From: Streptomyces globisporus
Lineage (GTDB): Bacteria > Actinomycetota > Actinomycetes > Streptomycetales > Streptomycetaceae
Reading direction: 5' to 3'
Assembly: GCA_014649555.1 (NCBI GenBank)
Contig: BMTG01000017.1
Span: forward strand, 109,567-173,566
DNA: 64,000 bases
In this document: positions 1 through 64,000 of the stretch, piece after piece
Position numbering within the stretch: the first letter of the stretch is position 1
Layout: every line of letters starts with the position of its first letter
Notes under the pieces: generated by a model
What the model was told of the DNA's origin: nothing
Databases searched by the model: none
What the model saw: only the letters and a program-made list of their open reading frames with translations
Program-made: the position numbers and the translations under genes

Positions 1-26
1 CGCGAGCGGTGAGGGAAGAACGGCGT

Positions 27-77
27 GCACAGCGGGCGGGGCCCGACGCGTGATGCGTCGGGCCCCGCCCGCTGTGC
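27..77 (-). terminator. Strong hairpin terminator after the PRC-barrel gene
   Basis: A perfect 23-base-pair inverted repeat (arms 27-49 and 55-77) encloses a 5-base loop. It lies 15 bases beyond the stop of the minus-strand PRC-barrel gene. No U-tract follows, which is usual for Streptomyces terminators. Being symmetrical, it could also stop transcription arriving from the left. Confidence 0.85.
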
Positions 78-92
78 CTACGGCGCGAGAGA

Positions 93-446
93 TCAGACGC
101 GACGGTGACGGCCGTAGTACTCACCCGTCGTGCGGTGGAAGTCCGCGTCGCCGACGTGCTTGTCCTTGTCGAACTCCGGGGAGTCCTTGATCTGCTCCTT
201 GGTGAGGTCGACGTAGATCTTCTTGTCGTCGTTGTCGACGCGGCTCACCGTGCCCGCCGGAAGCAGGACGTGCTTGCCGAAGATCCATACGCCGGTGTCG
301 ACGACCAGGTACGAGGACGTGACGTCGTCGGAGTGCTTGTCGACCTTGCCGATGCTGCCGTCCGTGGCCTCGACCTTGTAGCCGATCAGGTCGGTGCCGA
401 CGGTGTGACCGGCGGTCGGCTGGTATCCCCACAGGTTCTCGGACAT
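93..446 (-). CDS. PRC-barrel domain protein
   Basis: A 117-residue soluble protein. The N-terminal ~75 residues read as a PRC-barrel (DLIGYKVEATDGSIGKVD, then VSSYLVVDTGVW-like strands and HVLLPAGTVSRVD), the beta-barrel fold shared with photosynthetic reaction-centre H subunits and RimM. The tail is charged. Members in Streptomyces are small, often stress-related proteins whose biochemistry is unknown. The start is the ATG of MSENLWGYQ, because an AAGGAG ribosome site sits just upstream. An in-frame start seven codons earlier has no such site. The gene stands alone, with a terminator behind it. Confidence 0.85.
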   Translation of the reverse strand: MSENLWGYQPTAGHTVGTDLIGYKVEATDGSIGKVDKHSDDVTSSYLVVDTGVWIFGKHVLLPAGTVSRVDNDDKKIYVDLTKEQIKDSPEFDKDKHVGDADFHRTTGEYYGRHRRV

Positions 447-651
447 AGGAAACTCCTTCGTTCGCACGGAATTGCATGAGGTATTCGAAGCGGTCGGCGG
501 ACGGTTGCCGGCGCCGGTTGGTCGTTGTCCGGGCGGGCTTTCCTTTTCCTCATCGACCGCTGACAGCCTCGTGCCCCTCCCTTTCCTCCGTATGTCCCCG
601 AAATCGGTAGTTTTTCCATGGGTTCCGGGGGAACTCGGCGGGCTCGTGCTC

Positions 652-1575
652 TCAGCCCAGCAGCGCCGCGACGGCGATGAGCGCCGGGACCGACAGCAGC
701 GTGGACAGCAGGATGGAGTCCCGCGCGAACCGTTCGGCGACCCGGTAGTGCGAGGCGTACGTGAAGAGGTTCTGGGCTGCCGGGAGTGCCGCGATCACCA
801 CGACGTCCAGCAGCGCCTCGCCCCGCAGGTGGAAGAGGCCCGCGCCGACGGCCCAGGCGACGAGCGGCTGGGCGACGGTCTTCAGCAGGGCGGACAGGTA
901 CAGCGCACCCCGGTCCTCGCCGCGACCGGGCCGTTCGGCGCCGCGCAGGGATATCCCGAAGGCGAGGAGGACCGCGGGGACCGACATGTTGCCGATGAGG
1001 ACGAGCGGTTCGAGCAGCGGGCCGGGCAGGGTCAGGCCGGACGCCGCCACCGCCACCCCGGACAGCGATCCGATCGCCATGGGGTTGCGCAGAGGGGTGG
1101 TCAGCCGCCGGAGGACCGACACGGGCTCCCCGGGGCGGCTGAGGTCGAGGACGGTCAGGGCCAGCGGGGTCATCACGATCTGCTGGAGCAGCAGGACCGG
1201 CGCGACGAGCGAGGCGTCGCCGAGGACGTACACGGCGATCGGAATGCCGAGGTTCCCGGCATTGACGTAGCTGGAGCACAGGGCGCCGATCGTGACCCGT
1301 CCGGCGTCCCAGCGCAGGAACGGCCCGGCCACCGCGATGAACACGACGGCGGCCGCACCCGTGGCGATGGCGGTGACCTGCAGACGCTGCGACAGGACGA
1401 CGGAGAGGTCGGCGCCCGCGAGCATCGTGAAGAGCAGGGCCGGGGTCGCGACGTTGAAGGCGAGCCGGGTGAGCACGGCGCGGCCGTCCTGCCCGAGGTG
1501 TCCGCGGCGCCCTATGACGTACCCGACGGCGATGACGGTGGCGATCACCGTGAATCCGGTGAGTACTCCCTGCAT
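652..1575 (-). CDS. AEC (auxin efflux carrier) family transporter
   Basis: A 307-residue integral membrane protein with about ten hydrophobic segments spread over its whole length and the Asn/Gly/Pro-rich turns of the AEC family, for example VNAGNLGIPIAVYVLGD around residues 103-119. The family carries small organic anions or auxin-like molecules across the cytoplasmic membrane, and the substrate cannot be told from sequence. The ATG has an AAGGAAG ribosome site four bases upstream. The gene diverges from the glycerol operon, with a 321-base region between. Confidence 0.85.
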   Translation of the reverse strand: MQGVLTGFTVIATVIAVGYVIGRRGHLGQDGRAVLTRLAFNVATPALLFTMLAGADLSVVLSQRLQVTAIATGAAAVVFIAVAGPFLRWDAGRVTIGALCSSYVNAGNLGIPIAVYVLGDASLVAPVLLLQQIVMTPLALTVLDLSRPGEPVSVLRRLTTPLRNPMAIGSLSGVAVAASGLTLPGPLLEPLVLIGNMSVPAVLLAFGISLRGAERPGRGEDRGALYLSALLKTVAQPLVAWAVGAGLFHLRGEALLDVVVIAALPAAQNLFTYASHYRVAERFARDSILLSTLLSVPALIAVAALLG

Positions 1576-1896
1576 GTCTTCCTTGCGGGTGGGTCAGGTG
1601 CGGTGGACGGCCCCGCGGGTGGAACGCCTGGTCAGGTACGTGCCGGGACAGCGTCTCAGACCGGTGGCGGCGGCCCTGAGGCGGGGGCGCGACCGGTCGC
1701 GCCTGACGCATCGAGCCCCGGGCCGGGCGGGCGTCCGGCGATCCGCCCCGGCCGCTGTCACTCGACCGGCCCACCGGCGAAACCCCCCACCAGCCGCCCC
1801 GTTCCCCCCGATATGCCGCTTTCGCCGAATCGTCTTAGCCTGCTGACACTGCTCGGATAGTCGACAGCCGGCACGGTCGGCGGAGGGCGAGCTTCC
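1576..1896. other. 321-base divergent intergenic region
   Basis: Separates the divergent AEC transporter and glpF. It must hold both promoters, but I see no convincing -35/-10 pair and no clear GylR-type operator. A GGAGG ribosome site for glpF lies about ten bases before its ATG. No open frame here looks coding. Confidence 0.5.
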
Positions 1897-2742
1897 ATGG
1901 CTGAGCTACGCAAGAAGTCCGGACTGGTCGGCGAGTTGTCGGCCGAGTTCGCGGGCACGATGATCCTGATCCTCTTCGGCTGCGGTGTCGTGGCCCAGGT
2001 CGCGGCGGGCGGGGCCCTCACGGATCCGCCCGGCGGCCTCGGGGACCACGACAGCATCGCCTGGGCGTGGGGGCTGGGCGTCACGCTCGGCGTCTATGTC
2101 GCGGCGCGGCTGAGCGGGGCCCATCTCAACCCCGCGGTGACCCTGGCGCTGGCCGCCTTCAAGGGGTTCCCGTGGAAGAAGGTCGCCCCCTACGCGGTGG
2201 CCCAGACGGCCGGGGCGTTCGTGGCCGCGCTGATCGTCCGCTGGAACTACAGCGAGGCGCTGGCGAAGGCCGACCCCGGGCACACCATCAAGACGCAGGG
2301 AGTGTTCTCCACCCTGCCCGCCAACGGCAACCCGGCGCTGCCGGTCCACGAATGGGGCGCGTTCCGCGACCAGATCATCGGCACCGCCATTCTGCTGCTG
2401 CTGATCCTGGCCATCACCGACATGCTCAACACCCCGCCCGGCTCGAACTTGGGCCCGTTCATCATCGGCCTGGTCGTGGTCGCGATCGGTATGGCGTGGG
2501 GAACGAACGCCGGGTACGCGATCAACCCGGCCCGTGACTTCGGCCCCCGGCTGGCGAGCTTCCTCACCGGTTACGGCGGGGCGTGGCGGGACCAGTACGG
2601 GAATCTCTACTTCTGGGTGCCCATCATCGGCCCGCTGCTCGGCGGCCTGTTGGGCGCGGGGCTCTACAAGTTCCTCGTCGGACGCTTCCTGCCGTCCGCG
2701 GAACCCGAACCGCCGGGTCGTGTCCCGGCGTCCCAAGACTGA
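1897..2742 (+). CDS. glpF: Glycerol uptake facilitator (MIP/aquaglyceroporin)
   Basis: A 281-residue major intrinsic protein for facilitated glycerol diffusion across the cytoplasmic membrane. Both half-helix signature motifs are present: [14 protein letters not shown] near residues 72-85 and [12 protein letters not shown] near residues 209-220. About six transmembrane helices lie between. The Asp after the second NPAR favours a glycerol channel over a strict water channel. It is followed after 28 bases by glycerol kinase, so the pair forms a glycerol uptake and phosphorylation operon. Confidence 0.93.
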
Positions 2743-2770
2743 ACCACAGCGCCCGGAGAGGCAGCACATC

Positions 2771-4288
2771 ATGGCGGACTTCATCGGCGCGGTGGACCAG
2801 GGGACCACCAGCACCCGATTCATGATCTTCGATCACGGCGGCAACGAGGTCGCCAAGCATCAGCTGGAGCACGAGCAGATCCTGCCGCGCTCCGGCTGGG
2901 TGGAGCACGATCCCGTGGAGATCTGGGAGCGCACCAACTCGGTGATCCAGAACGCCCTGCGGCACGGCGGTCTGTCGCCGACCGACCTGGTGTCGATCGG
3001 GATCACCAACCAGCGGGAGACGACGGTGGTCTGGGACCCGCGCAACGGGCGGCCCTACTACAACGCCATCGTCTGGCAGGACACCCGTACGGACGTCATC
3101 GCCGCGAACCTGGAGCGTTCGGGCAAGGGCGAGGTCATCCGCCGCAAGGCCGGGCTGCCGCCGGCGACGTACTTCTCCGGCGGCAAGATCCAGTGGATCC
3201 TGGAGAACGTCGACGGCGTACGGCAGGCGGCCGAGGCCGGTCACGCGATCTTCGGCAACACGGACGCCTGGGTCCTGTGGAACCTGACCGGTGGCCCGAA
3301 CGGCGGTATCCACGCCACCGACGTGACCAACGCGAGCCGCACGATGCTGATGAATCTGGAGACCCTCGACTGGGACGAGGAGCTCCTGGACTTCTTCGGC
3401 ATCCCCCGGGCGATGCTCCCGAAGATCAATCCCTCGTCGCACCCGGACGCCTACGGCTCCACGCGCACCTCCCGGCCGCTGAGCGCCGCCATTCCGATCG
3501 GGGGCGTCCTCGGCGACCAGCAGGCGGCCACCGTCGGCCAGGTCTGCTTCTCCCCCGGCGAGGCCAAGAACACCTACGGGACCGGCAACTTCCTGGTGCT
3601 CAACACCGGTGCCGAGCTGGTCCGTTCGGAGAACGGACTGCTCACCACGGTGGCGTACCAGTTCGGCGACGAACCGGTGGTCTACGCCCTGGAGGGGTCC
3701 ATCGCCGTCACCGGATCCGCGGTGCAGTGGCTGCGCGACCAGATGAAGATCATCAAGTCGGCGCCGGAGAGCGAGGAGCTGGCCCGCAGCGTCCAGGACA
3801 ACGGCGGCATGTATTTCGTGCCCGCGTTCTCCGGCCTGTTCGCGCCCTACTGGCGTTCCGACGCCCGCGGCGCGATCGTCGGCCTGGCCCGGTACAACGA
3901 CAACGCCCACCTGGCGAGAGCCACGCTGGAGGCCATCTGCTACCAGAGCCGCGATGTGGTCGAGGCGATGGAGCAGGACTCCGGGGTCCATCTCGACGTG
4001 CTCAAGGTGGACGGCGGGGTCACCGCCAACGACCTCTGCATGCAGATCCAGTCGGACGTCCTCGGCGTCGAGGTCAGCCGTCCCGTGGTCGCCGAGACGA
4101 CCGCTCTCGGCGCCGCCTACGCGGCGGGGCTCGCGACCGGTTTCTGGCAGAACACCGACGAACTGCGCGCCCAGTGGCACGAGTCGAAGCGGTGGTCGCC
4201 CCAGTGGTCCGAGAAGCAGCGCGCGGAGGGCTACGCGGGCTGGAAGCGGGCGGTGGAGCGCACGCTCGACTGGGTGAAGGTGCCCTGA
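2771..4288 (+). CDS. glpK: Glycerol kinase
   Basis: A 505-residue FGGY-family kinase that phosphorylates glycerol to sn-glycerol 3-phosphate, trapping what GlpF admits. It shows the N-terminal phosphate loop ([16 protein letters not shown]), the substrate region ([17 protein letters not shown]), the hinge [10 protein letters not shown] and the C-terminal signature [16 protein letters not shown]. The reading frame stays open upstream into glpF, but the true start is the ATG with a GGAGAGG-like ribosome site. Length matches the family. No glycerol-3-phosphate dehydrogenase follows, unlike some Streptomyces gyl operons. Confidence 0.96.
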
Positions 4289-4323
4289 CGCACTCGCACA
4301 GGTCCTGATGTGCTCGCATAGGT

Positions 4324-4363
4324 TGGGCCGGTCCCTTCCGCCGTACCGACGAGGACCGGCCCA
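4324..4363 (+). terminator. Hairpin after glpK overlapping the next start codon
   Basis: Perfect 11-base-pair inverted repeat (TGGGCCGGTCC at 4324-4334 and GGACCGGCCCA at 4353-4363) with an 18-base loop. The right arm contains the GAGG ribosome site and the A of the ATG of the acetyltransferase gene. It may end glpFK transcription, or mask that gene's translation start. Confidence 0.6.
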
Positions 4364-4890
4364 TGCCCAGCAGCACCAGCATCCGTCTGATAGAGCCCGC
4401 CGACGCCGCCCCGATCGCCGCCCACCGGGTACGGGACGCCGAGGCGTTCCGGCCGTGGGAACCGGCCCAGCCGGACGACTTCTTCACTCCGGAGGGCCAG
4501 GCGGAGCGGATCGAGGGCCTGTTGGCGGGATACCGGGCCGGTACGGTCTGGCCGGGCGTGGTGCTCGCCGGTGACGAGGTGATCGGGCAGATCACCGTCG
4601 GGGGCATCCTGCCGCAGCCGCATCTGCGCCGCGGCTCCGTCGGCTACTGGATCGCCTCGGTCGCCCAGAACCGGGGCCACGCCGGAAACGCCGTCGGGCT
4701 CGCCCTGCGGGTGATGCGGGAGGAGTTGGGCCTGCACCGCGCCGAGGCGTCCACCAACCTGGAGAACCTCCCCTCCCAACGGGTGCTGCGCCGCAACGGG
4801 TTCACCCCGTACGGCGTCGCGCACGCCGCGATCTTCCTCGACGGGAGCTGGCGGGACGGGCTGCTGTGGGAGCGGATCCTCGGCGACTGA
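4363..4890 (+). CDS. GNAT family N-acetyltransferase
   Basis: A 175-residue protein of the RimJ/RimL-like branch of GNAT acetyltransferases, which move an acetyl group from acetyl-CoA to an amine. Supporting stretches are IRLIEPADAAPIAAHRVRD at the N-terminus, VGYWIASVAQNRGHAGNAVG (the acetyl-CoA-binding loop, residues ~93-112) and EASTNLENLPSQRVLRRNGF, the classic end of these domains. The substrate is unknown. Its start lies within a hairpin shared with the end of the glpK transcript, and it converges with the siderophore permease operon. Confidence 0.87.
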   Translation: MPSSTSIRLIEPADAAPIAAHRVRDAEAFRPWEPAQPDDFFTPEGQAERIEGLLAGYRAGTVWPGVVLAGDEVIGQITVGGILPQPHLRRGSVGYWIASVAQNRGHAGNAVGLALRVMREELGLHRAEASTNLENLPSQRVLRRNGFTPYGVAHAAIFLDGSWRDGLLWERILGD

Positions 4891-4917
4891 GCGGGCCGCG
4901 CGGACAGCAGGGCGTCC

Positions 4918-5952
4918 TCAGAACCCCCTGCGCGACTCCCGTACCAGCAGCACCAGCAGATACGCCCCGCCGACGCACACGGTGACCGCACCGGTCGGCA
5001 GCACCACGCCGTCGATCGCGTGCTGCGCCGCGATGTCCGCGCCGAGCAGCAGAAGCGCGCCGACGAGCGCCGAACCGGTGAGGTCGACGGTGGAGCCGCG
5101 CCCGGTGAGCCGGCGGGCGATCTGCGGTGCCGCCAGCGCCACGAAGACGATGGGGCCCGCCGCCGCGGTCACCGCGGCGGTCGCGGCGACGCCGAGGACC
5201 ACCAGCAGCAGCTTCGTCCGTTCGACGGGGACGCCCAGCATCGCCGCCGTGTCGTCGCCCAGTTCGAGCCAGCCCATCCGGCGTTGCGCCACCGGGGCCA
5301 CCAGAGCGACCGCCGCCACCAGGGCGGAGGACATCAGCACGGCGGGCCAGCCGATGGCGCTCAGCGAACCGGCGCCCCAGACGGCGGCGCGCAGCGCGGT
5401 GTCCACATCGGCCTTCACCGAGAACCAGGTGTTGACCGAGGAGAGCAGCGCCCCGACCGCGATGCCCACGATGATGAGCCGGAAGCCCCGCACCCCCCGT
5501 CGGAACGCCAGCAGATACACGGCGAACGCGGTGAGGAGCCCGCCGGCGAGCGCGCCCGCCGCGAGGGCCGAGTAACTGCTCGCGCCCGCCAGCAGCATGA
5601 GGACGACACCGGTGTAGGAGCCGGTGGTGAAGCCGATGACGTCGGGGCTGCCGAGCGGGTTGCGGGTCAGGGACTGGAAGACCGCGCCGCCCACCGCCAG
5701 GGCCGCCCCGAACACCATGGCGGCGACGATGCGCGGGGCCCGCCACTCCAGGACGACGGTGCGGACGCTGGTGCGGGCGGTGCCGGTCAGGACCGACATC
5801 AGGTCGCCGAGGCTCAGCGCGAAGCTGCCGAGGGTGAACGCCCACAGCGCCAGGGCGACCAGCGCGGCCGCCAGAAGTCCGCAGACGACGACCGAGCGTC
5901 GTGTCGCCTTCAGGCTCAGGGACCCGGCCCTGAGGACGATCACCCCGCTCAC
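4918..5952 (-). CDS. FecCD-family ferric-siderophore ABC permease (second)
   Basis: A 344-residue polytopic membrane subunit of an iron-siderophore importer. FecCD hallmarks include LEWRAPRIVAAMVFGAALAV, QSLTRNPLGSPDVIG and the late PIVFVALAAPQIARRL. The start is a GTG that overlaps the TGA of the preceding permease by four bases (GTGA, 5949-5952), implying translational coupling and an equimolar heterodimer. A longer open frame upstream is an overlap artefact. The matching ATPase is not in this window. Confidence 0.92.
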   Translation of the reverse strand: MSGVIVLRAGSLSLKATRRSVVVCGLLAAALVALALWAFTLGSFALSLGDLMSVLTGTARTSVRTVVLEWRAPRIVAAMVFGAALAVGGAVFQSLTRNPLGSPDVIGFTTGSYTGVVLMLLAGASSYSALAAGALAGGLLTAFAVYLLAFRRGVRGFRLIIVGIAVGALLSSVNTWFSVKADVDTALRAAVWGAGSLSAIGWPAVLMSSALVAAVALVAPVAQRRMGWLELGDDTAAMLGVPVERTKLLLVVLGVAATAAVTAAAGPIVFVALAAPQIARRLTGRGSTVDLTGSALVGALLLLGADIAAQHAIDGVVLPTGAVTVCVGGAYLLVLLVRESRRGF

Positions 5953-7007
5953 AGCTCCTTCACCCGGCTTCCGCGCACCAGAAGGATCAGTACGGGAGCG
6001 CCGATGAGCGGCATCATGACCCCGACCTGAAGTTCGGAGGGGATCACGATGAGCCGGCCCAGGACGTCGGCGATCAGGACGATCACCGGGGCGAGGACGG
6101 CGGAGAGGACGAGGATCCAGCGCCAGTCGGGACCGGTCAGCCACCGCACCGCGTGCGGCACCATCAGTCCGACGAACATCAGCGGGCCCGCCGCGGCCGT
6201 CGCCGCACCGCACAGCAGGGCCACCGCGACCACCACTCCGCACCGCACCGCTCCGACCCGCAGCCCGAAGGACCGCCCCGCGTCGTCGCCGAGGGCGATC
6301 GCGTTGAGCGGGCGGGCGCAGAGGGCGGCGACCAGCAGACCGGCCAGGACGAAGGGCAGGATGTCGCCGGCGGTGCCCGTCGGGCGGTCGGTGATGGTGC
6401 CCGCCCCCCAGAACCTCATCCGGTCGAAGGTCTCCGTGTCGATCAGGGCGAGGGTCTGGGAGATACCCACCAGAACCGCTGTGAAGGCGACCCCGACGAG
6501 AGTGAGGCGCACCGGGGTCGGCCCGCCCCGGCCGCCGCTCGCAGCGAGGTAGACGAACGCCGATCCGACGACGGCACCGACGAGGGCGAGGGGCAGGTAC
6601 TGCTCGATGCGGGTGACGCCGAGGACCGCCACACCCAGGGTGACGGCGAAGCCCGCGCCCGCGTTGACGCCGAGGACACCGGGGTCGGCGAGCGGATTAC
6701 GGGTGAGCGCCTGCATGAGCGCTCCCGCCACGCCCAGCGACATGCCGACGACGATGCCGAGCAGGGTGCGGTCCACGCGGGCGCCGCTGACCGTGGCGTG
6801 CGAGGCGGAGCCGTCGGGAGCGGTCAGCGCCTGCCAGACGACGTCGAGCGGGAGCAGCGCCGAGCCGATCGCGACGCTGAGCAGCACGGCCACGAGGAGG
6901 GCGCCGACGGCGACGCCCAGGCCGATGAGCCGGCGCGTCCTCCGACGTGACGACCTCGACGGTGCGACCGGTGGTGGCGCGTCCTTCGTCGCGAGCGCCT
7001 GTGCCAT
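5949..7007 (-). CDS. FecCD-family ferric-siderophore ABC permease (first)
   Basis: A 352-residue membrane permease, partner of the downstream FecCD protein. Diagnostic stretches are RVDRTLLGIVVGMSLGVAGA, QALTRNPLADPGVLGVNAG and PLMFVGLMVPHAVRWLTG, with about nine to ten membrane helices. The N-terminus carries a basic cytoplasmic segment (SRSSRRRTRRL). ATG of MAQALATK is chosen because GGGAG lies just upstream. An in-frame ATG 21 codons earlier is possible. About 100 bases separate it from the co-directional AraC-type regulator. Confidence 0.92.
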   Translation of the reverse strand: MAQALATKDAPPPVAPSRSSRRRTRRLIGLGVAVGALLVAVLLSVAIGSALLPLDVVWQALTAPDGSASHATVSGARVDRTLLGIVVGMSLGVAGALMQALTRNPLADPGVLGVNAGAGFAVTLGVAVLGVTRIEQYLPLALVGAVVGSAFVYLAASGGRGGPTPVRLTLVGVAFTAVLVGISQTLALIDTETFDRMRFWGAGTITDRPTGTAGDILPFVLAGLLVAALCARPLNAIALGDDAGRSFGLRVGAVRCGVVVAVALLCGAATAAAGPLMFVGLMVPHAVRWLTGPDWRWILVLSAVLAPVIVLIADVLGRLIVIPSELQVGVMMPLIGAPVLILLVRGSRVKEL

Positions 7008-7108
7008 CTGTTCTCCCTGAGCAACCCGCCACCCGGACAGGCCGGAGTGCCGTGCGTGATCGACGTACATGTCCTGCTGGAGCCGCAGCAGCCCCCGCTC
7101 CCCCGGTG

Positions 7109-7852
7109 TCAGCCGCCGAGCGCCCCCACCGCGTCCGTGGTGAGCTCGCTGACCGGTACTCCGGACTCGCGGCTCAGCCCGCGCAGGAGTCCGGCCCGGG
7201 TGGCGTATCCGGCCGCCCTGGCCGCCGCCGTCAGCTCGCCCCCGCCGCGGAGGTGTTCGACGGCGGCGTTCATCCTGGCCCGGTTGCGCCACCGTGTGAA
7301 GGGCAGTCCGGTCTCGTCGAGGAAGACGCGCTGCACCTGACGGGCGCTCATCCGGTGCCGTTCGGCGAGGCTCTCCAGCGTCGCCGAGGGGGTGCGCAGG
7401 GCCTCGCGGGCGAGGGCGCGCACGGCGGGATGGACGGGCAGGACGACCGGGAAGTACTGCCGGGAGATACCTCTCAGCACCCGCCCCAGCGCCTGCCGGA
7501 ACGGCTCGACCTGCTCCGGTGTGGTCGGCGCGGCCCCGAGCGCGGTGGTCATGACCTCGGTGAGCGCGGGCACCGCCCCGAGCGGCTGAACCCGGCGTCG
7601 TGGCTGGTCAGCGGGGTCGAGGAAGGGCCCGAGCGCCATGCCGCCCGGCTCGATCCGCAGGGCGTGCGGCACGCGCGGGGCCAGCCAGAGCGCCTCGTGG
7701 CGCCCGAGCCGCCACTCCTGGCCGTCGGCGGTCAGACAGGCGTTGCCCGTCACCACGTAGACGAGATGGGGCTCGTCGTGCTGGTGCGTGTCGTGTCCCA
7801 GAAAGCGGATGGCGTTCTCGGCGACCACCGTGCCGAGGGATGTCGTCGGCAA
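7109..7852 (-). CDS. AraC-family transcriptional regulator
   Basis: A 247-residue regulator with an N-terminal cupin sensor (HDTHQHDEPHLVYVVTGNA, then WRLGRHEALWLAPRVPHAL) and a C-terminal double helix-turn-helix (LESLAERHRMSARQVQRVFL; final helices around AARAAGYATRAGLLRGL). The start is TTG with a GGGAGG site five bases upstream. It sits upstream of, and in line with, the two permease genes and diverges from the binding-protein gene. It probably tunes siderophore uptake, perhaps by sensing the ligand in the cupin; that part is inference. Confidence 0.88.
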   Translation of the reverse strand: MPTTSLGTVVAENAIRFLGHDTHQHDEPHLVYVVTGNACLTADGQEWRLGRHEALWLAPRVPHALRIEPGGMALGPFLDPADQPRRRVQPLGAVPALTEVMTTALGAAPTTPEQVEPFRQALGRVLRGISRQYFPVVLPVHPAVRALAREALRTPSATLESLAERHRMSARQVQRVFLDETGLPFTRWRNRARMNAAVEHLRGGGELTAAARAAGYATRAGLLRGLSRESGVPVSELTTDAVGALGG

Positions 7853-7928
7853 GCGTGCCTCCCGTTGTGCGATGCGTCGTGTCCGTCACCGACCATGTCG
7901 TACGCGGATCGACGCAGCGGAACCAGCG

Positions 7929-7947
7929 AGGTTAGCCTCACCTTACC
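7929..7947. promoter_or_regulatory. DmdR/IdeR-type iron box
   Basis: The reverse complement here, TAAGGTGAGGCTAACCT, matches the actinobacterial iron-box consensus TTAGGTTAGGCTAACCTAA at nearly every position. It lies between the divergent AraC-type regulator and the siderophore-binding lipoprotein, about 43-60 bases before the lipoprotein ATG. An iron-loaded DtxR-family repressor would be expected to shut both directions when iron is plentiful. Confidence 0.8.
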
Positions 7948-7989
7948 AACAGCTCGAACGGTCGAGCCTGCCCAGTCTCATGAGGTCCC

Positions 7990-8976
7990 ATGTTTGCTCC
8001 TGCCCGTCTTCTCGCCGTCGCGGTCGTCGCCGCACTGGCCCTCACCGGCTGCTCGGCCTCCGACCCGTCGGGCGACGGGGACAAGGCGTCCGCCGCGAAG
8101 ACCCGTACCGTCACGACCGACTACGGCAAGGTGAAGGTGCCGGCCGAGCCGAAGCGGGTGGTCGTGCTGAACCACGCGCTCGCCGGGTACCTCTACGACC
8201 TCGACGTGCCGGTCACGGCGACGATTCCCGAGGACGCCGAGAGCAAGGGCGCGTTCTCCCCGAACTGGGCGAAGGAGGCGAAGGAGGACGGCACGACGTT
8301 CCTGCCGTGGAGCGTCGACGGCTTCGACCTGGAGGCGATCCTCGCCCTCGACCCCGACCTCATCGTCGGCGGCGGCATCGGCTTCCCGCTGTTCCAGGCG
8401 GAGAAGGTGTACGACGACCTCTCCGACATCGCCCCCACCGTGCTCGTCGGCAAGAAGCTCGGCGACTGGCGGGCCCAGTTCTCCTTCCTCGCCGACGACG
8501 TGTTCGGCAGGCCCGGCGTCTACAAGGAGCACGTGGCCGCCTACGACCGGCGGATCGACGAGGTGAAGCAGGCGATCACACCGCCCGCCGGACCGGTCTC
8601 CTTCCTCACCCTCACCGGCGACGGCACCGCCTACGGCCTGGTGGAGAGCGTGGGCATGCCCACCGAGCTGAAGAAGGTCGGCATCGAACCGGCCCCGGTC
8701 TTCGCCGACGGCGGTTTCACGGTGTACGGGCAGGGCGGTGACATGTTCGAGCTGTCGACCGAGAAGGTGGGCCAGACCATCACCCAGCCGTCCGTGTTCG
8801 TGATGGGCTTCAACGCCGACACGACCGACGTCGCCACCCTCGAGAAGAACCCCGTCTACAAGGCGCTGCCCGCCTTCAAGGCGAACCACGCCTATGACCT
8901 GCCGCACTGGGTGCTGCGCGGCGACTACGACGAGTCGATGGCCCTGCTCGACATCATCGAGAAGCAGTTCTCCTGA
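7990..8976 (+). CDS. Ferric-siderophore-binding lipoprotein (ABC substrate-binding)
   Basis: A 328-residue lipoprotein. The short signal peptide ends in the lipobox ALTGC, placing the mature protein on the outer face of the membrane. The remainder is a class III periplasmic-binding fold of the FhuD/FepB type: KVPAEPKRVVVLNHALAGYL, LEAILALDPDLIVGGG, and a long linking helix before the second lobe. GAGG precedes the ATG. The stop overlaps the ATG of the next gene by one base (TGATG), so binding protein and siderophore-interacting protein are co-translated. Confidence 0.92.
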   Translation: MFAPARLLAVAVVAALALTGCSASDPSGDGDKASAAKTRTVTTDYGKVKVPAEPKRVVVLNHALAGYLYDLDVPVTATIPEDAESKGAFSPNWAKEAKEDGTTFLPWSVDGFDLEAILALDPDLIVGGGIGFPLFQAEKVYDDLSDIAPTVLVGKKLGDWRAQFSFLADDVFGRPGVYKEHVAAYDRRIDEVKQAITPPAGPVSFLTLTGDGTAYGLVESVGMPTELKKVGIEPAPVFADGGFTVYGQGGDMFELSTEKVGQTITQPSVFVMGFNADTTDVATLEKNPVYKALPAFKANHAYDLPHWVLRGDYDESMALLDIIEKQFS

Positions 8977-10739
8977 TGGCCGGCCGGCGCGCGTACACGA
9001 CGCACCCCCTCGTCCTGCGCCGGGTCACCGTGCGCCGCGTCGAGGAGGTGACCCCCCGGATGCGGCGCGTCGTCCTCGGCGGCGGGGATCTCGCGGCGTT
9101 CGCCCGTGACGGGATCGATCACCCCGGCTTCGCCGCGCCCGGGTTCGACGACCACATCAAGCTCATCCTGGCGGCCGACGGGGACGTCCGGGCGGCGCTC
9201 CCGGCCCAGTTGCCGCACGGCATCGAGTGGACCCCGGCCGAACACCGGCTGACCCGCGACTACACGCCCCGGCGGGTGGACCTCGACGCGGGAGAGCTGC
9301 ACCTCGACTTCGTGGTGCACGGCGACGGGCCCGCGGAGTCCTGGTCCGCCGCGGCCCGGGAGGGCGACGAGCTGTGGTTCGTCGGCCCCAAGTCATCGCT
9401 CCGGCTGCCGGAACGGCTGGACTGGATCCAGCTCGTCGGCGACGAGACGGCGCTGCCCGCGATCGGCCGCTTCCTCGACGAACGCCCCCTCGACGTCCCG
9501 GCGCACGTCCTGGTGACCGTCTCGGACGACGCGGCACGCCAGGAACTGGCCCTGCGCGAAGGCGACACGGTCACCTGGGTCGTCGCGGAGCCGGGGGACG
9601 CGGCGGCGCTGGAGTCCGCCGTCCGCGCGCTGCCGGTGCCGCCGGGCGAGGGGTACGTCTGGGCGGCGGCGGAGAGCCGGGCGCTGCTGCCGGTACGCCG
9701 GTATCTCCAGCGGGAACGGAAGCTCCCCAAGGACCGGGTGAACATCACGGGTTACTGGCACCGCGAGGAGCCCGCCGCACCGGAGGCGGAGGCCACGGCC
9801 GACGCCGCACCGGCGCCCGCCGGGATTCCGTCGCCGCTGCCGTGGCTGGTCGCCCGGGCCGCGTTGCAGCTCGGCGTGGTCGACGCGGTGGCCGACGCCC
9901 CGGGGCTCTCCGCCGACGCCCTCGCGACCCGGCTGGGCGTGCCCGGTCCGGGAATCGCCACTCTGCTGCCGCTGCTCACCGCGTACGACGTGGTCATCGA
10001 CGCCGAAGGCAGCGGGCTGCGACTCGGCGCGGTGGGCGAGGAACTCCTGGACGACCACGAGCGCGAGGAGTACACCGGCCACGAGGCGGAGTTGCTGCTC
10101 GCCCTCGCGCACGTCGCCCCCGCGCTCCGGGACGGCACATCGCCGTGGCGGCTCGCCTCGGGCGCCACCCTGCACGACACGGTGGCGCACGACGCGGAGC
10201 GTTACGGCGAACTGGTCGAGGAGTGCGAGCAGTTGGTGTTCCTGCTGGCCGGTCTGACGGCCGATCCCCTCTGGGAGGGCGTCAAGACGTGCCTTCTGAC
10301 CGGTCCGGGGAGCGCCTCGATGGCCGCCGCCCTGGACGACGCCGGACGGCGGCCGCGGCTGCGGATCGCGGAGGAGGGCGTACCGGGCGAGGTGCTGCGC
10401 GGACACGTTCCGGCGCCGGACCGGATCGACTGGACGGCCGGCCCCGCGGATGTCGCGGTCGCCGCGAAGGCGCTGGCGTACCGCACCGACGAGGAGGCCG
10501 TACATCTCCTCACACGGCTGGCCGAGTGGACGGGCACGGCGGTGCTGGTGGAGGCCTCGCGCCCGGACGGGCTGAGCCCGCACGCCGCCGAGGCGGCGCT
10601 GCACGCGTTCACGGCGACCGGCAGCCCGCTGCGCGACTCCGCCGCCCTCGCCGTTCTCGCGGAGCGGTCGGGCTGGCGGGTCGAGCGGACCGTCGCCCTC
10701 GGCTGGGGCGCGGAGGCCACGGTCCTGCGCCGGGCCTGA
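8976..10739 (+). CDS. Siderophore-interacting reductase fused to a methyltransferase-like domain
   Basis: A 587-residue two-part protein. Residues 1-~265 are a siderophore-interacting (SIP/ViuB) flavoprotein, which releases iron by reducing the ferric siderophore: FAD-binding stretch DYTPRRVDLDAGELHLDFVV, and the C-terminal lobe DETALPAIGRFL, GYVWAAAESRALLPVRRYL, NITGYWHREE. A Glu/Ala/Pro linker leads to ~310 residues resembling an O-methyltransferase: a dimerisation winged helix (ARAALQLGVVDAVADAPGLS, LATRLGV) then a degraded Rossmann region. The usual glycine-rich SAM motif reads LLTGPGSASMAAALDDAG, so catalysis is doubtful. Ordinary SIPs are ~270-300 residues, so the second half is the unusual part. 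Confidence 0.88.
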   Translation: MAGRRAYTTHPLVLRRVTVRRVEEVTPRMRRVVLGGGDLAAFARDGIDHPGFAAPGFDDHIKLILAADGDVRAALPAQLPHGIEWTPAEHRLTRDYTPRRVDLDAGELHLDFVVHGDGPAESWSAAAREGDELWFVGPKSSLRLPERLDWIQLVGDETALPAIGRFLDERPLDVPAHVLVTVSDDAARQELALREGDTVTWVVAEPGDAAALESAVRALPVPPGEGYVWAAAESRALLPVRRYLQRERKLPKDRVNITGYWHREEPAAPEAEATADAAPAPAGIPSPLPWLVARAALQLGVVDAVADAPGLSADALATRLGVPGPGIATLLPLLTAYDVVIDAEGSGLRLGAVGEELLDDHEREEYTGHEAELLLALAHVAPALRDGTSPWRLASGATLHDTVAHDAERYGELVEECEQLVFLLAGLTADPLWEGVKTCLLTGPGSASMAAALDDAGRRPRLRIAEEGVPGEVLRGHVPAPDRIDWTAGPADVAVAAKALAYRTDEEAVHLLTRLAEWTGTAVLVEASRPDGLSPHAAEAALHAFTATGSPLRDSAALAVLAERSGWRVERTVALGWGAEATVLRRA

Positions 10740-10760
10740 ACGCCGCTCCCACGGGGGTGG

Positions 10761-10778
10761 GGCGGCGGGGAAGCCGCC
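10761..10778. terminator. Hairpin between convergent genes
   Basis: GGCGGC at 10761-10766 pairs with GCCGCC at 10773-10778 around a six-base loop, in the 43-base gap between the convergent siderophore-interacting gene and the kinase gene. A modest stem that probably serves both directions. Confidence 0.5.
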
Positions 10779-10782
10779 GGGG

Positions 10783-13047
10783 TCAGCCCGACCTCGGCGG
10801 CTTCCGTGCGTCGAAGGCGAAGAGGGTGTTGTCGTCGGCGGCCACGAACAGCGCGCGGCCCGCGACGGTCACGCGGGGGCTCGCGTTCTGCTGCCCCGTC
10901 AGTCCGTCGGCCTGCGGGTCCGTCGTCCACAGCGCCTTTCCGTCGTCAGGCGACAGCGCGACGACCCGGCCGGTGGCCGAGCTGAAGTACACCGCTCCGT
11001 CGCCCGCCGCAGGCCCCGACGCGCCTTCCACCCCCGTCTGCCGCGCCCACTTCTTGCGGCCGGTGGCGGGGTCGAACGCCGTGACGCGACCGGTCTGCCC
11101 GCTGACGTAGACGGTGCCGTCCGCCATGCCGGGGGTGCCGTCGTACACCTGGCCGAACCGGGAGCGGGTCACCTTCCCCGAGGCCGGGTCGACGCGGACC
11201 ACCCCGTCGTATCCGGCCCGCGCCGTTCCCTCGTAGTGCGGGGAGAGGAGGACGAGGGAGCCGTCGGCTTCGCCGACCGGCACGGCGGGTCCTTGGACCT
11301 CGACGGGCCTGCCCAGCTCCCCGGAGTCGAGGGCGAGCGTCCGCAGGGTGGGGTTGCGCTGTTCGAGGTCGTCCACCTCCGCGTCGGTCGCGCACATAGC
11401 GAGGAGCCGCGGGCCCGCCGGGACGGGCGCGCACTGGGTACCTGCGGGGAACGGTGCCGACCAGGCGAGCTCGCCGCTGTGCGCGTCCCGGGCCTCGAAG
11501 CGGGAGTTGGAGGCATCGACGGTCACCACGGCGGAGCCGGCCACGACGGCGTCCTGGCTCCGGCCCGTGACGGCCGTCGACTGGGCGCCGGACGGCGTGG
11601 ACCACAGCTCCTCGCCGCTGTCCGCGTCGAGGGCCACGACCTCCTGGGGAGGGCCCTGCGGGGCGTCCTGGTCGGCGATGCGGTAGCCGATCACGGTGTC
11701 GTCGGTGGCACCGACCAGGTGCATGCCCTGAACGGGGACGCCGGGGCTCTTCGCGGTCCACACCCGCGATCCGTCCGCGGGGTTCACCCGGGTCGCGACG
11801 ACGCCGCCGCCTCCGCAGAAGAGCGCGTCGTCGCGGGCGACGCAGCGCAGCTCGTCGGGGATGTCCTCGCGGCCGCCCGGCACGGTCGTGCGCCACGGTT
11901 CGAAGCCGTCCGGGAGGGTGCCGCCCGGCGCGGCGGCGCTCCGCCCGGCGTCCGTGCCCCGGCTGTCCGTGCCGTCGCCGATCCCGTCGGCGCCGCCCGT
12001 CGTCAGCACGGCGACTCCCCCGCCGATCGCCGCCACCGCGACCGCCGCGGCGAGCACGGGCCGCCACCGGCGCCGCAGCCGGCCGCCGATCGCGGTGCCG
12101 GTGCTCCCCGAGTCGGAAGGGGCTGGGGTGGCCGGTGCGGGCGTGGTCGGCGGCGGGGTGTCCGGTGTCATGAGGTGGTGCTGGGTGAGCATGTCGCGGG
12201 TCCGGCCCGCGCCCGGCCCGCCGGTGGCGGTGCCGCCCAGGTCGGATGGCAGATCGCGCAGCAGCACGAGGAGTTCGTCCACCGAGGGACGCCGCTCGGG
12301 GTCCTTGTCCAGGCACGGCTCGACGACCGCCCGCAGGGCATCCGGCACGGCGCCCAACGACGGCTCCTCGTGCACCACTTGGTAAGCCGTGATGTAAGGG
12401 CTGTCCGCGTCGAATGGCCCGTGGCCCGTCGTCGCGTACACCAGGAGCGTCCCCAGCGAGAAGACGTCGGAGCGCGGCCCCACGCCGCGCGGTGCCTGCA
12501 ACTGCTCGGGCGACATGAAGGGCGGCGTACCGATGACCCGCCCGGTCATCGTCAGCGTCTGCTGGTCCACGGCGCGGGAGATGCCGAAGTCGATGACGCG
12601 GGGGCCCTCGGCAGAGAGGACGACATTCGAGGGCTTCAGATCGCGGTGGACGACTCCCACCCGGTGGATGTCGCGCAGCGCCTCCGCGAGACCGACGGCG
12701 AGCCTCCGCAGCTCCGGCCCGTTCAGGGGGCCCTCGTCGGTGATGCGCTGGGCGAGGGTGGGGCCCTCGATGTAGGTCGTCGCCATCCACGGCTGGTCGG
12801 CCTCGGGGGCGGCGTCGACCACGGCGGCGGTGAACGCGCCGCTCACCCGCCGTGCGGCGGCCACCTCCTGCCGGAACCGGATGCGGAACTCGTCGTCCCC
12901 CGCGAACTGCTGGTGGATCAGCTTGATCGCGATGGACCGGCCGGAACTCGTACGGGCCAGGAAGACCGTCCCCATGCCACCCGAACCGAGCCGCGCCTCC
13001 AGCGGATAGCCGCCGATCTCGGCTGGATCACCTCCGCGCAGCGACAC
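10783..13047 (-). CDS. Membrane Ser/Thr protein kinase with PQQ beta-propeller sensor
   Basis: A 754-residue eukaryotic-type kinase. The kinase domain (~residues 14-270) shows the Gly loop LGSGGMGTVFLA, catalytic-fold Lys42 (AIKLI), HRDLKPSNVVL, DFGIS and GTPPFMSPEQL, so it should be active. A Pro/Thr-rich linker leads to one membrane helix (VLAAAVAVAAIGGGVAVL, ~335-352). The outer ~370 residues are pyrrolo-quinoline-quinone-type repeats with recurring blocks such as VYFSSATGRVVALSPDDGKA and VYVSGQTGRVTAFDPATGRK. The signal sensed is unknown. The start is GTG with GGGAGG about ten bases upstream. Confidence 0.92.
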   Translation of the reverse strand: MSLRGGDPAEIGGYPLEARLGSGGMGTVFLARTSSGRSIAIKLIHQQFAGDDEFRIRFRQEVAAARRVSGAFTAAVVDAAPEADQPWMATTYIEGPTLAQRITDEGPLNGPELRRLAVGLAEALRDIHRVGVVHRDLKPSNVVLSAEGPRVIDFGISRAVDQQTLTMTGRVIGTPPFMSPEQLQAPRGVGPRSDVFSLGTLLVYATTGHGPFDADSPYITAYQVVHEEPSLGAVPDALRAVVEPCLDKDPERRPSVDELLVLLRDLPSDLGGTATGGPGAGRTRDMLTQHHLMTPDTPPPTTPAPATPAPSDSGSTGTAIGGRLRRRWRPVLAAAVAVAAIGGGVAVLTTGGADGIGDGTDSRGTDAGRSAAAPGGTLPDGFEPWRTTVPGGREDIPDELRCVARDDALFCGGGGVVATRVNPADGSRVWTAKSPGVPVQGMHLVGATDDTVIGYRIADQDAPQGPPQEVVALDADSGEELWSTPSGAQSTAVTGRSQDAVVAGSAVVTVDASNSRFEARDAHSGELAWSAPFPAGTQCAPVPAGPRLLAMCATDAEVDDLEQRNPTLRTLALDSGELGRPVEVQGPAVPVGEADGSLVLLSPHYEGTARAGYDGVVRVDPASGKVTRSRFGQVYDGTPGMADGTVYVSGQTGRVTAFDPATGRKKWARQTGVEGASGPAAGDGAVYFSSATGRVVALSPDDGKALWTTDPQADGLTGQQNASPRVTVAGRALFVAADDNTLFAFDARKPPRSG

Positions 13048-13236
13048 TCTCCCCGACCTCCCGTCCCCCGTGCGTCCGTCTCCGCCACCACGGGCCTGCT
13101 CGTTCGTGCTGCACCCAAACTAGTCGCAGGGCGGTACGGCGGAGCAAAGCGGGTGACGTACGGGGAGCGGAACGCCCCGGGGGCCCGCCGGTCGGCCACC
13201 TCGGTCGCGGAGCCCGGATCTCGCCGGGCAGCGCTG

Positions 13237-14199
13237 TCAGCCGCGAGGTCCGGTTCTCGGGACGTAGTGCTGCGGGAGCCCTCGCCTCTCCTCGGGCGGC
13301 AGGTTCCGGGCCGGTGTCTCCACCGGGGCCGGGGCGGGCCGCCCCCGCTCGCGGTCCCAGCCCGCCCGGGCGCGAGGATGGAAGCGGTAACGCTCGGGGA
13401 CGTACCGCCAGGCATGGTGCAGCGACCGGCCCAGCAGCCGCAGCAGGCGTTCGTCGTGGGGCGTCCAGCGCAGGCCCAGGCGGTCCCGGACGGTCTGCGG
13501 ATACAGGCCGACCGTGATCCACAGCGTCGTCCGGACGAGCGGGACGCGGGCGAGGGCCCAGAGCGGCGACGGCAGCCACCGCAGGAGGGGCGGCCGGGCG
13601 ATACGACGCATGCTCAGGACGTCCCGGGTCGGCCGGTTGTCCTCCAGGACGTCAGCGCACATGTGGTCCCAGTACCGCTGGAACTCCCCCCAGCTGCCGG
13701 GCACGGGTTTCATCGAGAGGCCGTACAGCGCGTACCAGCGGACGTGCTCATCGAACAGCGTGTGCCGCTGCGGCTCGGTGAGGCCGCCGCCGAAACGCTC
13801 GGCGACCTGCACGGTCAGCATGAAGAACGTGGCGTGCGCCCAGTAGAACGTGCCCGGGTTGAGCGCGTGGTACGGGCGGCCGTGCGCGTCGACCCCGCTG
13901 ATCGCGGCGTGGTAGCCGCGCACCTCGCGGGCCGTACGGGCGGCGAGCGGGCCGTCGTATACCACTCCCCCGATCGGGTACAGCGAGCGGAAGAGGCGCT
14001 CCCAGCGCTCCTCGAAGAAGCGTGAGTGCTCGGCGACGCCCGCGCCCAGCCCGGGGTGCATGTTCTGCATCGATCCGGCCCAGGGGGCGAGGAGGAGGCC
14101 CCTCCAGTCGCCGAACCAGCGCCAGGTGAGGGAGTCGGGGCCGAGAGGTTCGGGGGTTTTCGGGCCGGTCGGGTCGGGTCCGTGCGCTGACGCTGTCAC
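13237..14199 (-). CDS. Oxygenase MpaB family protein (DUF2236)
   Basis: A 320-residue member of the DUF2236 family, relatives of which include the latex-clearing protein Lcp and the fungal oxygenase MpaB. Typical features are DWRGLLLAPWAGSMQNMHPG near the N-terminus, then an invariant-looking Arg/His region (RGYHAAISGVDAHGRPYHAL, TFYWAHATFFMLTV). A GTG with an ideal CGGAGG site is preferred over an open-frame extension of 28 codons. It diverges from a TetR regulator, which probably controls it. A second, unrelated-context family member lies at about 41 kb. Confidence 0.85.
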   Translation of the reverse strand: MTASAHGPDPTGPKTPEPLGPDSLTWRWFGDWRGLLLAPWAGSMQNMHPGLGAGVAEHSRFFEERWERLFRSLYPIGGVVYDGPLAARTAREVRGYHAAISGVDAHGRPYHALNPGTFYWAHATFFMLTVQVAERFGGGLTEPQRHTLFDEHVRWYALYGLSMKPVPGSWGEFQRYWDHMCADVLEDNRPTRDVLSMRRIARPPLLRWLPSPLWALARVPLVRTTLWITVGLYPQTVRDRLGLRWTPHDERLLRLLGRSLHHAWRYVPERYRFHPRARAGWDRERGRPAPAPVETPARNLPPEERRGLPQHYVPRTGPRG

Positions 14200-14250
14200 G
14201 TGTACCTCCGCTGGGGTTCTCCGTTGCGAGGCCGTCGAGAGCAATCTGAT

Positions 14251-14288
14251 GACACCTGTCCTCAGGTTAAAATGTGCGGACACCTGTC
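14251..14288. promoter_or_regulatory. Likely TetR operator: repeated GACACCTGTC
   Basis: GACACCTGTC occurs twice on the plus strand (14251-14260 and 14279-14288), 28 bases apart. The first copy continues into the palindrome ACCTG-TCCT-CAGGT (14254-14267). It lies midway between the divergent DUF2236 gene and the TetR gene, where autoregulators of this class usually bind. Confidence 0.55.
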
Positions 14289-14342
14289 GTCAATTGCGCG
14301 AGCAGCACACGATGACGCGAACCGAACACGGGGGAACCGGAG

Positions 14343-14957
14343 TTGACGGAACGGAGCTGGGGCGGCACCAAGCTCGCCGATCGTCGCGCCGCCCGTCGGC
14401 AGACCCTGCTGGACGTCGCCGAGCGGCTGGCCGGCGAGGAGGGGTGCGCGGCCGTCACGGTCCGGTCCGTCTGCCGTGAGGCGCGGCTGACGGACCGCTA
14501 TTTCTACGAGAGCTTCACCAGCCGCGACGACCTGCTCCTCGCCGCCTTCGAGCGGGTCGCCGACGAGGCCCGGAACGCGCTGGAGGGAGCGGTGGCGACC
14601 GGCGGCCCGCAGCGCGAGGTCCGGGCCCGGGCCGCCGTCTCCGCCTTCGTCGGCCTGGTCCTGGACGCGCCGCACAAAGGCCGCCTGCTGCTCCTGGAGC
14701 CCTTCGCCGACCCGGTGCTCGGGGCCCGCAGCCATCTGCTCATGCCGGTGTTCACCGACCTCGTCGGCGGCCAGCTCGCCGGCACGGGGGACGACATCGA
14801 CCGCCGCCTGGCCGCGCACGCCCTCGTCGGCGGTCTGGCGAACCTCTTCGCGGGGTGGCTCCACGGCACGCTCGACGTACCGCGCGAGCGGCTGGAGGCG
14901 CACTGCGTGGAGCTGGTGCTCACGGCGACCACGTCCGCGACCCCGTCCGGGAAGTAG
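14343..14957 (+). CDS. TetR-family transcriptional regulator
   Basis: A 204-residue repressor-type protein. The N-terminal helix-turn-helix reads DRRAARRQTLLDVAERLAGE then VRSVCREARLTDRYFYESFT, the conserved recognition helix of the family. The C-terminal ligand and dimer domain is unremarkable. The start is TTG at the beginning of the open frame. It diverges from the DUF2236 gene across a region with repeated operator-like motifs, so local control of that gene and of itself is the simplest reading. Confidence 0.88.
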   Translation: MTERSWGGTKLADRRAARRQTLLDVAERLAGEEGCAAVTVRSVCREARLTDRYFYESFTSRDDLLLAAFERVADEARNALEGAVATGGPQREVRARAAVSAFVGLVLDAPHKGRLLLLEPFADPVLGARSHLLMPVFTDLVGGQLAGTGDDIDRRLAAHALVGGLANLFAGWLHGTLDVPRERLEAHCVELVLTATTSATPSGK

Positions 14958-15069
14958 CCATCCCCGTCAGGCGTCGCCGACACGCTCCGCCATCACGTGA
15001 ATCGAACAAGGTGAAAGTTTAACCAACAGTCTTCTCAACAGGATCACCCGTCACTACGGTGAGGGACCC

Positions 15070-16419
15070 ATGAGTCCCCCCATCGCCCCCGTGGGCTGGA
15101 GTCGCTGGCTGGTACCCCCCGCCGCCCTCTCGGTCCACCTCTCCATCGGCCAGGCCTACGCCTGGTCCGTGTTCAAGCCACCGCTGGAGGACGCGCTCGG
15201 CCTCAGCGGCACGCAGAGCGCCCTGCCCTTCCAGCTCGGCATCGTCATGCTCGGCCTCTCCGCCGCCTTCGGCGGCACGCTCGTCGAGCGGCGCGGGCCC
15301 CGATGGGCCATGACCGTCGCCCTCGTCTGCTTCTCCTCCGGCTTCCTGCTCTCCGCACTCGGCGCGGCGACCCAGCAGTTCTGGCTGATCGTTCTGGGGT
15401 ACGGCTTCGTCGGGGGCATCGGTCTCGGCATCGGCTACATCTCGCCCGTGTCGACGCTCATCAAGTGGTTCCCCGACCGTCCGGGCATGGCCACGGGCAT
15501 TGCCATCATGGGCTTCGGCGGCGGTGCGCTGATCGCCTCACCCTGGTCGGCGCAGATGCTGGAGTCCTTCGGCAGCGACAGCAAGGGCATCGCCCTCGCC
15601 TTCCTGGTGCACGGACTGTCCTACGCGGTCTTCATGCTGCTGGGCGTCCTGCTGGTACGGGTGCCTCGCCCGCGTACGGAGGAACAGCGGGCGGACGGCG
15701 GCCCCGCCACCGCCGCCGGGCCGCAGGTGTCGGCGCGTCAGGCGCTGCGTACTCCGCAGTTCTGGCTGCTGTGGGTCGTGCTCTGCATGAACGTGACGGC
15801 CGGCATCGGCATCCTGGAGAAGGCCGCGCCGATGATCACGGACTTCTTCGCGGACACCTCGACGCCCGTGTCGGTGACCGCGGCCGCCGGTTTCGTGGCC
15901 CTGCTGTCGGCGGCCAACATGGCCGGCCGGATCGGCTGGTCCTCGACCTCCGACCTGATCGGCCGCAAGAACATCTACCGCGTCTATCTCGGTGCGGGCA
16001 CGCTCATGTACGCGCTCATCGCCCTGGTCGGAGACTCGTCCAAGCCGCTGTTCGTGCTGTGTGCGCTGGTCATCCTCTCCTTCTACGGCGGCGGCTTCGC
16101 GACGATCCCCGCCTATCTGAAGGACCTGTTCGGCACGTACCAGGTGGGCGCGATCCACGGCCGTCTGCTCACCGCCTGGTCCACCGCGGGCGTTCTGGGA
16201 CCGCTGATCGTGAACTGGATCGCCGACCGGCAGGAGGAGGCCGGGAAGGGCGGCGCGGATCTGTACGGGACATCGCTCCTCATCATGATGGGCCTGCTCG
16301 TCATCGGCTTCGTGGCCAACGAACTGGTCCGCCCGGTCCACCCGTCGCACCACCTCGGCGCCGTCACCGCGCAGAAGGGAGCGCCCGATGTCCGACAGCA
16401 GCAGTCAGAGTCCGCCTGA
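15070..16419 (+). CDS. OFA-family MFS transporter (oxalate/formate antiporter type)
   Basis: A 449-residue, twelve-helix major facilitator. Early residues SVHLSIGQAYAWSVFKPPL and the loop GGIGLGIGYISPVSTLIKWF with FPDRPGMATGIAIMGFGGGA are the signature of the oxalate:formate antiporter family, whose actinobacterial members carry various monocarboxylates. The substrate here is not determinable. The central cytoplasmic loop (residues ~200-220) is charged. The gene overlaps a 50-residue membrane protein that probably belongs to the same transporter. Confidence 0.9.
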   Translation: MSPPIAPVGWSRWLVPPAALSVHLSIGQAYAWSVFKPPLEDALGLSGTQSALPFQLGIVMLGLSAAFGGTLVERRGPRWAMTVALVCFSSGFLLSALGAATQQFWLIVLGYGFVGGIGLGIGYISPVSTLIKWFPDRPGMATGIAIMGFGGGALIASPWSAQMLESFGSDSKGIALAFLVHGLSYAVFMLLGVLLVRVPRPRTEEQRADGGPATAAGPQVSARQALRTPQFWLLWVVLCMNVTAGIGILEKAAPMITDFFADTSTPVSVTAAAGFVALLSAANMAGRIGWSSTSDLIGRKNIYRVYLGAGTLMYALIALVGDSSKPLFVLCALVILSFYGGGFATIPAYLKDLFGTYQVGAIHGRLLTAWSTAGVLGPLIVNWIADRQEEAGKGGADLYGTSLLIMMGLLVIGFVANELVRPVHPSHHLGAVTAQKGAPDVRQQQSESA

Positions 16420-16540
16420 CGTCTCCACGGGGAAGGACCGGCGGCCGCTGATCGCCTTCACCTGGCTGTGGGTGGGCGCCCCGCTCGCCTACGGGCTGTA
16501 CGAGCTGATCCGCAAGGCCACCCAGTTGTTCACCGGCTGA
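16388..16540 (+). CDS. Small membrane protein paired with the OFA transporter
   Basis: A 50-residue protein whose ATG lies 32 bases inside the end of the transporter gene, in another frame. It has a polar, Ser-rich N-terminus (MSDSSSQSPPDVS), a short basic patch (GKDRRP) and one membrane helix (LIAFTWLWVGAPLAYGLYEL), ending in a short cytoplasmic or external tail. Its layout matches the small subunits often found directly after MFS transporters of this type in actinobacteria. The overlap suggests coupled translation and a role in stability or assembly, which is inference. Confidence 0.78.
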   Translation: MSDSSSQSPPDVSTGKDRRPLIAFTWLWVGAPLAYGLYELIRKATQLFTG

Positions 16541-16568
16541 CGGAAAACCGACCGACGGTCCAGCAACC

Positions 16569-16594
16569 GACCCCGGACCCGTCGGGCCCGGGGT
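16569..16594. terminator. Bidirectional hairpin between convergent genes
   Basis: GACCCCGG and CCGGGGTC form the outer arms of an inverted repeat, with an inner CCC/GGG pairing around GT, in the 71-base gap between the small membrane protein and the convergent acyl-CoA gene. Confidence 0.6.
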
Positions 16595-16611
16595 CACGGT
16601 CACCGCCGGTT

Positions 16612-18579
16612 TCAGGCTCCGCCCACCAGGTCCGGGGCGCGCAGCATGGCGTCCGGAATCCCCCAGGCGTCGACGAGTTCGCCGGCCAGGGGCCGGATCT
16701 TGCGGCAGAGGTCGTTCACCTCACGGGTGATCGCCTTGGAGCGCTGGACGGTCAGCCGCCCGTGCTCCATGAACCACGCCCGGTCCGCCTCGATCGTCGA
16801 CAGGGCGTACAGGTCGCACAGCAGGCCCAGGGCGACCTTGTTGCCGCCGTCGGGCAGCGTACGCATCTTCTCCACGAACGCCTCCAGCACCAGCCGTTCC
16901 ATATGGGCGCGGGCGACGGCGATGACATGGTCCTGCACCTCGGAGAAGACCGCCCCCGGATCGCGCTTTCGGTCGATGCCGCTCTTGAGCCTGCGGGCCA
17001 CCCCGGCGAGCATGTGCTCCTCGCGGTAGCGGACCATGGCGAGCTGGTACTCCGAGTCGAGCAGACCGGCTTCCTGGTCCCACTCGTCGCCGCCCGGCAG
17101 CAGATCGCGGACCCGTTCGAGCAGCTTGTGGGCCGACGTCTTCTCGATGACCGTCTCGACGGCGAGGTTGGTGACGTAGCGGACCATGCCCAGCTGGTCC
17201 AGGTCCTCGAACTCACTCGCGTAGTCGGTGAGCAGGCCCTTGGCGACGAGCTGGAGCAGGACGTGGTTGTCGCCCTCGAACGTGGTGAAGATGTCGCTGT
17301 CGGCCTTGAGCGCGGCGAAGCGGTTGACGGCGAGATAGCCGGCGCCGCCGCACGCCTCGCGGCACTCCTGGATCGCCTGGGTGGCGTGCCAGGTGGCGAG
17401 CGCCTTGGTTCCGGCGGCCCGGGCCTCCAGCAGGCGTCGCGCCTGCGCGTCGTCCTCCAGGTCGGAGAAGACGTCGTGGAGCTGGGTGCGGACGACGTCC
17501 TGGGCGAAGTGCAGTGCGTACGTACGGGCGATGAGCGGCAGCAGACGCCGCTGGTGCAGTCCGTAGTCGAGGAGCAGCTGCTCCTCCCCCTGGGGGCCGG
17601 CCGCGAACTGGCGTCGCCGCAGGGCGTACTTCGTGGCGATCGCGAGGGCGACCTTGGCGGCGTTGACCCCGGCGCCGCCGACGCTGACGCGGCCCTGCAC
17701 CAGGGTGCCGAGCATGGTGAAGAAGCGACGGTTCGGGTTGTCGATCGTGCTCTCGTAGGCGCCTTCCGGGGTGACGTCGGCGAAGCGGTTGAGCAGCGCC
17801 TCGCGGTCCACCCGCACACCGTCGAACCGGAGGCGTCCGTTGTCGACACCGTTGAGGCCCATCTTGCGGCCGTCGTCCTCGATGTGGATACCGGGCGCGG
17901 CCTCGCCGTCGACCCGGATCGGCACGACGAACGCGTGCACCCCCCGGGATTCGCCGCCCACCTCCAGCTGGGCGAAGACGACCGCCAATTCGCCGTGGCG
18001 TGCAGCGTTGCCGATGTAGTCCTTGCGCGCCTGGTCGCCCTCGGTGGTGATGACGAACTCCTGGGCGTCGGCGTCGTAGCGCGCGACGGTGCCGAGCGCC
18101 TGGACGTTGGAGCCGTGCCCGGTCTCCGTCATCGCGAAGCAGCCCATCAGCTCCCCGGTGATCAGGCCGGGGAGATGGGCGTCGTGGTGGCGTTCGGTGC
18201 CCAGATGCAGGATCGCGCCGCCGAAGAGCCCGAACTGCACCCCGACCTTCACCAGCACCGACAGGTCGCCGAAGGCGAGCGTCTCGAACGCGGCGATCGA
18301 GGCCCCGACGTCGCCGCCTCCGCCGTACCGCTTCGGGAAGCCCATGCCGGTCTGGCCCGTCGCGGCCATCTCGACCACGAGTTCGCGCACCCGCTCGCGG
18401 AACGCGTCGATGTCGAGCTCCTCGGCCTCGTCCAGCACCGAGGCGTACGTCACCAGATTGGCCCGGACCAGGTCCCGGACCTCGGCGTACTCGCCGTCGA
18501 GCACCTCGGTCAGCGCCCGGACGTCGATCTCCGGCTGCACGTACCCGCCGGTCGCGGGCGATGTTCTGTCAGTGGTCAT
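16612..18579 (-). CDS. Acyl-CoA oxidase/dehydrogenase family protein
   Basis: A 655-residue flavoprotein of fatty-acyl-CoA beta-oxidation, larger than the usual ~380-residue dehydrogenase and closer to acyl-CoA oxidases. The substrate and FAD-binding stretch GCFAMTETGHGSNVQALGTV (residues ~150-170) and the later QAIQECREACGGAGYLAVNR (~410-430) are hallmarks of the oxidase-like branch. Whether it passes electrons to oxygen or to an electron-transfer flavoprotein cannot be judged from sequence. It stands alone, next to a VOC protein on the same strand. Confidence 0.88.
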   Translation of the reverse strand: MTTDRTSPATGGYVQPEIDVRALTEVLDGEYAEVRDLVRANLVTYASVLDEAEELDIDAFRERVRELVVEMAATGQTGMGFPKRYGGGGDVGASIAAFETLAFGDLSVLVKVGVQFGLFGGAILHLGTERHHDAHLPGLITGELMGCFAMTETGHGSNVQALGTVARYDADAQEFVITTEGDQARKDYIGNAARHGELAVVFAQLEVGGESRGVHAFVVPIRVDGEAAPGIHIEDDGRKMGLNGVDNGRLRFDGVRVDREALLNRFADVTPEGAYESTIDNPNRRFFTMLGTLVQGRVSVGGAGVNAAKVALAIATKYALRRRQFAAGPQGEEQLLLDYGLHQRRLLPLIARTYALHFAQDVVRTQLHDVFSDLEDDAQARRLLEARAAGTKALATWHATQAIQECREACGGAGYLAVNRFAALKADSDIFTTFEGDNHVLLQLVAKGLLTDYASEFEDLDQLGMVRYVTNLAVETVIEKTSAHKLLERVRDLLPGGDEWDQEAGLLDSEYQLAMVRYREEHMLAGVARRLKSGIDRKRDPGAVFSEVQDHVIAVARAHMERLVLEAFVEKMRTLPDGGNKVALGLLCDLYALSTIEADRAWFMEHGRLTVQRSKAITREVNDLCRKIRPLAGELVDAWGIPDAMLRAPDLVGGA

Positions 18580-18628
18580 ACCGATTCGCTACCCCGCCCG
18601 GAGACGATCAAGCAGTCCGCGGTCCCGA

Positions 18629-19081
18629 TCAGCCCTGTCCGGCGGGCGGATCGGCCAGGATGCCTTCGAGCAGCCCCGTGGCCTGGCCGACCTCGATGAG
18701 ATAGCCGTCCGGGTCGCGCAGGTAGCAGCGGATCTCGGCCTTGCGGTCGATCGGCGGGGTCAGAAAATCGGCCCCCTTCGCACTCCACTCGCGGTAGCAG
18801 CGTTCGATGTCGGCGACGCGGATGTTCAGGAAGCTGGTCGCGGTGCCGGGATCGGTCGGCGGGTGGAGCGTGACATCGGGTTTGTCGGAGGTCGGGCCGC
18901 CACCGGGGTTCATGATCAGCCAGCTGTTCGCGAGCTTGATGATGCACGGGTTCTCGTCGAGGACCACTTCGCCGCCGAGGACGTCGGCGTAGAAGGCGCG
19001 TGCGCGGGGAACGTCCGCGACGGTGAGGAAGTGGGTGAGGAGCAGGCCCGACGCCGGTGCCGGGAGATCTTCACGGCGCAT
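18629..19081 (-). CDS. VOC-family (glyoxalase/dioxygenase-fold) protein
   Basis: A 150-residue vicinal-oxygen-chelate protein with two beta-alpha-beta modules: LLLTHFLTVADVPRARAFYA at the N-terminus and ATSFLNIRVADIERCYREWS in the second half, ending in a YLRDPDGYLIEVGQ motif that carries the last metal-ligand Glu. The substrate is unknown; candidates are small-molecule resistance or isomerase functions. ATG of MRREDLPAPASG is chosen because GGAGG lies nine bases upstream. The open frame extends 25 codons further without support. Confidence 0.83.
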   Translation of the reverse strand: MRREDLPAPASGLLLTHFLTVADVPRARAFYADVLGGEVVLDENPCIIKLANSWLIMNPGGGPTSDKPDVTLHPPTDPGTATSFLNIRVADIERCYREWSAKGADFLTPPIDRKAEIRCYLRDPDGYLIEVGQATGLLEGILADPPAGQG

Positions 19082-19310
19082 GGTGTGACGCCTCCAGACG
19101 GATGTCGACGTACCTCCCATGGTGGACCACCGGGCCGACCCCCGAAAGACGATCATGAACGGGCCGGCCCTGACGGCCGACGGGCCTTGGCCCCTGGCCA
19201 GGCCCGGCCCCCGACCGGGCCCTGCTCCTCGGCCGCGCTCCGGCCCCGGCCGCGCCCGGTCCGTCGCCGGGCCCTGCTTCCCGACCCGGTCCGGTCACGG
19301 CCGACGCAGG
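19082..19310. other. GC-rich intergenic region with overlapping inverted repeats
   Basis: About 230 bases after the sugar permease gene and before the VOC gene, rich in repeated GGCCC/GGGCC and CCGGGCC blocks (for example around 19196-19285). Several alternative hairpins are possible, consistent with transcription termination of the importer operon. No coding frame is credible. Confidence 0.4.
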
Positions 19311-20549
19311 TCAGGCGCCCGCCCGGCGCTTGTTCCAGACGTCGAAGCCGACCGCGGCCAGCAGCGCCAGGCCCTTGATCACCTGCTGCCAGTCGGTGCC
19401 GATGCCCACCAGGTTCATCCCGTTGTTGAGCACCCCGAGGACCAGCCCGCCGATGACGGCGCCCAGCACCGTGCCCACGCCGCCGCTCATGGACGCCCCT
19501 CCGATGAAGGCCGCGGCGATGGCTTCCAGCTCGAAGTTGATGCCCGCCTTGGGCGAGGCCGCGTTGAACCGCGCCGCGAACACCAGCCCGGCCAGGGCCG
19601 CCAGCATCCCCATGTTCAGGAAGACCGCGAAGGTCACCTTGCGGTCCTTGACGCCCGACAGCTTGGCCGCGGGCAGGTTGCCGCCGATCGCGTACACGTG
19701 CCGTCCCACCACCACGTTGCGCATCACGTAACCGAAGCAGACCAGCAGGACCGCGAGGACGATCAGAACTACGGGCGCGCCCTTGTAGCTGGCGAGCAGG
19801 AGCGTGGCGACCGTGATGGCGGCGACCAGGGCGACGAGTTTCAGGACGAACAGGTTCTTCGGCAGGGGCGCCAGGTCGAACTCCGCCTGCCGGGCACGGT
19901 TGCGGATCTCCTGGTTGACCACCAGGGCGATCACTCCGAGCCCGAGCAGCAGAGTCAGGTTGTGGTAGTTGGTGACGGGGCCGACCTCCGGCAGGAAGCC
20001 GTTCGCCACCTTCTGCAGCCCCTCGGGGAAGGGGCCCAGGGTCTGCCCCTGCAGGAAGATCTCCGTCAGCCCCCGGAACAGCAGCATCCCGGCCAGCGTG
20101 ACGATGAACGAGGGGATACCGACGTACGCGATGAAGAAGCCCTGGACCGCTCCCGCGGCCGCGCCGATCAGCAGGGTCACCACCACGGCGAGCGGCCAGG
20201 CGAGCTGGTGCTCCACCATCAGCACCGCCGCGACCGCGCCGACCAGGGCCGTCAGCGATCCCACGGAGAGGTCGATATGGCCGGAGATGATGACGATCAT
20301 CATGCCGATGGCGAGGATCAGGATGTAGCTGTTCTGCAGGACGAGATTGGAGACGTTGCGCGGCAGGAGCAGGTCGCCGCCCGTCCAGATCTGGAAGAGC
20401 AGCACGATGAGACCCAGCGCGAACAGCATCCCGTACTGCCGGGTGTTGCGCCGGACGCTCTCCACCAGCAGGCGCGCCACCGCCGGGGCGGCCCCGCGCG
20501 ACCCGGGGTCCGCGGCGGCCGGAGGGGTGGGGCTGAGGTCAGTGCTCAT
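19311..20549 (-). CDS. Sugar ABC transporter permease (XylH/MmsB type)
   Basis: A 412-residue membrane permease of the ribose/xylose-type importer family, with about ten to eleven helices. Typical stretches are [34 protein letters not shown] and [20 protein letters not shown]. The size and the inserted loop (residues ~225-260) fit the multi-helix permeases paired with ChvE/MmsA. Its start overlaps the end of the ATPase gene by 11 bases. Third gene of a binding-protein/ATPase/permease operon, probably importing L-arabinose given the neighbouring araBAD genes. Confidence 0.92.
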
Positions 20550-22173
20550 CGGTGAGTCCTTCGTGGGGTGCGGGATGCCGGGGCGCGGGGACGGCGGGGT
20601 CGTGCGTCATGTACCGCATCAGGAGCTCCTGGTCGGCCTCGGCGCGGGCGCTCTCGCCGGTGATCCGGCCGGCCGCCATCGTGTAGACGCGGTCGCACAT
20701 GCCGAGGAGTTCGGGCAGCTCGGACGAGATCATCAGGACGGCCTTGCCCTCGGCGGCGAGCCGGTCGATCACCGTGTAGATCTCGTACTTGGCGCCGACG
20801 TCGACGCCCCGGGTCGGTTCGTCCAGGATCAGGACCTCGGGCCCGGCGAGGATCCACTTGCTCAGGACGACCTTCTGCTGGTTGCCGCCGGAGAGCCGGC
20901 CCACCTGGTCGAAGACCGTGCGGGTCCGGATGTTCATGGTGCGGCGGAACTCCTCGGCGACGACGCGCTCCTGGTGTGCGTCGACCACCCCGCGCCGCGC
21001 CAGCCGGGACAGCGAGGCGAGGGAGATGTTCCGGCTGACGGAGTCCTGGAGATCGAGGCCGTAGTGCTTGCGGTCCTCCGTCACATAGGCGATGCCCGCG
21101 TCGACGGCCTCCGGCACGGTACGGGTCCGCGCCTCGGCCCCGTCCCTGAGCACCGTTCCGGAGAGGTAGCGCCCGTAGGAGCGGCCGAAGACGCTCATGG
21201 CGAGTTCGGTGCGGCCGGCGCCCATCAGCCCGGCGATGCCGACGATCTCGCCGCGCTCCACCCGCAGCGACACCCCGTCGACGACCGTGCGCTGGTGGTC
21301 GACGGGATGGCCCACGGTCCAGTCGCGGATCTCCAGGGCCGGGGCGGGGGCGGGCGGGGCCGCGCAGGGGGTGCGGTCGGGGAAGCGGCTGTCGAGGCTC
21401 CGGCCCACCATGGAGCGGATGATGCGCTCCTCCGTGGTCTCCGGGTCCTTGAGGTCGAGGGTCTCCACGGTGCGGCCGTCGCGGAGCACGGTGACGGAGT
21501 CGGCGACCTGGGAGATCTCGCCCAGCTTGTGGGAGATGATGATCGAGGTGATGCCCTGGTTCTTCAGTTCGCCGATGAGCCGCAGCAGTTGGGCGCTGTC
21601 CTCGTCGTTCAGCGCGGCGGTCGGCTCGTCGAGGATCAGCAGTCCGACGTCCTTGGCCAGCGCCTTGGCGATCTCGACCAGTTGCTGCTTGCTCACCCCT
21701 ATGTCGGCGACCCGGGTCTGCGGATGCTCGTCGAGCCCCACCCGGCGCAGGAGTTCGGCGGCCCGGCGCAGGATCTTTGACCAGGCGATGACGCCGCGCC
21801 GGGCGGGCTCATGACCCAGGAAGATGTTCTCGGCGATCGAGAGCTGGGGAACGAGAGCCAGCTCCTGATGGATGATCACGATGCCGGACCGCTCGCTGGC
21901 GCGGATGTCGCGGAACCGGCACTCCTCGCCCTCGTAGCGGATCTCTCCCTCGTAACTGCCGTGCGGGTGGACGCCGGAGAGGACCTTCATCAGCGTGGAC
22001 TTGCCCGCGCCGTTCTCGCCGCACAGCGCATGGACCTCGCCGCGGCGCACCCGCAGGTTCACCTCGCTCAGCGCCTTCACGCCGGAGAACGCCTTGCTGA
22101 TGGCCCGCATGTCGAGCACGGGGCCGTCGGCCGCGTCCCGCTCCGGGCCGGTGGTCGGGGCCTTCGGTGTCAC
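20539..22173 (-). CDS. Sugar ABC transporter, double ATPase (MmsA/XylG type)
   Basis: A 544-residue protein with two ABC modules. The first has [17 protein letters not shown] (Walker A, ~residue 50) and [11 protein letters not shown]. The second has a degenerate Walker A ([15 protein letters not shown]), the signature [14 protein letters not shown] and [13 protein letters not shown], as is normal for carbohydrate uptake type 2 ATPases. It powers the monosaccharide importer. The start is GTG, overlapping the stop of the binding-protein gene by four bases (GTGA, 22170-22173). Confidence 0.93.
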
Positions 22174-23279
22174 CGCAGGTCCTCGGCCTTCAGGTAGCCC
22201 GAGTCCACGAGCACTGACCGGTAGTTGGACTTGTCCACGCTGACCGGCGGCAGCAGATGCGCGGGGACGACCTTCTTCCCGTTGTCGTACGTCGTTGTGT
22301 CGTTGGTCTCCGGCTTCTTCCCGTCCAGGACCGCTCCGACCATGTCGGACGCCACCTGGGCAAGGGCGCGGGTGTCCTTGTAGACGGTCTGGGTCTGCTC
22401 GCCCGCGATGATCGACTTCACGGAGGCGGCCTCCGCGTCCTGGCCGGTGACGACCGGCAGGGGCTTGGCGGAGCTGCCGTAGTCGTCGGACTTGAGGGCC
22501 GACAGGATGCCGATGGAGATGCCGTCGTACGGGGAGAGGACCGCGTCGACCCGGGCGCTGGAGTACGTGGAGGTGAGCAGGTCGTCCATCCGCTTCTGGG
22601 CGGTGCCGCCGTCCCAGCGCAGGGTGGTGACCTGGTTGAGGCGGGTCTGCCCGGAGCGGACGACGAGGCGTTTGTCGTCGATGTAGGGCTTCAGCACCTT
22701 CATGGCGCCGTTGAAGAAGTACTTGGTGTTGTTGTCGTCGTTGGAGCCCGCGAACAGCTCGATGTTGAAGGGGCCCTCGTCCGGCCGGTCCTTCAGTTCG
22801 AGCTTGTCGACGATGTAGCCCGCCTGGAGTTCCCCGACCTTCTCGTTGTCGAAGGAGGCGTAGTAGTCGACGTGGTCGGAGCCGAGGATCAGCCGGTCGT
22901 AGGAGATGACGGGGATGTCGGCGTCGGCTGCCTGCTGGAGGACGTTGGAGAGGGCCTCGCCGTTGATCGCGGCGATGACCAGGGCGTCCACCCCCTGGGT
23001 GATCATGTTCTCGATCTGGGAGACCTGCTGGTCGGGGTCGTCCTCGCCGTACTGGAGCGTGGTCCGGAACCCCGCCTTCTTCAGGCTGGCCGTCATGTTC
23101 CTGCCGTCGGCTATCCAGCGTTCGGACGACTTGGTCGGCATCGCGATGCCGATGGTCCGGGCGTCGTCCCCGGACTTCTCACGGCTTCCGCCCTCGCTGT
23201 TCTGACCGCAGGCGGTCAGGAGGAGGGCGCACGCGGTCGCGGCGGCGAGGAGCGGAAGAGCGGCTCGTCGGTTCGTCAT
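22170..23279 (-). CDS. Sugar-binding lipoprotein (ChvE type)
   Basis: A 369-residue lipoprotein: signal peptide with lipobox LLTACG, then a periplasmic-binding fold of the multiple-sugar ChvE group ([55 protein letters not shown]). It captures the sugar outside the membrane for the co-transcribed ATPase and permease. An open frame extends 63 codons further upstream but lacks coding character, and the signal peptide fixes the start. Transcription probably comes from the region carrying a LacI-type operator at 23441. Confidence 0.93.
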
Positions 23280-23440
23280 GGTCGTTACCTGGCATTCCCG
23301 TCGTTGGGGCGGCTCTGAGGGGCAGGGCGTCGGTGCGGGGCGTCGGGGCGGCTCTGGGCAGGGGTGCGAAGCCGACGGGCCCCGTCGTCGCGGCGCTCGC
23401 GGGCGCCGTCGACCGGGGATCCGACCACCGGCCACTGGAT

Positions 23441-23454
23441 TGTTAGCGCTCACA
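23441..23454. promoter_or_regulatory. LacI-family operator (importer/regulator region)
   Basis: TGTTAGCGCTCACA, a near-perfect palindrome with the CG centre typical of LacI-family sites. It lies between the divergent importer operon and the lacI-type gene. It shares TGTTAGCGCT with the perfect operator at 24797, so one regulator probably controls uptake and catabolism together. Confidence 0.82.
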
Positions 23455-23569
23455 CACGTCGGGGGCAAGAGGCGTTAAGCTGTTTCTCGAATTCGAGGTG
23501 GGCCCGTCGCCCTCGCGGGGCGTCCCGCGGCCTGGCCGGGCCGCGGCCGTCGTCCGGAGGAAGCAAGGC

Positions 23570-24616
23570 ATGACCCGCCCCACCGAGGCCCTCCGCCCAC
23601 CGACCATGGCGGATGTCGCCCGGGAGGCGGGGGTCTCCCACCAGACCGTGTCCCGGGTGCTCAGCGGCCATCCCAACGTCCGGGCCACCACGCGCGAGCA
23701 GGTGACGGCCGCGATCGAACGGCTCGGCTACCGCCGCAACTCCGCGGCCCGGGCGCTGGTGACCCGGCGTTCGCGGACCATCGGCGTGATCGCGGTCGAC
23801 CCGACGCTCTACGGCCCCGCGAGCACCCTGGCCGGCCTGCAGGAAGCAGCGCGCGACGAGGGGTATCTGGTCTCGACGGTCACCCTGCGCAGCGGCGGCG
23901 GCCACGCGCTGGAGGACGCGCTCGACCATCTGGCGGCCTGGGGCGTCGAGGGCGCCGTCGCCATCACCCCCCAGCGCTCCAGTGTGCAGGCCCTGGCCCG
24001 GCTGGCCCCGCCGTTTCCCGTCGTCACGGTGGAAGGCAGCCATGGGCTCGACATCCCCGGCGTCTCCCTCGACCAGGAGCTGGGCGCCCGCCTCGTCACC
24101 GAACACCTCCTGGCCACCGGCCACGAGACGGTCTGGCATGTGGCGGGCCCCGAGGACTGGCTGGAGAGCGCCGCGCGCACCGAGGGCTGGCGTGCCGTGC
24201 TGGAGGAGCACGGGATCCGTCCGCCGCGCGTACTGCGGGGCGACTGGAGCCCGCTGTCCGGCTACCACGCCGGGCAGGAGCTGGCGGGGCTGGCCCTGGC
24301 GGGGCGGGGCGCGGCGCCGGTGACGGCAGCCTTCGTCGCCAACGACCAGATGGCGCTGGGGGTTCTGCGCGCCCTGCGGGAGGCGGGCATCCGCACCCCG
24401 CAGCAGGTGGCCGTCGCGGGTTTCGACGACATTCCCGAGGCGGGGTTCTTCCCTCCCCCACTGACGACCGTGCGCCAGGACTTCACGGCCATCGGCCGCC
24501 GGAGCATCCAGCTGCTGCTGGAGCACATCGAGGGCACCGCGGCGGGCGTGGAGCACGTCGTGGTGGAGCCGCAGCTCATCGTCCGGGCGAGCACCCGCTC
24601 CCAGGACGGCGCCTGA
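23570..24616 (+). CDS. LacI-family transcriptional regulator, probably of L-arabinose genes
   Basis: A 348-residue repressor. The N-terminal helix-turn-helix with hinge reads TMADVAREAGVSHQTVSRVL. The C-terminal sugar-binding lobe contains VAGFDDIPEAGFFPPPLTTV. ATG of MTRPTEALRP is chosen because GGAGGA lies eight bases upstream; the open frame runs on by 24 codons. Flanked by the divergent importer and downstream araBAD, with matching palindromes on both sides, it is the likely arabinose repressor. The name araR would be reasonable but is not proven. Confidence 0.88.
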   Translation: MTRPTEALRPPTMADVAREAGVSHQTVSRVLSGHPNVRATTREQVTAAIERLGYRRNSAARALVTRRSRTIGVIAVDPTLYGPASTLAGLQEAARDEGYLVSTVTLRSGGGHALEDALDHLAAWGVEGAVAITPQRSSVQALARLAPPFPVVTVEGSHGLDIPGVSLDQELGARLVTEHLLATGHETVWHVAGPEDWLESAARTEGWRAVLEEHGIRPPRVLRGDWSPLSGYHAGQELAGLALAGRGAAPVTAAFVANDQMALGVLRALREAGIRTPQQVAVAGFDDIPEAGFFPPPLTTVRQDFTAIGRRSIQLLLEHIEGTAAGVEHVVVEPQLIVRASTRSQDGA

Positions 24617-24750
24617 GCCGTACGCCGCACCGGGCATCCGTACGGCACGCCGCTCCGGAATCCGTACAGCATTCCGGCACCCGTGCGGCACGCCGCCCCG
24701 GGAATCCGTGCCGTACGCCGCTCCGGAATCCGTACAGCACGCTCCAGGAA
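24617..24750 (+). repeat. Degenerate ~24-base tandem repeats after the LacI gene
   Basis: A run of imperfect units built from CGTACGGCACGCC plus GCTCCGGAATC. The phrase GCCGCTCCGGAATCCGTACAGC occurs twice, around 24649 and 24717, with degraded copies between. Noncoding. It fills the gap between the regulator stop and the ara operator. Confidence 0.6.
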
Positions 24751-24796
24751 GTCCCGACTCACGCCACTCCGAGAGCCCGAGCCTCTTGCTTCCGGT

Positions 24797-24816
24797 GATT
24801 GTTAGCGCTAACAATC
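24797..24816. promoter_or_regulatory. Perfect 20-base LacI-type operator before araB
   Basis: GATTGTTAGCGCTAACAATC is a perfect palindrome, centred 61 bases before the araB GTG. The core TGTTAGCGCTAACA is a standard LacI-family site. It should place araB-araA-araD under the neighbouring regulator. Confidence 0.88.
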
Positions 24817-24867
24817 AGGGGGCGGTGACGCTCCCCGCACCCACTCCCGCAGCAGAGAGTCTCGCTC

Positions 24868-26604
24868 GTGACCCCTCAGCCCGCATCCCCCGGCGACCTT
24901 CCCGCCGACTCTCCCGGCAGCCCCCTCGACGGCCGGCCCGACGTCTGCACGGTCGGCGTCGACTTCGGCACGCTCTCGGCGCGTGCCGTCGTCGTCCGTG
25001 TCCGCGACGGTGCGGAGCTCGGCTCCGCCGTGCACGCCTACCGCAACGGCGTCATCGACCGCAGCCTTCCGGGCTCGGGCACTCCCCTGCCCCCGGACTG
25101 GGCCCTCCAGGACCCGCGCGACTGGCGGGAGGCGCTCCGTACCGCCGTACCGGAAGCGCTCGCGGCAGCAGAGGTAGACCCGTCCCGGGTCATCGGTATC
25201 GGCACCGACTTCACCTCCTGCACGGTGCTGCCGACCACGGCGGACGGTGTTCCGCTGGCCGAGCAGCCCGCCTGGGCGGACCGCCCCCACGCCTGGCCGA
25301 AGCTCTGGAAGCACCACGCGGCCCAGGACCAGGCCGACCGCATCAACGCCCTGGCGCATCAGCGGGGCGAGCCCTGGATCCGGCGGTACGGCGGCCGGAT
25401 CTCCGCCGAGTGGCAGTATGCGAAGGCGCTCCAGGTCCTCGAAGAGGATCCGCGGGTGTACGCCGCCTGCGCCCGCTGGATCGAGGCGGCCGACTGGATC
25501 GTCTGGCAGCTGACCGGCACCGAGTCGCGCAACACATGCACCGCGGGCTACAAGGGCATCCACCAGGACGGCTCCTACCCCTCGCCCGCCTATCTCGCCG
25601 GCCTCCACCCGGACTTCGCGGATTTCCCCGCCACCCGGCTCGACCATCCGCTGCTCCCCCTCGGCTCCCGCGCCGGGACCGTGACCGCCGAAGCGGCGGC
25701 CCTCACCGGGCTCAGGCCGGGCACCCCGGTCGCCGTGGGGAACGTCGACGCCCATGTCACGGCCCCGGCGGCCGGGGCGGTGGAGAACGGGCACCTGCTC
25801 GCCATCATGGGCACCTCCACCTGCCATGTCGTCAACAGCGACGAATTGGCCGACGTCCCCGGGGTCTGCGGGGTGGTCGACGGGGGCATCGTGGCGGGAG
25901 CTTACGGCTACGAGGCCGGACAGAGCGGGGTGGGCGACATCTTCGCCTGGTGGCTGCGCCAGGGCGTGCCCGACGACTACCGCGCCGCCGCCGAGGCAGC
26001 CGGCGAGGACCTGCATGAGCACCTGTCCCGGCTCAGCGCCGAGCAGCCGGTCGGGGCGCACGGCCTGGTCGCGCTCGACTGGATGAACGGCAACCGCTCC
26101 CCGCTCGTCGACCACCATCTCTCCGGGGTCCTGGTCGGCCTCACCCTCGACACCCGTCCCGAGGACGTCTACCGCGCCCTGCTGGAGGCGACCGCCTTCG
26201 GCACCCGCGTCATCGTCGAGGCCCTGGAGGAACACGGTGTGCCCGTCACGGAGTTCATCGCGGCGGGCGGGCTCAAGAAGAACCCGCTGCTCATGCGGAT
26301 CTACGCCGACGTCCTGCGCCGCCCCGTGTCGCTCGCCACCTCCGACCAGGGCCCCGCGCTCGGTTCGGCGATCCACGCGGCGGTGGCGGCCGGGGCGTAC
26401 CCGGACGTCCGCGCGGCCGCCGCCCGCATGGGCGGCGTCGAGCGGAACGCCCATCTCCCCGACCCGGACAACGCCGACGTCTACGACGAGCTGTACGCCG
26501 AATACCGCGCGCTGCACGACCACTTCGGCACCGGTGGCGATCTCCTGCTGCACCGGCTGCGCAGGCTCCGCAACCGCGCCAGGGCCCACGGGACCGCGCG
26601 CTGA
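24868..26604 (+). CDS. araB: L-ribulokinase
   Basis: A 578-residue FGGY kinase that phosphorylates L-ribulose to L-ribulose 5-phosphate, the second step of arabinose breakdown. It shows [15 protein letters not shown] (phosphate loop), [12 protein letters not shown], the substrate region and the late signatures [13 protein letters not shown] and [20 protein letters not shown]. The start is GTG. Length fits ribulokinases (~550-570) rather than xylulokinases (~480-500). Followed by araA after 122 bases that include a tandem repeat. Confidence 0.95.
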
Positions 26605-26610
26605 CCTCCA

Positions 26611-26702
26611 GCGCACCTCGCGCCACACCAAACACCGCCCCGCGCACCTCGCGCCACACCAAACACCGCCCCGCGCACCCTGCGCCACCCACACGCTGCC
26701 CC
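26611..26702 (+). repeat. 31-base tandem repeat between araB and araA
   Basis: Two identical 31-base units (26611-26641 and 26642-26672, beginning GCGCACCTCGCGCCACACCA) followed by a diverged 30-base third copy (26673-26702). It ends 24 bases before the araA ATG and lies in the untranslated spacer. Confidence 0.9.
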
Positions 26703-26726
26703 GCACCCCGACCAGGGAGTATCTCC

Positions 26727-28241
26727 ATGCCCCTCGCCCCCACCGACAGCGAAGTCTGGTTCCTGACTGGCAGCCAGGCGCTCTACGGCGAAGACACACT
26801 CGCCCAAGTGGCCGCACAGTCACGGCAGATATGCGAGACGATCGCCGACGATGCCGCGGCCGGGCCTGCCGTGCGCATCGTGTGGAAGCCCGTGCTGACC
26901 GAGGCGGACGCGATCCGCCGGATGTGTCTGGACGCCGAGGCGGACGACCGCTGCATCGGTCTCATCGCCTGGATGCACACCTTCTCCCCCGCCAAGATGT
27001 GGATCACCGGCCTCGCCTCCCTGCGGAAACCCCTCCTTCACCTCCACACCCAGGCGAACCGTCGTCTCCCCTGGTCCACGATCGACATGGACTTCATGAA
27101 TCTGAACCAAGCGGCGCACGGAGACCGCGAGTTCGGCCATATCCAGGCGCGTATCGGTGTCGCCCGCAAGACCGTGACCGGGCACGTCTCCTCGCCCGAC
27201 GTGTCCCACCGCATCGCGGCCTGGACGCGGGCCGCCGTCGGACGCGCCGAGTTCGCCCGACTGCGCCTCGCCCGCTTCGGGGACAACATGCGGGATGTCG
27301 CGGTCACTGAAGGCGACAAGGTCGAGGCCCAGTTCAGGTTCGGCACGTCCGTCAACACCTACGGCGTCAACGAGTTGGTGGCGGCCGTGGACGCCGTGGA
27401 CGACAGCACCGTCCTGGAGCTCACCGAGGAGTACGCGGACCGGTACACGCTGGCTCCCGAGCTGCTCCCCGGCAAGGAGCGCCACGCGTCCCTGCGGTAC
27501 GCGGCCCGGATCGAGGCCGGATTGCGCGAATTTCTCACCGACGGCGGCTTCGCCGCGTTCACCACCAACTTCGAAGACCTGGGCGGACTGAGGCAGTTGC
27601 CCGGTCTCGCGGTCCAGCGGCTGATGGCCGACGGTTACGGCTTCGGGGGCGAGGGCGACTGGAAGACCTCGGCACTCCTGCGGGCCACGAAGGCCATGGC
27701 GTACGGACTGCCGGGCGGCACCTCCTTCATGGAGGACTACACCTACGACCTCGCTCCGGACAGCGGGCTCGTCCTCGGGGCGCACATGCTGGAGGTGTGC
27801 CCGTCCCTCGCCGCCACCACGCCCTCCTGCGAGATCCACCCGCTGAGCATCGGCGGGCGGGAGGACCCGGTCCGCCTGGTGTTCGACGCGGCACCCGCCC
27901 CCGGAGTCGTCGTGGGGCTGGCCGACATGGGCTCCCGCTTCCGGCTGGTCGCCAACCGGATCGACGTCGTCGGGCCGCCCGAACCGCTGCCCCTGCTGCC
28001 CGTGGCCCGCGCGGTATGGCGCCCGGAACCCGATCTGCGCACCTCCACGGAGGCGTGGCTGACCGCCGGGGCTCCGCATCACACGGTGCTCACCACCGCC
28101 CTGGGCCGCGAGGAGTTCGAGGATCTGGCCGACATGCTGGCCGTGGAACTCGCGTTCATCGACGCGGACACGACCGTACGCCGCTTCGCCCAGGAACTCC
28201 GCTGGAACCAGGCCTACCACCGACTGGCCGACGCCCTGTGA
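26727..28241 (+). CDS. araA: L-arabinose isomerase
   Basis: A 504-residue enzyme converting L-arabinose to L-ribulose, the first catabolic step, with a Mn-type metal site. The N-terminus [20 protein letters not shown] is diagnostic, followed by [31 protein letters not shown] and the later [20 protein letters not shown] and [11 protein letters not shown]. Length matches the family. The central [13 protein letters not shown] region provides active-site residues. It is the middle gene of araBAD. Confidence 0.96.
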
Positions 28242-28291
28242 GCGGCACCGGCCGAGCGACCCTTCCCCCACCCCGGCCAGGAGGCCCCGCC

Positions 28292-29005
28292 ATGTCCCGC
28301 TCCGCTTTCGCTTCGCTGCGCGGCGAGGTCCTGGCCGCCAATCTGCGCATCCCCGAAGCACGCCTGGCCACCCTGACCTGGGGCAACGTGAGTGGCGTCG
28401 ACCGGGAGGCCGGCGTGTTCGTCATCAAGCCGTCGGGGGTGCCGTACGACCGGCTGAGCGTGGAGCATCTCGTCGTCGTCGCCCTGGACGACGGCCGGGT
28501 GGTCGAGGGGGACCTGCGTCCCTCGACGGACACCGAGACGCACCGGAGCCTCTACCGGGCCTTCCCGTCGATCGGCGGGGTCACGCACACCCACTCCCCG
28601 CACGCCGTGGCCTTCGCCCAGGCTCGCCGCCCGATCCCGGTGCTCGGCACGACGCACGCGGACACCTTCGACGGCCCGGTCCCGGTCACGGAGCCGCTCA
28701 GCGCCGAACAGTGCGCGGCCGACTACGAGTTCAACACCGGGCAGGTCATCGTGGACCTGCTCGAAGGCGACGACGACCGGGCCCGGACGGTGCCCGCCGC
28801 CCTCGTCGCGCACCACGGGCCCTTCACCTGGGGCGCGGACGCCGATGCCTCGCTGGAGCACGCGGTGATCTGCGAGGCGGTCGCGGAGATGGCGCTGCAC
28901 ACGCTCTCCCTGGGGGCCGCGCAGCCGCCCCAGCATCTGCTGGACCGCCACTTCACCCGTAAACACGGCGCGGGAGCCTATTACGGCAATCCCGGGGCCG
29001 TGTGA
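28292..29005 (+). CDS. araD: L-ribulose-5-phosphate 4-epimerase
   Basis: A 237-residue class II aldolase-fold enzyme that converts L-ribulose 5-phosphate to D-xylulose 5-phosphate, feeding the pentose phosphate pathway. It has the substrate loop TWGNVSGVDR, PSGVPYD, the metal ligands in THTHSPHAVAFAQ and ALVAHHGPFTWG, and the C-terminal RHFTRKHGAGAYYG. The ATG follows a CAGGAGG site. The reading frame is open upstream into araA in another frame, but coding begins here. It completes the arabinose pathway. Confidence 0.95.
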   Translation: MSRSAFASLRGEVLAANLRIPEARLATLTWGNVSGVDREAGVFVIKPSGVPYDRLSVEHLVVVALDDGRVVEGDLRPSTDTETHRSLYRAFPSIGGVTHTHSPHAVAFAQARRPIPVLGTTHADTFDGPVPVTEPLSAEQCAADYEFNTGQVIVDLLEGDDDRARTVPAALVAHHGPFTWGADADASLEHAVICEAVAEMALHTLSLGAAQPPQHLLDRHFTRKHGAGAYYGNPGAV

Positions 29006-29210
29006 CCCGGTGGGCGGGGGATTTCGGGCGCAGTGCCGGGATTTCGGGGGTGGCTCCGGGACTTCGGGCCGTACGTGATCCGGCGGAAGCTGAGGTGAAC
29101 GGCGCGCCGCGGGGGGCGTGAGGGTGTCGGAGCAGTGCCCCGTTCGCCATCCCTCGCGCCCTGCCGGGGGGTCGGTGGGGCGGCGACGATGATCCGGACC
29201 TGATCGGCAA

Positions 29211-29230
29211 GACACCCTCCAGGGGGTGTC
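29211..29230. promoter_or_regulatory. Inverted repeat upstream of the MfnB-like gene
   Basis: GACACCC and GGGTGTC (29211-29217 and 29224-29230) around a six-base centre, 20 bases before the TTG start and just ahead of its GGAAGGA ribosome site. It could be an operator or an mRNA hairpin. Further upstream (29013-29070) three imperfect GGGATTTCGGG-type motifs recur at ~20-base spacing. Confidence 0.45.
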
Positions 29231-29250
29231 CGCGGTGGAAGGAATCCACG

Positions 29251-30003
29251 TTGCTGCTGCTCATCTCCCCGGACGGCGTCGAGGAAGCCCTCGCGTGCGC
29301 GAAGGCGGCGGACCATCTCGACATCGTCGATGTGAAGAAGCCCGACGAGGGCTCGCTCGGCGCGAACTTCCCCTGGGTCATCCGGGAGATCCGCGGGGCG
29401 GTCCCGGCGGACAAGCCGGTGTCGGCGACGGTCGGAGACGTCCCGTACAAGCCCGGCACGGTGGCGCAGGCGGCGCTCGGCGCGGCGGTCTCCGGAGCCA
29501 CCTACATCAAGGTCGGCCTCTACGGGTGCACGACGCCCGACCAGGCCATCGAGGTGATGCGCGGAGTGGTCCGGGCCGTCAAGGACTTCCGGCCGGACGC
29601 GTTCGTCGTCGCATCGGGCTATGCCGACGCCCACCGGATCGGCTGTGTGAGCCCGCTCGCGCTGCCCGACATCGCCCGCCGCTCCGGCTCCGACGCGGCG
29701 ATGCTCGACACCGCGATCAAGGACGGGACCCGGCTGTTCGACCATGTGCCACCGGAAGCCTGCGGGGAGTTCGTCCGGCTGGCCCACGACGCCGGGCTGC
29801 TCGCCGCACTCGCGGGCAGCGTGAAGCGGGAGGATCTCGCCCTGCTGACCCGGATCGGGACGGACATCGTCGGCGTACGCGGGGCGGTTTGCGAAGGGGG
29901 CGACCGCAATGCGGGGCGGATCCAGCCGCGGTTGGTGGCCGAGTTCCGGGCGGAGATGGACCGGCACGCCCGGGAACACGCGGCGACCCCGGCGGCGAGC
30001 TGA
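29251..30003 (+). CDS. MfnB-like (5-formylfuran-3-yl)methyl phosphate synthase
   Basis: A 250-residue DUF556/MfnB-family protein. In methanogens MfnB makes the furan phosphate precursor of methanofuran from two glyceraldehyde 3-phosphate. The catalytic set known from the archaeal enzyme is visible with constant offset: Lys29 ([18 protein letters not shown]), Lys87 ([10 protein letters not shown]), Asp153 and Lys157 ([14 protein letters not shown]). The start is TTG with GGAAGGA upstream. Streptomyces has no methanofuran, so a furan metabolite or signal is a reasonable but unproven guess. First gene of a cluster with two dehydrogenases. Confidence 0.82.
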
Positions 30004-30011
30004 CCGCCGGC

Positions 30012-31421
30012 GTGGCGCCGTATCAGCCCGGCCCCGCCCCCGCAGCCGCCGGTGAGCGCTTCTCCGTGCTCGACCCGGCGACGGGCGAGGCCTTCGACGA
30101 GGCTCCCGACCAGCGGGCCCAGGAGCTGGACGTGGCGGTCCGCCGGGCCCACGAGGCCTGGCGGAGCTGGCGGTCCGACCCCGCCGCCCGTGCCGCCGCC
30201 CTGCTCGCGTCGGCCGACGCCGTGGAGGCCGCCGGGCCGGAGCTCGCGCCCCTACTCACCCGCGAGCAGGGCAAACCCCTGACCGAGTCGTACGCGGAGA
30301 TCGCCCGCACGGCGGCCCGGCTGCGGTGGTTCGCCGCGTCGGCCCCCGAGCCCCGGACGATTCAGGACGGGCGGGCCGTGCACAGCGAGATCCGCTGGCG
30401 GTCGCTCGGGCCCGTCGCCGCCATCGTCCCGTGGAACTTTCCGCTCCAGCTCGCCTCGGCGAAATTCGCGCCCGCGCTCGCCGCGGGCAACACGGTGGTG
30501 CTCAAGCCCTCCCCCTTCACGCCGTTGGCCACCCGGCTGCTGGGGTCCGTCCTGTCCGCCGCCCTGCCCGAGGGCGTGCTGACGATGATCACCGGTCGCG
30601 AACCCCTCGGCGCGCTCCTCGCCTCCCACCCGGGGATCCGCCATGTGACGTTCACGGGTTCGGTCCCCACCGGGCGGGCCGTCGCTGCGGGCGCGGCGTC
30701 CGGCCTCGCCCGCATCACCCTGGAGCTGGGGGGCAACGACGCCGCGATCCTGCTGGACGACGTGGACGTGGAGCGGATCGCGGACCGGCTGTTCTGGGCG
30801 GCGTTCCGCAACTGCGGCCAGGTCTGCATGGCGGTCAAACGCGTCTACGCCCCCGCCCGGCTCCACGACCGGGTGGTGGAGGCCCTGGCGGCACGGGCGA
30901 AGGCGGTGGTCGTCGGCGCGGGCCTCGACCCGGGTACGGAACTGGGGCCGCTCAACAACGCCACCCAGCTGGCCCGGGTGGAGCGGTACACGGCGAGGGC
31001 CCTCGCGGACGGGGCCAGGGCCGCGGCCGGGGGCCACCGGCTGGACCGGCCGGGCTGGTTCCACGCCCCGACCGTTCTGACCGATGTCCCGCCCGACAGC
31101 CCGGTGGTGACGGAGGAGCAGTTCGGTCCGGTCCTGCCGGTGCTGCCGTACGGGCGCGTCGACGAGGCCGTCGACGCGGCCAACGCCACCCGCTTCGGGC
31201 TGGGCGGCTCGGTGTGGGGAACGGACCTGGACCGGGCCGAGGCGGTGGCCGGCCGACTGGAGTGCGGGACGGTGTGGATCAACCACCACGCCGAACTCTC
31301 CCTCGCCCAGCCCTTCGCCGGGGTCAAGGAGAGCGGCGTCGGCGTCGCGGGCGGGCCGTGGGGGCTGTACGGCAACCTCAGCCCCTTTGTCGTACACCGC
31401 CCCCTGGAGGACCGGCCATGA
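30012..31421 (+). CDS. NAD(P)-dependent aldehyde dehydrogenase
   Basis: A 469-residue aldehyde dehydrogenase that oxidises an aldehyde to its acid. Visible are PWNFPLQLASAKFAPALAAG (cofactor site), FTGSVPTGRAV, ITLELGGNDAAILLDD with the general-base Glu, and NCGQVCMAVKRVY with the catalytic Cys. GTG eight bases after the MfnB-like stop is chosen; the frame is open further upstream in antiphase to that gene. The end overlaps the next start by four bases (ATGA). A furan aldehyde from the upstream enzyme is a plausible substrate, by context only. Confidence 0.9.
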   Translation: MAPYQPGPAPAAAGERFSVLDPATGEAFDEAPDQRAQELDVAVRRAHEAWRSWRSDPAARAAALLASADAVEAAGPELAPLLTREQGKPLTESYAEIARTAARLRWFAASAPEPRTIQDGRAVHSEIRWRSLGPVAAIVPWNFPLQLASAKFAPALAAGNTVVLKPSPFTPLATRLLGSVLSAALPEGVLTMITGREPLGALLASHPGIRHVTFTGSVPTGRAVAAGAASGLARITLELGGNDAAILLDDVDVERIADRLFWAAFRNCGQVCMAVKRVYAPARLHDRVVEALAARAKAVVVGAGLDPGTELGPLNNATQLARVERYTARALADGARAAAGGHRLDRPGWFHAPTVLTDVPPDSPVVTEEQFGPVLPVLPYGRVDEAVDAANATRFGLGGSVWGTDLDRAEAVAGRLECGTVWINHHAELSLAQPFAGVKESGVGVAGGPWGLYGNLSPFVVHRPLEDRP

Positions 31422-32506
31422 GGTTCGACGCCGCGGTGCTGCGTTCGTACGAGGACCCGTTCGCCGTCGAGGAGGTGATCCTGAACGCGGGGCCGGACGA
31501 CGGCGAGGTGCTGGTCCGCATCGCGGGGTGCGGTATGTGCCGGACCGATCTCGCCGTCAGGCGCTCGGCGGGCCGCTCCCCGCTGCCCGCGGTGCTCGGC
31601 CACGAGGGGGCCGGGGTGGTGGTCGAGACGGGCGGGCCGGACACCGGGCTGAGCCCCGGCGACCACGTCGTGCTGAGCTTCGACTCCTGCGGGCACTGCC
31701 GGAGTTGTCTCGGCGCGGCCCCCGCCTACTGCGACGATTTCGCCGCGCTCAACCTCTTCGGGGGACGCGCCGAGAACGCGACGCGGTTCACCGTCGCGGC
31801 CGGGGGCACGCTGGCACCGCGGTGGTTCGGCCAGTCCTCGTTCGCCGCGTACGCGATGGTCCCGGCCCGCAACGCCGTGCGGGTCGACCCCGCGCTCCCG
31901 CTCGAACTGCTCGGCCCGCTCGGCTGCGGCTTCCTCACCGGCGCCGGGGCGGTCCTCAACTCCTTCGGCGCGGGCCCCGGCGACACGGTCGCGGTCTTCG
32001 GCGCCGGAGCGGTCGGACTGGCGGCGGTCATGGCGGCCACCGCCGCCGGGGCGGTCGTCGTGGCGGTCGACCGGCACCCCGAACGGCTGTCCCTCGCCGA
32101 GAAGTTCGGCGCGATCCCGCTGCCCGCCGCCTCGGGCGACCTGCCCGGCCGCATCCACCGGCTCACCGACGGCGGCGCGCGGTTCGCCCTCGACACCACG
32201 GGCTCCGCCCCGCTGATCAACGACGCGCTCCGGTCGCTGCGCCCGAGGGGCCGCCTCGGCCTGGTGGCCCGCCTGCACACCGAACTCCCGCTGCAAACGG
32301 GGACCTTGGACCGGGGCCGGAGCATCTCCCACATCTGCGAGGGGGACGCGGTCCCGGCCCTGATGATCCCCCGGCTGACCGGGCTGTGGCAGGCCGGGCG
32401 GTTCCCCTTCGACCAGCTGATCCGTACGTACCCGCTCGCCGGCATCAACGAGGCCGAGGCGGACTGCGAGGCGGGCCGCGTGGTGAAGCCGGTGCTGATC
32501 CCGTAA
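31418..32506 (+). CDS. Zinc alcohol dehydrogenase (aryl-alcohol/geraniol type)
   Basis: A 362-residue medium-chain dehydrogenase/reductase. The catalytic zinc site is CGMCRTDLAVR (Cys plus Asp) and GHEGAGVV. A Cys-rich lobe (SCGHCRSCLGAAPAYC) supplies the structural zinc. The cofactor motif is VAVFGAGAVGLAAVMAA, followed by VAVDRHPERL, an Asp suggesting NAD rather than NADP. The closest style is benzyl-alcohol or geraniol dehydrogenase. Its ATG overlaps the aldehyde dehydrogenase stop, so the two probably act in sequence: alcohol to aldehyde to acid. Confidence 0.9.
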   Translation: MRFDAAVLRSYEDPFAVEEVILNAGPDDGEVLVRIAGCGMCRTDLAVRRSAGRSPLPAVLGHEGAGVVVETGGPDTGLSPGDHVVLSFDSCGHCRSCLGAAPAYCDDFAALNLFGGRAENATRFTVAAGGTLAPRWFGQSSFAAYAMVPARNAVRVDPALPLELLGPLGCGFLTGAGAVLNSFGAGPGDTVAVFGAGAVGLAAVMAATAAGAVVVAVDRHPERLSLAEKFGAIPLPAASGDLPGRIHRLTDGGARFALDTTGSAPLINDALRSLRPRGRLGLVARLHTELPLQTGTLDRGRSISHICEGDAVPALMIPRLTGLWQAGRFPFDQLIRTYPLAGINEAEADCEAGRVVKPVLIP

Positions 32507-32567
32507 TCCGCACACATGCCGCGCACCACGCGTTTCCCCGCCCTCGATGCCTATCAAAGGAGTACAC

Positions 32568-33506
32568 ATGGTCGACACGGCACATCGGAACACCGACGGC
32601 ACCGGTGTGGAGGGCGTGGCAGGAGGGGTCGGGGTGACCGCGCTCCTGGTCGCGGCGGCGCGGGCGCTGGAGACCCACCGTCCCGACAGCCTGGCCCGGG
32701 ACGTCTACGCGGAGCACTTCGTCCGCGCGGCCCCGGCGTCCGCCGACTGGCCGGTCCACCCACGGGAGGTCCCGGGCGGGGAGGCGAACCCCCTGTGGGG
32801 CCGGTTCGCCCGGTACTTCGGGCTGCGGACACGCGTCCTCGACGACTTCCTCCTCCGGTCGGTACGGGTCGGCGGCGCCCGCCAAGTCGTCCTGGTCGGA
32901 GCGGGGTTGGACGCACGGGCGTTCCGGCTCGACTGGCCTCCCGGCTGCGTGGTCTTCGAGATCGACCGGGAGGAGGTGCTGGCCTTCAAGCACCGGGTGC
33001 TCGGCGGTCTTCCGGCCACCCCGAAGGCGGCGCGCGTCCCGGTCCCGATGGATCTCCGCGCCGACTGGGCCGACGCGCTGCCCGGCGTCGGCTTCGACCC
33101 GGCCGCGCCGAGCGTCTGGCTGGTCGAGGGGCTGCTGTTCTACCTGCCGCCGGCCGCCGAGACCTACCTCATCGACACGGTGGACGGGCTGAGCGCGGGG
33201 GGAAGCGCGCTGGCCTTCGAGGTCAAGCTGGAGAAGGACCTGCTGGAGTACCGCGACAGCCCGCTGTACACGGCCACGAGGGACCAGATCGGCATCGACC
33301 TGCTGGACCTGTTCGACCTGGCTCCCCGCCCCGACTCGGCGGGCCGTCTGACGGACCGCGGCTGGTCCACCTCGGTCCACACCCCCTTCGACTTCACCCG
33401 CCTGCACGGACGCGGCCCCCTGCCCGAACCGAACGACGCGCTGGCGGGCAACCGGTGGGTGTTCGCGGACAAGCCGCGCCCCGCCGGTACCGGAATCGAA
33501 GGGTGA
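32568..33506 (+). CDS. Class I SAM-dependent methyltransferase (TIGR00027-like)
   Basis: A 312-residue methyltransferase of the leucine-carboxyl-methyltransferase-like group common in actinobacteria. The family start GVGVTALLVAAARALETHRP is present, then the SAM motif VVLVGAGLDARAFRLDWP, the acidic VFEIDRE and VWLVEGLLFYLPP. The start is ATG with AAAGGAG upstream, seven codons inside the open frame. Relatives methylate small carboxylic acids or hydroxyls in secondary metabolism. It lies between the furan-type cluster and the repeat-peptide operon and could serve either. Confidence 0.85.
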   Translation: MVDTAHRNTDGTGVEGVAGGVGVTALLVAAARALETHRPDSLARDVYAEHFVRAAPASADWPVHPREVPGGEANPLWGRFARYFGLRTRVLDDFLLRSVRVGGARQVVLVGAGLDARAFRLDWPPGCVVFEIDREEVLAFKHRVLGGLPATPKAARVPVPMDLRADWADALPGVGFDPAAPSVWLVEGLLFYLPPAAETYLIDTVDGLSAGGSALAFEVKLEKDLLEYRDSPLYTATRDQIGIDLLDLFDLAPRPDSAGRLTDRGWSTSVHTPFDFTRLHGRGPLPEPNDALAGNRWVFADKPRPAGTGIEG

Positions 33507-33611
33507 GCTCCGGCATTCGGACGACTCCGCACCGCTCGAATCGATGTTTTCCAGCCACAGAGATACGGTGATTACTGGCCATTTCAGTGCAGATCGACGT
33601 CCCGGCGACCA

Positions 33612-33633
33612 GGTTTCCGGACAGCGGGAAACC
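33612..33633. promoter_or_regulatory. Inverted repeat before the repeat-peptide gene
   Basis: GGTTTCC (33612-33618) and GGAAACC (33627-33633) flank an eight-base centre in the untranslated region 33 bases ahead of the repeat-peptide ATG. Operator or leader hairpin; no regulator is adjacent. Confidence 0.4.
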
Positions 33634-33665
33634 ATCGTCCCCGTGGTGTGATCCCAGGAGGAATG

Positions 33666-34007
33666 ATGACCGAGCACGACGCGAGCGGAGCCGAGGGACC
33701 TGCGGACGGTGGAGCGGCGGGTACGCCCGGCGTCCACGACGGCGGAGCGGACGGCGGAGCCGAGGGGCCCGCGGACGGCGGGGCGGCCGGCACCCCGGGT
33801 GTCCACGACGGCGGCGCGGACGGCGGAGCCGAGGGGCCCGCGGACGGTGGAGCGGCCGGTGAGCCCGGCGTCCACGACGGCGGGGCCGACGGTGGCGCGG
33901 ACGGCGGAGCCGAAGGGCCTGCCGACGGCGGGGCAGCCGGAACGCCCGGCGTCCACGACGGCGGAGCCGACGGTGGCGCCGACGGCGGGGCCGGCAGCGG
34001 CTCTTGA
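33666..34007 (+). CDS. Repeat peptide, candidate substrate or RiPP-like precursor
   Basis: I do not recognise a family. The 113-residue product is an eight-residue leader (MTEHDASG), four near-identical repeats and a short AGSGS tail. Units 1 and 2 are 23 residues (AEGPADGGAAGTPGVHDGGA plus DGG); units 3 and 4 are 27, with an extra ADGG; unit 3 has Glu for Thr. Composition is almost only Gly, Ala, Asp, Glu, Pro, Val, His; each unit has one His in GVHDGG. No Cys, Lys or aromatic residue. ATG is fixed by AGGAGG four bases upstream. The stop overlaps the TTG of a JmjC oxygenase (TTGA), so this is probably its substrate. Confidence 0.75.
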   Translation: MTEHDASGAEGPADGGAAGTPGVHDGGADGGAEGPADGGAAGTPGVHDGGADGGAEGPADGGAAGEPGVHDGGADGGADGGAEGPADGGAAGTPGVHDGGADGGADGGAGSGS

Positions 34008-35233
34008 GCCTCTCCAGCACCGAGGTCCAGGATTCCGGCGCGCGTGAAGGCGCCGGAATCCTGGAATCCCGGCTGACCGGGCTCGGCCGGGAGGAATTCG
34101 CCCGCGACGTCTGGGCACGGACAGCGTCACTGACGCGCCGCGCGAGCGATTTCTCGGACGTCTTCTCCACGTCCGCCGTGGACGAGCTGATCTCCCGCCG
34201 CGGGGTTCGTACGCCGTTCCTCCGGGTCGCCAAGGACGGCGCCACGCTTCCGTCGTCGTCCTTCACCGCACCCGCCGGAGTGGGGGCGACCGTCGCCGAC
34301 CAGCTCGACGACACGGCCCTGTGGCGTGCGTTCGCCGACGGTGCCACGCTCGTGCTGCAGGCGCTGCACCGCACCTGGGAGCCGGTGGCGGACCTGGTCT
34401 CCGGGCTGAGTACGGAGCTGGGTCATCCCGTACAGGCGAACGCCTATGTCACCCCGCCGCAGAACCGCGGGTTCGACGCGCACTACGACGTGCACGACGT
34501 GTTCGTCCTCCAGATCGAGGGGGCGAAGCGGTGGGTGATCCACGAGCCCGTTCTGCCGGATCCGTTGCGCGATCAGCCGTGGACGGATCACCGTGCGGCC
34601 GTCGCCGACCGTGCCGCGCGCGGCACGCCCCATCTGGACACGGTGCTCCGCCCCGGCGATGTGCTCTACCTGCCGCGCGGCTGGCTGCACGCGGCGCAGG
34701 CCCAGGGGGAGGTCTCGATCCATCTGACGCTGGGGGTCCACGCCTGGACCCGCTACGCACTGGCCGAGCATCTGACCCGGGCCGCCCTCGCGGCACTGGG
34801 CGAGGATCCGTCCATGCGCCGCTCCCTCCCCCTGGCGGGGCCGGAGGGACCAGGTGGTGCGGACGGTACGGACGGCGTCCTGGACCTGGTCCGTGAGCGC
34901 CTGCTGGGCGCCGTCGCGGAGGCCGACCCCGCCCCGCTGTTCCACCGCGCCCGCCGGTCCCAGGCCCGCCCGGCACCACTGGGGCCGGTGGCCCAGCTCG
35001 CCGCTCTGAGCGGCCTCGCGACGACCTCACCCGTACGGCTGCGGAAGGCGCTGGAGCCCCGGCTGGAGGGAACACGCCTGTTCACCCGTGTGGGGTACCT
35101 CGACTTCCCGGAAGCCGATCTCCTACCCGTGGCCCGGCTGCTCGACGGCCGGGTGCGCACCGCCGGCGACCTCGGCCTCGCACTCGCCGGGCGGCTGCTG
35201 CGGGCGGGCGTCCTGGTGCCCGCGGACCGGTGA
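34004..35233 (+). CDS. JmjC/cupin Fe(II)- and 2-oxoglutarate-dependent oxygenase
   Basis: A 409-residue protein of the YcfD/NO66-like JmjC group, enzymes that hydroxylate Arg or His side chains in ribosomal and other proteins. Iron ligands are His160 and Asp162 in DAHYDVHDVFVLQIEG and His240 in GEVSIHLTLG, with the supporting RPGDVLYLPRGWLHAA. A C-terminal ~130-residue helical or winged region follows, as in ribosomal oxygenases. The start is TTG overlapping the repeat-peptide stop by four bases; its own stop overlaps the next GTG by four bases. Hydroxylation of the repeated His or Asp in the upstream peptide is my inference. Confidence 0.88.
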   Translation: MSLSSTEVQDSGAREGAGILESRLTGLGREEFARDVWARTASLTRRASDFSDVFSTSAVDELISRRGVRTPFLRVAKDGATLPSSSFTAPAGVGATVADQLDDTALWRAFADGATLVLQALHRTWEPVADLVSGLSTELGHPVQANAYVTPPQNRGFDAHYDVHDVFVLQIEGAKRWVIHEPVLPDPLRDQPWTDHRAAVADRAARGTPHLDTVLRPGDVLYLPRGWLHAAQAQGEVSIHLTLGVHAWTRYALAEHLTRAALAALGEDPSMRRSLPLAGPEGPGGADGTDGVLDLVRERLLGAVAEADPAPLFHRARRSQARPAPLGPVAQLAALSGLATTSPVRLRKALEPRLEGTRLFTRVGYLDFPEADLLPVARLLDGRVRTAGDLGLALAGRLLRAGVLVPADR

Positions 35234-36126
35234 CCCCGCCGGGCCGGTTCTTCTGCGCCGACGCGGCCAGGGCCCGCCATGACCCGTTCGTCGGCACCGC
35301 CCCCTTCGGCTCCGTCTGGGTCCTCATCGAGTACCGGCGCGCCTGGCCCGCCAACGGCTTCGACGGCCTCGACCTCGACCCGGAGACCAAGACCCTCGTG
35401 TTCGCCGCGGCCCGGGCGAACCGGGCCCGGATCCTCCTCGTCAGGCGCCACGGACGCCGCCGGCACGAAGGGAGCGACCGGTGGGCGGTGCTGCACCACG
35501 ACAGCTCCGGCGCGCTGCGCCAGCGGTGGGGCAGCTGGCACCGCGACGAGGACCTGGCGCAGATCGTGACCGCCCTGGACTCCCCGGGGGAGCCGGGCCT
35601 CGCCCCCGTCGTCCTCGTCTGCGCGCACGGCCTGCACGACGCCTGTTGCGCCGTGCGCGGCCGGCCCGTGGGCCAGGCCCTCAGTGCCCGCTGGCCCGAC
35701 CTCGTGTGGGAGTGCACGCACGTGGGCGGTGACCGGTTCGCCGCCAACGTCGTGGTCGTACCTGACGGCGTCTACTACGGCAATCTGGACCCCCGCTCGG
35801 CGGTCACCGTGGTCGAGGACCACCTCGCCGACCGTATCCGCGCCGACCACCTGCGGGGCTACACCACCCTCCGCCCGCCGCAGCAGGCGGCGGTGGCCGC
35901 GGTGCTCCGGCACTTCGGCCCGGCGGGCAGGCACGCCTACGCGGTCACCACGACGGTCGCCGCCGACGACGGCTGGCGCGTCGGCGTCAGCGGCCGGGCA
36001 CCGCACGCGAGGCTGCTCGACGTCGAGGTACGGGCCCGGCGCACGCCGGCACGCCGACTGACCTGCCGCGGACCGGCGAACAGCTCCGCGCTCGCCTACG
36101 ACGTGACGTCGATCCGCGACCGCTGA
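35230..36126 (+). CDS. Sucrase/ferredoxin-like thioredoxin-fold protein
   Basis: A 298-residue Suc_Fer-like family protein, thioredoxin-fold [2Fe-2S] ferredoxin relatives. The conserved block VCAHGLHDACCAVRGRPVG gives Cys131, Cys139 and Cys140, followed by ECTHVGGDRFAANVVVVPDG (residues 161-180) and YYGNLDP. The family is usually annotated from yeast Apd1/Aim32-type proteins, which carry Cys/His-ligated clusters. GTG overlaps the oxygenase stop (GTGA). It may keep the oxygenase iron reduced, or deliver electrons; this is inference from operon position. Confidence 0.85.
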   Translation: MTPPGRFFCADAARARHDPFVGTAPFGSVWVLIEYRRAWPANGFDGLDLDPETKTLVFAAARANRARILLVRRHGRRRHEGSDRWAVLHHDSSGALRQRWGSWHRDEDLAQIVTALDSPGEPGLAPVVLVCAHGLHDACCAVRGRPVGQALSARWPDLVWECTHVGGDRFAANVVVVPDGVYYGNLDPRSAVTVVEDHLADRIRADHLRGYTTLRPPQQAAVAAVLRHFGPAGRHAYAVTTTVAADDGWRVGVSGRAPHARLLDVEVRARRTPARRLTCRGPANSSALAYDVTSIRDR

Positions 36127-36160
36127 CGAACTCCTCGCTCCGAGGCCGACCCCAAAGCAC

Positions 36161-39213
<3,053 letters not shown>

Positions 39214-39256
39214 CAGCTCCGGCCGCCTCTGCTCCAGACGTGGTCGGCATGCTCCA

Positions 39257-39294
39257 GCGGTGGGGCCGGTGCGTACGCGCACCGGCCCCACCGC
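39257..39294 (+). terminator. katG terminator
   Basis: A perfect 17-base-pair stem (39257-39273 with 39278-39294) and a TACG loop, 44 bases after the katG stop. Very stable and GC-rich. Confidence 0.9.
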
Positions 39295-39390
39295 CGGTTC
39301 CGGCAGGTGACGGCAGGAACGACGGCGGCGGTGTCAGTCCGCTCCCGTAGTCTTCCCGCCACCACTCACCGACGCGGAGGATCACGAGCG

Positions 39391-40902
39391 TTGACCGGCC
39401 TGTCTGCTTTCCCGTTGCCCTTTCACACCTCCCCCTCCTCAGCGCTCGCGACACCGCGAACGCTGCGGGAGCTGGAGATGATCCGGTGCAGCGCACACAT
39501 CAGGGCGAAGCCCGGCTGGTTCGACAAGATGAACGATGCCGAGATCGTCGCCCGGTGGACGCGGGAAGCGGCCGCCCAAGGTCTCACCGGGGCGCAGGTC
39601 CGCTACGTGCTCGCCGAACTCGCCCATTACGCAGCGCTGCGGGACGCCGGGACCGGGATCGAGGTGTCCGCGGTCGACGGGGTGTGGCAGTCGGACACCC
39701 TGGTCGACGACGCGCTCAGGTCCCGGCTGCGCGAGGCGGCCCGGGTGCTTGAGGAGGTCCCCGCAGCGGAGCGGGACTGGCATCCCGGGTCCGACGGGCA
39801 GGTGCTGGACCTGGTGCATCCCTCGCTGTTCTGTCTGGTGCGCGGGGTGAGCGACGCTCCCGAGCAGGCCTGGCGGAACGAGACCGACAACCGCTACGCG
39901 GCCTACGAGTTCTCGGAGAAGTTCCAGTGGCTGCCCACGGACGTCGAGGTCACCGCCGACGGCGACACGGTCTTCCGTTCGTACGTCAACAACGTCCACC
40001 CCGAGACCCATCGCGAACTGGCCGCTGTCCTGCCGGACGTGTTCACCCGCATGCGTCCTCTGCTGGAGAACGTGCTCACGGATCTGCGCCATCCGCGGCC
40101 GCTGCGGATCGAGGCCGATCCCTTCGGGTGGTACGACTCGGAGCCGGAGTACCCGGACAAGACGTCGTACGCCGATGACGAGGCCTACCAGGAGGCTCTG
40201 CGCGTCTGGGAGGTGGAGCAGGACGCGTGGTGGGAGAACCGCCGCCCGGTCATCCCGGACGCCCCGGACTTCACCCCGCCCCCGGCGCCCGGCGCGTCGG
40301 CCCGGGTGGACCTGCGCGGCCGCCGCCTCCAGGTCATCGTCAAGCTCGCCACCATCCATCTCACCCCGGACAAGCCCGAGTACGCCGGGGGCTCCTGGCA
40401 TGTCGAGGGCATGCTGAACGAGCGGATCGTCTCGACCGGTATCTATTACTGGGACTGCGAGAACATCACCGAGAGCCGGCTGAGCTTCCGTACCGCCCTC
40501 GATTACCCGCGCTACGAGCAGAACGACGACAACGGCCTGCGGGAGGTCTACGGCCTGGAGGACGAGGAGGCGCTGAACCAGACGCTGGGTTCGGCGGCCA
40601 CCCCGGCGGGCCGGTGCCTGGCGTTCCCCAACGTCCTGCAGCACCGCGTCGGCTCGTTCCGTCTCACGGACCCCACCCGGCCGGGCCATCGCAAGATTCT
40701 CGCGTTCTTCCTGGTCGACCCGGAGAAGAAGATCGTCTCGACATCCGACGTACCACCGCAGCAGCCGGGGTTCGCCACCTCGACCATGACGCGCGAGCAG
40801 GCCGAGAGCTGTCGCGAAGAGCTCATGCGGGAACGCAAGTTCTTCGTCGACGAACACAACGAGCAGCTCTACGAACGCGAGTTCTCCCTCTGTGAGCACT
40901 GA
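39391..40902 (+). CDS. DUF4246 protein, probable 2-oxoglutarate/Fe(II) oxygenase
   Basis: A 503-residue DUF4246 protein, a family shared by fungi and Streptomyces with no known function. I see a classical 2OG-dioxygenase facial triad: His337-x-Glu339 (SWHVEGMLNE), His418 (FPNVLQHRVGSF) and Arg434 sixteen residues on (PGHRKILAFFLVDP), which would bind 2-oxoglutarate. The N-terminal half (RTLRELEMIRCSAHIRAKPG, GWFDKM) is family-specific. The start is TTG with GGAGG upstream. Its end overlaps the next gene by 11 bases, suggesting joint function with a MpaB-type protein. Confidence 0.82.
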   Translation: MTGLSAFPLPFHTSPSSALATPRTLRELEMIRCSAHIRAKPGWFDKMNDAEIVARWTREAAAQGLTGAQVRYVLAELAHYAALRDAGTGIEVSAVDGVWQSDTLVDDALRSRLREAARVLEEVPAAERDWHPGSDGQVLDLVHPSLFCLVRGVSDAPEQAWRNETDNRYAAYEFSEKFQWLPTDVEVTADGDTVFRSYVNNVHPETHRELAAVLPDVFTRMRPLLENVLTDLRHPRPLRIEADPFGWYDSEPEYPDKTSYADDEAYQEALRVWEVEQDAWWENRRPVIPDAPDFTPPPAPGASARVDLRGRRLQVIVKLATIHLTPDKPEYAGGSWHVEGMLNERIVSTGIYYWDCENITESRLSFRTALDYPRYEQNDDNGLREVYGLEDEEALNQTLGSAATPAGRCLAFPNVLQHRVGSFRLTDPTRPGHRKILAFFLVDPEKKIVSTSDVPPQQPGFATSTMTREQAESCREELMRERKFFVDEHNEQLYEREFSLCEH

Positions 40903-41926
40903 ACCCGGCCGGACCGGTGAACCGATGGACGGAGCTCGTTCCCTGGCCGCGGCCGAGCGGACGGAGGCCGACAGGTGGAGCGGCTCGATACCCTCGGCCG
41001 GAGGACACAGGAGCGGAAGCCGGGAGGCGTTGGTGGGACTGCGGGACCGGATCGCGGCGGAGCTCACCGATGCCTTGCACGGCGGGGACCTCGAGCTGGA
41101 ACGGTACGCGGCTCCGCCCGGCGATCCGGGGCTGTTCGGGATCACCCCGGCAGACCCGGCGTGGCGGGTGCACGGGCAGGCCACCGGGATGCTCACCGGC
41201 GGGTTCGCCGCCCTCTTGCTCCAGTCGCTGCATCCGCTGGCCATGGCCGGGGTCGACCAGCACTCGGACTTCCGCGCCGATCCGGTCGGGCGGCTGAACG
41301 GAACCGTACGGTTCATCACCACGACCACGTTCGGCTCCGCGCCCGCCGCCCGCGAGGTGATCGGTCTCGTCCGGCGGATCCACACCCGGGTGCACGGCAC
41401 CGCGCCCGACGGGAGGCCGTACCGCGCGGACGATCCCGATCTGCTCACCTGGGTGCACACCGCCGAGGTGAGCAGCTTCCTCGCCGGGCACCAGGCGTAC
41501 GCGCCCCGGCCGCACCGGCTTACCCCCGCCGAGTGCGACACCTACTACCGCCAGGCCGCGCCGGTGGCGGAGGAGTTGGGGGCGCGGGAGGTGCCGCGTA
41601 CCGCGTTCGAGGTGGAGGGCTACCTGACCCGTATGCGCCCCCGGCTCCACGCCACCCCGGCCGCGCTGGACTCGGTGCGGTTCCTCCGCGCGTTCGGCCG
41701 CACGCCGCAGGAGCGGCTGGCCGTCCGCCTGCTCAGCAACGCCTCGACCGGGCTCCTCCCCGACTGGGCCCGCACCGAACTCGGCATCCGCCGCCCGGCC
41801 CCCGTCCGCGTCTGCTGGGACCGACCCCTGGCGACGGCCCTCGGACGCACCCTGGAATGGGGGCTCGGCCCCTCCCAGATCCAGGCGGCGGCACGGGGGC
41901 GGCTGGCGGGGGCCGGCCAGGGGTGA
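40892..41926 (+). CDS. Oxygenase MpaB family protein (DUF2236)
   Basis: A 344-residue DUF2236 member. After a disordered ~45-residue N-terminus come TDALHGGDLELERYAAPPGD, GMLTGGFAALLLQSLHPLAM, the conserved DQHSDFRADPVGRLNGT and RRIHTRVHGTAPDGRPYRAD, and TWVHTAEVSSFLAGHQAY. The last blocks carry the His and Arg residues thought to hold haem or metal in Lcp-type relatives. GTG lies inside the end of the DUF4246 gene, so translation is coupled. The family subtype differs from the one at 13-14 kb. Confidence 0.87.
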   Translation: MSTEPGRTGEPMDGARSLAAAERTEADRWSGSIPSAGGHRSGSREALVGLRDRIAAELTDALHGGDLELERYAAPPGDPGLFGITPADPAWRVHGQATGMLTGGFAALLLQSLHPLAMAGVDQHSDFRADPVGRLNGTVRFITTTTFGSAPAAREVIGLVRRIHTRVHGTAPDGRPYRADDPDLLTWVHTAEVSSFLAGHQAYAPRPHRLTPAECDTYYRQAAPVAEELGAREVPRTAFEVEGYLTRMRPRLHATPAALDSVRFLRAFGRTPQERLAVRLLSNASTGLLPDWARTELGIRRPAPVRVCWDRPLATALGRTLEWGLGPSQIQAAARGRLAGAGQG

Positions 41927-41935
41927 CGGGGCCGC

Positions 41936-41964
41936 ACGCCCGTTGCCGTGCGGGCCCCGGCGGG
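41936..41964. terminator. Hairpin between convergent genes
   Basis: CGGGGCCGCACG and CGTGCGGGCCCCG pair with a single bulge around an eight-base loop, in the 45-base gap between the MpaB-type gene and the convergent LmbE-type gene. Confidence 0.65.
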
Positions 41965-41971
41965 CGGCGGG

Positions 41972-42805
41972 TCAGCGGAGTCCGGCGAAGAGATCCTTCT
42001 CGGGGACGGCCGCACCGGTGGCGTCCTTGACCCGTACAAAGGTCTCCACGCCCATCAGCTCGCCGAACCTGTCCTTGCCCATCCTGAGGAAGAAGATGTT
42101 CTCGCCCTGACTGGCGTGGGCGGCCAGCGCGTCGAACTTCTGGCCGCTGTACGCGGTGGTGTCCACCCAGGTGGTGATCTCGTCGTCGGGGAGACCGATC
42201 TTTTCCATCTCGGCGACCTCGGCCGGGTCCGGCTCCGGCGTGTCCTCCTGGGACTCGCGCATCATCTCCTCGAACCGGCGCATCGCCGAGTGGGGCATCG
42301 TCGTCCAGTAGACCTTCGGCGTCAGGTCGGTCATCTCCAGCGCCGCCATCGTGATGCGGTGGGCCTGGATGTGGTCGGGATGGCCGTAGAAGCCGTTCTC
42401 GTCGTAGGTGACGACCACATCGGGCCGGTAGTGCCGCATGAGCTCCGCGAGCCGGGTCGCGCCCTCCTGCACGGGGGTCTGCCAGAAGGATCCGGGAGCG
42501 TCGTTGCTCGGCCAGCCGATCATCCCGGAGTCCGCGTAGTCCAGCGTCTCCAGGTCGCTCACGCCCAGGACGTCACAGCTCGCCTTGAGTTCCTGGCCAC
42601 GCATCGCGGCGACGGCCGCCGGATCGTGCCCGGGTTCGCCGGGCTTGACGCCTCCCGGCCCGTCACCGCAACCGCCGTCGGTACAGGTCACGAGAACCGT
42701 GCGGATGCCTTCCGCCGCATACCGCGCGAGCACTCCTCCGGTTCCCGTGGCCTCGTCGTCGGGGTGGGCGTGCACGGCCATGAGGGTCAGGGGCCGGTCG
42801 GTCAT
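41972..42805 (-). CDS. PIG-L/LmbE-family deacetylase (mycothiol-conjugate-amidase-like)
   Basis: A 277-residue zinc hydrolase. The zinc motif AVHAHPDDEATGTGG gives His, Asp and Asp; the third ligand lies in ENGFYGHPDHIQAHRIT. The insertion with PGEPGHDPAAVAAMRGQELK and the overall ~280-residue length resemble the actinomycete MshB/Mca group, which deacetylates GlcNAc-inositol or cleaves mycothiol S-conjugates. Which of the two applies is not certain; the extended acidic middle (residues ~180-210) leans to Mca. Single gene. Confidence 0.85.
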   Translation of the reverse strand: MTDRPLTLMAVHAHPDDEATGTGGVLARYAAEGIRTVLVTCTDGGCGDGPGGVKPGEPGHDPAAVAAMRGQELKASCDVLGVSDLETLDYADSGMIGWPSNDAPGSFWQTPVQEGATRLAELMRHYRPDVVVTYDENGFYGHPDHIQAHRITMAALEMTDLTPKVYWTTMPHSAMRRFEEMMRESQEDTPEPDPAEVAEMEKIGLPDDEITTWVDTTAYSGQKFDALAAHASQGENIFFLRMGKDRFGELMGVETFVRVKDATGAAVPEKDLFAGLR

Positions 42806-43005
42806 GAAGAGGTCCTTCCACGGAGACAGGTCGGGGTCCGAGTATGCGGCGCGCCTGTCGCGGCTCCGGGGCTCGGCCCCTCGGTGGAGGTAACCGTGCC
42901 GCCGGGGCTCGGTGTTCCCGGGGCCCGCCTTCGGCTTCGGCCTCGCCTCGGACGATGGTGCGCCGCCCCGGCCCTACCGGCGGCCGGAATCCGCCCGCCA
43001 GAGTG

Positions 43006-43035
43006 TTGACGGTGTTCACATCGTGACGTTACGTT
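43006..43035 (+). promoter_or_regulatory. Probable promoter of the symporter-type gene
   Basis: TTGACG (43006-43011) and TACGTT (43030-43035) are 18 bases apart. Initiation would fall near 43042, just beyond an in-frame ATG at 43037, which favours the later ATG at 43085 as the true start. Confidence 0.5.
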
Positions 43036-43084
43036 CATGCGGCAGCCCCGCAGCCCTTCCCCCGCCCAGGAGACGAAGCCGCAG

Positions 43085-43978
43085 ATGGACTCTCCCCTCG
43101 CCACCGTCATGCTCCCGCTCGCCCTGGCCGTCATCATGTTCGGGCTGGGGCTGTCCCTGACCGCGGACGACTTCCGGCGGGTGCGCCGGCATCCGCGTGC
43201 CGTCGTCGTGGCGTTGACCTGCCAGGCAGTGCTGCTGCCCGCCGTGTGCTTCGGCCTGGTCGTCGCCTTCGGCCTCTCCCCCGAACTCGCCGTCGGCATG
43301 ATGCTGCTGGCCGCCTCTCCCGGCGGGACGACGGCCAACCTCTTCAGTCATCTCTTCGGGGGGGACGTGGCGTTGAACGTCACCCTCACAGCGATCAACG
43401 CGGTCGTGGCCATCGTGACCCTGCCGGTCATCACCAACGTCGCCCTGCTCCACTTCGAGCCGGGAACCGGGCAGGACGGCCTCGGGCTGCAGTTCGACAA
43501 GGTGCTCCAGGTCTTCGCCCTGGTGCTCGCGCCGGTGGTCATCGGCCTGGCCGTGCGTCGAAACGCGGAGGCGTTCGCGCTCCGCATGGACCGTCCGGTG
43601 CGTCTCCTGTCCGTCGTCGTCCTCGTCGCGGTGATCATCGGCGCGGTGCTGGCCGAGCGGAGCAACATCGGCGACTACCTCGCGGACGCCGGGCCCGTGG
43701 CGCTGCTCTTCTGTGTGCTGAGCCTGGCCACGGGGTACTTCGTGCCGCGCCTGGCGCGCGTCGGCAAGCGGCAGGCGATCGCCTGCTCCATGGAGATCGG
43801 CGTGCACAACAGCGCCGTCGCCATGACGCTGGCGATCAGCGTGCTCGGCAGCGTCAGCCTGGCCGTGCCCGCGGCCGTCTACGGCGTACTCGCCTACCCC
43901 GTCGCGGCGCTCGCCGGGCTGTTGATGACCCGGGTCGGCACCCGGCTCCCCGCCGAGGAATCCGCACGGACGGCCTGA
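43085..43978 (+). CDS. Bile acid:sodium symporter family transporter
   Basis: A 297-residue membrane protein with about nine to ten helices of the BASS/SBF family, sodium-coupled importers of organic anions. Typical blocks are MFGLGLSLTADDFRRVRRHP, MLLAASPGGTTANLFSHLFG and MEIGVHNSAVAMTLAISV. The AASPGGTTAN loop carries conserved polar residues of the sodium site. The bacterial substrate is unknown. ATG of MDSPLATVM is preferred to one 16 codons earlier because the promoter-like motif leaves no leader for the latter. Confidence 0.87.
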   Translation: MDSPLATVMLPLALAVIMFGLGLSLTADDFRRVRRHPRAVVVALTCQAVLLPAVCFGLVVAFGLSPELAVGMMLLAASPGGTTANLFSHLFGGDVALNVTLTAINAVVAIVTLPVITNVALLHFEPGTGQDGLGLQFDKVLQVFALVLAPVVIGLAVRRNAEAFALRMDRPVRLLSVVVLVAVIIGAVLAERSNIGDYLADAGPVALLFCVLSLATGYFVPRLARVGKRQAIACSMEIGVHNSAVAMTLAISVLGSVSLAVPAAVYGVLAYPVAALAGLLMTRVGTRLPAEESARTA

Positions 43979-44023
43979 CCCGCGGGGGCACGTTGGGGCG
44001 GCCGGGTCCGGCGACAGGTCGTC

Positions 44024-44998
44024 TCAGCCTTCGTGCAGGGCCTTCTTGAGAGCGTCGACGGCGAGGGTGCGGGCGACGTTCGCGGCGCGGGTGTCGCGCA
44101 GGCTGTCCAGGAGGAGGAAGTCGTGGACCATGCCCGCCACGCGGACGGAGGTCACGTCCACGCCGGCCTCGCGCAGCCGGTTGGCGTACTTCTCGCCCTC
44201 GTCGCGCAGGACGTCGGCCTCGTCGGTGATGACCAGGGTGGTGGGCAGGCCCCGAAGCTGGTCCAGGGAGGCGTGGAGCGGCGCGGCGTACACCTCGGTG
44301 CGGTGGGCGGGGTTGCCGATGTAGGCGTCCCAGAACCACTTCATGCCGTCGCGGGTGAGGTAGTAGCCCTCGGCGAACTGGAGGTAGGACGGGGTGTTGA
44401 AGTCGGCGTCGGCGACCGGGTACAGCAGGACCTGCGCCTTGAGGTCGATGCCTCCGCGCTCCTTGTTCATCAGCGCGAACACCGCCGACATGCAGCCGCC
44501 CACCGACTCACCGGTGACCGCGATCCGCGAGGTGTCCAGTCCGTGTTCCGCCCCGTGCTCCAGGACCCACTGGCCCACGGCGTAGTTCTGCTCGACCTGG
44601 GTGGGGTACTTGGCCTCGGGCGCCCGGTCGTAGACGGGGAAGACCCCGGCCGCCCCGGCGCCGACGGCGAGTTCGCGGAAGAGGCGGTCGTGGGTCCGGT
44701 CGTCGCCGAAGACCCAGCCGGCGCCGTGGATGTAGAAGACGACCGGCAGCGGACCGGTGGCTCCCTTGGGCCGGATGATCCGGGTGCGGACCGTGCCCCA
44801 CTGGCCCGCGTCCACGTCGACCCACTCCTCGTCGACGTCCGGGCGGGGCACGCTCGGGTCGCTCTGCAGACCGAGCAGGATGTCGCGGCCCTTCTCCGGG
44901 GGAACCTCGTAGATCCGCGGATGCGGATCCGTGGCCTCGCACAGCTCCTTCGCCGCGGGTTCCAGGTAGGGGGTGATCGGAGGGGGCAGATCGGTCAT
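44024..44998 (-). CDS. Alpha/beta-hydrolase, hormone-sensitive-lipase-type esterase
   Basis: A 324-residue esterase. The oxyanion motif HGAGW follows VVFYI (residues ~90-98), the nucleophile elbow is GESVGG (Ser ~165), and the acid/base pair is in VITDEADVLRDEG and GMVHDFLLLD. This is the HSL family, acting on short acyl esters in the cytoplasm; no signal peptide is present. ATG follows AGGGAG. Downstream it converges with the symporter-type gene. The physiological substrate is unknown. Confidence 0.88.
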   Translation of the reverse strand: MTDLPPPITPYLEPAAKELCEATDPHPRIYEVPPEKGRDILLGLQSDPSVPRPDVDEEWVDVDAGQWGTVRTRIIRPKGATGPLPVVFYIHGAGWVFGDDRTHDRLFRELAVGAGAAGVFPVYDRAPEAKYPTQVEQNYAVGQWVLEHGAEHGLDTSRIAVTGESVGGCMSAVFALMNKERGGIDLKAQVLLYPVADADFNTPSYLQFAEGYYLTRDGMKWFWDAYIGNPAHRTEVYAAPLHASLDQLRGLPTTLVITDEADVLRDEGEKYANRLREAGVDVTSVRVAGMVHDFLLLDSLRDTRAANVARTLAVDALKKALHEG

Positions 44999-45233
44999 GT
45001 CGACTCCCTGTCGTGGGCACGCTGTGTGCCCGTGCGCGCGACCCGGTCGGCCGCTGAAGCGTCAGCCGTCGAGGCCGAGGTGGTGCACGCCCCGAACGGC
45101 AATGAGCGATTCCATCCTTCGCGCCCCATTCGTCCCCCGCAACCGGCGCGGAACCCGGTCAGCGTTCATGCCGCGGCGGGAGCGGTGAACGGCAGGCGGT
45201 CATGACGAGGCCGGACCGGACCGTGGCGGTGCC
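44999..45233. other. Intergenic region before the esterase gene
   Basis: About 235 bases between the DUF6510 gene and the esterase, both on the minus strand. It contains the esterase promoter somewhere, but no clear motif, repeat or small gene was recognised. Confidence 0.35.
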
Positions 45234-45533
45234 TCAAGGACGCCTGACGTCGGGCGCCACGGCGGGAAGGGTGAAGCGGAAAGCGCCCGCTCCCCCGCCG
45301 AGTTGGAGCCAGAGGTACTCGGGCTGGGTGACGATCCGCAGGGCGATGGCGGCACAGCCCGGGCAGCGGGCGGTCAGGCCGGGCTCGGGGCCGTAGACGT
45401 GCAACTGGGCCAGGGTCGCGGGCAGTCGGCAGGAGGGACACAGGCGCCAGGCGGTGGTCGGGTCGACGGCGAAGACCTCGCCGAGCGGACCGGCCAGGGC
45501 GTTGCCGTCGACGTACAGGGGGTGTTCGGTCAT
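45234..45533 (-). CDS. DUF6510 family zinc-ribbon-like protein
   Basis: A 99-residue protein with two CxxC knuckles (CPSC near residue 32 and CPGC near residue 58) that should hold one zinc or a rubredoxin-like metal. A short basic/hydrophobic C-terminal half follows (EYLWLQLGGGAGAFRF). DUF6510 proteins recur next to molybdopterin oxidoreductase plus flavoprotein reductase pairs, as here. Last gene of that operon. The role is unknown; an accessory or electron-transfer function is possible. Confidence 0.8.
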   Translation of the reverse strand: MTEHPLYVDGNALAGPLGEVFAVDPTTAWRLCPSCRLPATLAQLHVYGPEPGLTARCPGCAAIALRIVTQPEYLWLQLGGGAGAFRFTLPAVAPDVRRP

Positions 45534-45566
45534 GGCGGGGGTTCCTCACCGTGCGACGCGGATGTG

Positions 45567-46274
45567 TCAGCCGAAGCGTTCGGTACGGATGCGGTCGGGC
45601 CCGTATCCGGCGGCCAGGAGCAGTTCGCCGGCGTGCTCGACGAAGGCGGTCGGGCCGCAGACGTAACAGTGGGTGTCCGTGGGGGGCGGCATGCCCAGCA
45701 GGTCGTCCGCGGTGATGCGTCCGGCGGGGCGCCTCGATCCCTCCGGTGCGGTGCGGGTGTACAGGAGCCGGACGCGGACGCCCTCCGCGACGGCGTCGAG
45801 TTCGGTCGCGTACCAGACCTCGTCGGGGGCGCGGACGGAGTAGAGGAGCACGCAGGGATCGCCCGACGCCGATGCCGCCCGTGCCCGGAGCATCGCCATC
45901 ACGGGGACGACACCTGAGCCTCCGGCGATCAGCAGGAGCGGGCCTCGGTCCTGCGGTGTCCGGACGAACCAGCCTCCGAGCGGTCCCATGACCTCGACCT
46001 CGGCGCCCACGGGGAGGTCGTCGGCCAGATACGGGGAGACCTCGCCGCCGAACGTCGCCTGAACCCCCAGCTCGATGCGGTCGCCACCGGCGCCGGCGGG
46101 AGCGGCGAGCGAGTAGCTGCGTACCGCCTGGTATCCGTCGTCCGCGGTGAGCCGTACGTCGACGTGCTGGCCCGGAAGGTGTCCCGGCCAGTGCGGCACC
46201 TCGAACGTCAGGGTGCGGCCGGTCGCCGTCTGTTTCGTCCGCTCGGTGAGGCGGGCCCGTCGCCAGCCGTGCAT
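45567..46274 (-). CDS. FAD/NAD(P)-binding ferredoxin-reductase-type flavoprotein
   Basis: A 235-residue reductase of the FNR superfamily. The flavin domain has YQAVRSYSLAAPAG, with RSYS contacting FAD. The nucleotide domain has PLLLIAGGSGVVPVMAMLRA and the closing CGPTAFVEHAGELLLAAGYG with VRTERFG-like end IRTERFG. There is no [2Fe-2S] domain attached. Its ATG overlaps the stop of the molybdopterin gene by one base (TGATG on the minus strand), making it the natural redox partner of that enzyme. Confidence 0.9.
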   Translation of the reverse strand: MHGWRRARLTERTKQTATGRTLTFEVPHWPGHLPGQHVDVRLTADDGYQAVRSYSLAAPAGAGGDRIELGVQATFGGEVSPYLADDLPVGAEVEVMGPLGGWFVRTPQDRGPLLLIAGGSGVVPVMAMLRARAASASGDPCVLLYSVRAPDEVWYATELDAVAEGVRVRLLYTRTAPEGSRRPAGRITADDLLGMPPPTDTHCYVCGPTAFVEHAGELLLAAGYGPDRIRTERFG

Positions 46275-46873
46275 CAGTCGCTCCAGTAACGCTGTTCGCG
46301 CCAGGGGTCGCCGTAGTCGTGGTAGCCGGCCGACTCCCAGAAGCCGGGTTCGTTGTCGAGGGTGAGCCGGAGGCCCTTGACCCATTTCGCCGACTTCCAG
46401 AAGTACAGGTGGGGGATGACGAGCCGGGCCGGTCCGCCGTGGTCCGGGGAGAGCGCGAAGCCGTCGAAGGAGTGCGCCAGCCAGGCCTTGCCGTCGGTGA
46501 CGTCCTCCAGCGGGAGGTTGGTGGTGTAGCCGTCGAATGATTCGGCGACGACGAAGTCCGCCGCGGTCTCCATCGCGTCGAGGAACACGTCGAGGGGGAC
46601 GCCCCGCCAGCGGGTGTCGAACTTCGACCAACGGGTCACGCAGTGGATGTCGACGGTGGGCTCCTCCTGCGGGAGCGCCATCATCTCGTCCCAGCTCCAC
46701 GAACGGCTTTCGCCGGCCTCGCCGGTCAGGGTGAACGACCATCGGCCGGTGGGGATGTCCGGGGTCGGACCCGCGGAGAGGACGGGAAACGACTCCGTCG
46801 GATACTGCCCCGGTGGCAGCCGTCCGGCGAAGGCGTGGCTCTTCCCGTGAAACCCCGGTGACAGGTCGCCCAT
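46274..46873 (-). CDS. Sulfite-oxidase-fold molybdopterin-dependent oxidoreductase
   Basis: A 199-residue SUOX/YedY-type molybdopterin domain. The key block VDIHCVTRWSKFDTRWRGVP carries the molybdenum-ligand Cys (about residue 92). It also has GYTTNLPLEDV and GGPARLVIPHLYFWKSAKWV, typical of actinobacterial cytoplasmic members. No Tat signal is present, unlike MsrP/YedY. The substrate is unknown. The start is fixed by ATG of MGDLSPGFHG; a longer frame overlaps the 55-residue gene upstream. Electrons probably pass to the next gene's flavoprotein. Confidence 0.9.
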   Translation of the reverse strand: MGDLSPGFHGKSHAFAGRLPPGQYPTESFPVLSAGPTPDIPTGRWSFTLTGEAGESRSWSWDEMMALPQEEPTVDIHCVTRWSKFDTRWRGVPLDVFLDAMETAADFVVAESFDGYTTNLPLEDVTDGKAWLAHSFDGFALSPDHGGPARLVIPHLYFWKSAKWVKGLRLTLDNEPGFWESAGYHDYGDPWREQRYWSD

Positions 46874-46877
46874 GGGT

Positions 46878-47045
46878 TCATTCCTCCCGCTCGAACTCGG
46901 CTTCCGCCCGCTCCTTGTCGATGTCCGTCTGGGCTTGGGCGTACAGGTCGTGCACGAAACTGCGGGCGGCCTCGGGCGGGACTCCGTCGCCGAGCCGGAG
47001 CAGCCGGTCCGTCCACGGGGCGAGAGGATCATCGGGCTCGCTCAT
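46878..47045 (-). CDS. 55-residue acidic protein leading the molybdoenzyme operon
   Basis: Unrecognised. The 55-residue product (begins MSEPDDPLAPWTDRLLRLGD) is largely helical: an amphipathic first half, then a charged helix ending EAEFEREE. An ideal AGGAGG site stands five bases before the ATG, and the stop is four bases before the next gene's ATG, so it is very likely translated and coupled to the molybdopterin enzyme. It could be a small assembly or regulatory partner. Confidence 0.7.
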   Translation of the reverse strand: MSEPDDPLAPWTDRLLRLGDGVPPEAARSFVHDLYAQAQTDIDKERAEAEFEREE

Positions 47046-47156
47046 GTCGACCTCCTGGGGGACATGTCGCGTGCTGAGGGCCGGAGGTTCGCCTGCCCTG
47101 TCGGTGGCGGGCCCCCTTCCATGCTCCCTGCCCGCCGTACCCGCGCAACCGGGCGG

Positions 47157-47229
47157 GCCGCTGCCGGTCAGTCAGTGCCTCGGACGCGTCCTGGCGCGCC
47201 GCCGACACGACGAACAGCACCTTCGTCAT
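47157..47229 (-). pseudogene. Possible N-terminal scrap of a DJ-1/PfpI-type gene
   Basis: The frame starting MTKVLFVVSAARQDASEALTD opens like the first strand of type 1 glutamine-amidotransferase-fold proteins, then becomes unlike any protein. The ATG overlaps the stop of the DUF3533-type gene. The evidence is about ten residues only, so this is tentative. Confidence 0.3.
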
Positions 47230-48260
47230 GACGCTTCCCCGGGCGAGCCCGGCTCCGTGGCACGGCGCTGCCGCAGTACGGCGGCGAGCATGGTGACGAC
47301 GACTCCGGCGACCACCCAGGCGGAGAGCACCAGCAGGGACGAGGTCATGCTGTTGCCGTCGAAGTAGGTGATCGAGCGGGCCGCCCAGGTGCCCGCTCCC
47401 GGTGGCAGGGCCGGGCCGATCGCCTCCCAGAACGGTGGCAGCATCGGCGCGGGAAAGGCCCCGCCGGCGCTCGGGTTCCCCATGATCACGATGAGCAGGA
47501 TCGCCAGGCCGATGCCGATGACGCCGAAGAGCCCCTGGAGGGCGAGCGTCGCGGCGCCGACGGCGAAGACGATCAGGGCGCCGAGCCCCCACAGCGCCCA
47601 CACACTGCCCGGCAGGGCGCCCAGGACCGGTCCGACGATGATCGCTCCGCCGAGCCCGCCGGCCAGGGCGACCAGCACCATCGTGCCGAGACGGGTGGCC
47701 GCGCGGGTCGGGTTGGCGGGACGGGCCCCGGTGCTGATGGCGAGGATCGACGCGCACAGGTACCCGCCGACGCAGAGGCCGACGACCAGGTAGAACGAGG
47801 ACAGCCCGTTGAAGTCGTGCGAGGAAGCGGGAGCCACGTCGACCAGGCGCGCGGTACGCCCCTGGGCCCCCAGCACCTCGCCCGTGAGCGAATCCAGCGC
47901 GACGGACAGGGTTCTGCCGCCGCCCGAGGCGACGAGCAGGGTGTCGGTGGTGCCGCCCGGGCGGACCACGAGCGCACCGTCGATGTCCCGGTTCTCGATC
48001 TGCTTCCGCGCCGCCGCCTCGTCGGGCAGGGCGCGCGGGTCCAGCGGTGAGCCGGGCAGCTCGTCCAGGCGCTGCACCGTCTGCTCGACCGCGGCCGGCG
48101 GAGCCACCACTCCGAAGGCGACGTCCTTCAGCTTGGGCTCGTGCAGCGCGCCCACATAGGAGACGACGAACAGCAGTTGGAGGGCGACGACCCCGATCAC
48201 CAGCAGCGTGGCCCGGGGGGTGACGGCACTCTTCACCTCGGACAAGGTGCTCTGTTTCAT
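47226..48260 (-). CDS. DUF3533/ABC-2-permease-like membrane protein
   Basis: A 344-residue protein with one N-terminal helix (TLLVIGVVALQLLFVVSYVG), a ~150-residue outside domain (residues ~40-165) and a block of five to six helices to the end. This layout is that of YhgE/Pip-like and DUF3533 membrane proteins, relatives of ABC-2 export permeases. Function unknown; export of a peptide or lipid has been suggested for relatives. No ATPase accompanies it. The start is ATG after a modest ribosome site. It borders a zone of broken genes. Confidence 0.75.
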   Translation of the reverse strand: MKQSTLSEVKSAVTPRATLLVIGVVALQLLFVVSYVGALHEPKLKDVAFGVVAPPAAVEQTVQRLDELPGSPLDPRALPDEAAARKQIENRDIDGALVVRPGGTTDTLLVASGGGRTLSVALDSLTGEVLGAQGRTARLVDVAPASSHDFNGLSSFYLVVGLCVGGYLCASILAISTGARPANPTRAATRLGTMVLVALAGGLGGAIIVGPVLGALPGSVWALWGLGALIVFAVGAATLALQGLFGVIGIGLAILLIVIMGNPSAGGAFPAPMLPPFWEAIGPALPPGAGTWAARSITYFDGNSMTSSLLVLSAWVVAGVVVTMLAAVLRQRRATEPGSPGEAS

Positions 48261-48374
48261 GGTCTCCACGGTCCGGGACGACCATCGACCCCGCAGGCGG
48301 GAAGCACCCGAACGGCTGAAGGCCCGCCTTCCACACCCGGCCGCCGACGGGTGCGACCTACCCCACACCCTCCG

Positions 48375-49149
48375 ATGTTTACGCTGATTAACGCATCCCT
48401 CGAACTCGGCGGCAAGAACCCCATGATCGTCCTCGACGACGCCGACATCGAGAAGGCCGCCGAAGGCGCCGTCAACGCCTGCTTCCCTTCCGCCGGCCAC
48501 CTGTGCGTCTCCGTCGAGCGCCTGTACGTCGCCGAATCCATCCGCGACGCCTTCATCGCCGCGTTCACCGCGCGCACGAAGAAGCTCACCATCGGCGCCG
48601 CCTACGACTACAGCGTGGACGTCGGCAGCCTGACCACCCCCTCCCAGCTGAAGACCGTCTCCGAGCACGTCGGCGACGCCGTCGCCAAGGGCGCCACCGT
48701 CCTCGCCGGCGGGAGGCCGCGACGTCACCCCCGACATGACCCTGTACGATCACGAGACCTTCGGCCCCGTCGTCTCGATCTCCACCTACCGCGACGTCGA
48801 CGAGGCCGTCGCCCTGGCCAACGCCACGTCCTACGGCCTCAACGCCTGCGTCAGGTCCCGCGACGGAGCCCGGGGCCGCGCCGTCTCCGCCCGGGTGCAC
48901 GCCGGAACCGTCAACGTCAACGAGGCCTTCGCCGCCGCGTGGGGAAGCATCGACGCCCCGATGGGCGGCATGGGCGACTCCGGCCTCGGCCGCCGCCACG
49001 GCGCGGACGGCATCCTCAACACCGAGCCCCAGACCGTCGCCCACCAGCGCCTCCAGGGCTTCACCCCACCCGCCCGCATCTCCCCCGAGACCTGGGCCGA
49101 CCTGCTGACCGGCGCGCTCAAGGCCATGAAGGCGATCGGCATGCGCTGA
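48375..49149 (+). pseudogene. Decayed aldehyde dehydrogenase
   Basis: Remains of a salicylaldehyde/succinate-semialdehyde-type dehydrogenase. The first ~250 residues are absent. Coding starts abruptly with INASLELGGKNPMIVLDD, has the region around the active Cys (SAGHLCVSVERLYV), then breaks near 48715: one frame runs to VAKGATVLAGGRP and the continuation VTPDMTLYDHETFGPVVSIS is in another frame, with about 15-20 residues missing between. The C-terminus up to ALKAMKAIGMR is intact. Two lesions plus loss of the cofactor domain mean it is inactive. Confidence 0.85.
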
Positions 49150-49279
49150 CCGGCGACAGCGACTGCCCACGTCACCCCGGGGCAGCAGATCCCGTCGAGC
49201 GGTGCCGGCGCCCCCGGGGAATCGGTGCCGGAACCGCTCGCCGGCGGCCCCGGTTTCTTCTTCCTTTCCGATCACCTAA

Positions 49280-49291
49280 GATGTATACATC
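49280..49291. promoter_or_regulatory. Palindrome before the TetR gene
   Basis: GATGTATACATC is a perfect 12-base palindrome in an unusually AT-rich patch, about 52 bases before the TetR-type ATG. Likely an autoregulatory operator overlapping the promoter. Confidence 0.5.
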
Positions 49292-49342
49292 GTTCACATC
49301 AGGGAGGAGATGTGGACATGGCAAACATAAGGAGCGCGGCCC

Positions 49343-49957
49343 ATGTCCCGGAGCAGCTCGTACCACCACGGCGATCTGCGCGCCGCCTGCCTTCGTGCCG
49401 CGCGTGAGCTCCTGGAGGAGGACGGCAGCGCCGGACTCTCGCTGCGCGCCGTCGCCCGGCGGGCCGGGGTCTCGGCGACGGCCCCTTACCGCCACTACGC
49501 CGACCGCGAGGCGCTGGTCTCCGCGGTGGCCGCCGAGGGGTACCGCGAGCTCGCCACCTATCTGGCGCGGGCCCATCCCGCGCCCTCGACCCCCGATGAA
49601 CTCGCCGCGGTCGCCGTCGCGTACGTACGGTTCGCACTGGAGCACCCGGCCCTGTTCCGGGCGATGTTCGCGGAGCCCTGCGACCCCACGAGCGAGGAGC
49701 GCGTCGCCGCGACCGCCGCCATCTCGGAGTACGTCCGCACCATCGTCGCCGCGACCTTCCCCGAGGTGGACGCGGACGCCCTGTCGACCACGGTGTGGGC
49801 CCTCGTCCACGGCCTCGCGTTTCTGCACCTCGACGGGAAGCTCGACTCCTCCACCCCCGAGATCGTCGCCGCCCAGGTCACCTCCGCCGTCCACGCGCTG
49901 TTCCACGCCGCCCCGGCGATGTCCGGCACGGTGGCAGGAGCTCAGCGGGGGGTCTGA
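49343..49957 (+). CDS. TetR-family regulator with WHG-type C-terminal domain
   Basis: A 204-residue regulator. The helix-turn-helix reads SLRAVARRAGVSATAPYRHY, and the start SYHHGDLRAACLRAARELLE is characteristic of the TetR subgroup with a WHG domain, whose C-terminal half includes AVAYVRFALEHPALFRAMF and TTVWALVHGLAFLHLDG. Ligand unknown. ATG follows AAGGAG at 49329-49334. Its last 16 bases overlap the end of the convergent FKBP gene. Confidence 0.88.
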   Translation: MSRSSSYHHGDLRAACLRAARELLEEDGSAGLSLRAVARRAGVSATAPYRHYADREALVSAVAAEGYRELATYLARAHPAPSTPDELAAVAVAYVRFALEHPALFRAMFAEPCDPTSEERVAATAAISEYVRTIVAATFPEVDADALSTTVWALVHGLAFLHLDGKLDSSTPEIVAAQVTSAVHALFHAAPAMSGTVAGAQRGV

Positions 49958-50352
49958 GCGGCTGCGCCCGGGCCGCCCACCACCGCGAGCAGGTCCACGA
50001 CGAAGATCAGCGTGGAGCCCGGCGGGATCAGCGCGGAGGGTGACTGCTTGCCGTAGCCGAGGCGCGGGGGAACGATGATCTCGCGCCGGCCGCCGGCCCG
50101 CATGCCCCGCACCCCCCGGTCCCAGCCCTTGATGGCCCGGCCGCCGCCCACGGCGAACTTGAACGGCCGGTCCTCCTCCCAGGACGAGTCGAACTCCCGC
50201 CCGGACGCGAACGTCACCCCGACGTAGTGAACCCGGACCACGCGGCCCGGCAGCGCCTCCGGCCCGTCCCCCACCACGAGGTCCCGGATCGTCAGCTCGG
50301 TGGGCGCGTCGCCCTCCGGAACCTCGACCACCGGCTTCGTCAGTTCGCTCAT
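49942..50352 (-). CDS. FKBP-type peptidyl-prolyl cis-trans isomerase
   Basis: A 136-residue FK506-binding-fold isomerase that speeds prolyl bond rotation during protein folding. Visible are VRVHYVGVTFASGREFDSSW, PFKFAVGGGRAIKGWDRGV and the end ALIPPGSTLIFVVDLLAV. No signal peptide, so cytoplasmic. ATG of MSELTKPVV is taken as start, since a GAGGGGACC-type site lies upstream and the 12 preceding codons look noncoding. Its 3' end overlaps the convergent TetR gene. Confidence 0.92.
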   Translation of the reverse strand: MSELTKPVVEVPEGDAPTELTIRDLVVGDGPEALPGRVVRVHYVGVTFASGREFDSSWEEDRPFKFAVGGGRAIKGWDRGVRGMRAGGRREIIVPPRLGYGKQSPSALIPPGSTLIFVVDLLAVVGGPGAAAQTPR

Positions 50353-50427
50353 CACGGTCCCCTCGCTCGCCTCCGGATGCCCGTGCACGGGCCGACCGGA
50401 CCCATGGACCTTCCATGCGGCAGAAGA

Positions 50428-52428
50428 TCACGTTACGTCGAGCAGAGCCCGGGCGTGCTCGTCGGGGAAGAGGCCGTCCCGGGCCACGCGCTCGCGCAGC
50501 TCCTGTTCGGTGAGCGGGTAGACGTTCCAGTAGCGGCCCCAGTCGTCCTGGTAGTCCAGCACCGGGTCATGGCCGGGAACGGTGTCCAGCGCCAACTGGG
50601 CGCCGCGCATGACCTCGTGGAACGAGTGGTGGGCCGCCGACAGCGACATGGCGATCATCCCGGCCCGGATCAGCCCGAGGTCCAGGTCGATCCCCCACTG
50701 GTCCCGCATCCGGGCGGCGTGCACGAGGAAGCGGTAGGTCGACCCGGCGGTGCCGGTCAGGACCAGGCCTCCCGTGTCCTCGGACGCCTCCTGGAGACCG
50801 GTGTTCATGGCGAGGTCGTACACGGAGGACGCGGGCATCCGGGTGAGCCCGAGGCAGTTCACGGCGAAGGGACGCTCGGCCCGGCTCAGGGGTGGGCGCA
50901 CGTCGTCGGGGTCCCTCTGGACTGTGTGCTCGCGGGTGGCGCGGGCGAGCGCCGCCTGCTTCTCCGCCACGGAGAGGGTGTCGTCCAGGTTCAACTGTGC
51001 GGCCAGCCGCTCCAGTTCTGCGCGGCCCGCGGCCTGGCGGCGACTCGGCCGTTCCTGCTCGATCTCCGGCTCGGGGTCCTCCCGGCCGCCCAGCATCTCG
51101 GGCACGAGGTCGCTGGAGATGCCCTGGAACAGGAAGGTCACCAGCTCCCTCAGATGGCCGGTGCGCAGCACCTGCTGGAGGGCGGGCCTGCTGGTGCCGA
51201 CCGTGCCGGGCATGCTCGGGTTCTCGCTGCCGAAGGTGGCGAGGGCTCCCGGGTACTGCTGCCAGGCCCGGTCCCACACGGCGCGCGCCATCGTGCGGAA
51301 CTCCTTCGTCACCGCCTCGTTCTCGGCGAGGTGTTCGGCCAGTCGCCGCTCGAAAGCGACGGACTCCTCGGCGTACCGGATACGGGCCTGGCCCCAGGCG
51401 GGCACCGGTGCGCCCCGGTCGGGGCTGGGCGGACCGGCGCCCGGGGCGGGCCGGGTCCCGGTGGGAGGACGTGGTGGTGGACTCGGTCGTGCCGGGGCGT
51501 GTGAGCGGGGTCCCGGGGCGCGGTTCCGTACCGGTGGGGCGTGACGTCCCGGAGGCGGCGGGATCGGCGGTCGGGCGGGGCGGCGCGGGTGGTTCGGTGC
51601 GGGGCGGCTCCCCGGCGGGGGCAGGGCGTGCGGGTGCGGGCGGCGAGGTGTGCCGGTGGTCGTCGATGTCCACGGTCACCACCCGCCCCCGGTCCGGGTC
51701 GGTGGCGCGACGGACCCGCTGGGCGTCCAGGGTGAGCGTGAAGTCGGAGAGCCGGACGTGCGGGCCGGGGGTGCCGTCCTGGAAGGTCGTCCTCAGCAAC
51801 CGGGACAGCCGGTCCCCAAGCGCCTTCCCGACCGCCTCTGCCCGCTTCTGGCCGCTGGCCCGGGAGCGGTTGCCGTGTCCGGTGACGGTGACCGTCGGCA
51901 GGGGCAGGCCGTTGGCGTGGTTTCACAGGCCGGTGCGGGCCAGGGACAGGGCCAGGGCGTCCAGATTCTCGTCCGCGTCCGCCGACGGGGTGTGCTGCTG
52001 CTCGGCGAAGCGGACGTTGCGCCGGTCCGGGCGGAGCGCGTGGCCGTGCAGGGCGACCGTGGTGAGCGGATTGGAGACGGCCGGTGAACGGTCGGACAGC
52101 AGCGCCGCGTTGACCGCGTGGGCGGACTCGCCGGGGCGCTTGCTGTAGGCCCGGAAGAACCACTGGTCCTTGTCGTCCAGGATCGGTGCCGCCGCCCGTA
52201 CGGCGTCCCGGGCGCGAGCGCGGGACTGGTCCACCTCCCGCTGGGCCAGGGCGTGTTCCGGGCGGTCCTCGGTGAAGTACCACCGGACGTGCTCGGCCTC
52301 GTGGACGGCAGCCAGGGCCCGGGCCGCACGGACGAAGCCTTCCAGGCGGGCGATCTCCGCCGGGGCTGCGCCGTCGCGCCGGGCGGTGGCGGCGCGGCCT
52401 TCCGACTCCCGTGCCAGGGAGCTCAGTT
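50428..52428 (-). pseudogene. Broken C-terminal part of a very large protein
   Basis: Coding sequence runs in pieces. The upstream piece, open from ~52428, includes AEHVRWYFTEDRPEHALAQ and RPDRRNVRFAEQQHTPSADA, and stops at an in-frame TGA (51923-51925). The same frame resumes with NHANGLPLPTVTVTGHGNRS and LSDFTLTLDAQRVRRATDPD. Between about 51480 and 51405 it shifts frame into a C-terminal domain (from RYAEESVAFERRLAEHLAEN to HARALLDVT). The style recalls the tails of giant Streptomyces proteins annotated as lonely-Cys-domain proteins; that is recollection, not proof. The N-terminus is missing, apparently cut at the lectin remnant. Confidence 0.7.
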
Positions 52429-52430
52429 GG

Positions 52431-52650
52431 TGTCTACAGCGAGCAGAACAAGCCGATCTGGGCCGCCATGACCTTCGGCCAGAACCACCGGGCGATCTTC
52501 CAGCCCGACGGCAACCCGGTCATCCACAACGGCGACGACCGGGCCATCCGGGCCTCCAAGACGCATGACTTCGGGGGTGCCCAGATGGTGCTGAGGGCCG
52601 ACGCCAAGGTGGTCATCGTGCACCAGGGCAAGGTGGTCTGGTCGACGTGA
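52431..52650 (+). pseudogene. Truncated bulb-type mannose-lectin domain
   Basis: A 73-residue stretch from VYSEQNKPIWAAMTFGQNHR, through AIFQPDGNPVIHNGDDRAIR to MVLRADAKVVIVHQGKVVWS, matching the QxDGNxVxY-type repeats of bulb lectins. It begins abruptly at the junction with the minus-strand broken gene, lacks a signal peptide, and has degraded sugar motifs (NPVIH for NLVIY). Probably the 3' end of a gene cut by a deletion. Confidence 0.7.
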
Positions 52651-52673
52651 ACCGGGCGTGTCCGGTGCGTCGG

Positions 52674-53942
52674 TCAGTGCCTCGACAGGAGGAGTTCGAA
52701 GAGTCCCTCACCGGACGCCCTGTCCCGTTCCCGTCGGTCCGTCTCCTTGGCGGGCACCGCCCTCGGCCCTTTCGGTCTGAGTCTCAGCACCTCGTCGAGG
52801 GCCGTCAGCCCGACCGTCCCGCCGACGAAACCCGAGGGATCACGGACGAAGGCGAGTGTCGCGGCGGCGAGAACCCCCTCGACATCCCGGCGCTCCGATC
52901 TGAGTGAGTGCAGAAGCCTGTTGGCGGCGACCGGCACCCCTTCCGGTCGCCGTAGTCCGAGGAGGGAGCGCAGCGAACGCCCTCCGAGCTCCTCGATCCC
53001 CTGCTCGGCGAGAGCGGCGAACACCGCCTGCGCCTCGTCGTCCGTCGGGTGCGGCTCGCCTGGAAGCGGTGGCAGGGACTCCTGGGCGCTGCCGGGCAGG
53101 GCGGCTCGGCAGATCAGCGCCCTCAGCCGGGGAGGAGGATAGGTGTGATCCTGCAACGGCTGCGAGGCGGAGGCCGTCATGGCGTCGGTGAGCGCCCAGA
53201 GGTAGGCGCTGCCACAGGCGAGGGTCGCGCAGATGTCCGCGAACGCCTCGCCGAGCCACCGCTCCCACCGGACGAGGGAAGCCGGCTCCAGCCCCGCGTG
53301 GTCTCGCAGGTGTGCGGTCAGGGAGACGGTGAGGCGCAGGTCGTCCTCGATGTGGTGCCCCGTCTCGTGTGCGACGGCCAGAAGGGCGGGAAGGTGCCGG
53401 CCGGAGGACCAGGGAATCCCGATGAGAGGAAAGGGAAGGTGCTGTGCCACCGCTTGCCCGTCCCTGGTCCGCTGCTTGCCGAACGGAAGCAGCTTCTCGA
53501 ACGCGCTGCCGCGAGGCACCGCGAAGGGGACAGGATGCCGGCCGAAGAAGGTGAGGGGCGGTTCCCAGGCCGGGGTGCCTGACGTGGCCGCGAGGCGGAG
53601 GGGCTGGTACACCGACCAGGCGAGTTCGTCGGCCGCGTCCAGGACGATTCTCTGGCTCGGCAGACTCCGCATCATCAGCTTGCCACGGAAGAAATCCCAC
53701 AGATGGTGGAGGTCGAGCAGGATATCGGCCGACCTGTCGGCCTTCTGCGCCGCCGGGAGGGCATCCACCTGGTCGAGGGCGGACAGCAGGACACGGGTGA
53801 CGCTGTGGATCTGCGAGCCGTGCTTCTCCAGATCGCCCGTCGTGGCGGCCTGCCCCCAGTCGTGCAGTTCCCCCCGGAAGTCGGCCAGGACCTGGCGGAT
53901 CTCGTGCTCGCGACGCGACGGATAACCCTCATCGGGATGCAC
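52674..53942 (-). CDS. Predicted zinc metallopeptidase (HExxH) of the CHAT/STAND operon
   Basis: I recognise no named family. The 422-residue protein has a helical N-terminal half, then the zincin motif ALLAVAHETGHHIEDD (His192, Glu193, His196) and, 36 residues on, GEAFADICATLACG, whose Glu232 could be the third zinc ligand as in gluzincins. No signal peptide or membrane helix, so it acts inside the cell. GTG start with AGGAGG overlapping the previous stop codon; the gap is 12 bases. As last gene of the operon it may be an effector or may process another component. Confidence 0.72.
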   Translation of the reverse strand: MHPDEGYPSRREHEIRQVLADFRGELHDWGQAATTGDLEKHGSQIHSVTRVLLSALDQVDALPAAQKADRSADILLDLHHLWDFFRGKLMMRSLPSQRIVLDAADELAWSVYQPLRLAATSGTPAWEPPLTFFGRHPVPFAVPRGSAFEKLLPFGKQRTRDGQAVAQHLPFPLIGIPWSSGRHLPALLAVAHETGHHIEDDLRLTVSLTAHLRDHAGLEPASLVRWERWLGEAFADICATLACGSAYLWALTDAMTASASQPLQDHTYPPPRLRALICRAALPGSAQESLPPLPGEPHPTDDEAQAVFAALAEQGIEELGGRSLRSLLGLRRPEGVPVAANRLLHSLRSERRDVEGVLAAATLAFVRDPSGFVGGTVGLTALDEVLRLRPKGPRAVPAKETDRRERDRASGEGLFELLLSRH

Positions 53943-53954
53943 CTGCCCGGCCTC

Positions 53955-56900
53955 CTACGATTCGGAGACACGCAGGGCCGACGGCGTGGCGAACATGGAG
54001 GCGCTGACGGCCTCGAGAATGTCGTCGCCCCACTCCATGTCCGTTCGCTTCCCGAGGTCCCGCCCCTGCTTCTCCCGGAGGAGCGCCACGGCACGCAGCG
54101 TCTTGAGGAGTTCCAGCAGGGACGCCCCCTCCACCAGCGCGGTGCCCAGCACCATGGTCTGCAGGTCGGACGCCCTGACCAGTCCGGCGCCGATCACGGC
54201 CGGGGTGAGCCCCGAGGCGAAGAGTGCGGCGGCGAAGTGGTTGCGCAGAACCAGTTGGAGCGGGATGTCCGCCGGCGAGCTGGGGCGTGGCGGATCCAGG
54301 ACGATCAACGGTTGAGTCCCGGGGTCGAATCCGGCCAGCCACTGGACCAGTCTGCTCGCGTCGAGGTCGGATCCGGAGACCTTGCTGTCCAGCCGGTCAC
54401 TGTGGCTGAGCCCCGTGGGGGAAAGGTCGAAGTAGGGAGTGGAACCGGATTTCAGCTTGAGGGGAGCGTGTACGTGCAGGAGGGCAGGCGGTCCCTTGCG
54501 GGGCGGAGGCAGAGCCGCAGAGCTGAACAATTGCATCGGCTCGCACCCCTGGGTCTCGTAGATCTCCGACAGCGGCTGCCGGGCGGTCCAGGGGTCCTCG
54601 GACCGGGAGGAGTGCGACGGCCCGCTGTCCAGGACCAGGACCGTGCGGGAGCCGTGCTGGCCCTGTGTGCGGGTCTTGTTCTCCCGCAACAGCGACCAGA
54701 GCAGGGACAGGGCAGCGGTCGACAGACCGAGTGACAACAGCGCGCGTGAGGTGCTGCCCATCTTCCGCGACAAGGTGGTGTCGAGCGCGGTGACGAGTGC
54801 CGCCGCCGTGATGCCGCCCAGCAGACCGTCCGCCACGATCTCCATGTCCTGCTTGCGGCGCAGAGCGGCCTGAAGGGCTCGTACGTCGGCGGACTCGGCC
54901 GCGTCCGGGAGATTCCGATACAGGACGACGTCCTCATCGGCCCCCTCCGTCAGCAGGGAGAACTCCCACGGGAAGGCATGGAGGGAGACGTCGTCGGACT
55001 GGACCTGAACGGACACGGAGGGAGCGCGTCCCTCGGACAGGACGGTCATGCCGGGGATCACCCGCTGTGTGGCGGCTCGCCAGTCATGGAGCAGTTCGTT
55101 CGCCAGAGCCACGAGGTCGCCGCCCGGGTGGCTCCCCGGTTCGGGTGAGAGGGCCATGACACGCTCGTCGAGGCTCTGGGCCAGATTCTGCACGATCCGG
55201 ATGGGCGCATGGAGCGGCTCGGCGTATCCGAGGCGGGCGAACATGCGGTTCACCGCGGCGGGCAGGGCGGGCTCGTAGGGGAACGATCCGTCGGGCGGCT
55301 CTTCGAGGACCTGTCCGACGGCGTTGAGGACATGGGCCTCCCACACCGACTCCTGGTGTACGCGGCTCAGTTCCTCCGCCGCCCGGCGCAGGGCCTCCTC
55401 CCTGGCATGCCCCGGAGCGTGCTGGCAGAAGATCCAGCGGGCCGCTGCGGTGAGCAGCGGAACGTCGTCCCCGGCCACCGCGAGAAGATGCTGCCCTGTG
55501 CGGGCGTCCGCCTCTCCGGTGAAGCGCATTTCGGCCCGGGCCCTCCGCCAGAGGTGCAGAGGGTCGTTGGGGGCGGTGGGAAGGTGCGGTGCCGGATACG
55601 CGCGCTCGCTGAGAGCCAACGCCCGGTCCTTGCCCCCGCAGACACGCTCGAACTCGGCGACGAGCTGCAGTTGGACGTGCCGGTCCGGGCTGTCCGGTCC
55701 CGGTCGGACGGTGGAGGCGAACAGGCTCTGCATCTGGGCGAGTTCGTCGGGCGGGAAGGCGCTCGCACTGCCGGAGGGGTATGCGGTGAGACCGTCGAGG
55801 GCGAGGAGCCTGGCGGACGGAGGCTGAACCGATCGCAGGGCCTGGACGACCTCGGCGGCCCGGTGGGGCGCCGCGATCACGATCGCGGCACCTCCTCGCA
55901 GCAGACTCTCCTGTGACGTGACCGGCACCTCCAGAAGGGCGGAATCCGGCGGGCTGTAGCCCTGGCAGAGCAGTTCGTTCCACATAAGGGCGGACTGAAC
56001 GGCCCACGCACCGGCGCCGTCGGCGACCTTCAGCTGTCCGAGGGCGGCCGCGGCCCGTCGTAGATCGCCGAGATCGCGGGCGAGGAAGCGGGCGTACAGC
56101 AGCAGGCACTGCGGGTGCCCCTGGGGAAAGCCCAGGTCGCTCCAGAGCCCTGCGGCGTGGTCGAAATGGGCCTGGGCCCGGTCCACCGCCAGGAGTTCAC
56201 CCTCGATGGCCGCGCGCGCCATGACGCTGCGCGCCAGGAAGCGGTGACGGCTGGGGCCGACGCCTGCCGTGGCCAGGCCATCGGCCTCGTCCAGAGTGGC
56301 GAGCGCCTCGGTGGAGCGGCCGAGCTGGCGGTAGGCGCGGGACGACAGGAGGCAGGCCTCCAGGCGGTGCGAGGTGTCCGTGGGCGACTGGAGGAACTTC
56401 AGCGTGGCGAGCGCCTCGGTGGGCAGGAAGGACCGGAGCTGCCCGCGCGCCTTGGCGACCCTCGCGCGCGCTCGCAGCGAGGCGGCCGCGCTCTCGACGC
56501 TTGTGCCGGAACGCGCCCGGATCGCGGAGGAGGACGCACCCGGATTGATCACCGCGTCCTGCAGTTCGAACGCCTGGGAGAGACGCCCGTCCCGCTCCAG
56601 TCGCTGCGCCAGTTCGAGTGAGATCAGCAGATGGCTGGTGTCGGCTTTGCGCGACCTGGCGATGTGCAGCGCGATGCGGTAGGTGGCCTCGGCCGTGACG
56701 TCGTTGCGTGAACTCTGGATGCGGGCGAGGGTGACCTGGAGCCTCTCGCGCCATCTGGCCTCGCCCTCGTCGGCGAGCGCGCGACGGATGAGCGCTTCGG
56801 CCTCCTCTCCCTTCCCGCAGCTCGCCAGCACGCCGGCCCGGAGAATGTGCTCGGCGGAATCCACCGTGACGGACAGCGGTGCGGCGACCCGGAGGTCGTC

Positions 56901-59147
56901 GACGAGGGCGAGCCGGTGCTCGACCTCGTTCCACAAGGGGTCGGCCGGATTGTAGGTCGTCTCCTCGGCCTGCTTCAGCGCCAGCGCCGTCGCGATCGTC
57001 AGGTGGGCGGCGATGACGACACTGTGGCTGACGAACAGCCCGCCGTCGAGATGGAGTCGCGGCGTTCCCTCGTGCAGGTACTCCTCGCCGAGAACCTCTT
57101 CGCCGAGCTGCCGCATCCCGTCGAGGTCGTGCGCCTCGTCGGCGTCGCGGACCGCTTGGCGCCAGGTCTGCTCGGCGCGGGGATCCCGGGCCTGGAAGCG
57201 GTGATAGATCGCCTCCTTGATGTACCCGATGCGCTGGTCCGGATCAGCCCCGGCGAGCTGTTCGAAGCGTTCCGCGAAAGCGTGGTGCAGACGGGACGCG
57301 ACCGGCTGGCGGGAGACGAGCTGTCGCATCGGGGCCACCACGTTGACGTGGAACACGACGACGGAGTCGTCTCCGGCCTGCCGGGAGACCCACGACGCGG
57401 CCCCCGCGTAGTCCAGGAGCCGGCGCCAGGCGTTGTCCAGCGCCTGCGGCGTGAGCGGTTCGGGCGACGTGGGGAAGATGTCCGAACGGCCCCGCAGATG
57501 GGGGACGTCCTTCAGGGGATCGTCGTCCCGCCCGGTTCCGCTGATCCCCTCGGTCAGCCAGGGGGCCATGACGCCCTTGACATCGTCGGCTCGAAGTTGC
57601 CGCGGGATGACGCCGTAGCGCAGCAGCCAGCGGACGGTCGGATCCGTGATGCGGTCGAGGACCCGTTCGATGAGATAGCGGAGATGCGGCTCCTCGCGCA
57701 GCGCGAGCGCATCAGGAGTGAGGGTCGGGTCGCTGTCGATCACATCGGCGCACAGGGCCAAGGTGAAAGGCAGGCCGTTGGCTTTGGAGATCGCCGCGCG
57801 CACGAGTTCCGGGTCGTCGATGCGACGCTTCTCGACGAGATAGGCGCGGGCCTGCTCCTCGCTGAACGGACGGACCTGTGTGTGCTTGACCCTGTTCCTG
57901 CCGAATCCGGCGAACGACTCCGGCAGATCCGTGCGGAGATCACAGCGGCCGGCGAGGATGAGGCGGAGCCCCGGGCACAGGTCCACGAGCCGGCCCAGGA
58001 GACGCATGACCTGCTCGGCCTCCGCCCGGCCGTGCAGGACGAGCTCTTCCACGGTATCCACGACGAGGACGACGGGGGCCGCGGGACGGGCTCGGTTGAG
58101 GCGGTCGGCGAACACCGCCAGCAGCTCCTCCTCGACGGCCCCGGAATCGAGCGATGTGATGTTCTGGGCCGCTTCCCGGGCCAGTCGCGACGGCCGGCGG
58201 TCGAGAAGGACCCGGTAGGCGGCGTACCCTTCCAGGCGCTCGAACGGACGGCCGGGGAGCCTTCGTTCGAACTGGTCCGCGATCTCCAGCAGTACCAGCC
58301 ACGGATGCCGGCCGACCGCTCTCGCACTGGTGTAGTCGAAGTCGACGCGGGCGCAGAGCACGTCCCGGGCCGACGGGACCCAGTGCCGCGTGACCAGCCA
58401 GCGCAGCTGCATCGTCTTGCCCGCACCACCGGGCGCGTACAGGTGCCAGACCCTGCGGCGTCCCTCCAGGAAACGCTCGGCATCGCGAATCAGACTCGTC
58501 GGCGGCAGGAACTGGGCCGCCCTGGCGTAGTCGGCCGCCCAGTACGAACGCGCCCGTACGTACCCGGCACGGTCCTGGAGTCGTTCCCGGAGTTCGGGCG
58601 ACAGATGCCCGAACCGGTCGGGGTCCTCCAGTACGTCGATCAGATCGGTGCAGGCGGCGAAGTCACGCCGGTCGTCCGCCTCGGAGAACATCTCGTCGAA
58701 CCGGGCCAGTGCCGTTTCCGGGGTGGCGAGCAGCAGGTGCCGCAGTTCCTCGGTCCGGTCGCCCTCGGCTGCGAGGTAGGCGGCGATCCGTTGCTCCAAC
58801 AGCAGGAGCTGTGCGTACTGGGAAGGCTGTGACGAGTCGGTCCAGTGCCGGAAGTAGGCGCTCCGGTCGCCCGGCGGCAGTGTGTAGCTGTCAGGTTCCC
58901 CGCGGGCCGGTACGACGATCTGCCGCTCCAGGAGTTCCGTGAGGTCCGGGAGCTGGGAGTCCGGTGCCTCCCCGGAATTCCTCAGGACCTCTTCGTACAT
59001 ACGGAGATCGAAGATCCTGGCCGCCGCACAGGCGTGGAGCACCGGCCTCCAGGGCTCCGGGACGAGAGACCGGAAGATGACGTCCGGAGATTCCCCCGCA
59101 GCCAGGCGGCGCGTCAGCTCAGCCGTCATGTCGCCACCGCTCGTCAT
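53955..59147 (-). CDS. Giant STAND NTPase with helical repeats and a pseudo-CHAT C-terminus
   Basis: A 1730-residue protein. An N-terminal helical/winged region (1-215) precedes a STAND-type NTPase: Walker A APGGAGKT (238-245), Walker B VVLVVDTVEE (Asp364), LILAGRCDLR sensor and a winged helix. Residues ~600-1400 are TPR-like helices. A possible membrane hairpin follows (~1438-1486, VADGLLGGITAAALVTALDT and ALLSLGLSTAALSLLWSLL). The last ~240 residues resemble CHAT, with LLHVHAP for the His strand, but the Cys motif LVVLNACR is LIVLDPPR, so the catalytic Cys is Pro (~1620). ATG overlaps the previous stop by four bases (ATGA). Role: inferred sensor/scaffold in a conflict system. Confidence 0.85.
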   Translation of the reverse strand: MTSGGDMTAELTRRLAAGESPDVIFRSLVPEPWRPVLHACAAARIFDLRMYEEVLRNSGEAPDSQLPDLTELLERQIVVPARGEPDSYTLPPGDRSAYFRHWTDSSQPSQYAQLLLLEQRIAAYLAAEGDRTEELRHLLLATPETALARFDEMFSEADDRRDFAACTDLIDVLEDPDRFGHLSPELRERLQDRAGYVRARSYWAADYARAAQFLPPTSLIRDAERFLEGRRRVWHLYAPGGAGKTMQLRWLVTRHWVPSARDVLCARVDFDYTSARAVGRHPWLVLLEIADQFERRLPGRPFERLEGYAAYRVLLDRRPSRLAREAAQNITSLDSGAVEEELLAVFADRLNRARPAAPVVLVVDTVEELVLHGRAEAEQVMRLLGRLVDLCPGLRLILAGRCDLRTDLPESFAGFGRNRVKHTQVRPFSEEQARAYLVEKRRIDDPELVRAAISKANGLPFTLALCADVIDSDPTLTPDALALREEPHLRYLIERVLDRITDPTVRWLLRYGVIPRQLRADDVKGVMAPWLTEGISGTGRDDDPLKDVPHLRGRSDIFPTSPEPLTPQALDNAWRRLLDYAGAASWVSRQAGDDSVVVFHVNVVAPMRQLVSRQPVASRLHHAFAERFEQLAGADPDQRIGYIKEAIYHRFQARDPRAEQTWRQAVRDADEAHDLDGMRQLGEEVLGEEYLHEGTPRLHLDGGLFVSHSVVIAAHLTIATALALKQAEETTYNPADPLWNEVEHRLALVDDLRVAAPLSVTVDSAEHILRAGVLASCGKGEEAEALIRRALADEGEARWRERLQVTLARIQSSRNDVTAEATYRIALHIARSRKADTSHLLISLELAQRLERDGRLSQAFELQDAVINPGASSSAIRARSGTSVESAAASLRARARVAKARGQLRSFLPTEALATLKFLQSPTDTSHRLEACLLSSRAYRQLGRSTEALATLDEADGLATAGVGPSRHRFLARSVMARAAIEGELLAVDRAQAHFDHAAGLWSDLGFPQGHPQCLLLYARFLARDLGDLRRAAAALGQLKVADGAGAWAVQSALMWNELLCQGYSPPDSALLEVPVTSQESLLRGGAAIVIAAPHRAAEVVQALRSVQPPSARLLALDGLTAYPSGSASAFPPDELAQMQSLFASTVRPGPDSPDRHVQLQLVAEFERVCGGKDRALALSERAYPAPHLPTAPNDPLHLWRRARAEMRFTGEADARTGQHLLAVAGDDVPLLTAAARWIFCQHAPGHAREEALRRAAEELSRVHQESVWEAHVLNAVGQVLEEPPDGSFPYEPALPAAVNRMFARLGYAEPLHAPIRIVQNLAQSLDERVMALSPEPGSHPGGDLVALANELLHDWRAATQRVIPGMTVLSEGRAPSVSVQVQSDDVSLHAFPWEFSLLTEGADEDVVLYRNLPDAAESADVRALQAALRRKQDMEIVADGLLGGITAAALVTALDTTLSRKMGSTSRALLSLGLSTAALSLLWSLLRENKTRTQGQHGSRTVLVLDSGPSHSSRSEDPWTARQPLSEIYETQGCEPMQLFSSAALPPPRKGPPALLHVHAPLKLKSGSTPYFDLSPTGLSHSDRLDSKVSGSDLDASRLVQWLAGFDPGTQPLIVLDPPRPSSPADIPLQLVLRNHFAAALFASGLTPAVIGAGLVRASDLQTMVLGTALVEGASLLELLKTLRAVALLREKQGRDLGKRTDMEWGDDILEAVSASMFATPSALRVSES

Positions 59148-61171
59148 CCGAACTCCTGGGCCTTGGCCGCGTCTTTCCACTGCGTTACGTACGGTGTCAT
59201 GACCTGGAAGAAGTTGACGTCGAAATGCTCTGCGGGTTGTTTGCTGATTCCATCGAGAATTCTCATGGTCATCGCATCGGGCTTACATCCGAGGCGATGG
59301 CTGTAGATTCTGGCCAGCCTCATGAGCTGTGACTGTTTGAAGTCTCCGACCTGCACACGCCCGATCATGTGCGAGTCCCTGTCGGGAATGATCAGGCGCA
59401 CGGTTTTGTCCGGGGCGACGATCACCAGACGCAGCGGTTCCGCTCTGCCGTAGGCGATGGGGCGGATCAGTCCCTCGTACAGCTCCCGGCTCAGCGACTC
59501 CCCCATCACGGTGTCCGCGTGGTCGAGAGCGAGGACCAGGGGGCGGCCACCCGCGGCCCGGCGCAATGTCTGGACGAAAGCGTCCATGATGGCGGACTTG
59601 CGCTCATCGGCGTGCCCGACGTCGTCGTTGAAGGACAGCCATTCGTCCTCCTCCGCATGCGGCACGCCCTCCACCACCCCGGGGCCGCCGGCGGCCAGCC
59701 GGTTGAGCTCGCTGTTGAAGTCCCCGAAGGCGTCCTTCGGAAGGGAGCAGAGGCGTTCGGCGGAGGTCGCCTCCTGGCGGATCATGCGCAGAACGGCCAG
59801 CCAGTCCTTGTTCCTCGGACTGGGGCGGGATCCGTGGCCCGGGACCACGAGCTTTTCCGCGAGATCGACGGAAATGACGTGGTGTCCACGGAGGAACCAC
59901 GTGCCGAGGCACCAGTTGGCCAGCCAGGTCTTCCCGGTCTTCTCCTGCTCGCTCTGGGATTGACCGCTGATGACCAGCACGGGTTTTCTCGTGGTCACGT
60001 CCGGGTCACGCGGATCGTCCAGCGCCCACCACGCCTTTCGGCGCTCCTCCACCCGGCCGACGAATCTCCGCAGATCGACGTACTGTTTGTGCCGGAGCAT
60101 GGCGTCGGCCCCCGCGCCCTCCGGGTTCGGCAGAATCCGTGGCAGTACGGCATCGGGCTCACTGCGGGTCAACAGCACCGGAAGTGCCCAGGCTCCGGTC
60201 TTCTCGGGAAGTCGCCCGAGGGCCTGACGGGTGGCGTTGACACACCGGTCGACCGGATGACCGTCGATCAGGAATGTGTAGAAGCTCTCGGCGAAGACCA
60301 CCGCCACGGGGGATTCGATATCGGCTTGCATCGAAACGACGGCTCGCGTTCCGGCGTCGAGAAACGCGTGGGCGATCCCCCCGACCCAGTCCGCCGGATC
60401 CGCGGCAGCGGTGCGGCAGGCGTTGAGCACGACAAGGCCCGGCCTCCACTCGGACAGATGGGGAACCTCGTCCGCGGTCAGTCGCCACTCGTGCCCGCCC
60501 GGTGAACTGAACGCCAGCTCCGCCCCTCCGTCACCCGGCCGGGGCATCCCGTGCCCGATGAAGTGCAGGACGTGCGGCTTCAGTTCCTCGATGGCCTCGC
60601 ACAGCTCGATCAGGCTCTGGGGGCAGTCCAGCACCTCGACGTGCGCACGGCCGGGCAGCTCCTCCAGCAGACCCGACAGAACAGCCAGTTCCTGTTCAGC
60701 GAGAAGCTGCTCGTCGTCCGCGGGCGTCGCCACGATCACCAGGACGCGACGCGGGCCGAACTCGGGATCCACCTTCCGCGCCTCGCCCACGAGTCCTCGC
60801 CGGAGCAGCACCGCGGAATCCCGCCACAGCCACGTCCCCTGGTGCCACAGCAGCTCCCAGGGCAGCGAACGCAGCTCCGGCGGCTCGATCGTCAGCACCG
60901 CGCGCATGGGGTCGTCAGGCGTGGCGTGCTGCCGCAGAGCATTCCAGCCTTCGGCCACCCCCTCACGGAACAGCGCCCGGTGGAGGGAGTCTCCTGCCGC
61001 TCGCCGGTCCGCTTCATCGGCGTTGCGGTCGAAGACCGACCGCAACGCGTCACGGTCGGGGAGGGGCCCCAGCGAGGCCGTCGCTCCCGGACCGTCATCC
61101 GCGGCGAGGATGACATCGAACTCCGCCGCCCGGGGTGCGGCGACGACACGCAGCGAAACACTCTTGTCCAT
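59144..61171 (-). CDS. CHAT-domain protease fused to a P-loop ATPase
   Basis: A 675-residue protein. Residues ~80-335 are a CHAT (caspase-like) protease with catalytic His207 (HVLHFIGHGMP) and Cys252 (GLVVLNACRTAA), and the preceding LRSLPWELLWHQG typical of the family. A linker with VDLRRFVGRVEERRKAWWAL leads to a P-loop domain: an unusual Walker A (ISGQSQSEQEKTGKTW, Lys414), Walker B LVLALDHAD (Asp550), similar to ATPases that follow CHAT domains in bacterial conflict operons. No strong ribosome site; 23 bases after the gasdermin-like stop. Probably the protease that cuts the upstream protein. Confidence 0.9.
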   Translation of the reverse strand: MDKSVSLRVVAAPRAAEFDVILAADDGPGATASLGPLPDRDALRSVFDRNADEADRRAAGDSLHRALFREGVAEGWNALRQHATPDDPMRAVLTIEPPELRSLPWELLWHQGTWLWRDSAVLLRRGLVGEARKVDPEFGPRRVLVIVATPADDEQLLAEQELAVLSGLLEELPGRAHVEVLDCPQSLIELCEAIEELKPHVLHFIGHGMPRPGDGGAELAFSSPGGHEWRLTADEVPHLSEWRPGLVVLNACRTAAADPADWVGGIAHAFLDAGTRAVVSMQADIESPVAVVFAESFYTFLIDGHPVDRCVNATRQALGRLPEKTGAWALPVLLTRSEPDAVLPRILPNPEGAGADAMLRHKQYVDLRRFVGRVEERRKAWWALDDPRDPDVTTRKPVLVISGQSQSEQEKTGKTWLANWCLGTWFLRGHHVISVDLAEKLVVPGHGSRPSPRNKDWLAVLRMIRQEATSAERLCSLPKDAFGDFNSELNRLAAGGPGVVEGVPHAEEDEWLSFNDDVGHADERKSAIMDAFVQTLRRAAGGRPLVLALDHADTVMGESLSRELYEGLIRPIAYGRAEPLRLVIVAPDKTVRLIIPDRDSHMIGRVQVGDFKQSQLMRLARIYSHRLGCKPDAMTMRILDGISKQPAEHFDVNFFQVMTPYVTQWKDAAKAQEFG

Positions 61172-61194
61172 AGGAAACTACCCGCGGCGCTCTG

Positions 61195-62016
61195 TTACCG
61201 GTCCTCGGAATCCGGCACCGACTGGTGCTCCGGGGAGACAGGTTCCAGGACCGACTCAGGTTCGTCGCGGGCCTCCTCCAGCAACAGCGGCGGCACCGGC
61301 ACGGGCCCGGCGCCGCGGCCCGGCTGCCGCGGCCCGTAGTCCGCCTCGACGTCACGGAACCACCGCTTGCGCAGGCGAATCACACGGAAGAACGGCGTGC
61401 AGGCAGGGCCGGTCCACTGCTGCCCCAGCTTCCTGGCCGCGAGGATGGAAGCCCCGCCCGCGAGATCGGCGAGGCCCAGCGCGGCCTGCCCCAGACCCGC
61501 CTGAAGGCGTAATTCGGCGCTGCCCTCACCAGTGGCGCTGACCAGAACGGTCCCCGAGTCCGCCGAGACCACTTGGGCGACCGCGATCAACGAGTCGTCC
61601 CACTGATCCCATGTCAGCTGGACCAGCGCGGCGGCGAGCGCCCGCTGGTCCTCCACACCGGTCTCCCGTAGCCCCTTGAACACGACCAGCGCCGACTTCT
61701 TCTTCGAGAACGAGACCATGGCGCCCAGGTCGGCGGCCGCAAGCCCGGTGGCCCCGTCCATGACGACGCCGGCGGTCTTGAAGCGAACGGAGGCGGATCC
61801 ATGGCTGTCGTGCAGAAAGTCGTTACGAGGTGTGCCCGGCCGTTCGGTGAACGGCACCCCCAGGTGCGTGAGCGTTCCGGCGGGCCTGACGTGACCGCCG
61901 ACGTCGTGGAACACCTGCCCCAGCTGCACTCTTTCGGACGGCGGCCAGGCCAGCCACCATCCCTTCCAGGTGTCGCCCACCGCTGCCCGGTACGTCTTGA
62001 ATGTCTTGCTCACCAT
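61195..62016 (-). CDS. Gasdermin-like pore-forming protein (candidate)
   Basis: A 273-residue protein with no name I can give firmly. The pattern resembles bacterial gasdermins: an opening domain with VQLGQVFHDVGGHVRPAGTL, a hydrophobic strand pair (LGAMVSFSKKKSALVVFKGL), the WDQWDDSLIAVAQVVSADSG then TVLVSATGEGSAELRL strands, and a hydrophobic glide (LGLADLAGGASILAARKLG). The last ~45 residues are Pro/Glu-rich and could form a removable inhibitory tail. The N-terminal Cys for lipidation seen in many bacterial gasdermins is absent. First gene of an operon with a CHAT protease, the normal partner of gasdermins. Confidence 0.58.
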   Translation of the reverse strand: MVSKTFKTYRAAVGDTWKGWWLAWPPSERVQLGQVFHDVGGHVRPAGTLTHLGVPFTERPGTPRNDFLHDSHGSASVRFKTAGVVMDGATGLAAADLGAMVSFSKKKSALVVFKGLRETGVEDQRALAAALVQLTWDQWDDSLIAVAQVVSADSGTVLVSATGEGSAELRLQAGLGQAALGLADLAGGASILAARKLGQQWTGPACTPFFRVIRLRKRWFRDVEADYGPRQPGRGAGPVPVPPLLLEEARDEPESVLEPVSPEHQSVPDSEDR

Positions 62017-62345
62017 GGACCGCCCCCCAGCGCACTGTGTCGTCGACAAGAATAGTGACGACCCCGCCGAAATTTCGTCGGTTCGGACAAACCCGGGCCC
62101 TGTGCACCACGGGTGTGTGCACCCGGTTCGCCGCGAGCCGCGCCCGGCGCAGCCAGGGCGCGCCACCTCGCGCATGTCCCGGTCAGACTTTTCCTTGGTC
62201 CATACCTCTTGACGATTGGTCTAGTCCTTCTTAAGGTCACGCCAACACTGCGGGGGTGCCGAGGAGAGAGTTACGCGCTCATGGCAACGCAGGGTTGACG
62301 GGTCAGGGATTCCCCTGACCCCATGGAGCCACTCATGGAGCAGCC
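62017..62345. other. Divergent promoter region: gasdermin-like operon and chitinase
   Basis: 329 bases between two divergent genes. On the minus strand, a TATTCT -10-like motif and the perfect palindrome CGAAATTTCG (62068-62077) lie about 50-60 bases before the gasdermin-like ATG. On the plus strand it holds the DasR-like sites and chitinase promoter. The middle (62090-62190) shows nothing recognisable. Confidence 0.5.
62195..62237 (+). promoter_or_regulatory. Chitinase promoter with two DasR-like repeats
   Basis: TTGACG (62209-62214) and TAAGGT (62232-62237) are 17 bases apart. TTGGTCCATACCTC (from about 62195) and TTGGTCTAGTCCTT (62216-62229) are direct, degenerate copies of the Streptomyces dre consensus TGGTCTAGACCA. 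The second lies between -35 and -10. Paired repeats of this type are usual before Streptomyces chitinase genes and give N-acetylglucosamine control by DasR. Confidence 0.75.
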
Positions 62346-64000
62346 TTGAGTACAGAAACACGATGGCGCCGTACCAGATCCCCACAGAGCGCCTCCCCGG
62401 GCAGGCGGGCCAAGGCCGTCGCGGGAGCCACGGCACTTCTCCTGCCGCTGGCCGCCATGGTGGGCCTCGCGTCCCCGGCGGAGGCCGCGGCCTCGGCCAC
62501 CGCCGTGTACACGAAGAAGTCCGACTGGGGCAGCGGGTTCGAGGGCCAGTGGACGGTGAAGAACACCGGCACCACCACGCTCAGCACCTGGACCGTCGAG
62601 TGGGACTTCCCAGCGAACACCAAGGTCACCTCCGCCTGGGACGCCACCGTCACCAACTCCGCGAACCACTGGACCGCGAAGAACCTCGGCTGGAACGGCA
62701 CCCTGGCCCCCGGTGCATCCGTCTCCTTCGGCTTCAACGGTTCCGGCTCCGGCGCGCCCTCCGGCTGCAAACTCAACGGCAACCCCTGCGACGGCGGCTC
62801 CACCAACCCCGGTGACAACGCCCCCTCCGCTCCGGGCAAGCCCACCGCGAGTGACATCGCCAACTCCTCGGTGAAGCTGTCCTGGGCGGCCGCGACGGAC
62901 GACAAGGGCATCAAGAACTACGACGTCAAGCGCGACGGTGCCACGGTCGCAACGGTCACCGGGACCACGTACACCGACACCAACCTGAGCGCGGGCACGG
63001 ACTACAGCTACGCCGTGGTGGCTCGCGACACCGCCGACCAGACAAGCCCGGCCTCCGCCTCCACCGCCGTACGCACCACCGGTGGCGGTGGCGGCGGTGA
63101 GAACCCCGGTGGCAACGGGAAGATCAACCTCGGCTACTTCACCAACTGGGGTTCCTACACGGCGAAGAACCTCGTCACCTCAGGCTCCGCCGAGAAGATC
63201 ACGCACATCAACTACGCCTTCGGCAACGTGCAGAACGGCAAGTGCACCATCGGCGACGCCTACGAGGACTACGAGAAGTCCTACACCGCCGCCCAGTCGG
63301 TCGACGGCAAGGCCGACGCCTGGGACCAGCCGCTGCGGGGCCACTTCAACCAGCTGCGCAAGCTGAAGGCGCAGTACCCGCACATCAAGATCCTCTGGTC
63401 CTTCGGCGGCTGGACCTGGTCCGGCGGCTTCGGCCAGGCCGTCCAGAATCCGACCGCGTTCGCCCAGTCCTGCTACGACCTGGTCGAGGACCCCCGCTGG
63501 GCCGATGTCTTCGACGGCATCGACCTGGACTGGGAGTACCCCAACGCCTGTGGTCTGACCTGTGACACCAGCGGCCCGGCCGCGTTCAAGAACATGATGC
63601 AGGCCATGCGTGCCAAGTTCGGCGCGAACAACCTGCTCACCGCGGCCATCACCGCGGACGGCTCCAACGGAGGCAAGATCGACGCCGCCGACTACGGGGG
63701 CGCCGCGCAGTACATCAACTGGTACGACGTGATGACCTACGACTACTTCGGCACCTGGGCAGCGCAGGGCCCGACGGCCCCGCACTCCCCGCTGACCTCA
63801 TACCCCGGCATCCCGGCGGAGGGCTTCAACTCGGCCGACGCCATCGCCAAACTGAAGGCCAAGGGCGTCCCGGCTTCCAAGCTGCTCCTCGGCATCGGCT
63901 TCTACGGCCGTGGCTGGACGGGTGTGACCCAGTCGGCTCCGGGTGGTACCGCCACGGGCCCGGCGGCCGGAATCGAGCCCGGCAACCAGTACTACAAGGT
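62346..64000 (+). CDS. chiC: Secreted chitinase, CBM2-FnIII-GH18 (partial, runs off window)
   Basis: At least 551 residues of a ~600-residue ChiC-type exochitinase. TTG start with GGAG seven bases upstream; a long twin-Arg-like basic start and signal peptide end near PAEAAASA. Next is a CBM2-type cellulose/chitin-binding domain (TAVYTKKSDWGSGFEGQWTV, NLGWNGTLAPGASVSFGFNG), a fibronectin III domain (PSAPGKPTASDIANSSVKLS), a Gly linker, and the GH18 barrel with SFGGWTWSGGF and catalytic FDGIDLDWEYP (DxxDxDxE). It hydrolyses chitin outside the cell. The final part lies beyond the window. Confidence 0.95.
   Translation, partial: MSTETRWRRTRSPQSASPGRRAKAVAGATALLLPLAAMVGLASPAEAAASATAVYTKKSDWGSGFEGQWTVKNTGTTTLSTWTVEWDFPANTKVTSAWDATVTNSANHWTAKNLGWNGTLAPGASVSFGFNGSGSGAPSGCKLNGNPCDGGSTNPGDNAPSAPGKPTASDIANSSVKLSWAAATDDKGIKNYDVKRDGATVATVTGTTYTDTNLSAGTDYSYAVVARDTADQTSPASASTAVRTTGGGGGGENPGGNGKINLGYFTNWGSYTAKNLVTSGSAEKITHINYAFGNVQNGKCTIGDAYEDYEKSYTAAQSVDGKADAWDQPLRGHFNQLRKLKAQYPHIKILWSFGGWTWSGGFGQAVQNPTAFAQSCYDLVEDPRWADVFDGIDLDWEYPNACGLTCDTSGPAAFKNMMQAMRAKFGANNLLTAAITADGSNGGKIDAADYGGAAQYINWYDVMTYDYFGTWAAQGPTAPHSPLTSYPGIPAEGFNSADAIAKLKAKGVPASKLLLGIGFYGRGWTGVTQSAPGGTATGPAAGIEPGNQYYK

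Follow-up and report, generated by a model that had tools for sequence, protein, structure and literature searches.

A four-gene Streptomyces operon encoding a predicted gasdermin, a CHAT protease-ATPase, a STAND ATPase, and a putative metallopeptidase

Introduction

Bacterial gasdermins (bGSDMs) encoded beside caspase-like proteases are already known, as are multi-gene operons that combine NLR, caspase-like, and Peptidase U49 genes, and the exchange of effectors (PMC9612521, PMC9079055, PMC13236601). In one review, the legend to Fig. 2 presents bGSDM operons of several genes, among them Peptidase U49, caspase-like/CHAT, and NLR/NACHT genes (PMC9612521). A bGSDM operon of four genes has been reported from Lysobacter (PMC9079055). 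In CARD-NLR systems, the gasdermin is exchanged for other effectors (PMC13236601).

We describe here a four-gene operon within a 64,000-nucleotide stretch of the Streptomyces globisporus genome (the window; contig BMTG01000017.1). A sequence-only reading had held this operon to exceed the described gasdermin operons of two or three genes in complexity. Since multi-gene bGSDM operons are in print, as excerpts of PMC9612521 and PMC9079055 make clear, the claim of greater complexity is not borne out. The operon itself is not described in the excerpted text of two papers on conflict systems from Kaur and coworkers (PMC7159879, PMC8195603), nor in the titles and abstract openings of literature on gasdermins and CHAT proteins in Streptomyces or Actinobacteria.

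Results

Operon organization

The four genes (A–D) are located on the minus strand at positions 52674–62016, and all have open reading frames in the translated window. Gene A (61195–62016; 273 amino acids) encodes a predicted gasdermin and putative pore-forming effector. Gene B (59144–61171; 675 amino acids) encodes a CHAT (caspase-like) cysteine protease domain at residues ~60–331, followed by a C-terminal P-loop ATPase region. Gene C (53955–59147; 1730 amino acids) encodes a STAND/NACHT ATPase having a middle region with sub-threshold TPR matches and a C-terminal, apparently inactive CHAT-like domain. Gene D (52674–53942; 422 amino acids, GTG start) encodes a putative all-helical metallopeptidase. 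The A/B, B/C, and C/D spacings are 23, –4, and 12 bases, the ATG of gene C overlapping the stop codon of gene B by 4 bases. The sequence-only reading had seen four tightly packed, intact genes here, along with a CHAT His207/Cys252 pair, two P-loops, and an HExxH site. Its coordinates, lengths, gaps, and motifs are all correct, the P-loop of gene B consisting of a sub-threshold AAA_16 match with a conserved GK[T/S].

By gene layout and Pfam matches, a region assigned to neither strand (62017–62345) separates gene A from a divergent GH18 chitinase gene, and the predicted operon promoter is likely to lie within it. The chitinase gene (62346–63998, plus strand) has CBM2 and fn3 domains and is truncated at the contig end. 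The sequence-only reading had placed the operon beside decayed genes, which is partly right: of these neighbors, 48736–49149 matches just positions 362–454 of a 461-position aldehyde dehydrogenase profile, and the chitinase gene runs off the contig. Close to where gene D ends lies a 79-amino acid open frame (52411–52650) with high third-position G+C; it has no Pfam match and is possibly a gene remnant.

Gene A has a predicted gasdermin fold

A sequence search with the gene A protein in Pfam, PADLOC, NCBIfam, and the PDB returned nothing, and a profile of 11 relatives had only two matches among PDB sequences, both chance matches to polyketide synthases. The AlphaFold2 model of the protein, built from 11 sequences, has a pLDDT of 83.7 and a pTM of 0.82. 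In a Foldseek comparison of this model with the PDB, ranks 1–12 of 165 matches with E-values up to 10 were all gasdermins. The top match was the Vitiosangium pore (9a84; E 1.1e-5), and the other matches in the top 12 included 8sl0, Neurospora RCD-1, a Trichoplax gasdermin, 7n51, 7n50, 7n52, GSDMD, and GSDMB, such that bacteria, fungi, Trichoplax, and mammals are all represented. The same search with the model of the unrelated gene D protein gave no match better than E 0.26; therefore, the search does not return gasdermins for just any model. The earlier proposal that gene A is patterned like bacterial gasdermins, for which the predicted fold had been set in advance as the test, thus agrees with the model.

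Superposition on known gasdermins yields low TM-scores (0.28–0.44) and high rmsd values (11.6–18.2 Å), and the match therefore depends on the Foldseek E-values and on the uninterrupted run of gasdermins. Flexibility of these β-sheet proteins, together with comparison of inactive and pore states, could account for the low scores, which limit the certainty of the modeled fold all the same. The low TM-scores, and the lack of sequence similarity to known gasdermins, would also suit a gene A protein of another membrane-active β-sheet type, for example with a MACPF/CDC-like fold, for which the Foldseek match would be superficial. We regard this as very improbable, as the 12 best of the 165 PDB matches are all gasdermins and the next, a complement C5b8 chain, has an E-value of 0.09 and a probability of 0.04.

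The predicted gasdermin has no large C-terminal domain; instead, a conserved tail of ~45 residues follows the fold. A palmitoylated N-terminal cysteine has been described for most, but not all, bacterial gasdermins (PMC9612521, in excerpt). The sole cysteine of gene A is Cys206, and the protein therefore lacks an N-terminal cysteine for palmitoylation. Among the 12 loci carrying all four genes (see below), a cysteine within 12 residues of an ATG start occurs only in L040.

A phage origin of gene A is not supported: no relatives were found in plasmids, phages, or viral contigs, and structural comparison with viral proteins produced no match below E 0.063.

A CHAT protease-ATPase and a STAND protein with a pseudo-CHAT domain

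The CHAT domain of gene B lies well above the curated Pfam cut-off (PF12770; E 3.2e-26; 92.9 bits versus a cut-off of 24), while its ATPase region matches AAA_16 below the cut-off (E 0.021). The catalytic His207 and Cys252 and the GK[T/S] motif are each present in 19/19 loci having the B-C-D core. CHAT domains are rare: the window's own genome has a single match, and the 19 same-genus genomes searched (G000–G018) have 43 in sum.

Gene C matches NACHT (E 1.6e-6; 28.5 bits, cut-off 26.7) and AAA_22 (E 5.8e-6; 27.1 bits, cut-off 27) narrowly above threshold, and its middle region matches TPR_8 below threshold (0.17). Its C-terminal region (53955–55190, minus strand) contains the sequence blocks FPWEF, LLHVHAPL, and LIVLDPP. 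When aligned by hhalign with the CHAT domain of gene B using nine close relatives, this region gave a probability of 7% and nothing beyond the region of the PWE motif. With divergent relatives added (18 gene C and 19 gene B sequences), the probability rose to 88.7% (E 2.6e-6, in a one-template comparison), and FPWEF and LLHVHAPL of gene C paired with LPWEL and VLHFIGHG of gene B. In a more permissive run, the alignment of this pair extended to LIVLDPP of gene C and LVVLNAC of gene B. The columns aligned to the catalytic His and Cys are both Pro in the gene C of the window, the Cys column being reached in the permissive run only. These alignments support a CHAT-related domain lacking the catalytic His and Cys (pseudo-CHAT), as the sequence-only reading had suggested for this giant protein.

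Between the FPWEF and LLHVHAPL blocks is an insert (VRALQAAL...DGLLGGIT; motif VRAVQAALN..DGVWG..T..AL). An insert profile had three PDB matches at E ≤ 10, all of them peptidoglycan-binding proteins (E 0.037, 1.5, and 1.5). The Pfam families PG_binding_1/3 matched the insert at E 0.013–0.2 in three of 10 gene C C-termini (L016, L023, and L074) and did not match it in the other seven; another scan of C-termini gave 2/9 for PG_binding_1 and 2/9 for PG_binding_3. The agreement of these individually sub-threshold matches hints at a resemblance to peptidoglycan-binding domains. The idea that the insert is tied to the gasdermin type of locus only was dropped, since L074, which has a small membrane protein in place of the gasdermin, shows a similar weak match. 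Likewise dropped were two transmembrane helices in the pseudo-CHAT domain, as relatives, inspected by eye, do not retain the hydrophobic stretch.

A putative metallopeptidase

Gene D contains an HETGHH motif at residue 192 (H192-E193-x-x-H196) and a GEAFAD motif at residue 231, which includes E232. The HExxH motif, Glu232, and Asp236 are present in 19/19 core loci. The protein has no Pfam match, and hence no Pfam peptidase family, and its AlphaFold model (pLDDT 79.6) has no Foldseek match in the PDB below E 0.26; therefore, we place it in no named metallopeptidase family. A PADLOC model, peptidase_U41, matches it at E 2.7e-7.

Conservation of the four-gene set

Gene A relatives are sparsely distributed. 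A protein search of 199 same-genus genomes found eight with a match, including the window's own, of which seven are believable; a scan of a species-level genome collection found 10 loci; and 296 genomes of the class, searched with a profile, gave four matches. Pooling of these searches, with duplicates counted once (L009 = L020, L012 = L022, L013 = L024, and the overlapping L014 and L049), left 18 distinct gasdermin-family matches. Seventeen of the 18 adjoin a CHAT gene or a piece of one. The eighteenth (G138, L015) was judged a chance match (E 8.2e-4 over 110 residues, in an unrelated gene region). The CHAT partners are of several types: CHAT-ATPase, TPR-CHAT, and two other large CHAT proteins.

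The sequence-only reading had made co-occurrence of the four genes in other genomes a check on its proposal, and this was found: the order A-B-C-D on one strand occurs in 12 genomes, namely that of the window and 11 others (G129, L010; G174, L011; L016–L023; and G456, L040) with protein identities of 35–63%. One of these, Virgisporangium (L023), belongs to another family and has all four genes. The alignment of gene C from L040 is broken into two parts, with 29% identity in the second. The dN/dS ratios of the four genes, calculated for two genome pairs, are 0.13–0.39, indicating purifying selection. In L011, gene C is split by a frameshift at ~12028–12124, due to either decay or assembly error, and the other three genes are open.

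The remaining five gasdermin-family/CHAT loci (L024, L025, and L047–L049) had no gene C or D in the stretch examined, gene D having been sought by tblastn. In S. cinnamoneus (L024) and S. cyaneus (L025), the gasdermin-family gene is beside a TPR-CHAT gene. In G097 (L049), it accompanies an 858-amino acid CHAT protein whose gene starts ~350 bases downstream, and in G404 (L047) a large CHAT protein of 1410 amino acids as read, with an uncertain start. In G215 (L048; ~3766–4720, minus strand), a truncated gasdermin-like piece of 90 amino acids lies beside a CHAT-like piece, the decaying remnant of such a pair.

The gene A tail and a proposed mechanism

From residue 226 to ~260, the gene A tail reads DYGPRQPGRGA-PVPVPP-LLEEA-DP-VLE. 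The PGRG element is present in 11/12 four-gene loci, all of which encode the CHAT-ATPase, the exception being L040 with PRQPGGFGAH. It is present in none of the four other intact loci, where the gasdermin is partnered with other CHAT proteins and the loops differ; the TPR-CHAT pair does retain the VP..VLEEI-like helix downstream. A tail loop that tracks the type of partner would look like a partner-specific cleavage loop. Shared descent, however, accounts for this sequence pattern equally well, because the 12 four-gene loci form one group on the gene D tree and the correlation between PGRG and partner is thus confounded. According to excerpts of the literature, adjacent caspase-like proteases cleave bGSDMs following a Leu or Arg situated ~20 residues from the C-terminus (PMC9612521), and fungal HET-Q1 loses 40 residues (PMC10989679). 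The gene A protein would be cut around GPRQPGRG, a loop ~40 residues from its C-terminus.

We propose, with a probability of roughly 0.7, that these genes constitute a bacterial gasdermin operon for regulated cell lysis, in which C controls B, B cuts the conserved tail of A, and the resulting pore kills the cell. The gasdermin would be kept inactive by its conserved tail. Gene C, with its STAND ATPase and dead CHAT domain, would sense a trigger and serve as a scaffold, and would activate gene B, a CHAT protease having its own ATPase region. Gene B would then cleave gene A in the conserved Arg-rich loop (~GPRQPGRG), and the released N-terminal part would form membrane pores, leading to cell death. 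Gene D would be a second protease, part of the control core rather than an effector. As to purpose, we favor phage defense, by analogy with precedent and because of the patchy distribution.

The B-C-D core with other first genes

Profile searches with gene D found matches in 10/296 genomes of the class, in 12/150 genomes of the family of G463, and in 8/35 of the family of G456. Across all searches, 29 stretches, a subset of the matches, were examined. In six genomes of the class (L041 and L070–L074), B, C, and D occur in the same order and a small membrane protein occupies the slot of the gasdermin. This protein is 132–151 amino acids long in the five loci in which it was measured, that of L072 having been read in part. 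A simple hydrophobicity scan of the same five predicted two transmembrane helices in L041, L070, and L071 and one in L073 and L074. Its Pfam matches are weak and mixed; SLATT_fungal, given as a family of two-transmembrane effectors, matches at E 0.03 in L074, and other membrane families have similar or better E-values. The 12 gasdermin loci and the six small-membrane-protein loci fall into two groups on the gene D tree, so that a single effector replacement suffices. Several independent swaps were therefore dropped as an explanation, the tree requiring only one change between the 12 and the six.

The persistence of gene D where the effector is replaced is what places it in the control core. 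This bears on whether D, and not the CHAT protease, might cleave and activate the gasdermin, with B acting upstream of D or on another substrate. In favor of this, gene D has a complete HExxH/Glu site in all 19 core loci and closes each four-gene locus. It was not found, however, in the stretches examined of the five loci in which a gasdermin-family gene accompanies CHAT, and it stays, tied to the core, in loci whose gasdermin has been replaced. Because gasdermin-family genes thus occur with CHAT where no D was found, and D persists with no gasdermin, we consider activation by D quite unlikely and retain B as the predicted activator.

More distant relatives of the core were also found. A B-C-D set is carried by a conjugative plasmid of Sinorhizobium terangae (L082:4139–13380), where it is preceded by proteins of 226, 285, and 306 amino acids; by eye, the second has several hydrophobic stretches and the third has one. 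The set is followed by a gene for a C25 peptidase and, at a greater distance, by WYL, PD-(D/E)XK, and UvrD genes. In four distant loci of the class (L045, L075, L077, and L081), a D-like gene is followed by a B-like CHAT gene and a large gene (1668–2282 amino acids predicted), which matches gene C in L045 only. Among distant kin of the core, L076 (16341–17309, plus strand) and L078 (900–1847, minus strand) have related genes of 315–322 amino acids after the large gene. These have no Pfam or PADLOC match and are possibly another effector; L079 and L081 have similar genes on the opposite strand. A plasmid of Bradyrhizobium quebecense (L083:8304–16376) carries a D-like gene, two CHAT genes, and phospholipase D-like and patatin-like genes, a possible further effector combination. 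A Paraburkholderia plasmid stretch (L084) has a weak relative of gene D.

The distribution of the genes also speaks to their purpose. The named hosts are filamentous actinomycetes, and a gasdermin pore might serve a developmental or stress program of Streptomyces, with mycelial death or release of cell contents, instead of phage defense. A precedent comes from excerpts of PMC13236601, in which a CARD-NLR-like system controls the release of gene transfer agents. Against this, believable gasdermin-family matches occur in just 7/199 same-genus genomes (the window's own included), the flanking genes vary between loci by eye, and a relative of the core resides on a conjugative plasmid. A defense module therefore fits better than a core developmental pathway, and a developmental role is to us unlikely.

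Discussion

The operon adds to the gasdermins a predicted family that was missed by the sequence libraries used, in a widely studied genus. The wiring of a putative sensor, a dead protease, a live protease, and a metallopeptidase resembles an inflammasome. Because the proteases are kept while the membrane effector changes, these loci provide a handle on protease-effector pairing and on the role of the metallopeptidase. In addition, the existence of CHAT-ATPase and TPR-CHAT families with different tail loops makes protease-gasdermin specificity testable by partner exchange. A far-reaching and highly speculative extension of the lysis operon is that the core serves as a platform for cell death that swaps its effectors and extends across Actinomycetota and Pseudomonadota. 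The gasdermin would be one plug-in, and the peptidoglycan-binding-like insert in the dead CHAT domain of gene C would sense cell-wall fragments set free as phages attack. If true, bacteria would have in this operon an equivalent of NOD-type sensing coupled to a gasdermin.

Comparable arrangements include the two-gene Streptomyces TPR-CHAT pairs (L024 and L025), in which a 33% identical gasdermin-family protein is likewise encoded beside CHAT. These have TPR rather than an ATPase region, a different tail loop, and no STAND giant or metallopeptidase that we could find in the stretches examined.

The CARD-NLR gasdermin systems of Lysobacter and relatives (Wein et al. 2025; PMC13236601), compared through excerpts, similarly have a gasdermin downstream of a protease and an NLR-like ATPase. 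They also have an exchangeable effector slot, filled there by phospholipases and endonucleases and here by a small membrane protein. The proteases of the window, in contrast, are of CHAT and metallo-type: the Pfam matches of its four genes include no trypsin-like protease, and general Pfam profiles gave no CARD match at E ≤ 1 in these genes.

The ‘inflammasome-like’ multi-gene bGSDM operons, compared by the legend text of Fig. 2 in PMC9612521, share with the window a gasdermin, a peptidase, a caspase-like protease, and an NLR across the operons of that figure. Their peptidase is Peptidase U49, whereas gene D has no Pfam peptidase match.

Lastly, the described pairs of bGSDM and caspase-like/CHAT protease (Johnson et al. 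2022; PMC9612521, PMC9079055, PMC10989679), again taken from excerpts, have the same gasdermin fold, predicted here, with a short tail and no large C-terminal domain, and the same tight operon with an adjacent CHAT protein bearing a catalytic His and Cys. Unlike these, gene A is missed by the sequence libraries used and by the PDB profile search and has no N-terminal cysteine, and its CHAT partner has an ATPase region and is not a TPR-CHAT. To this shared plan of gasdermin and protease, the window adds a STAND giant with a probable pseudo-CHAT domain and a putative metallopeptidase.
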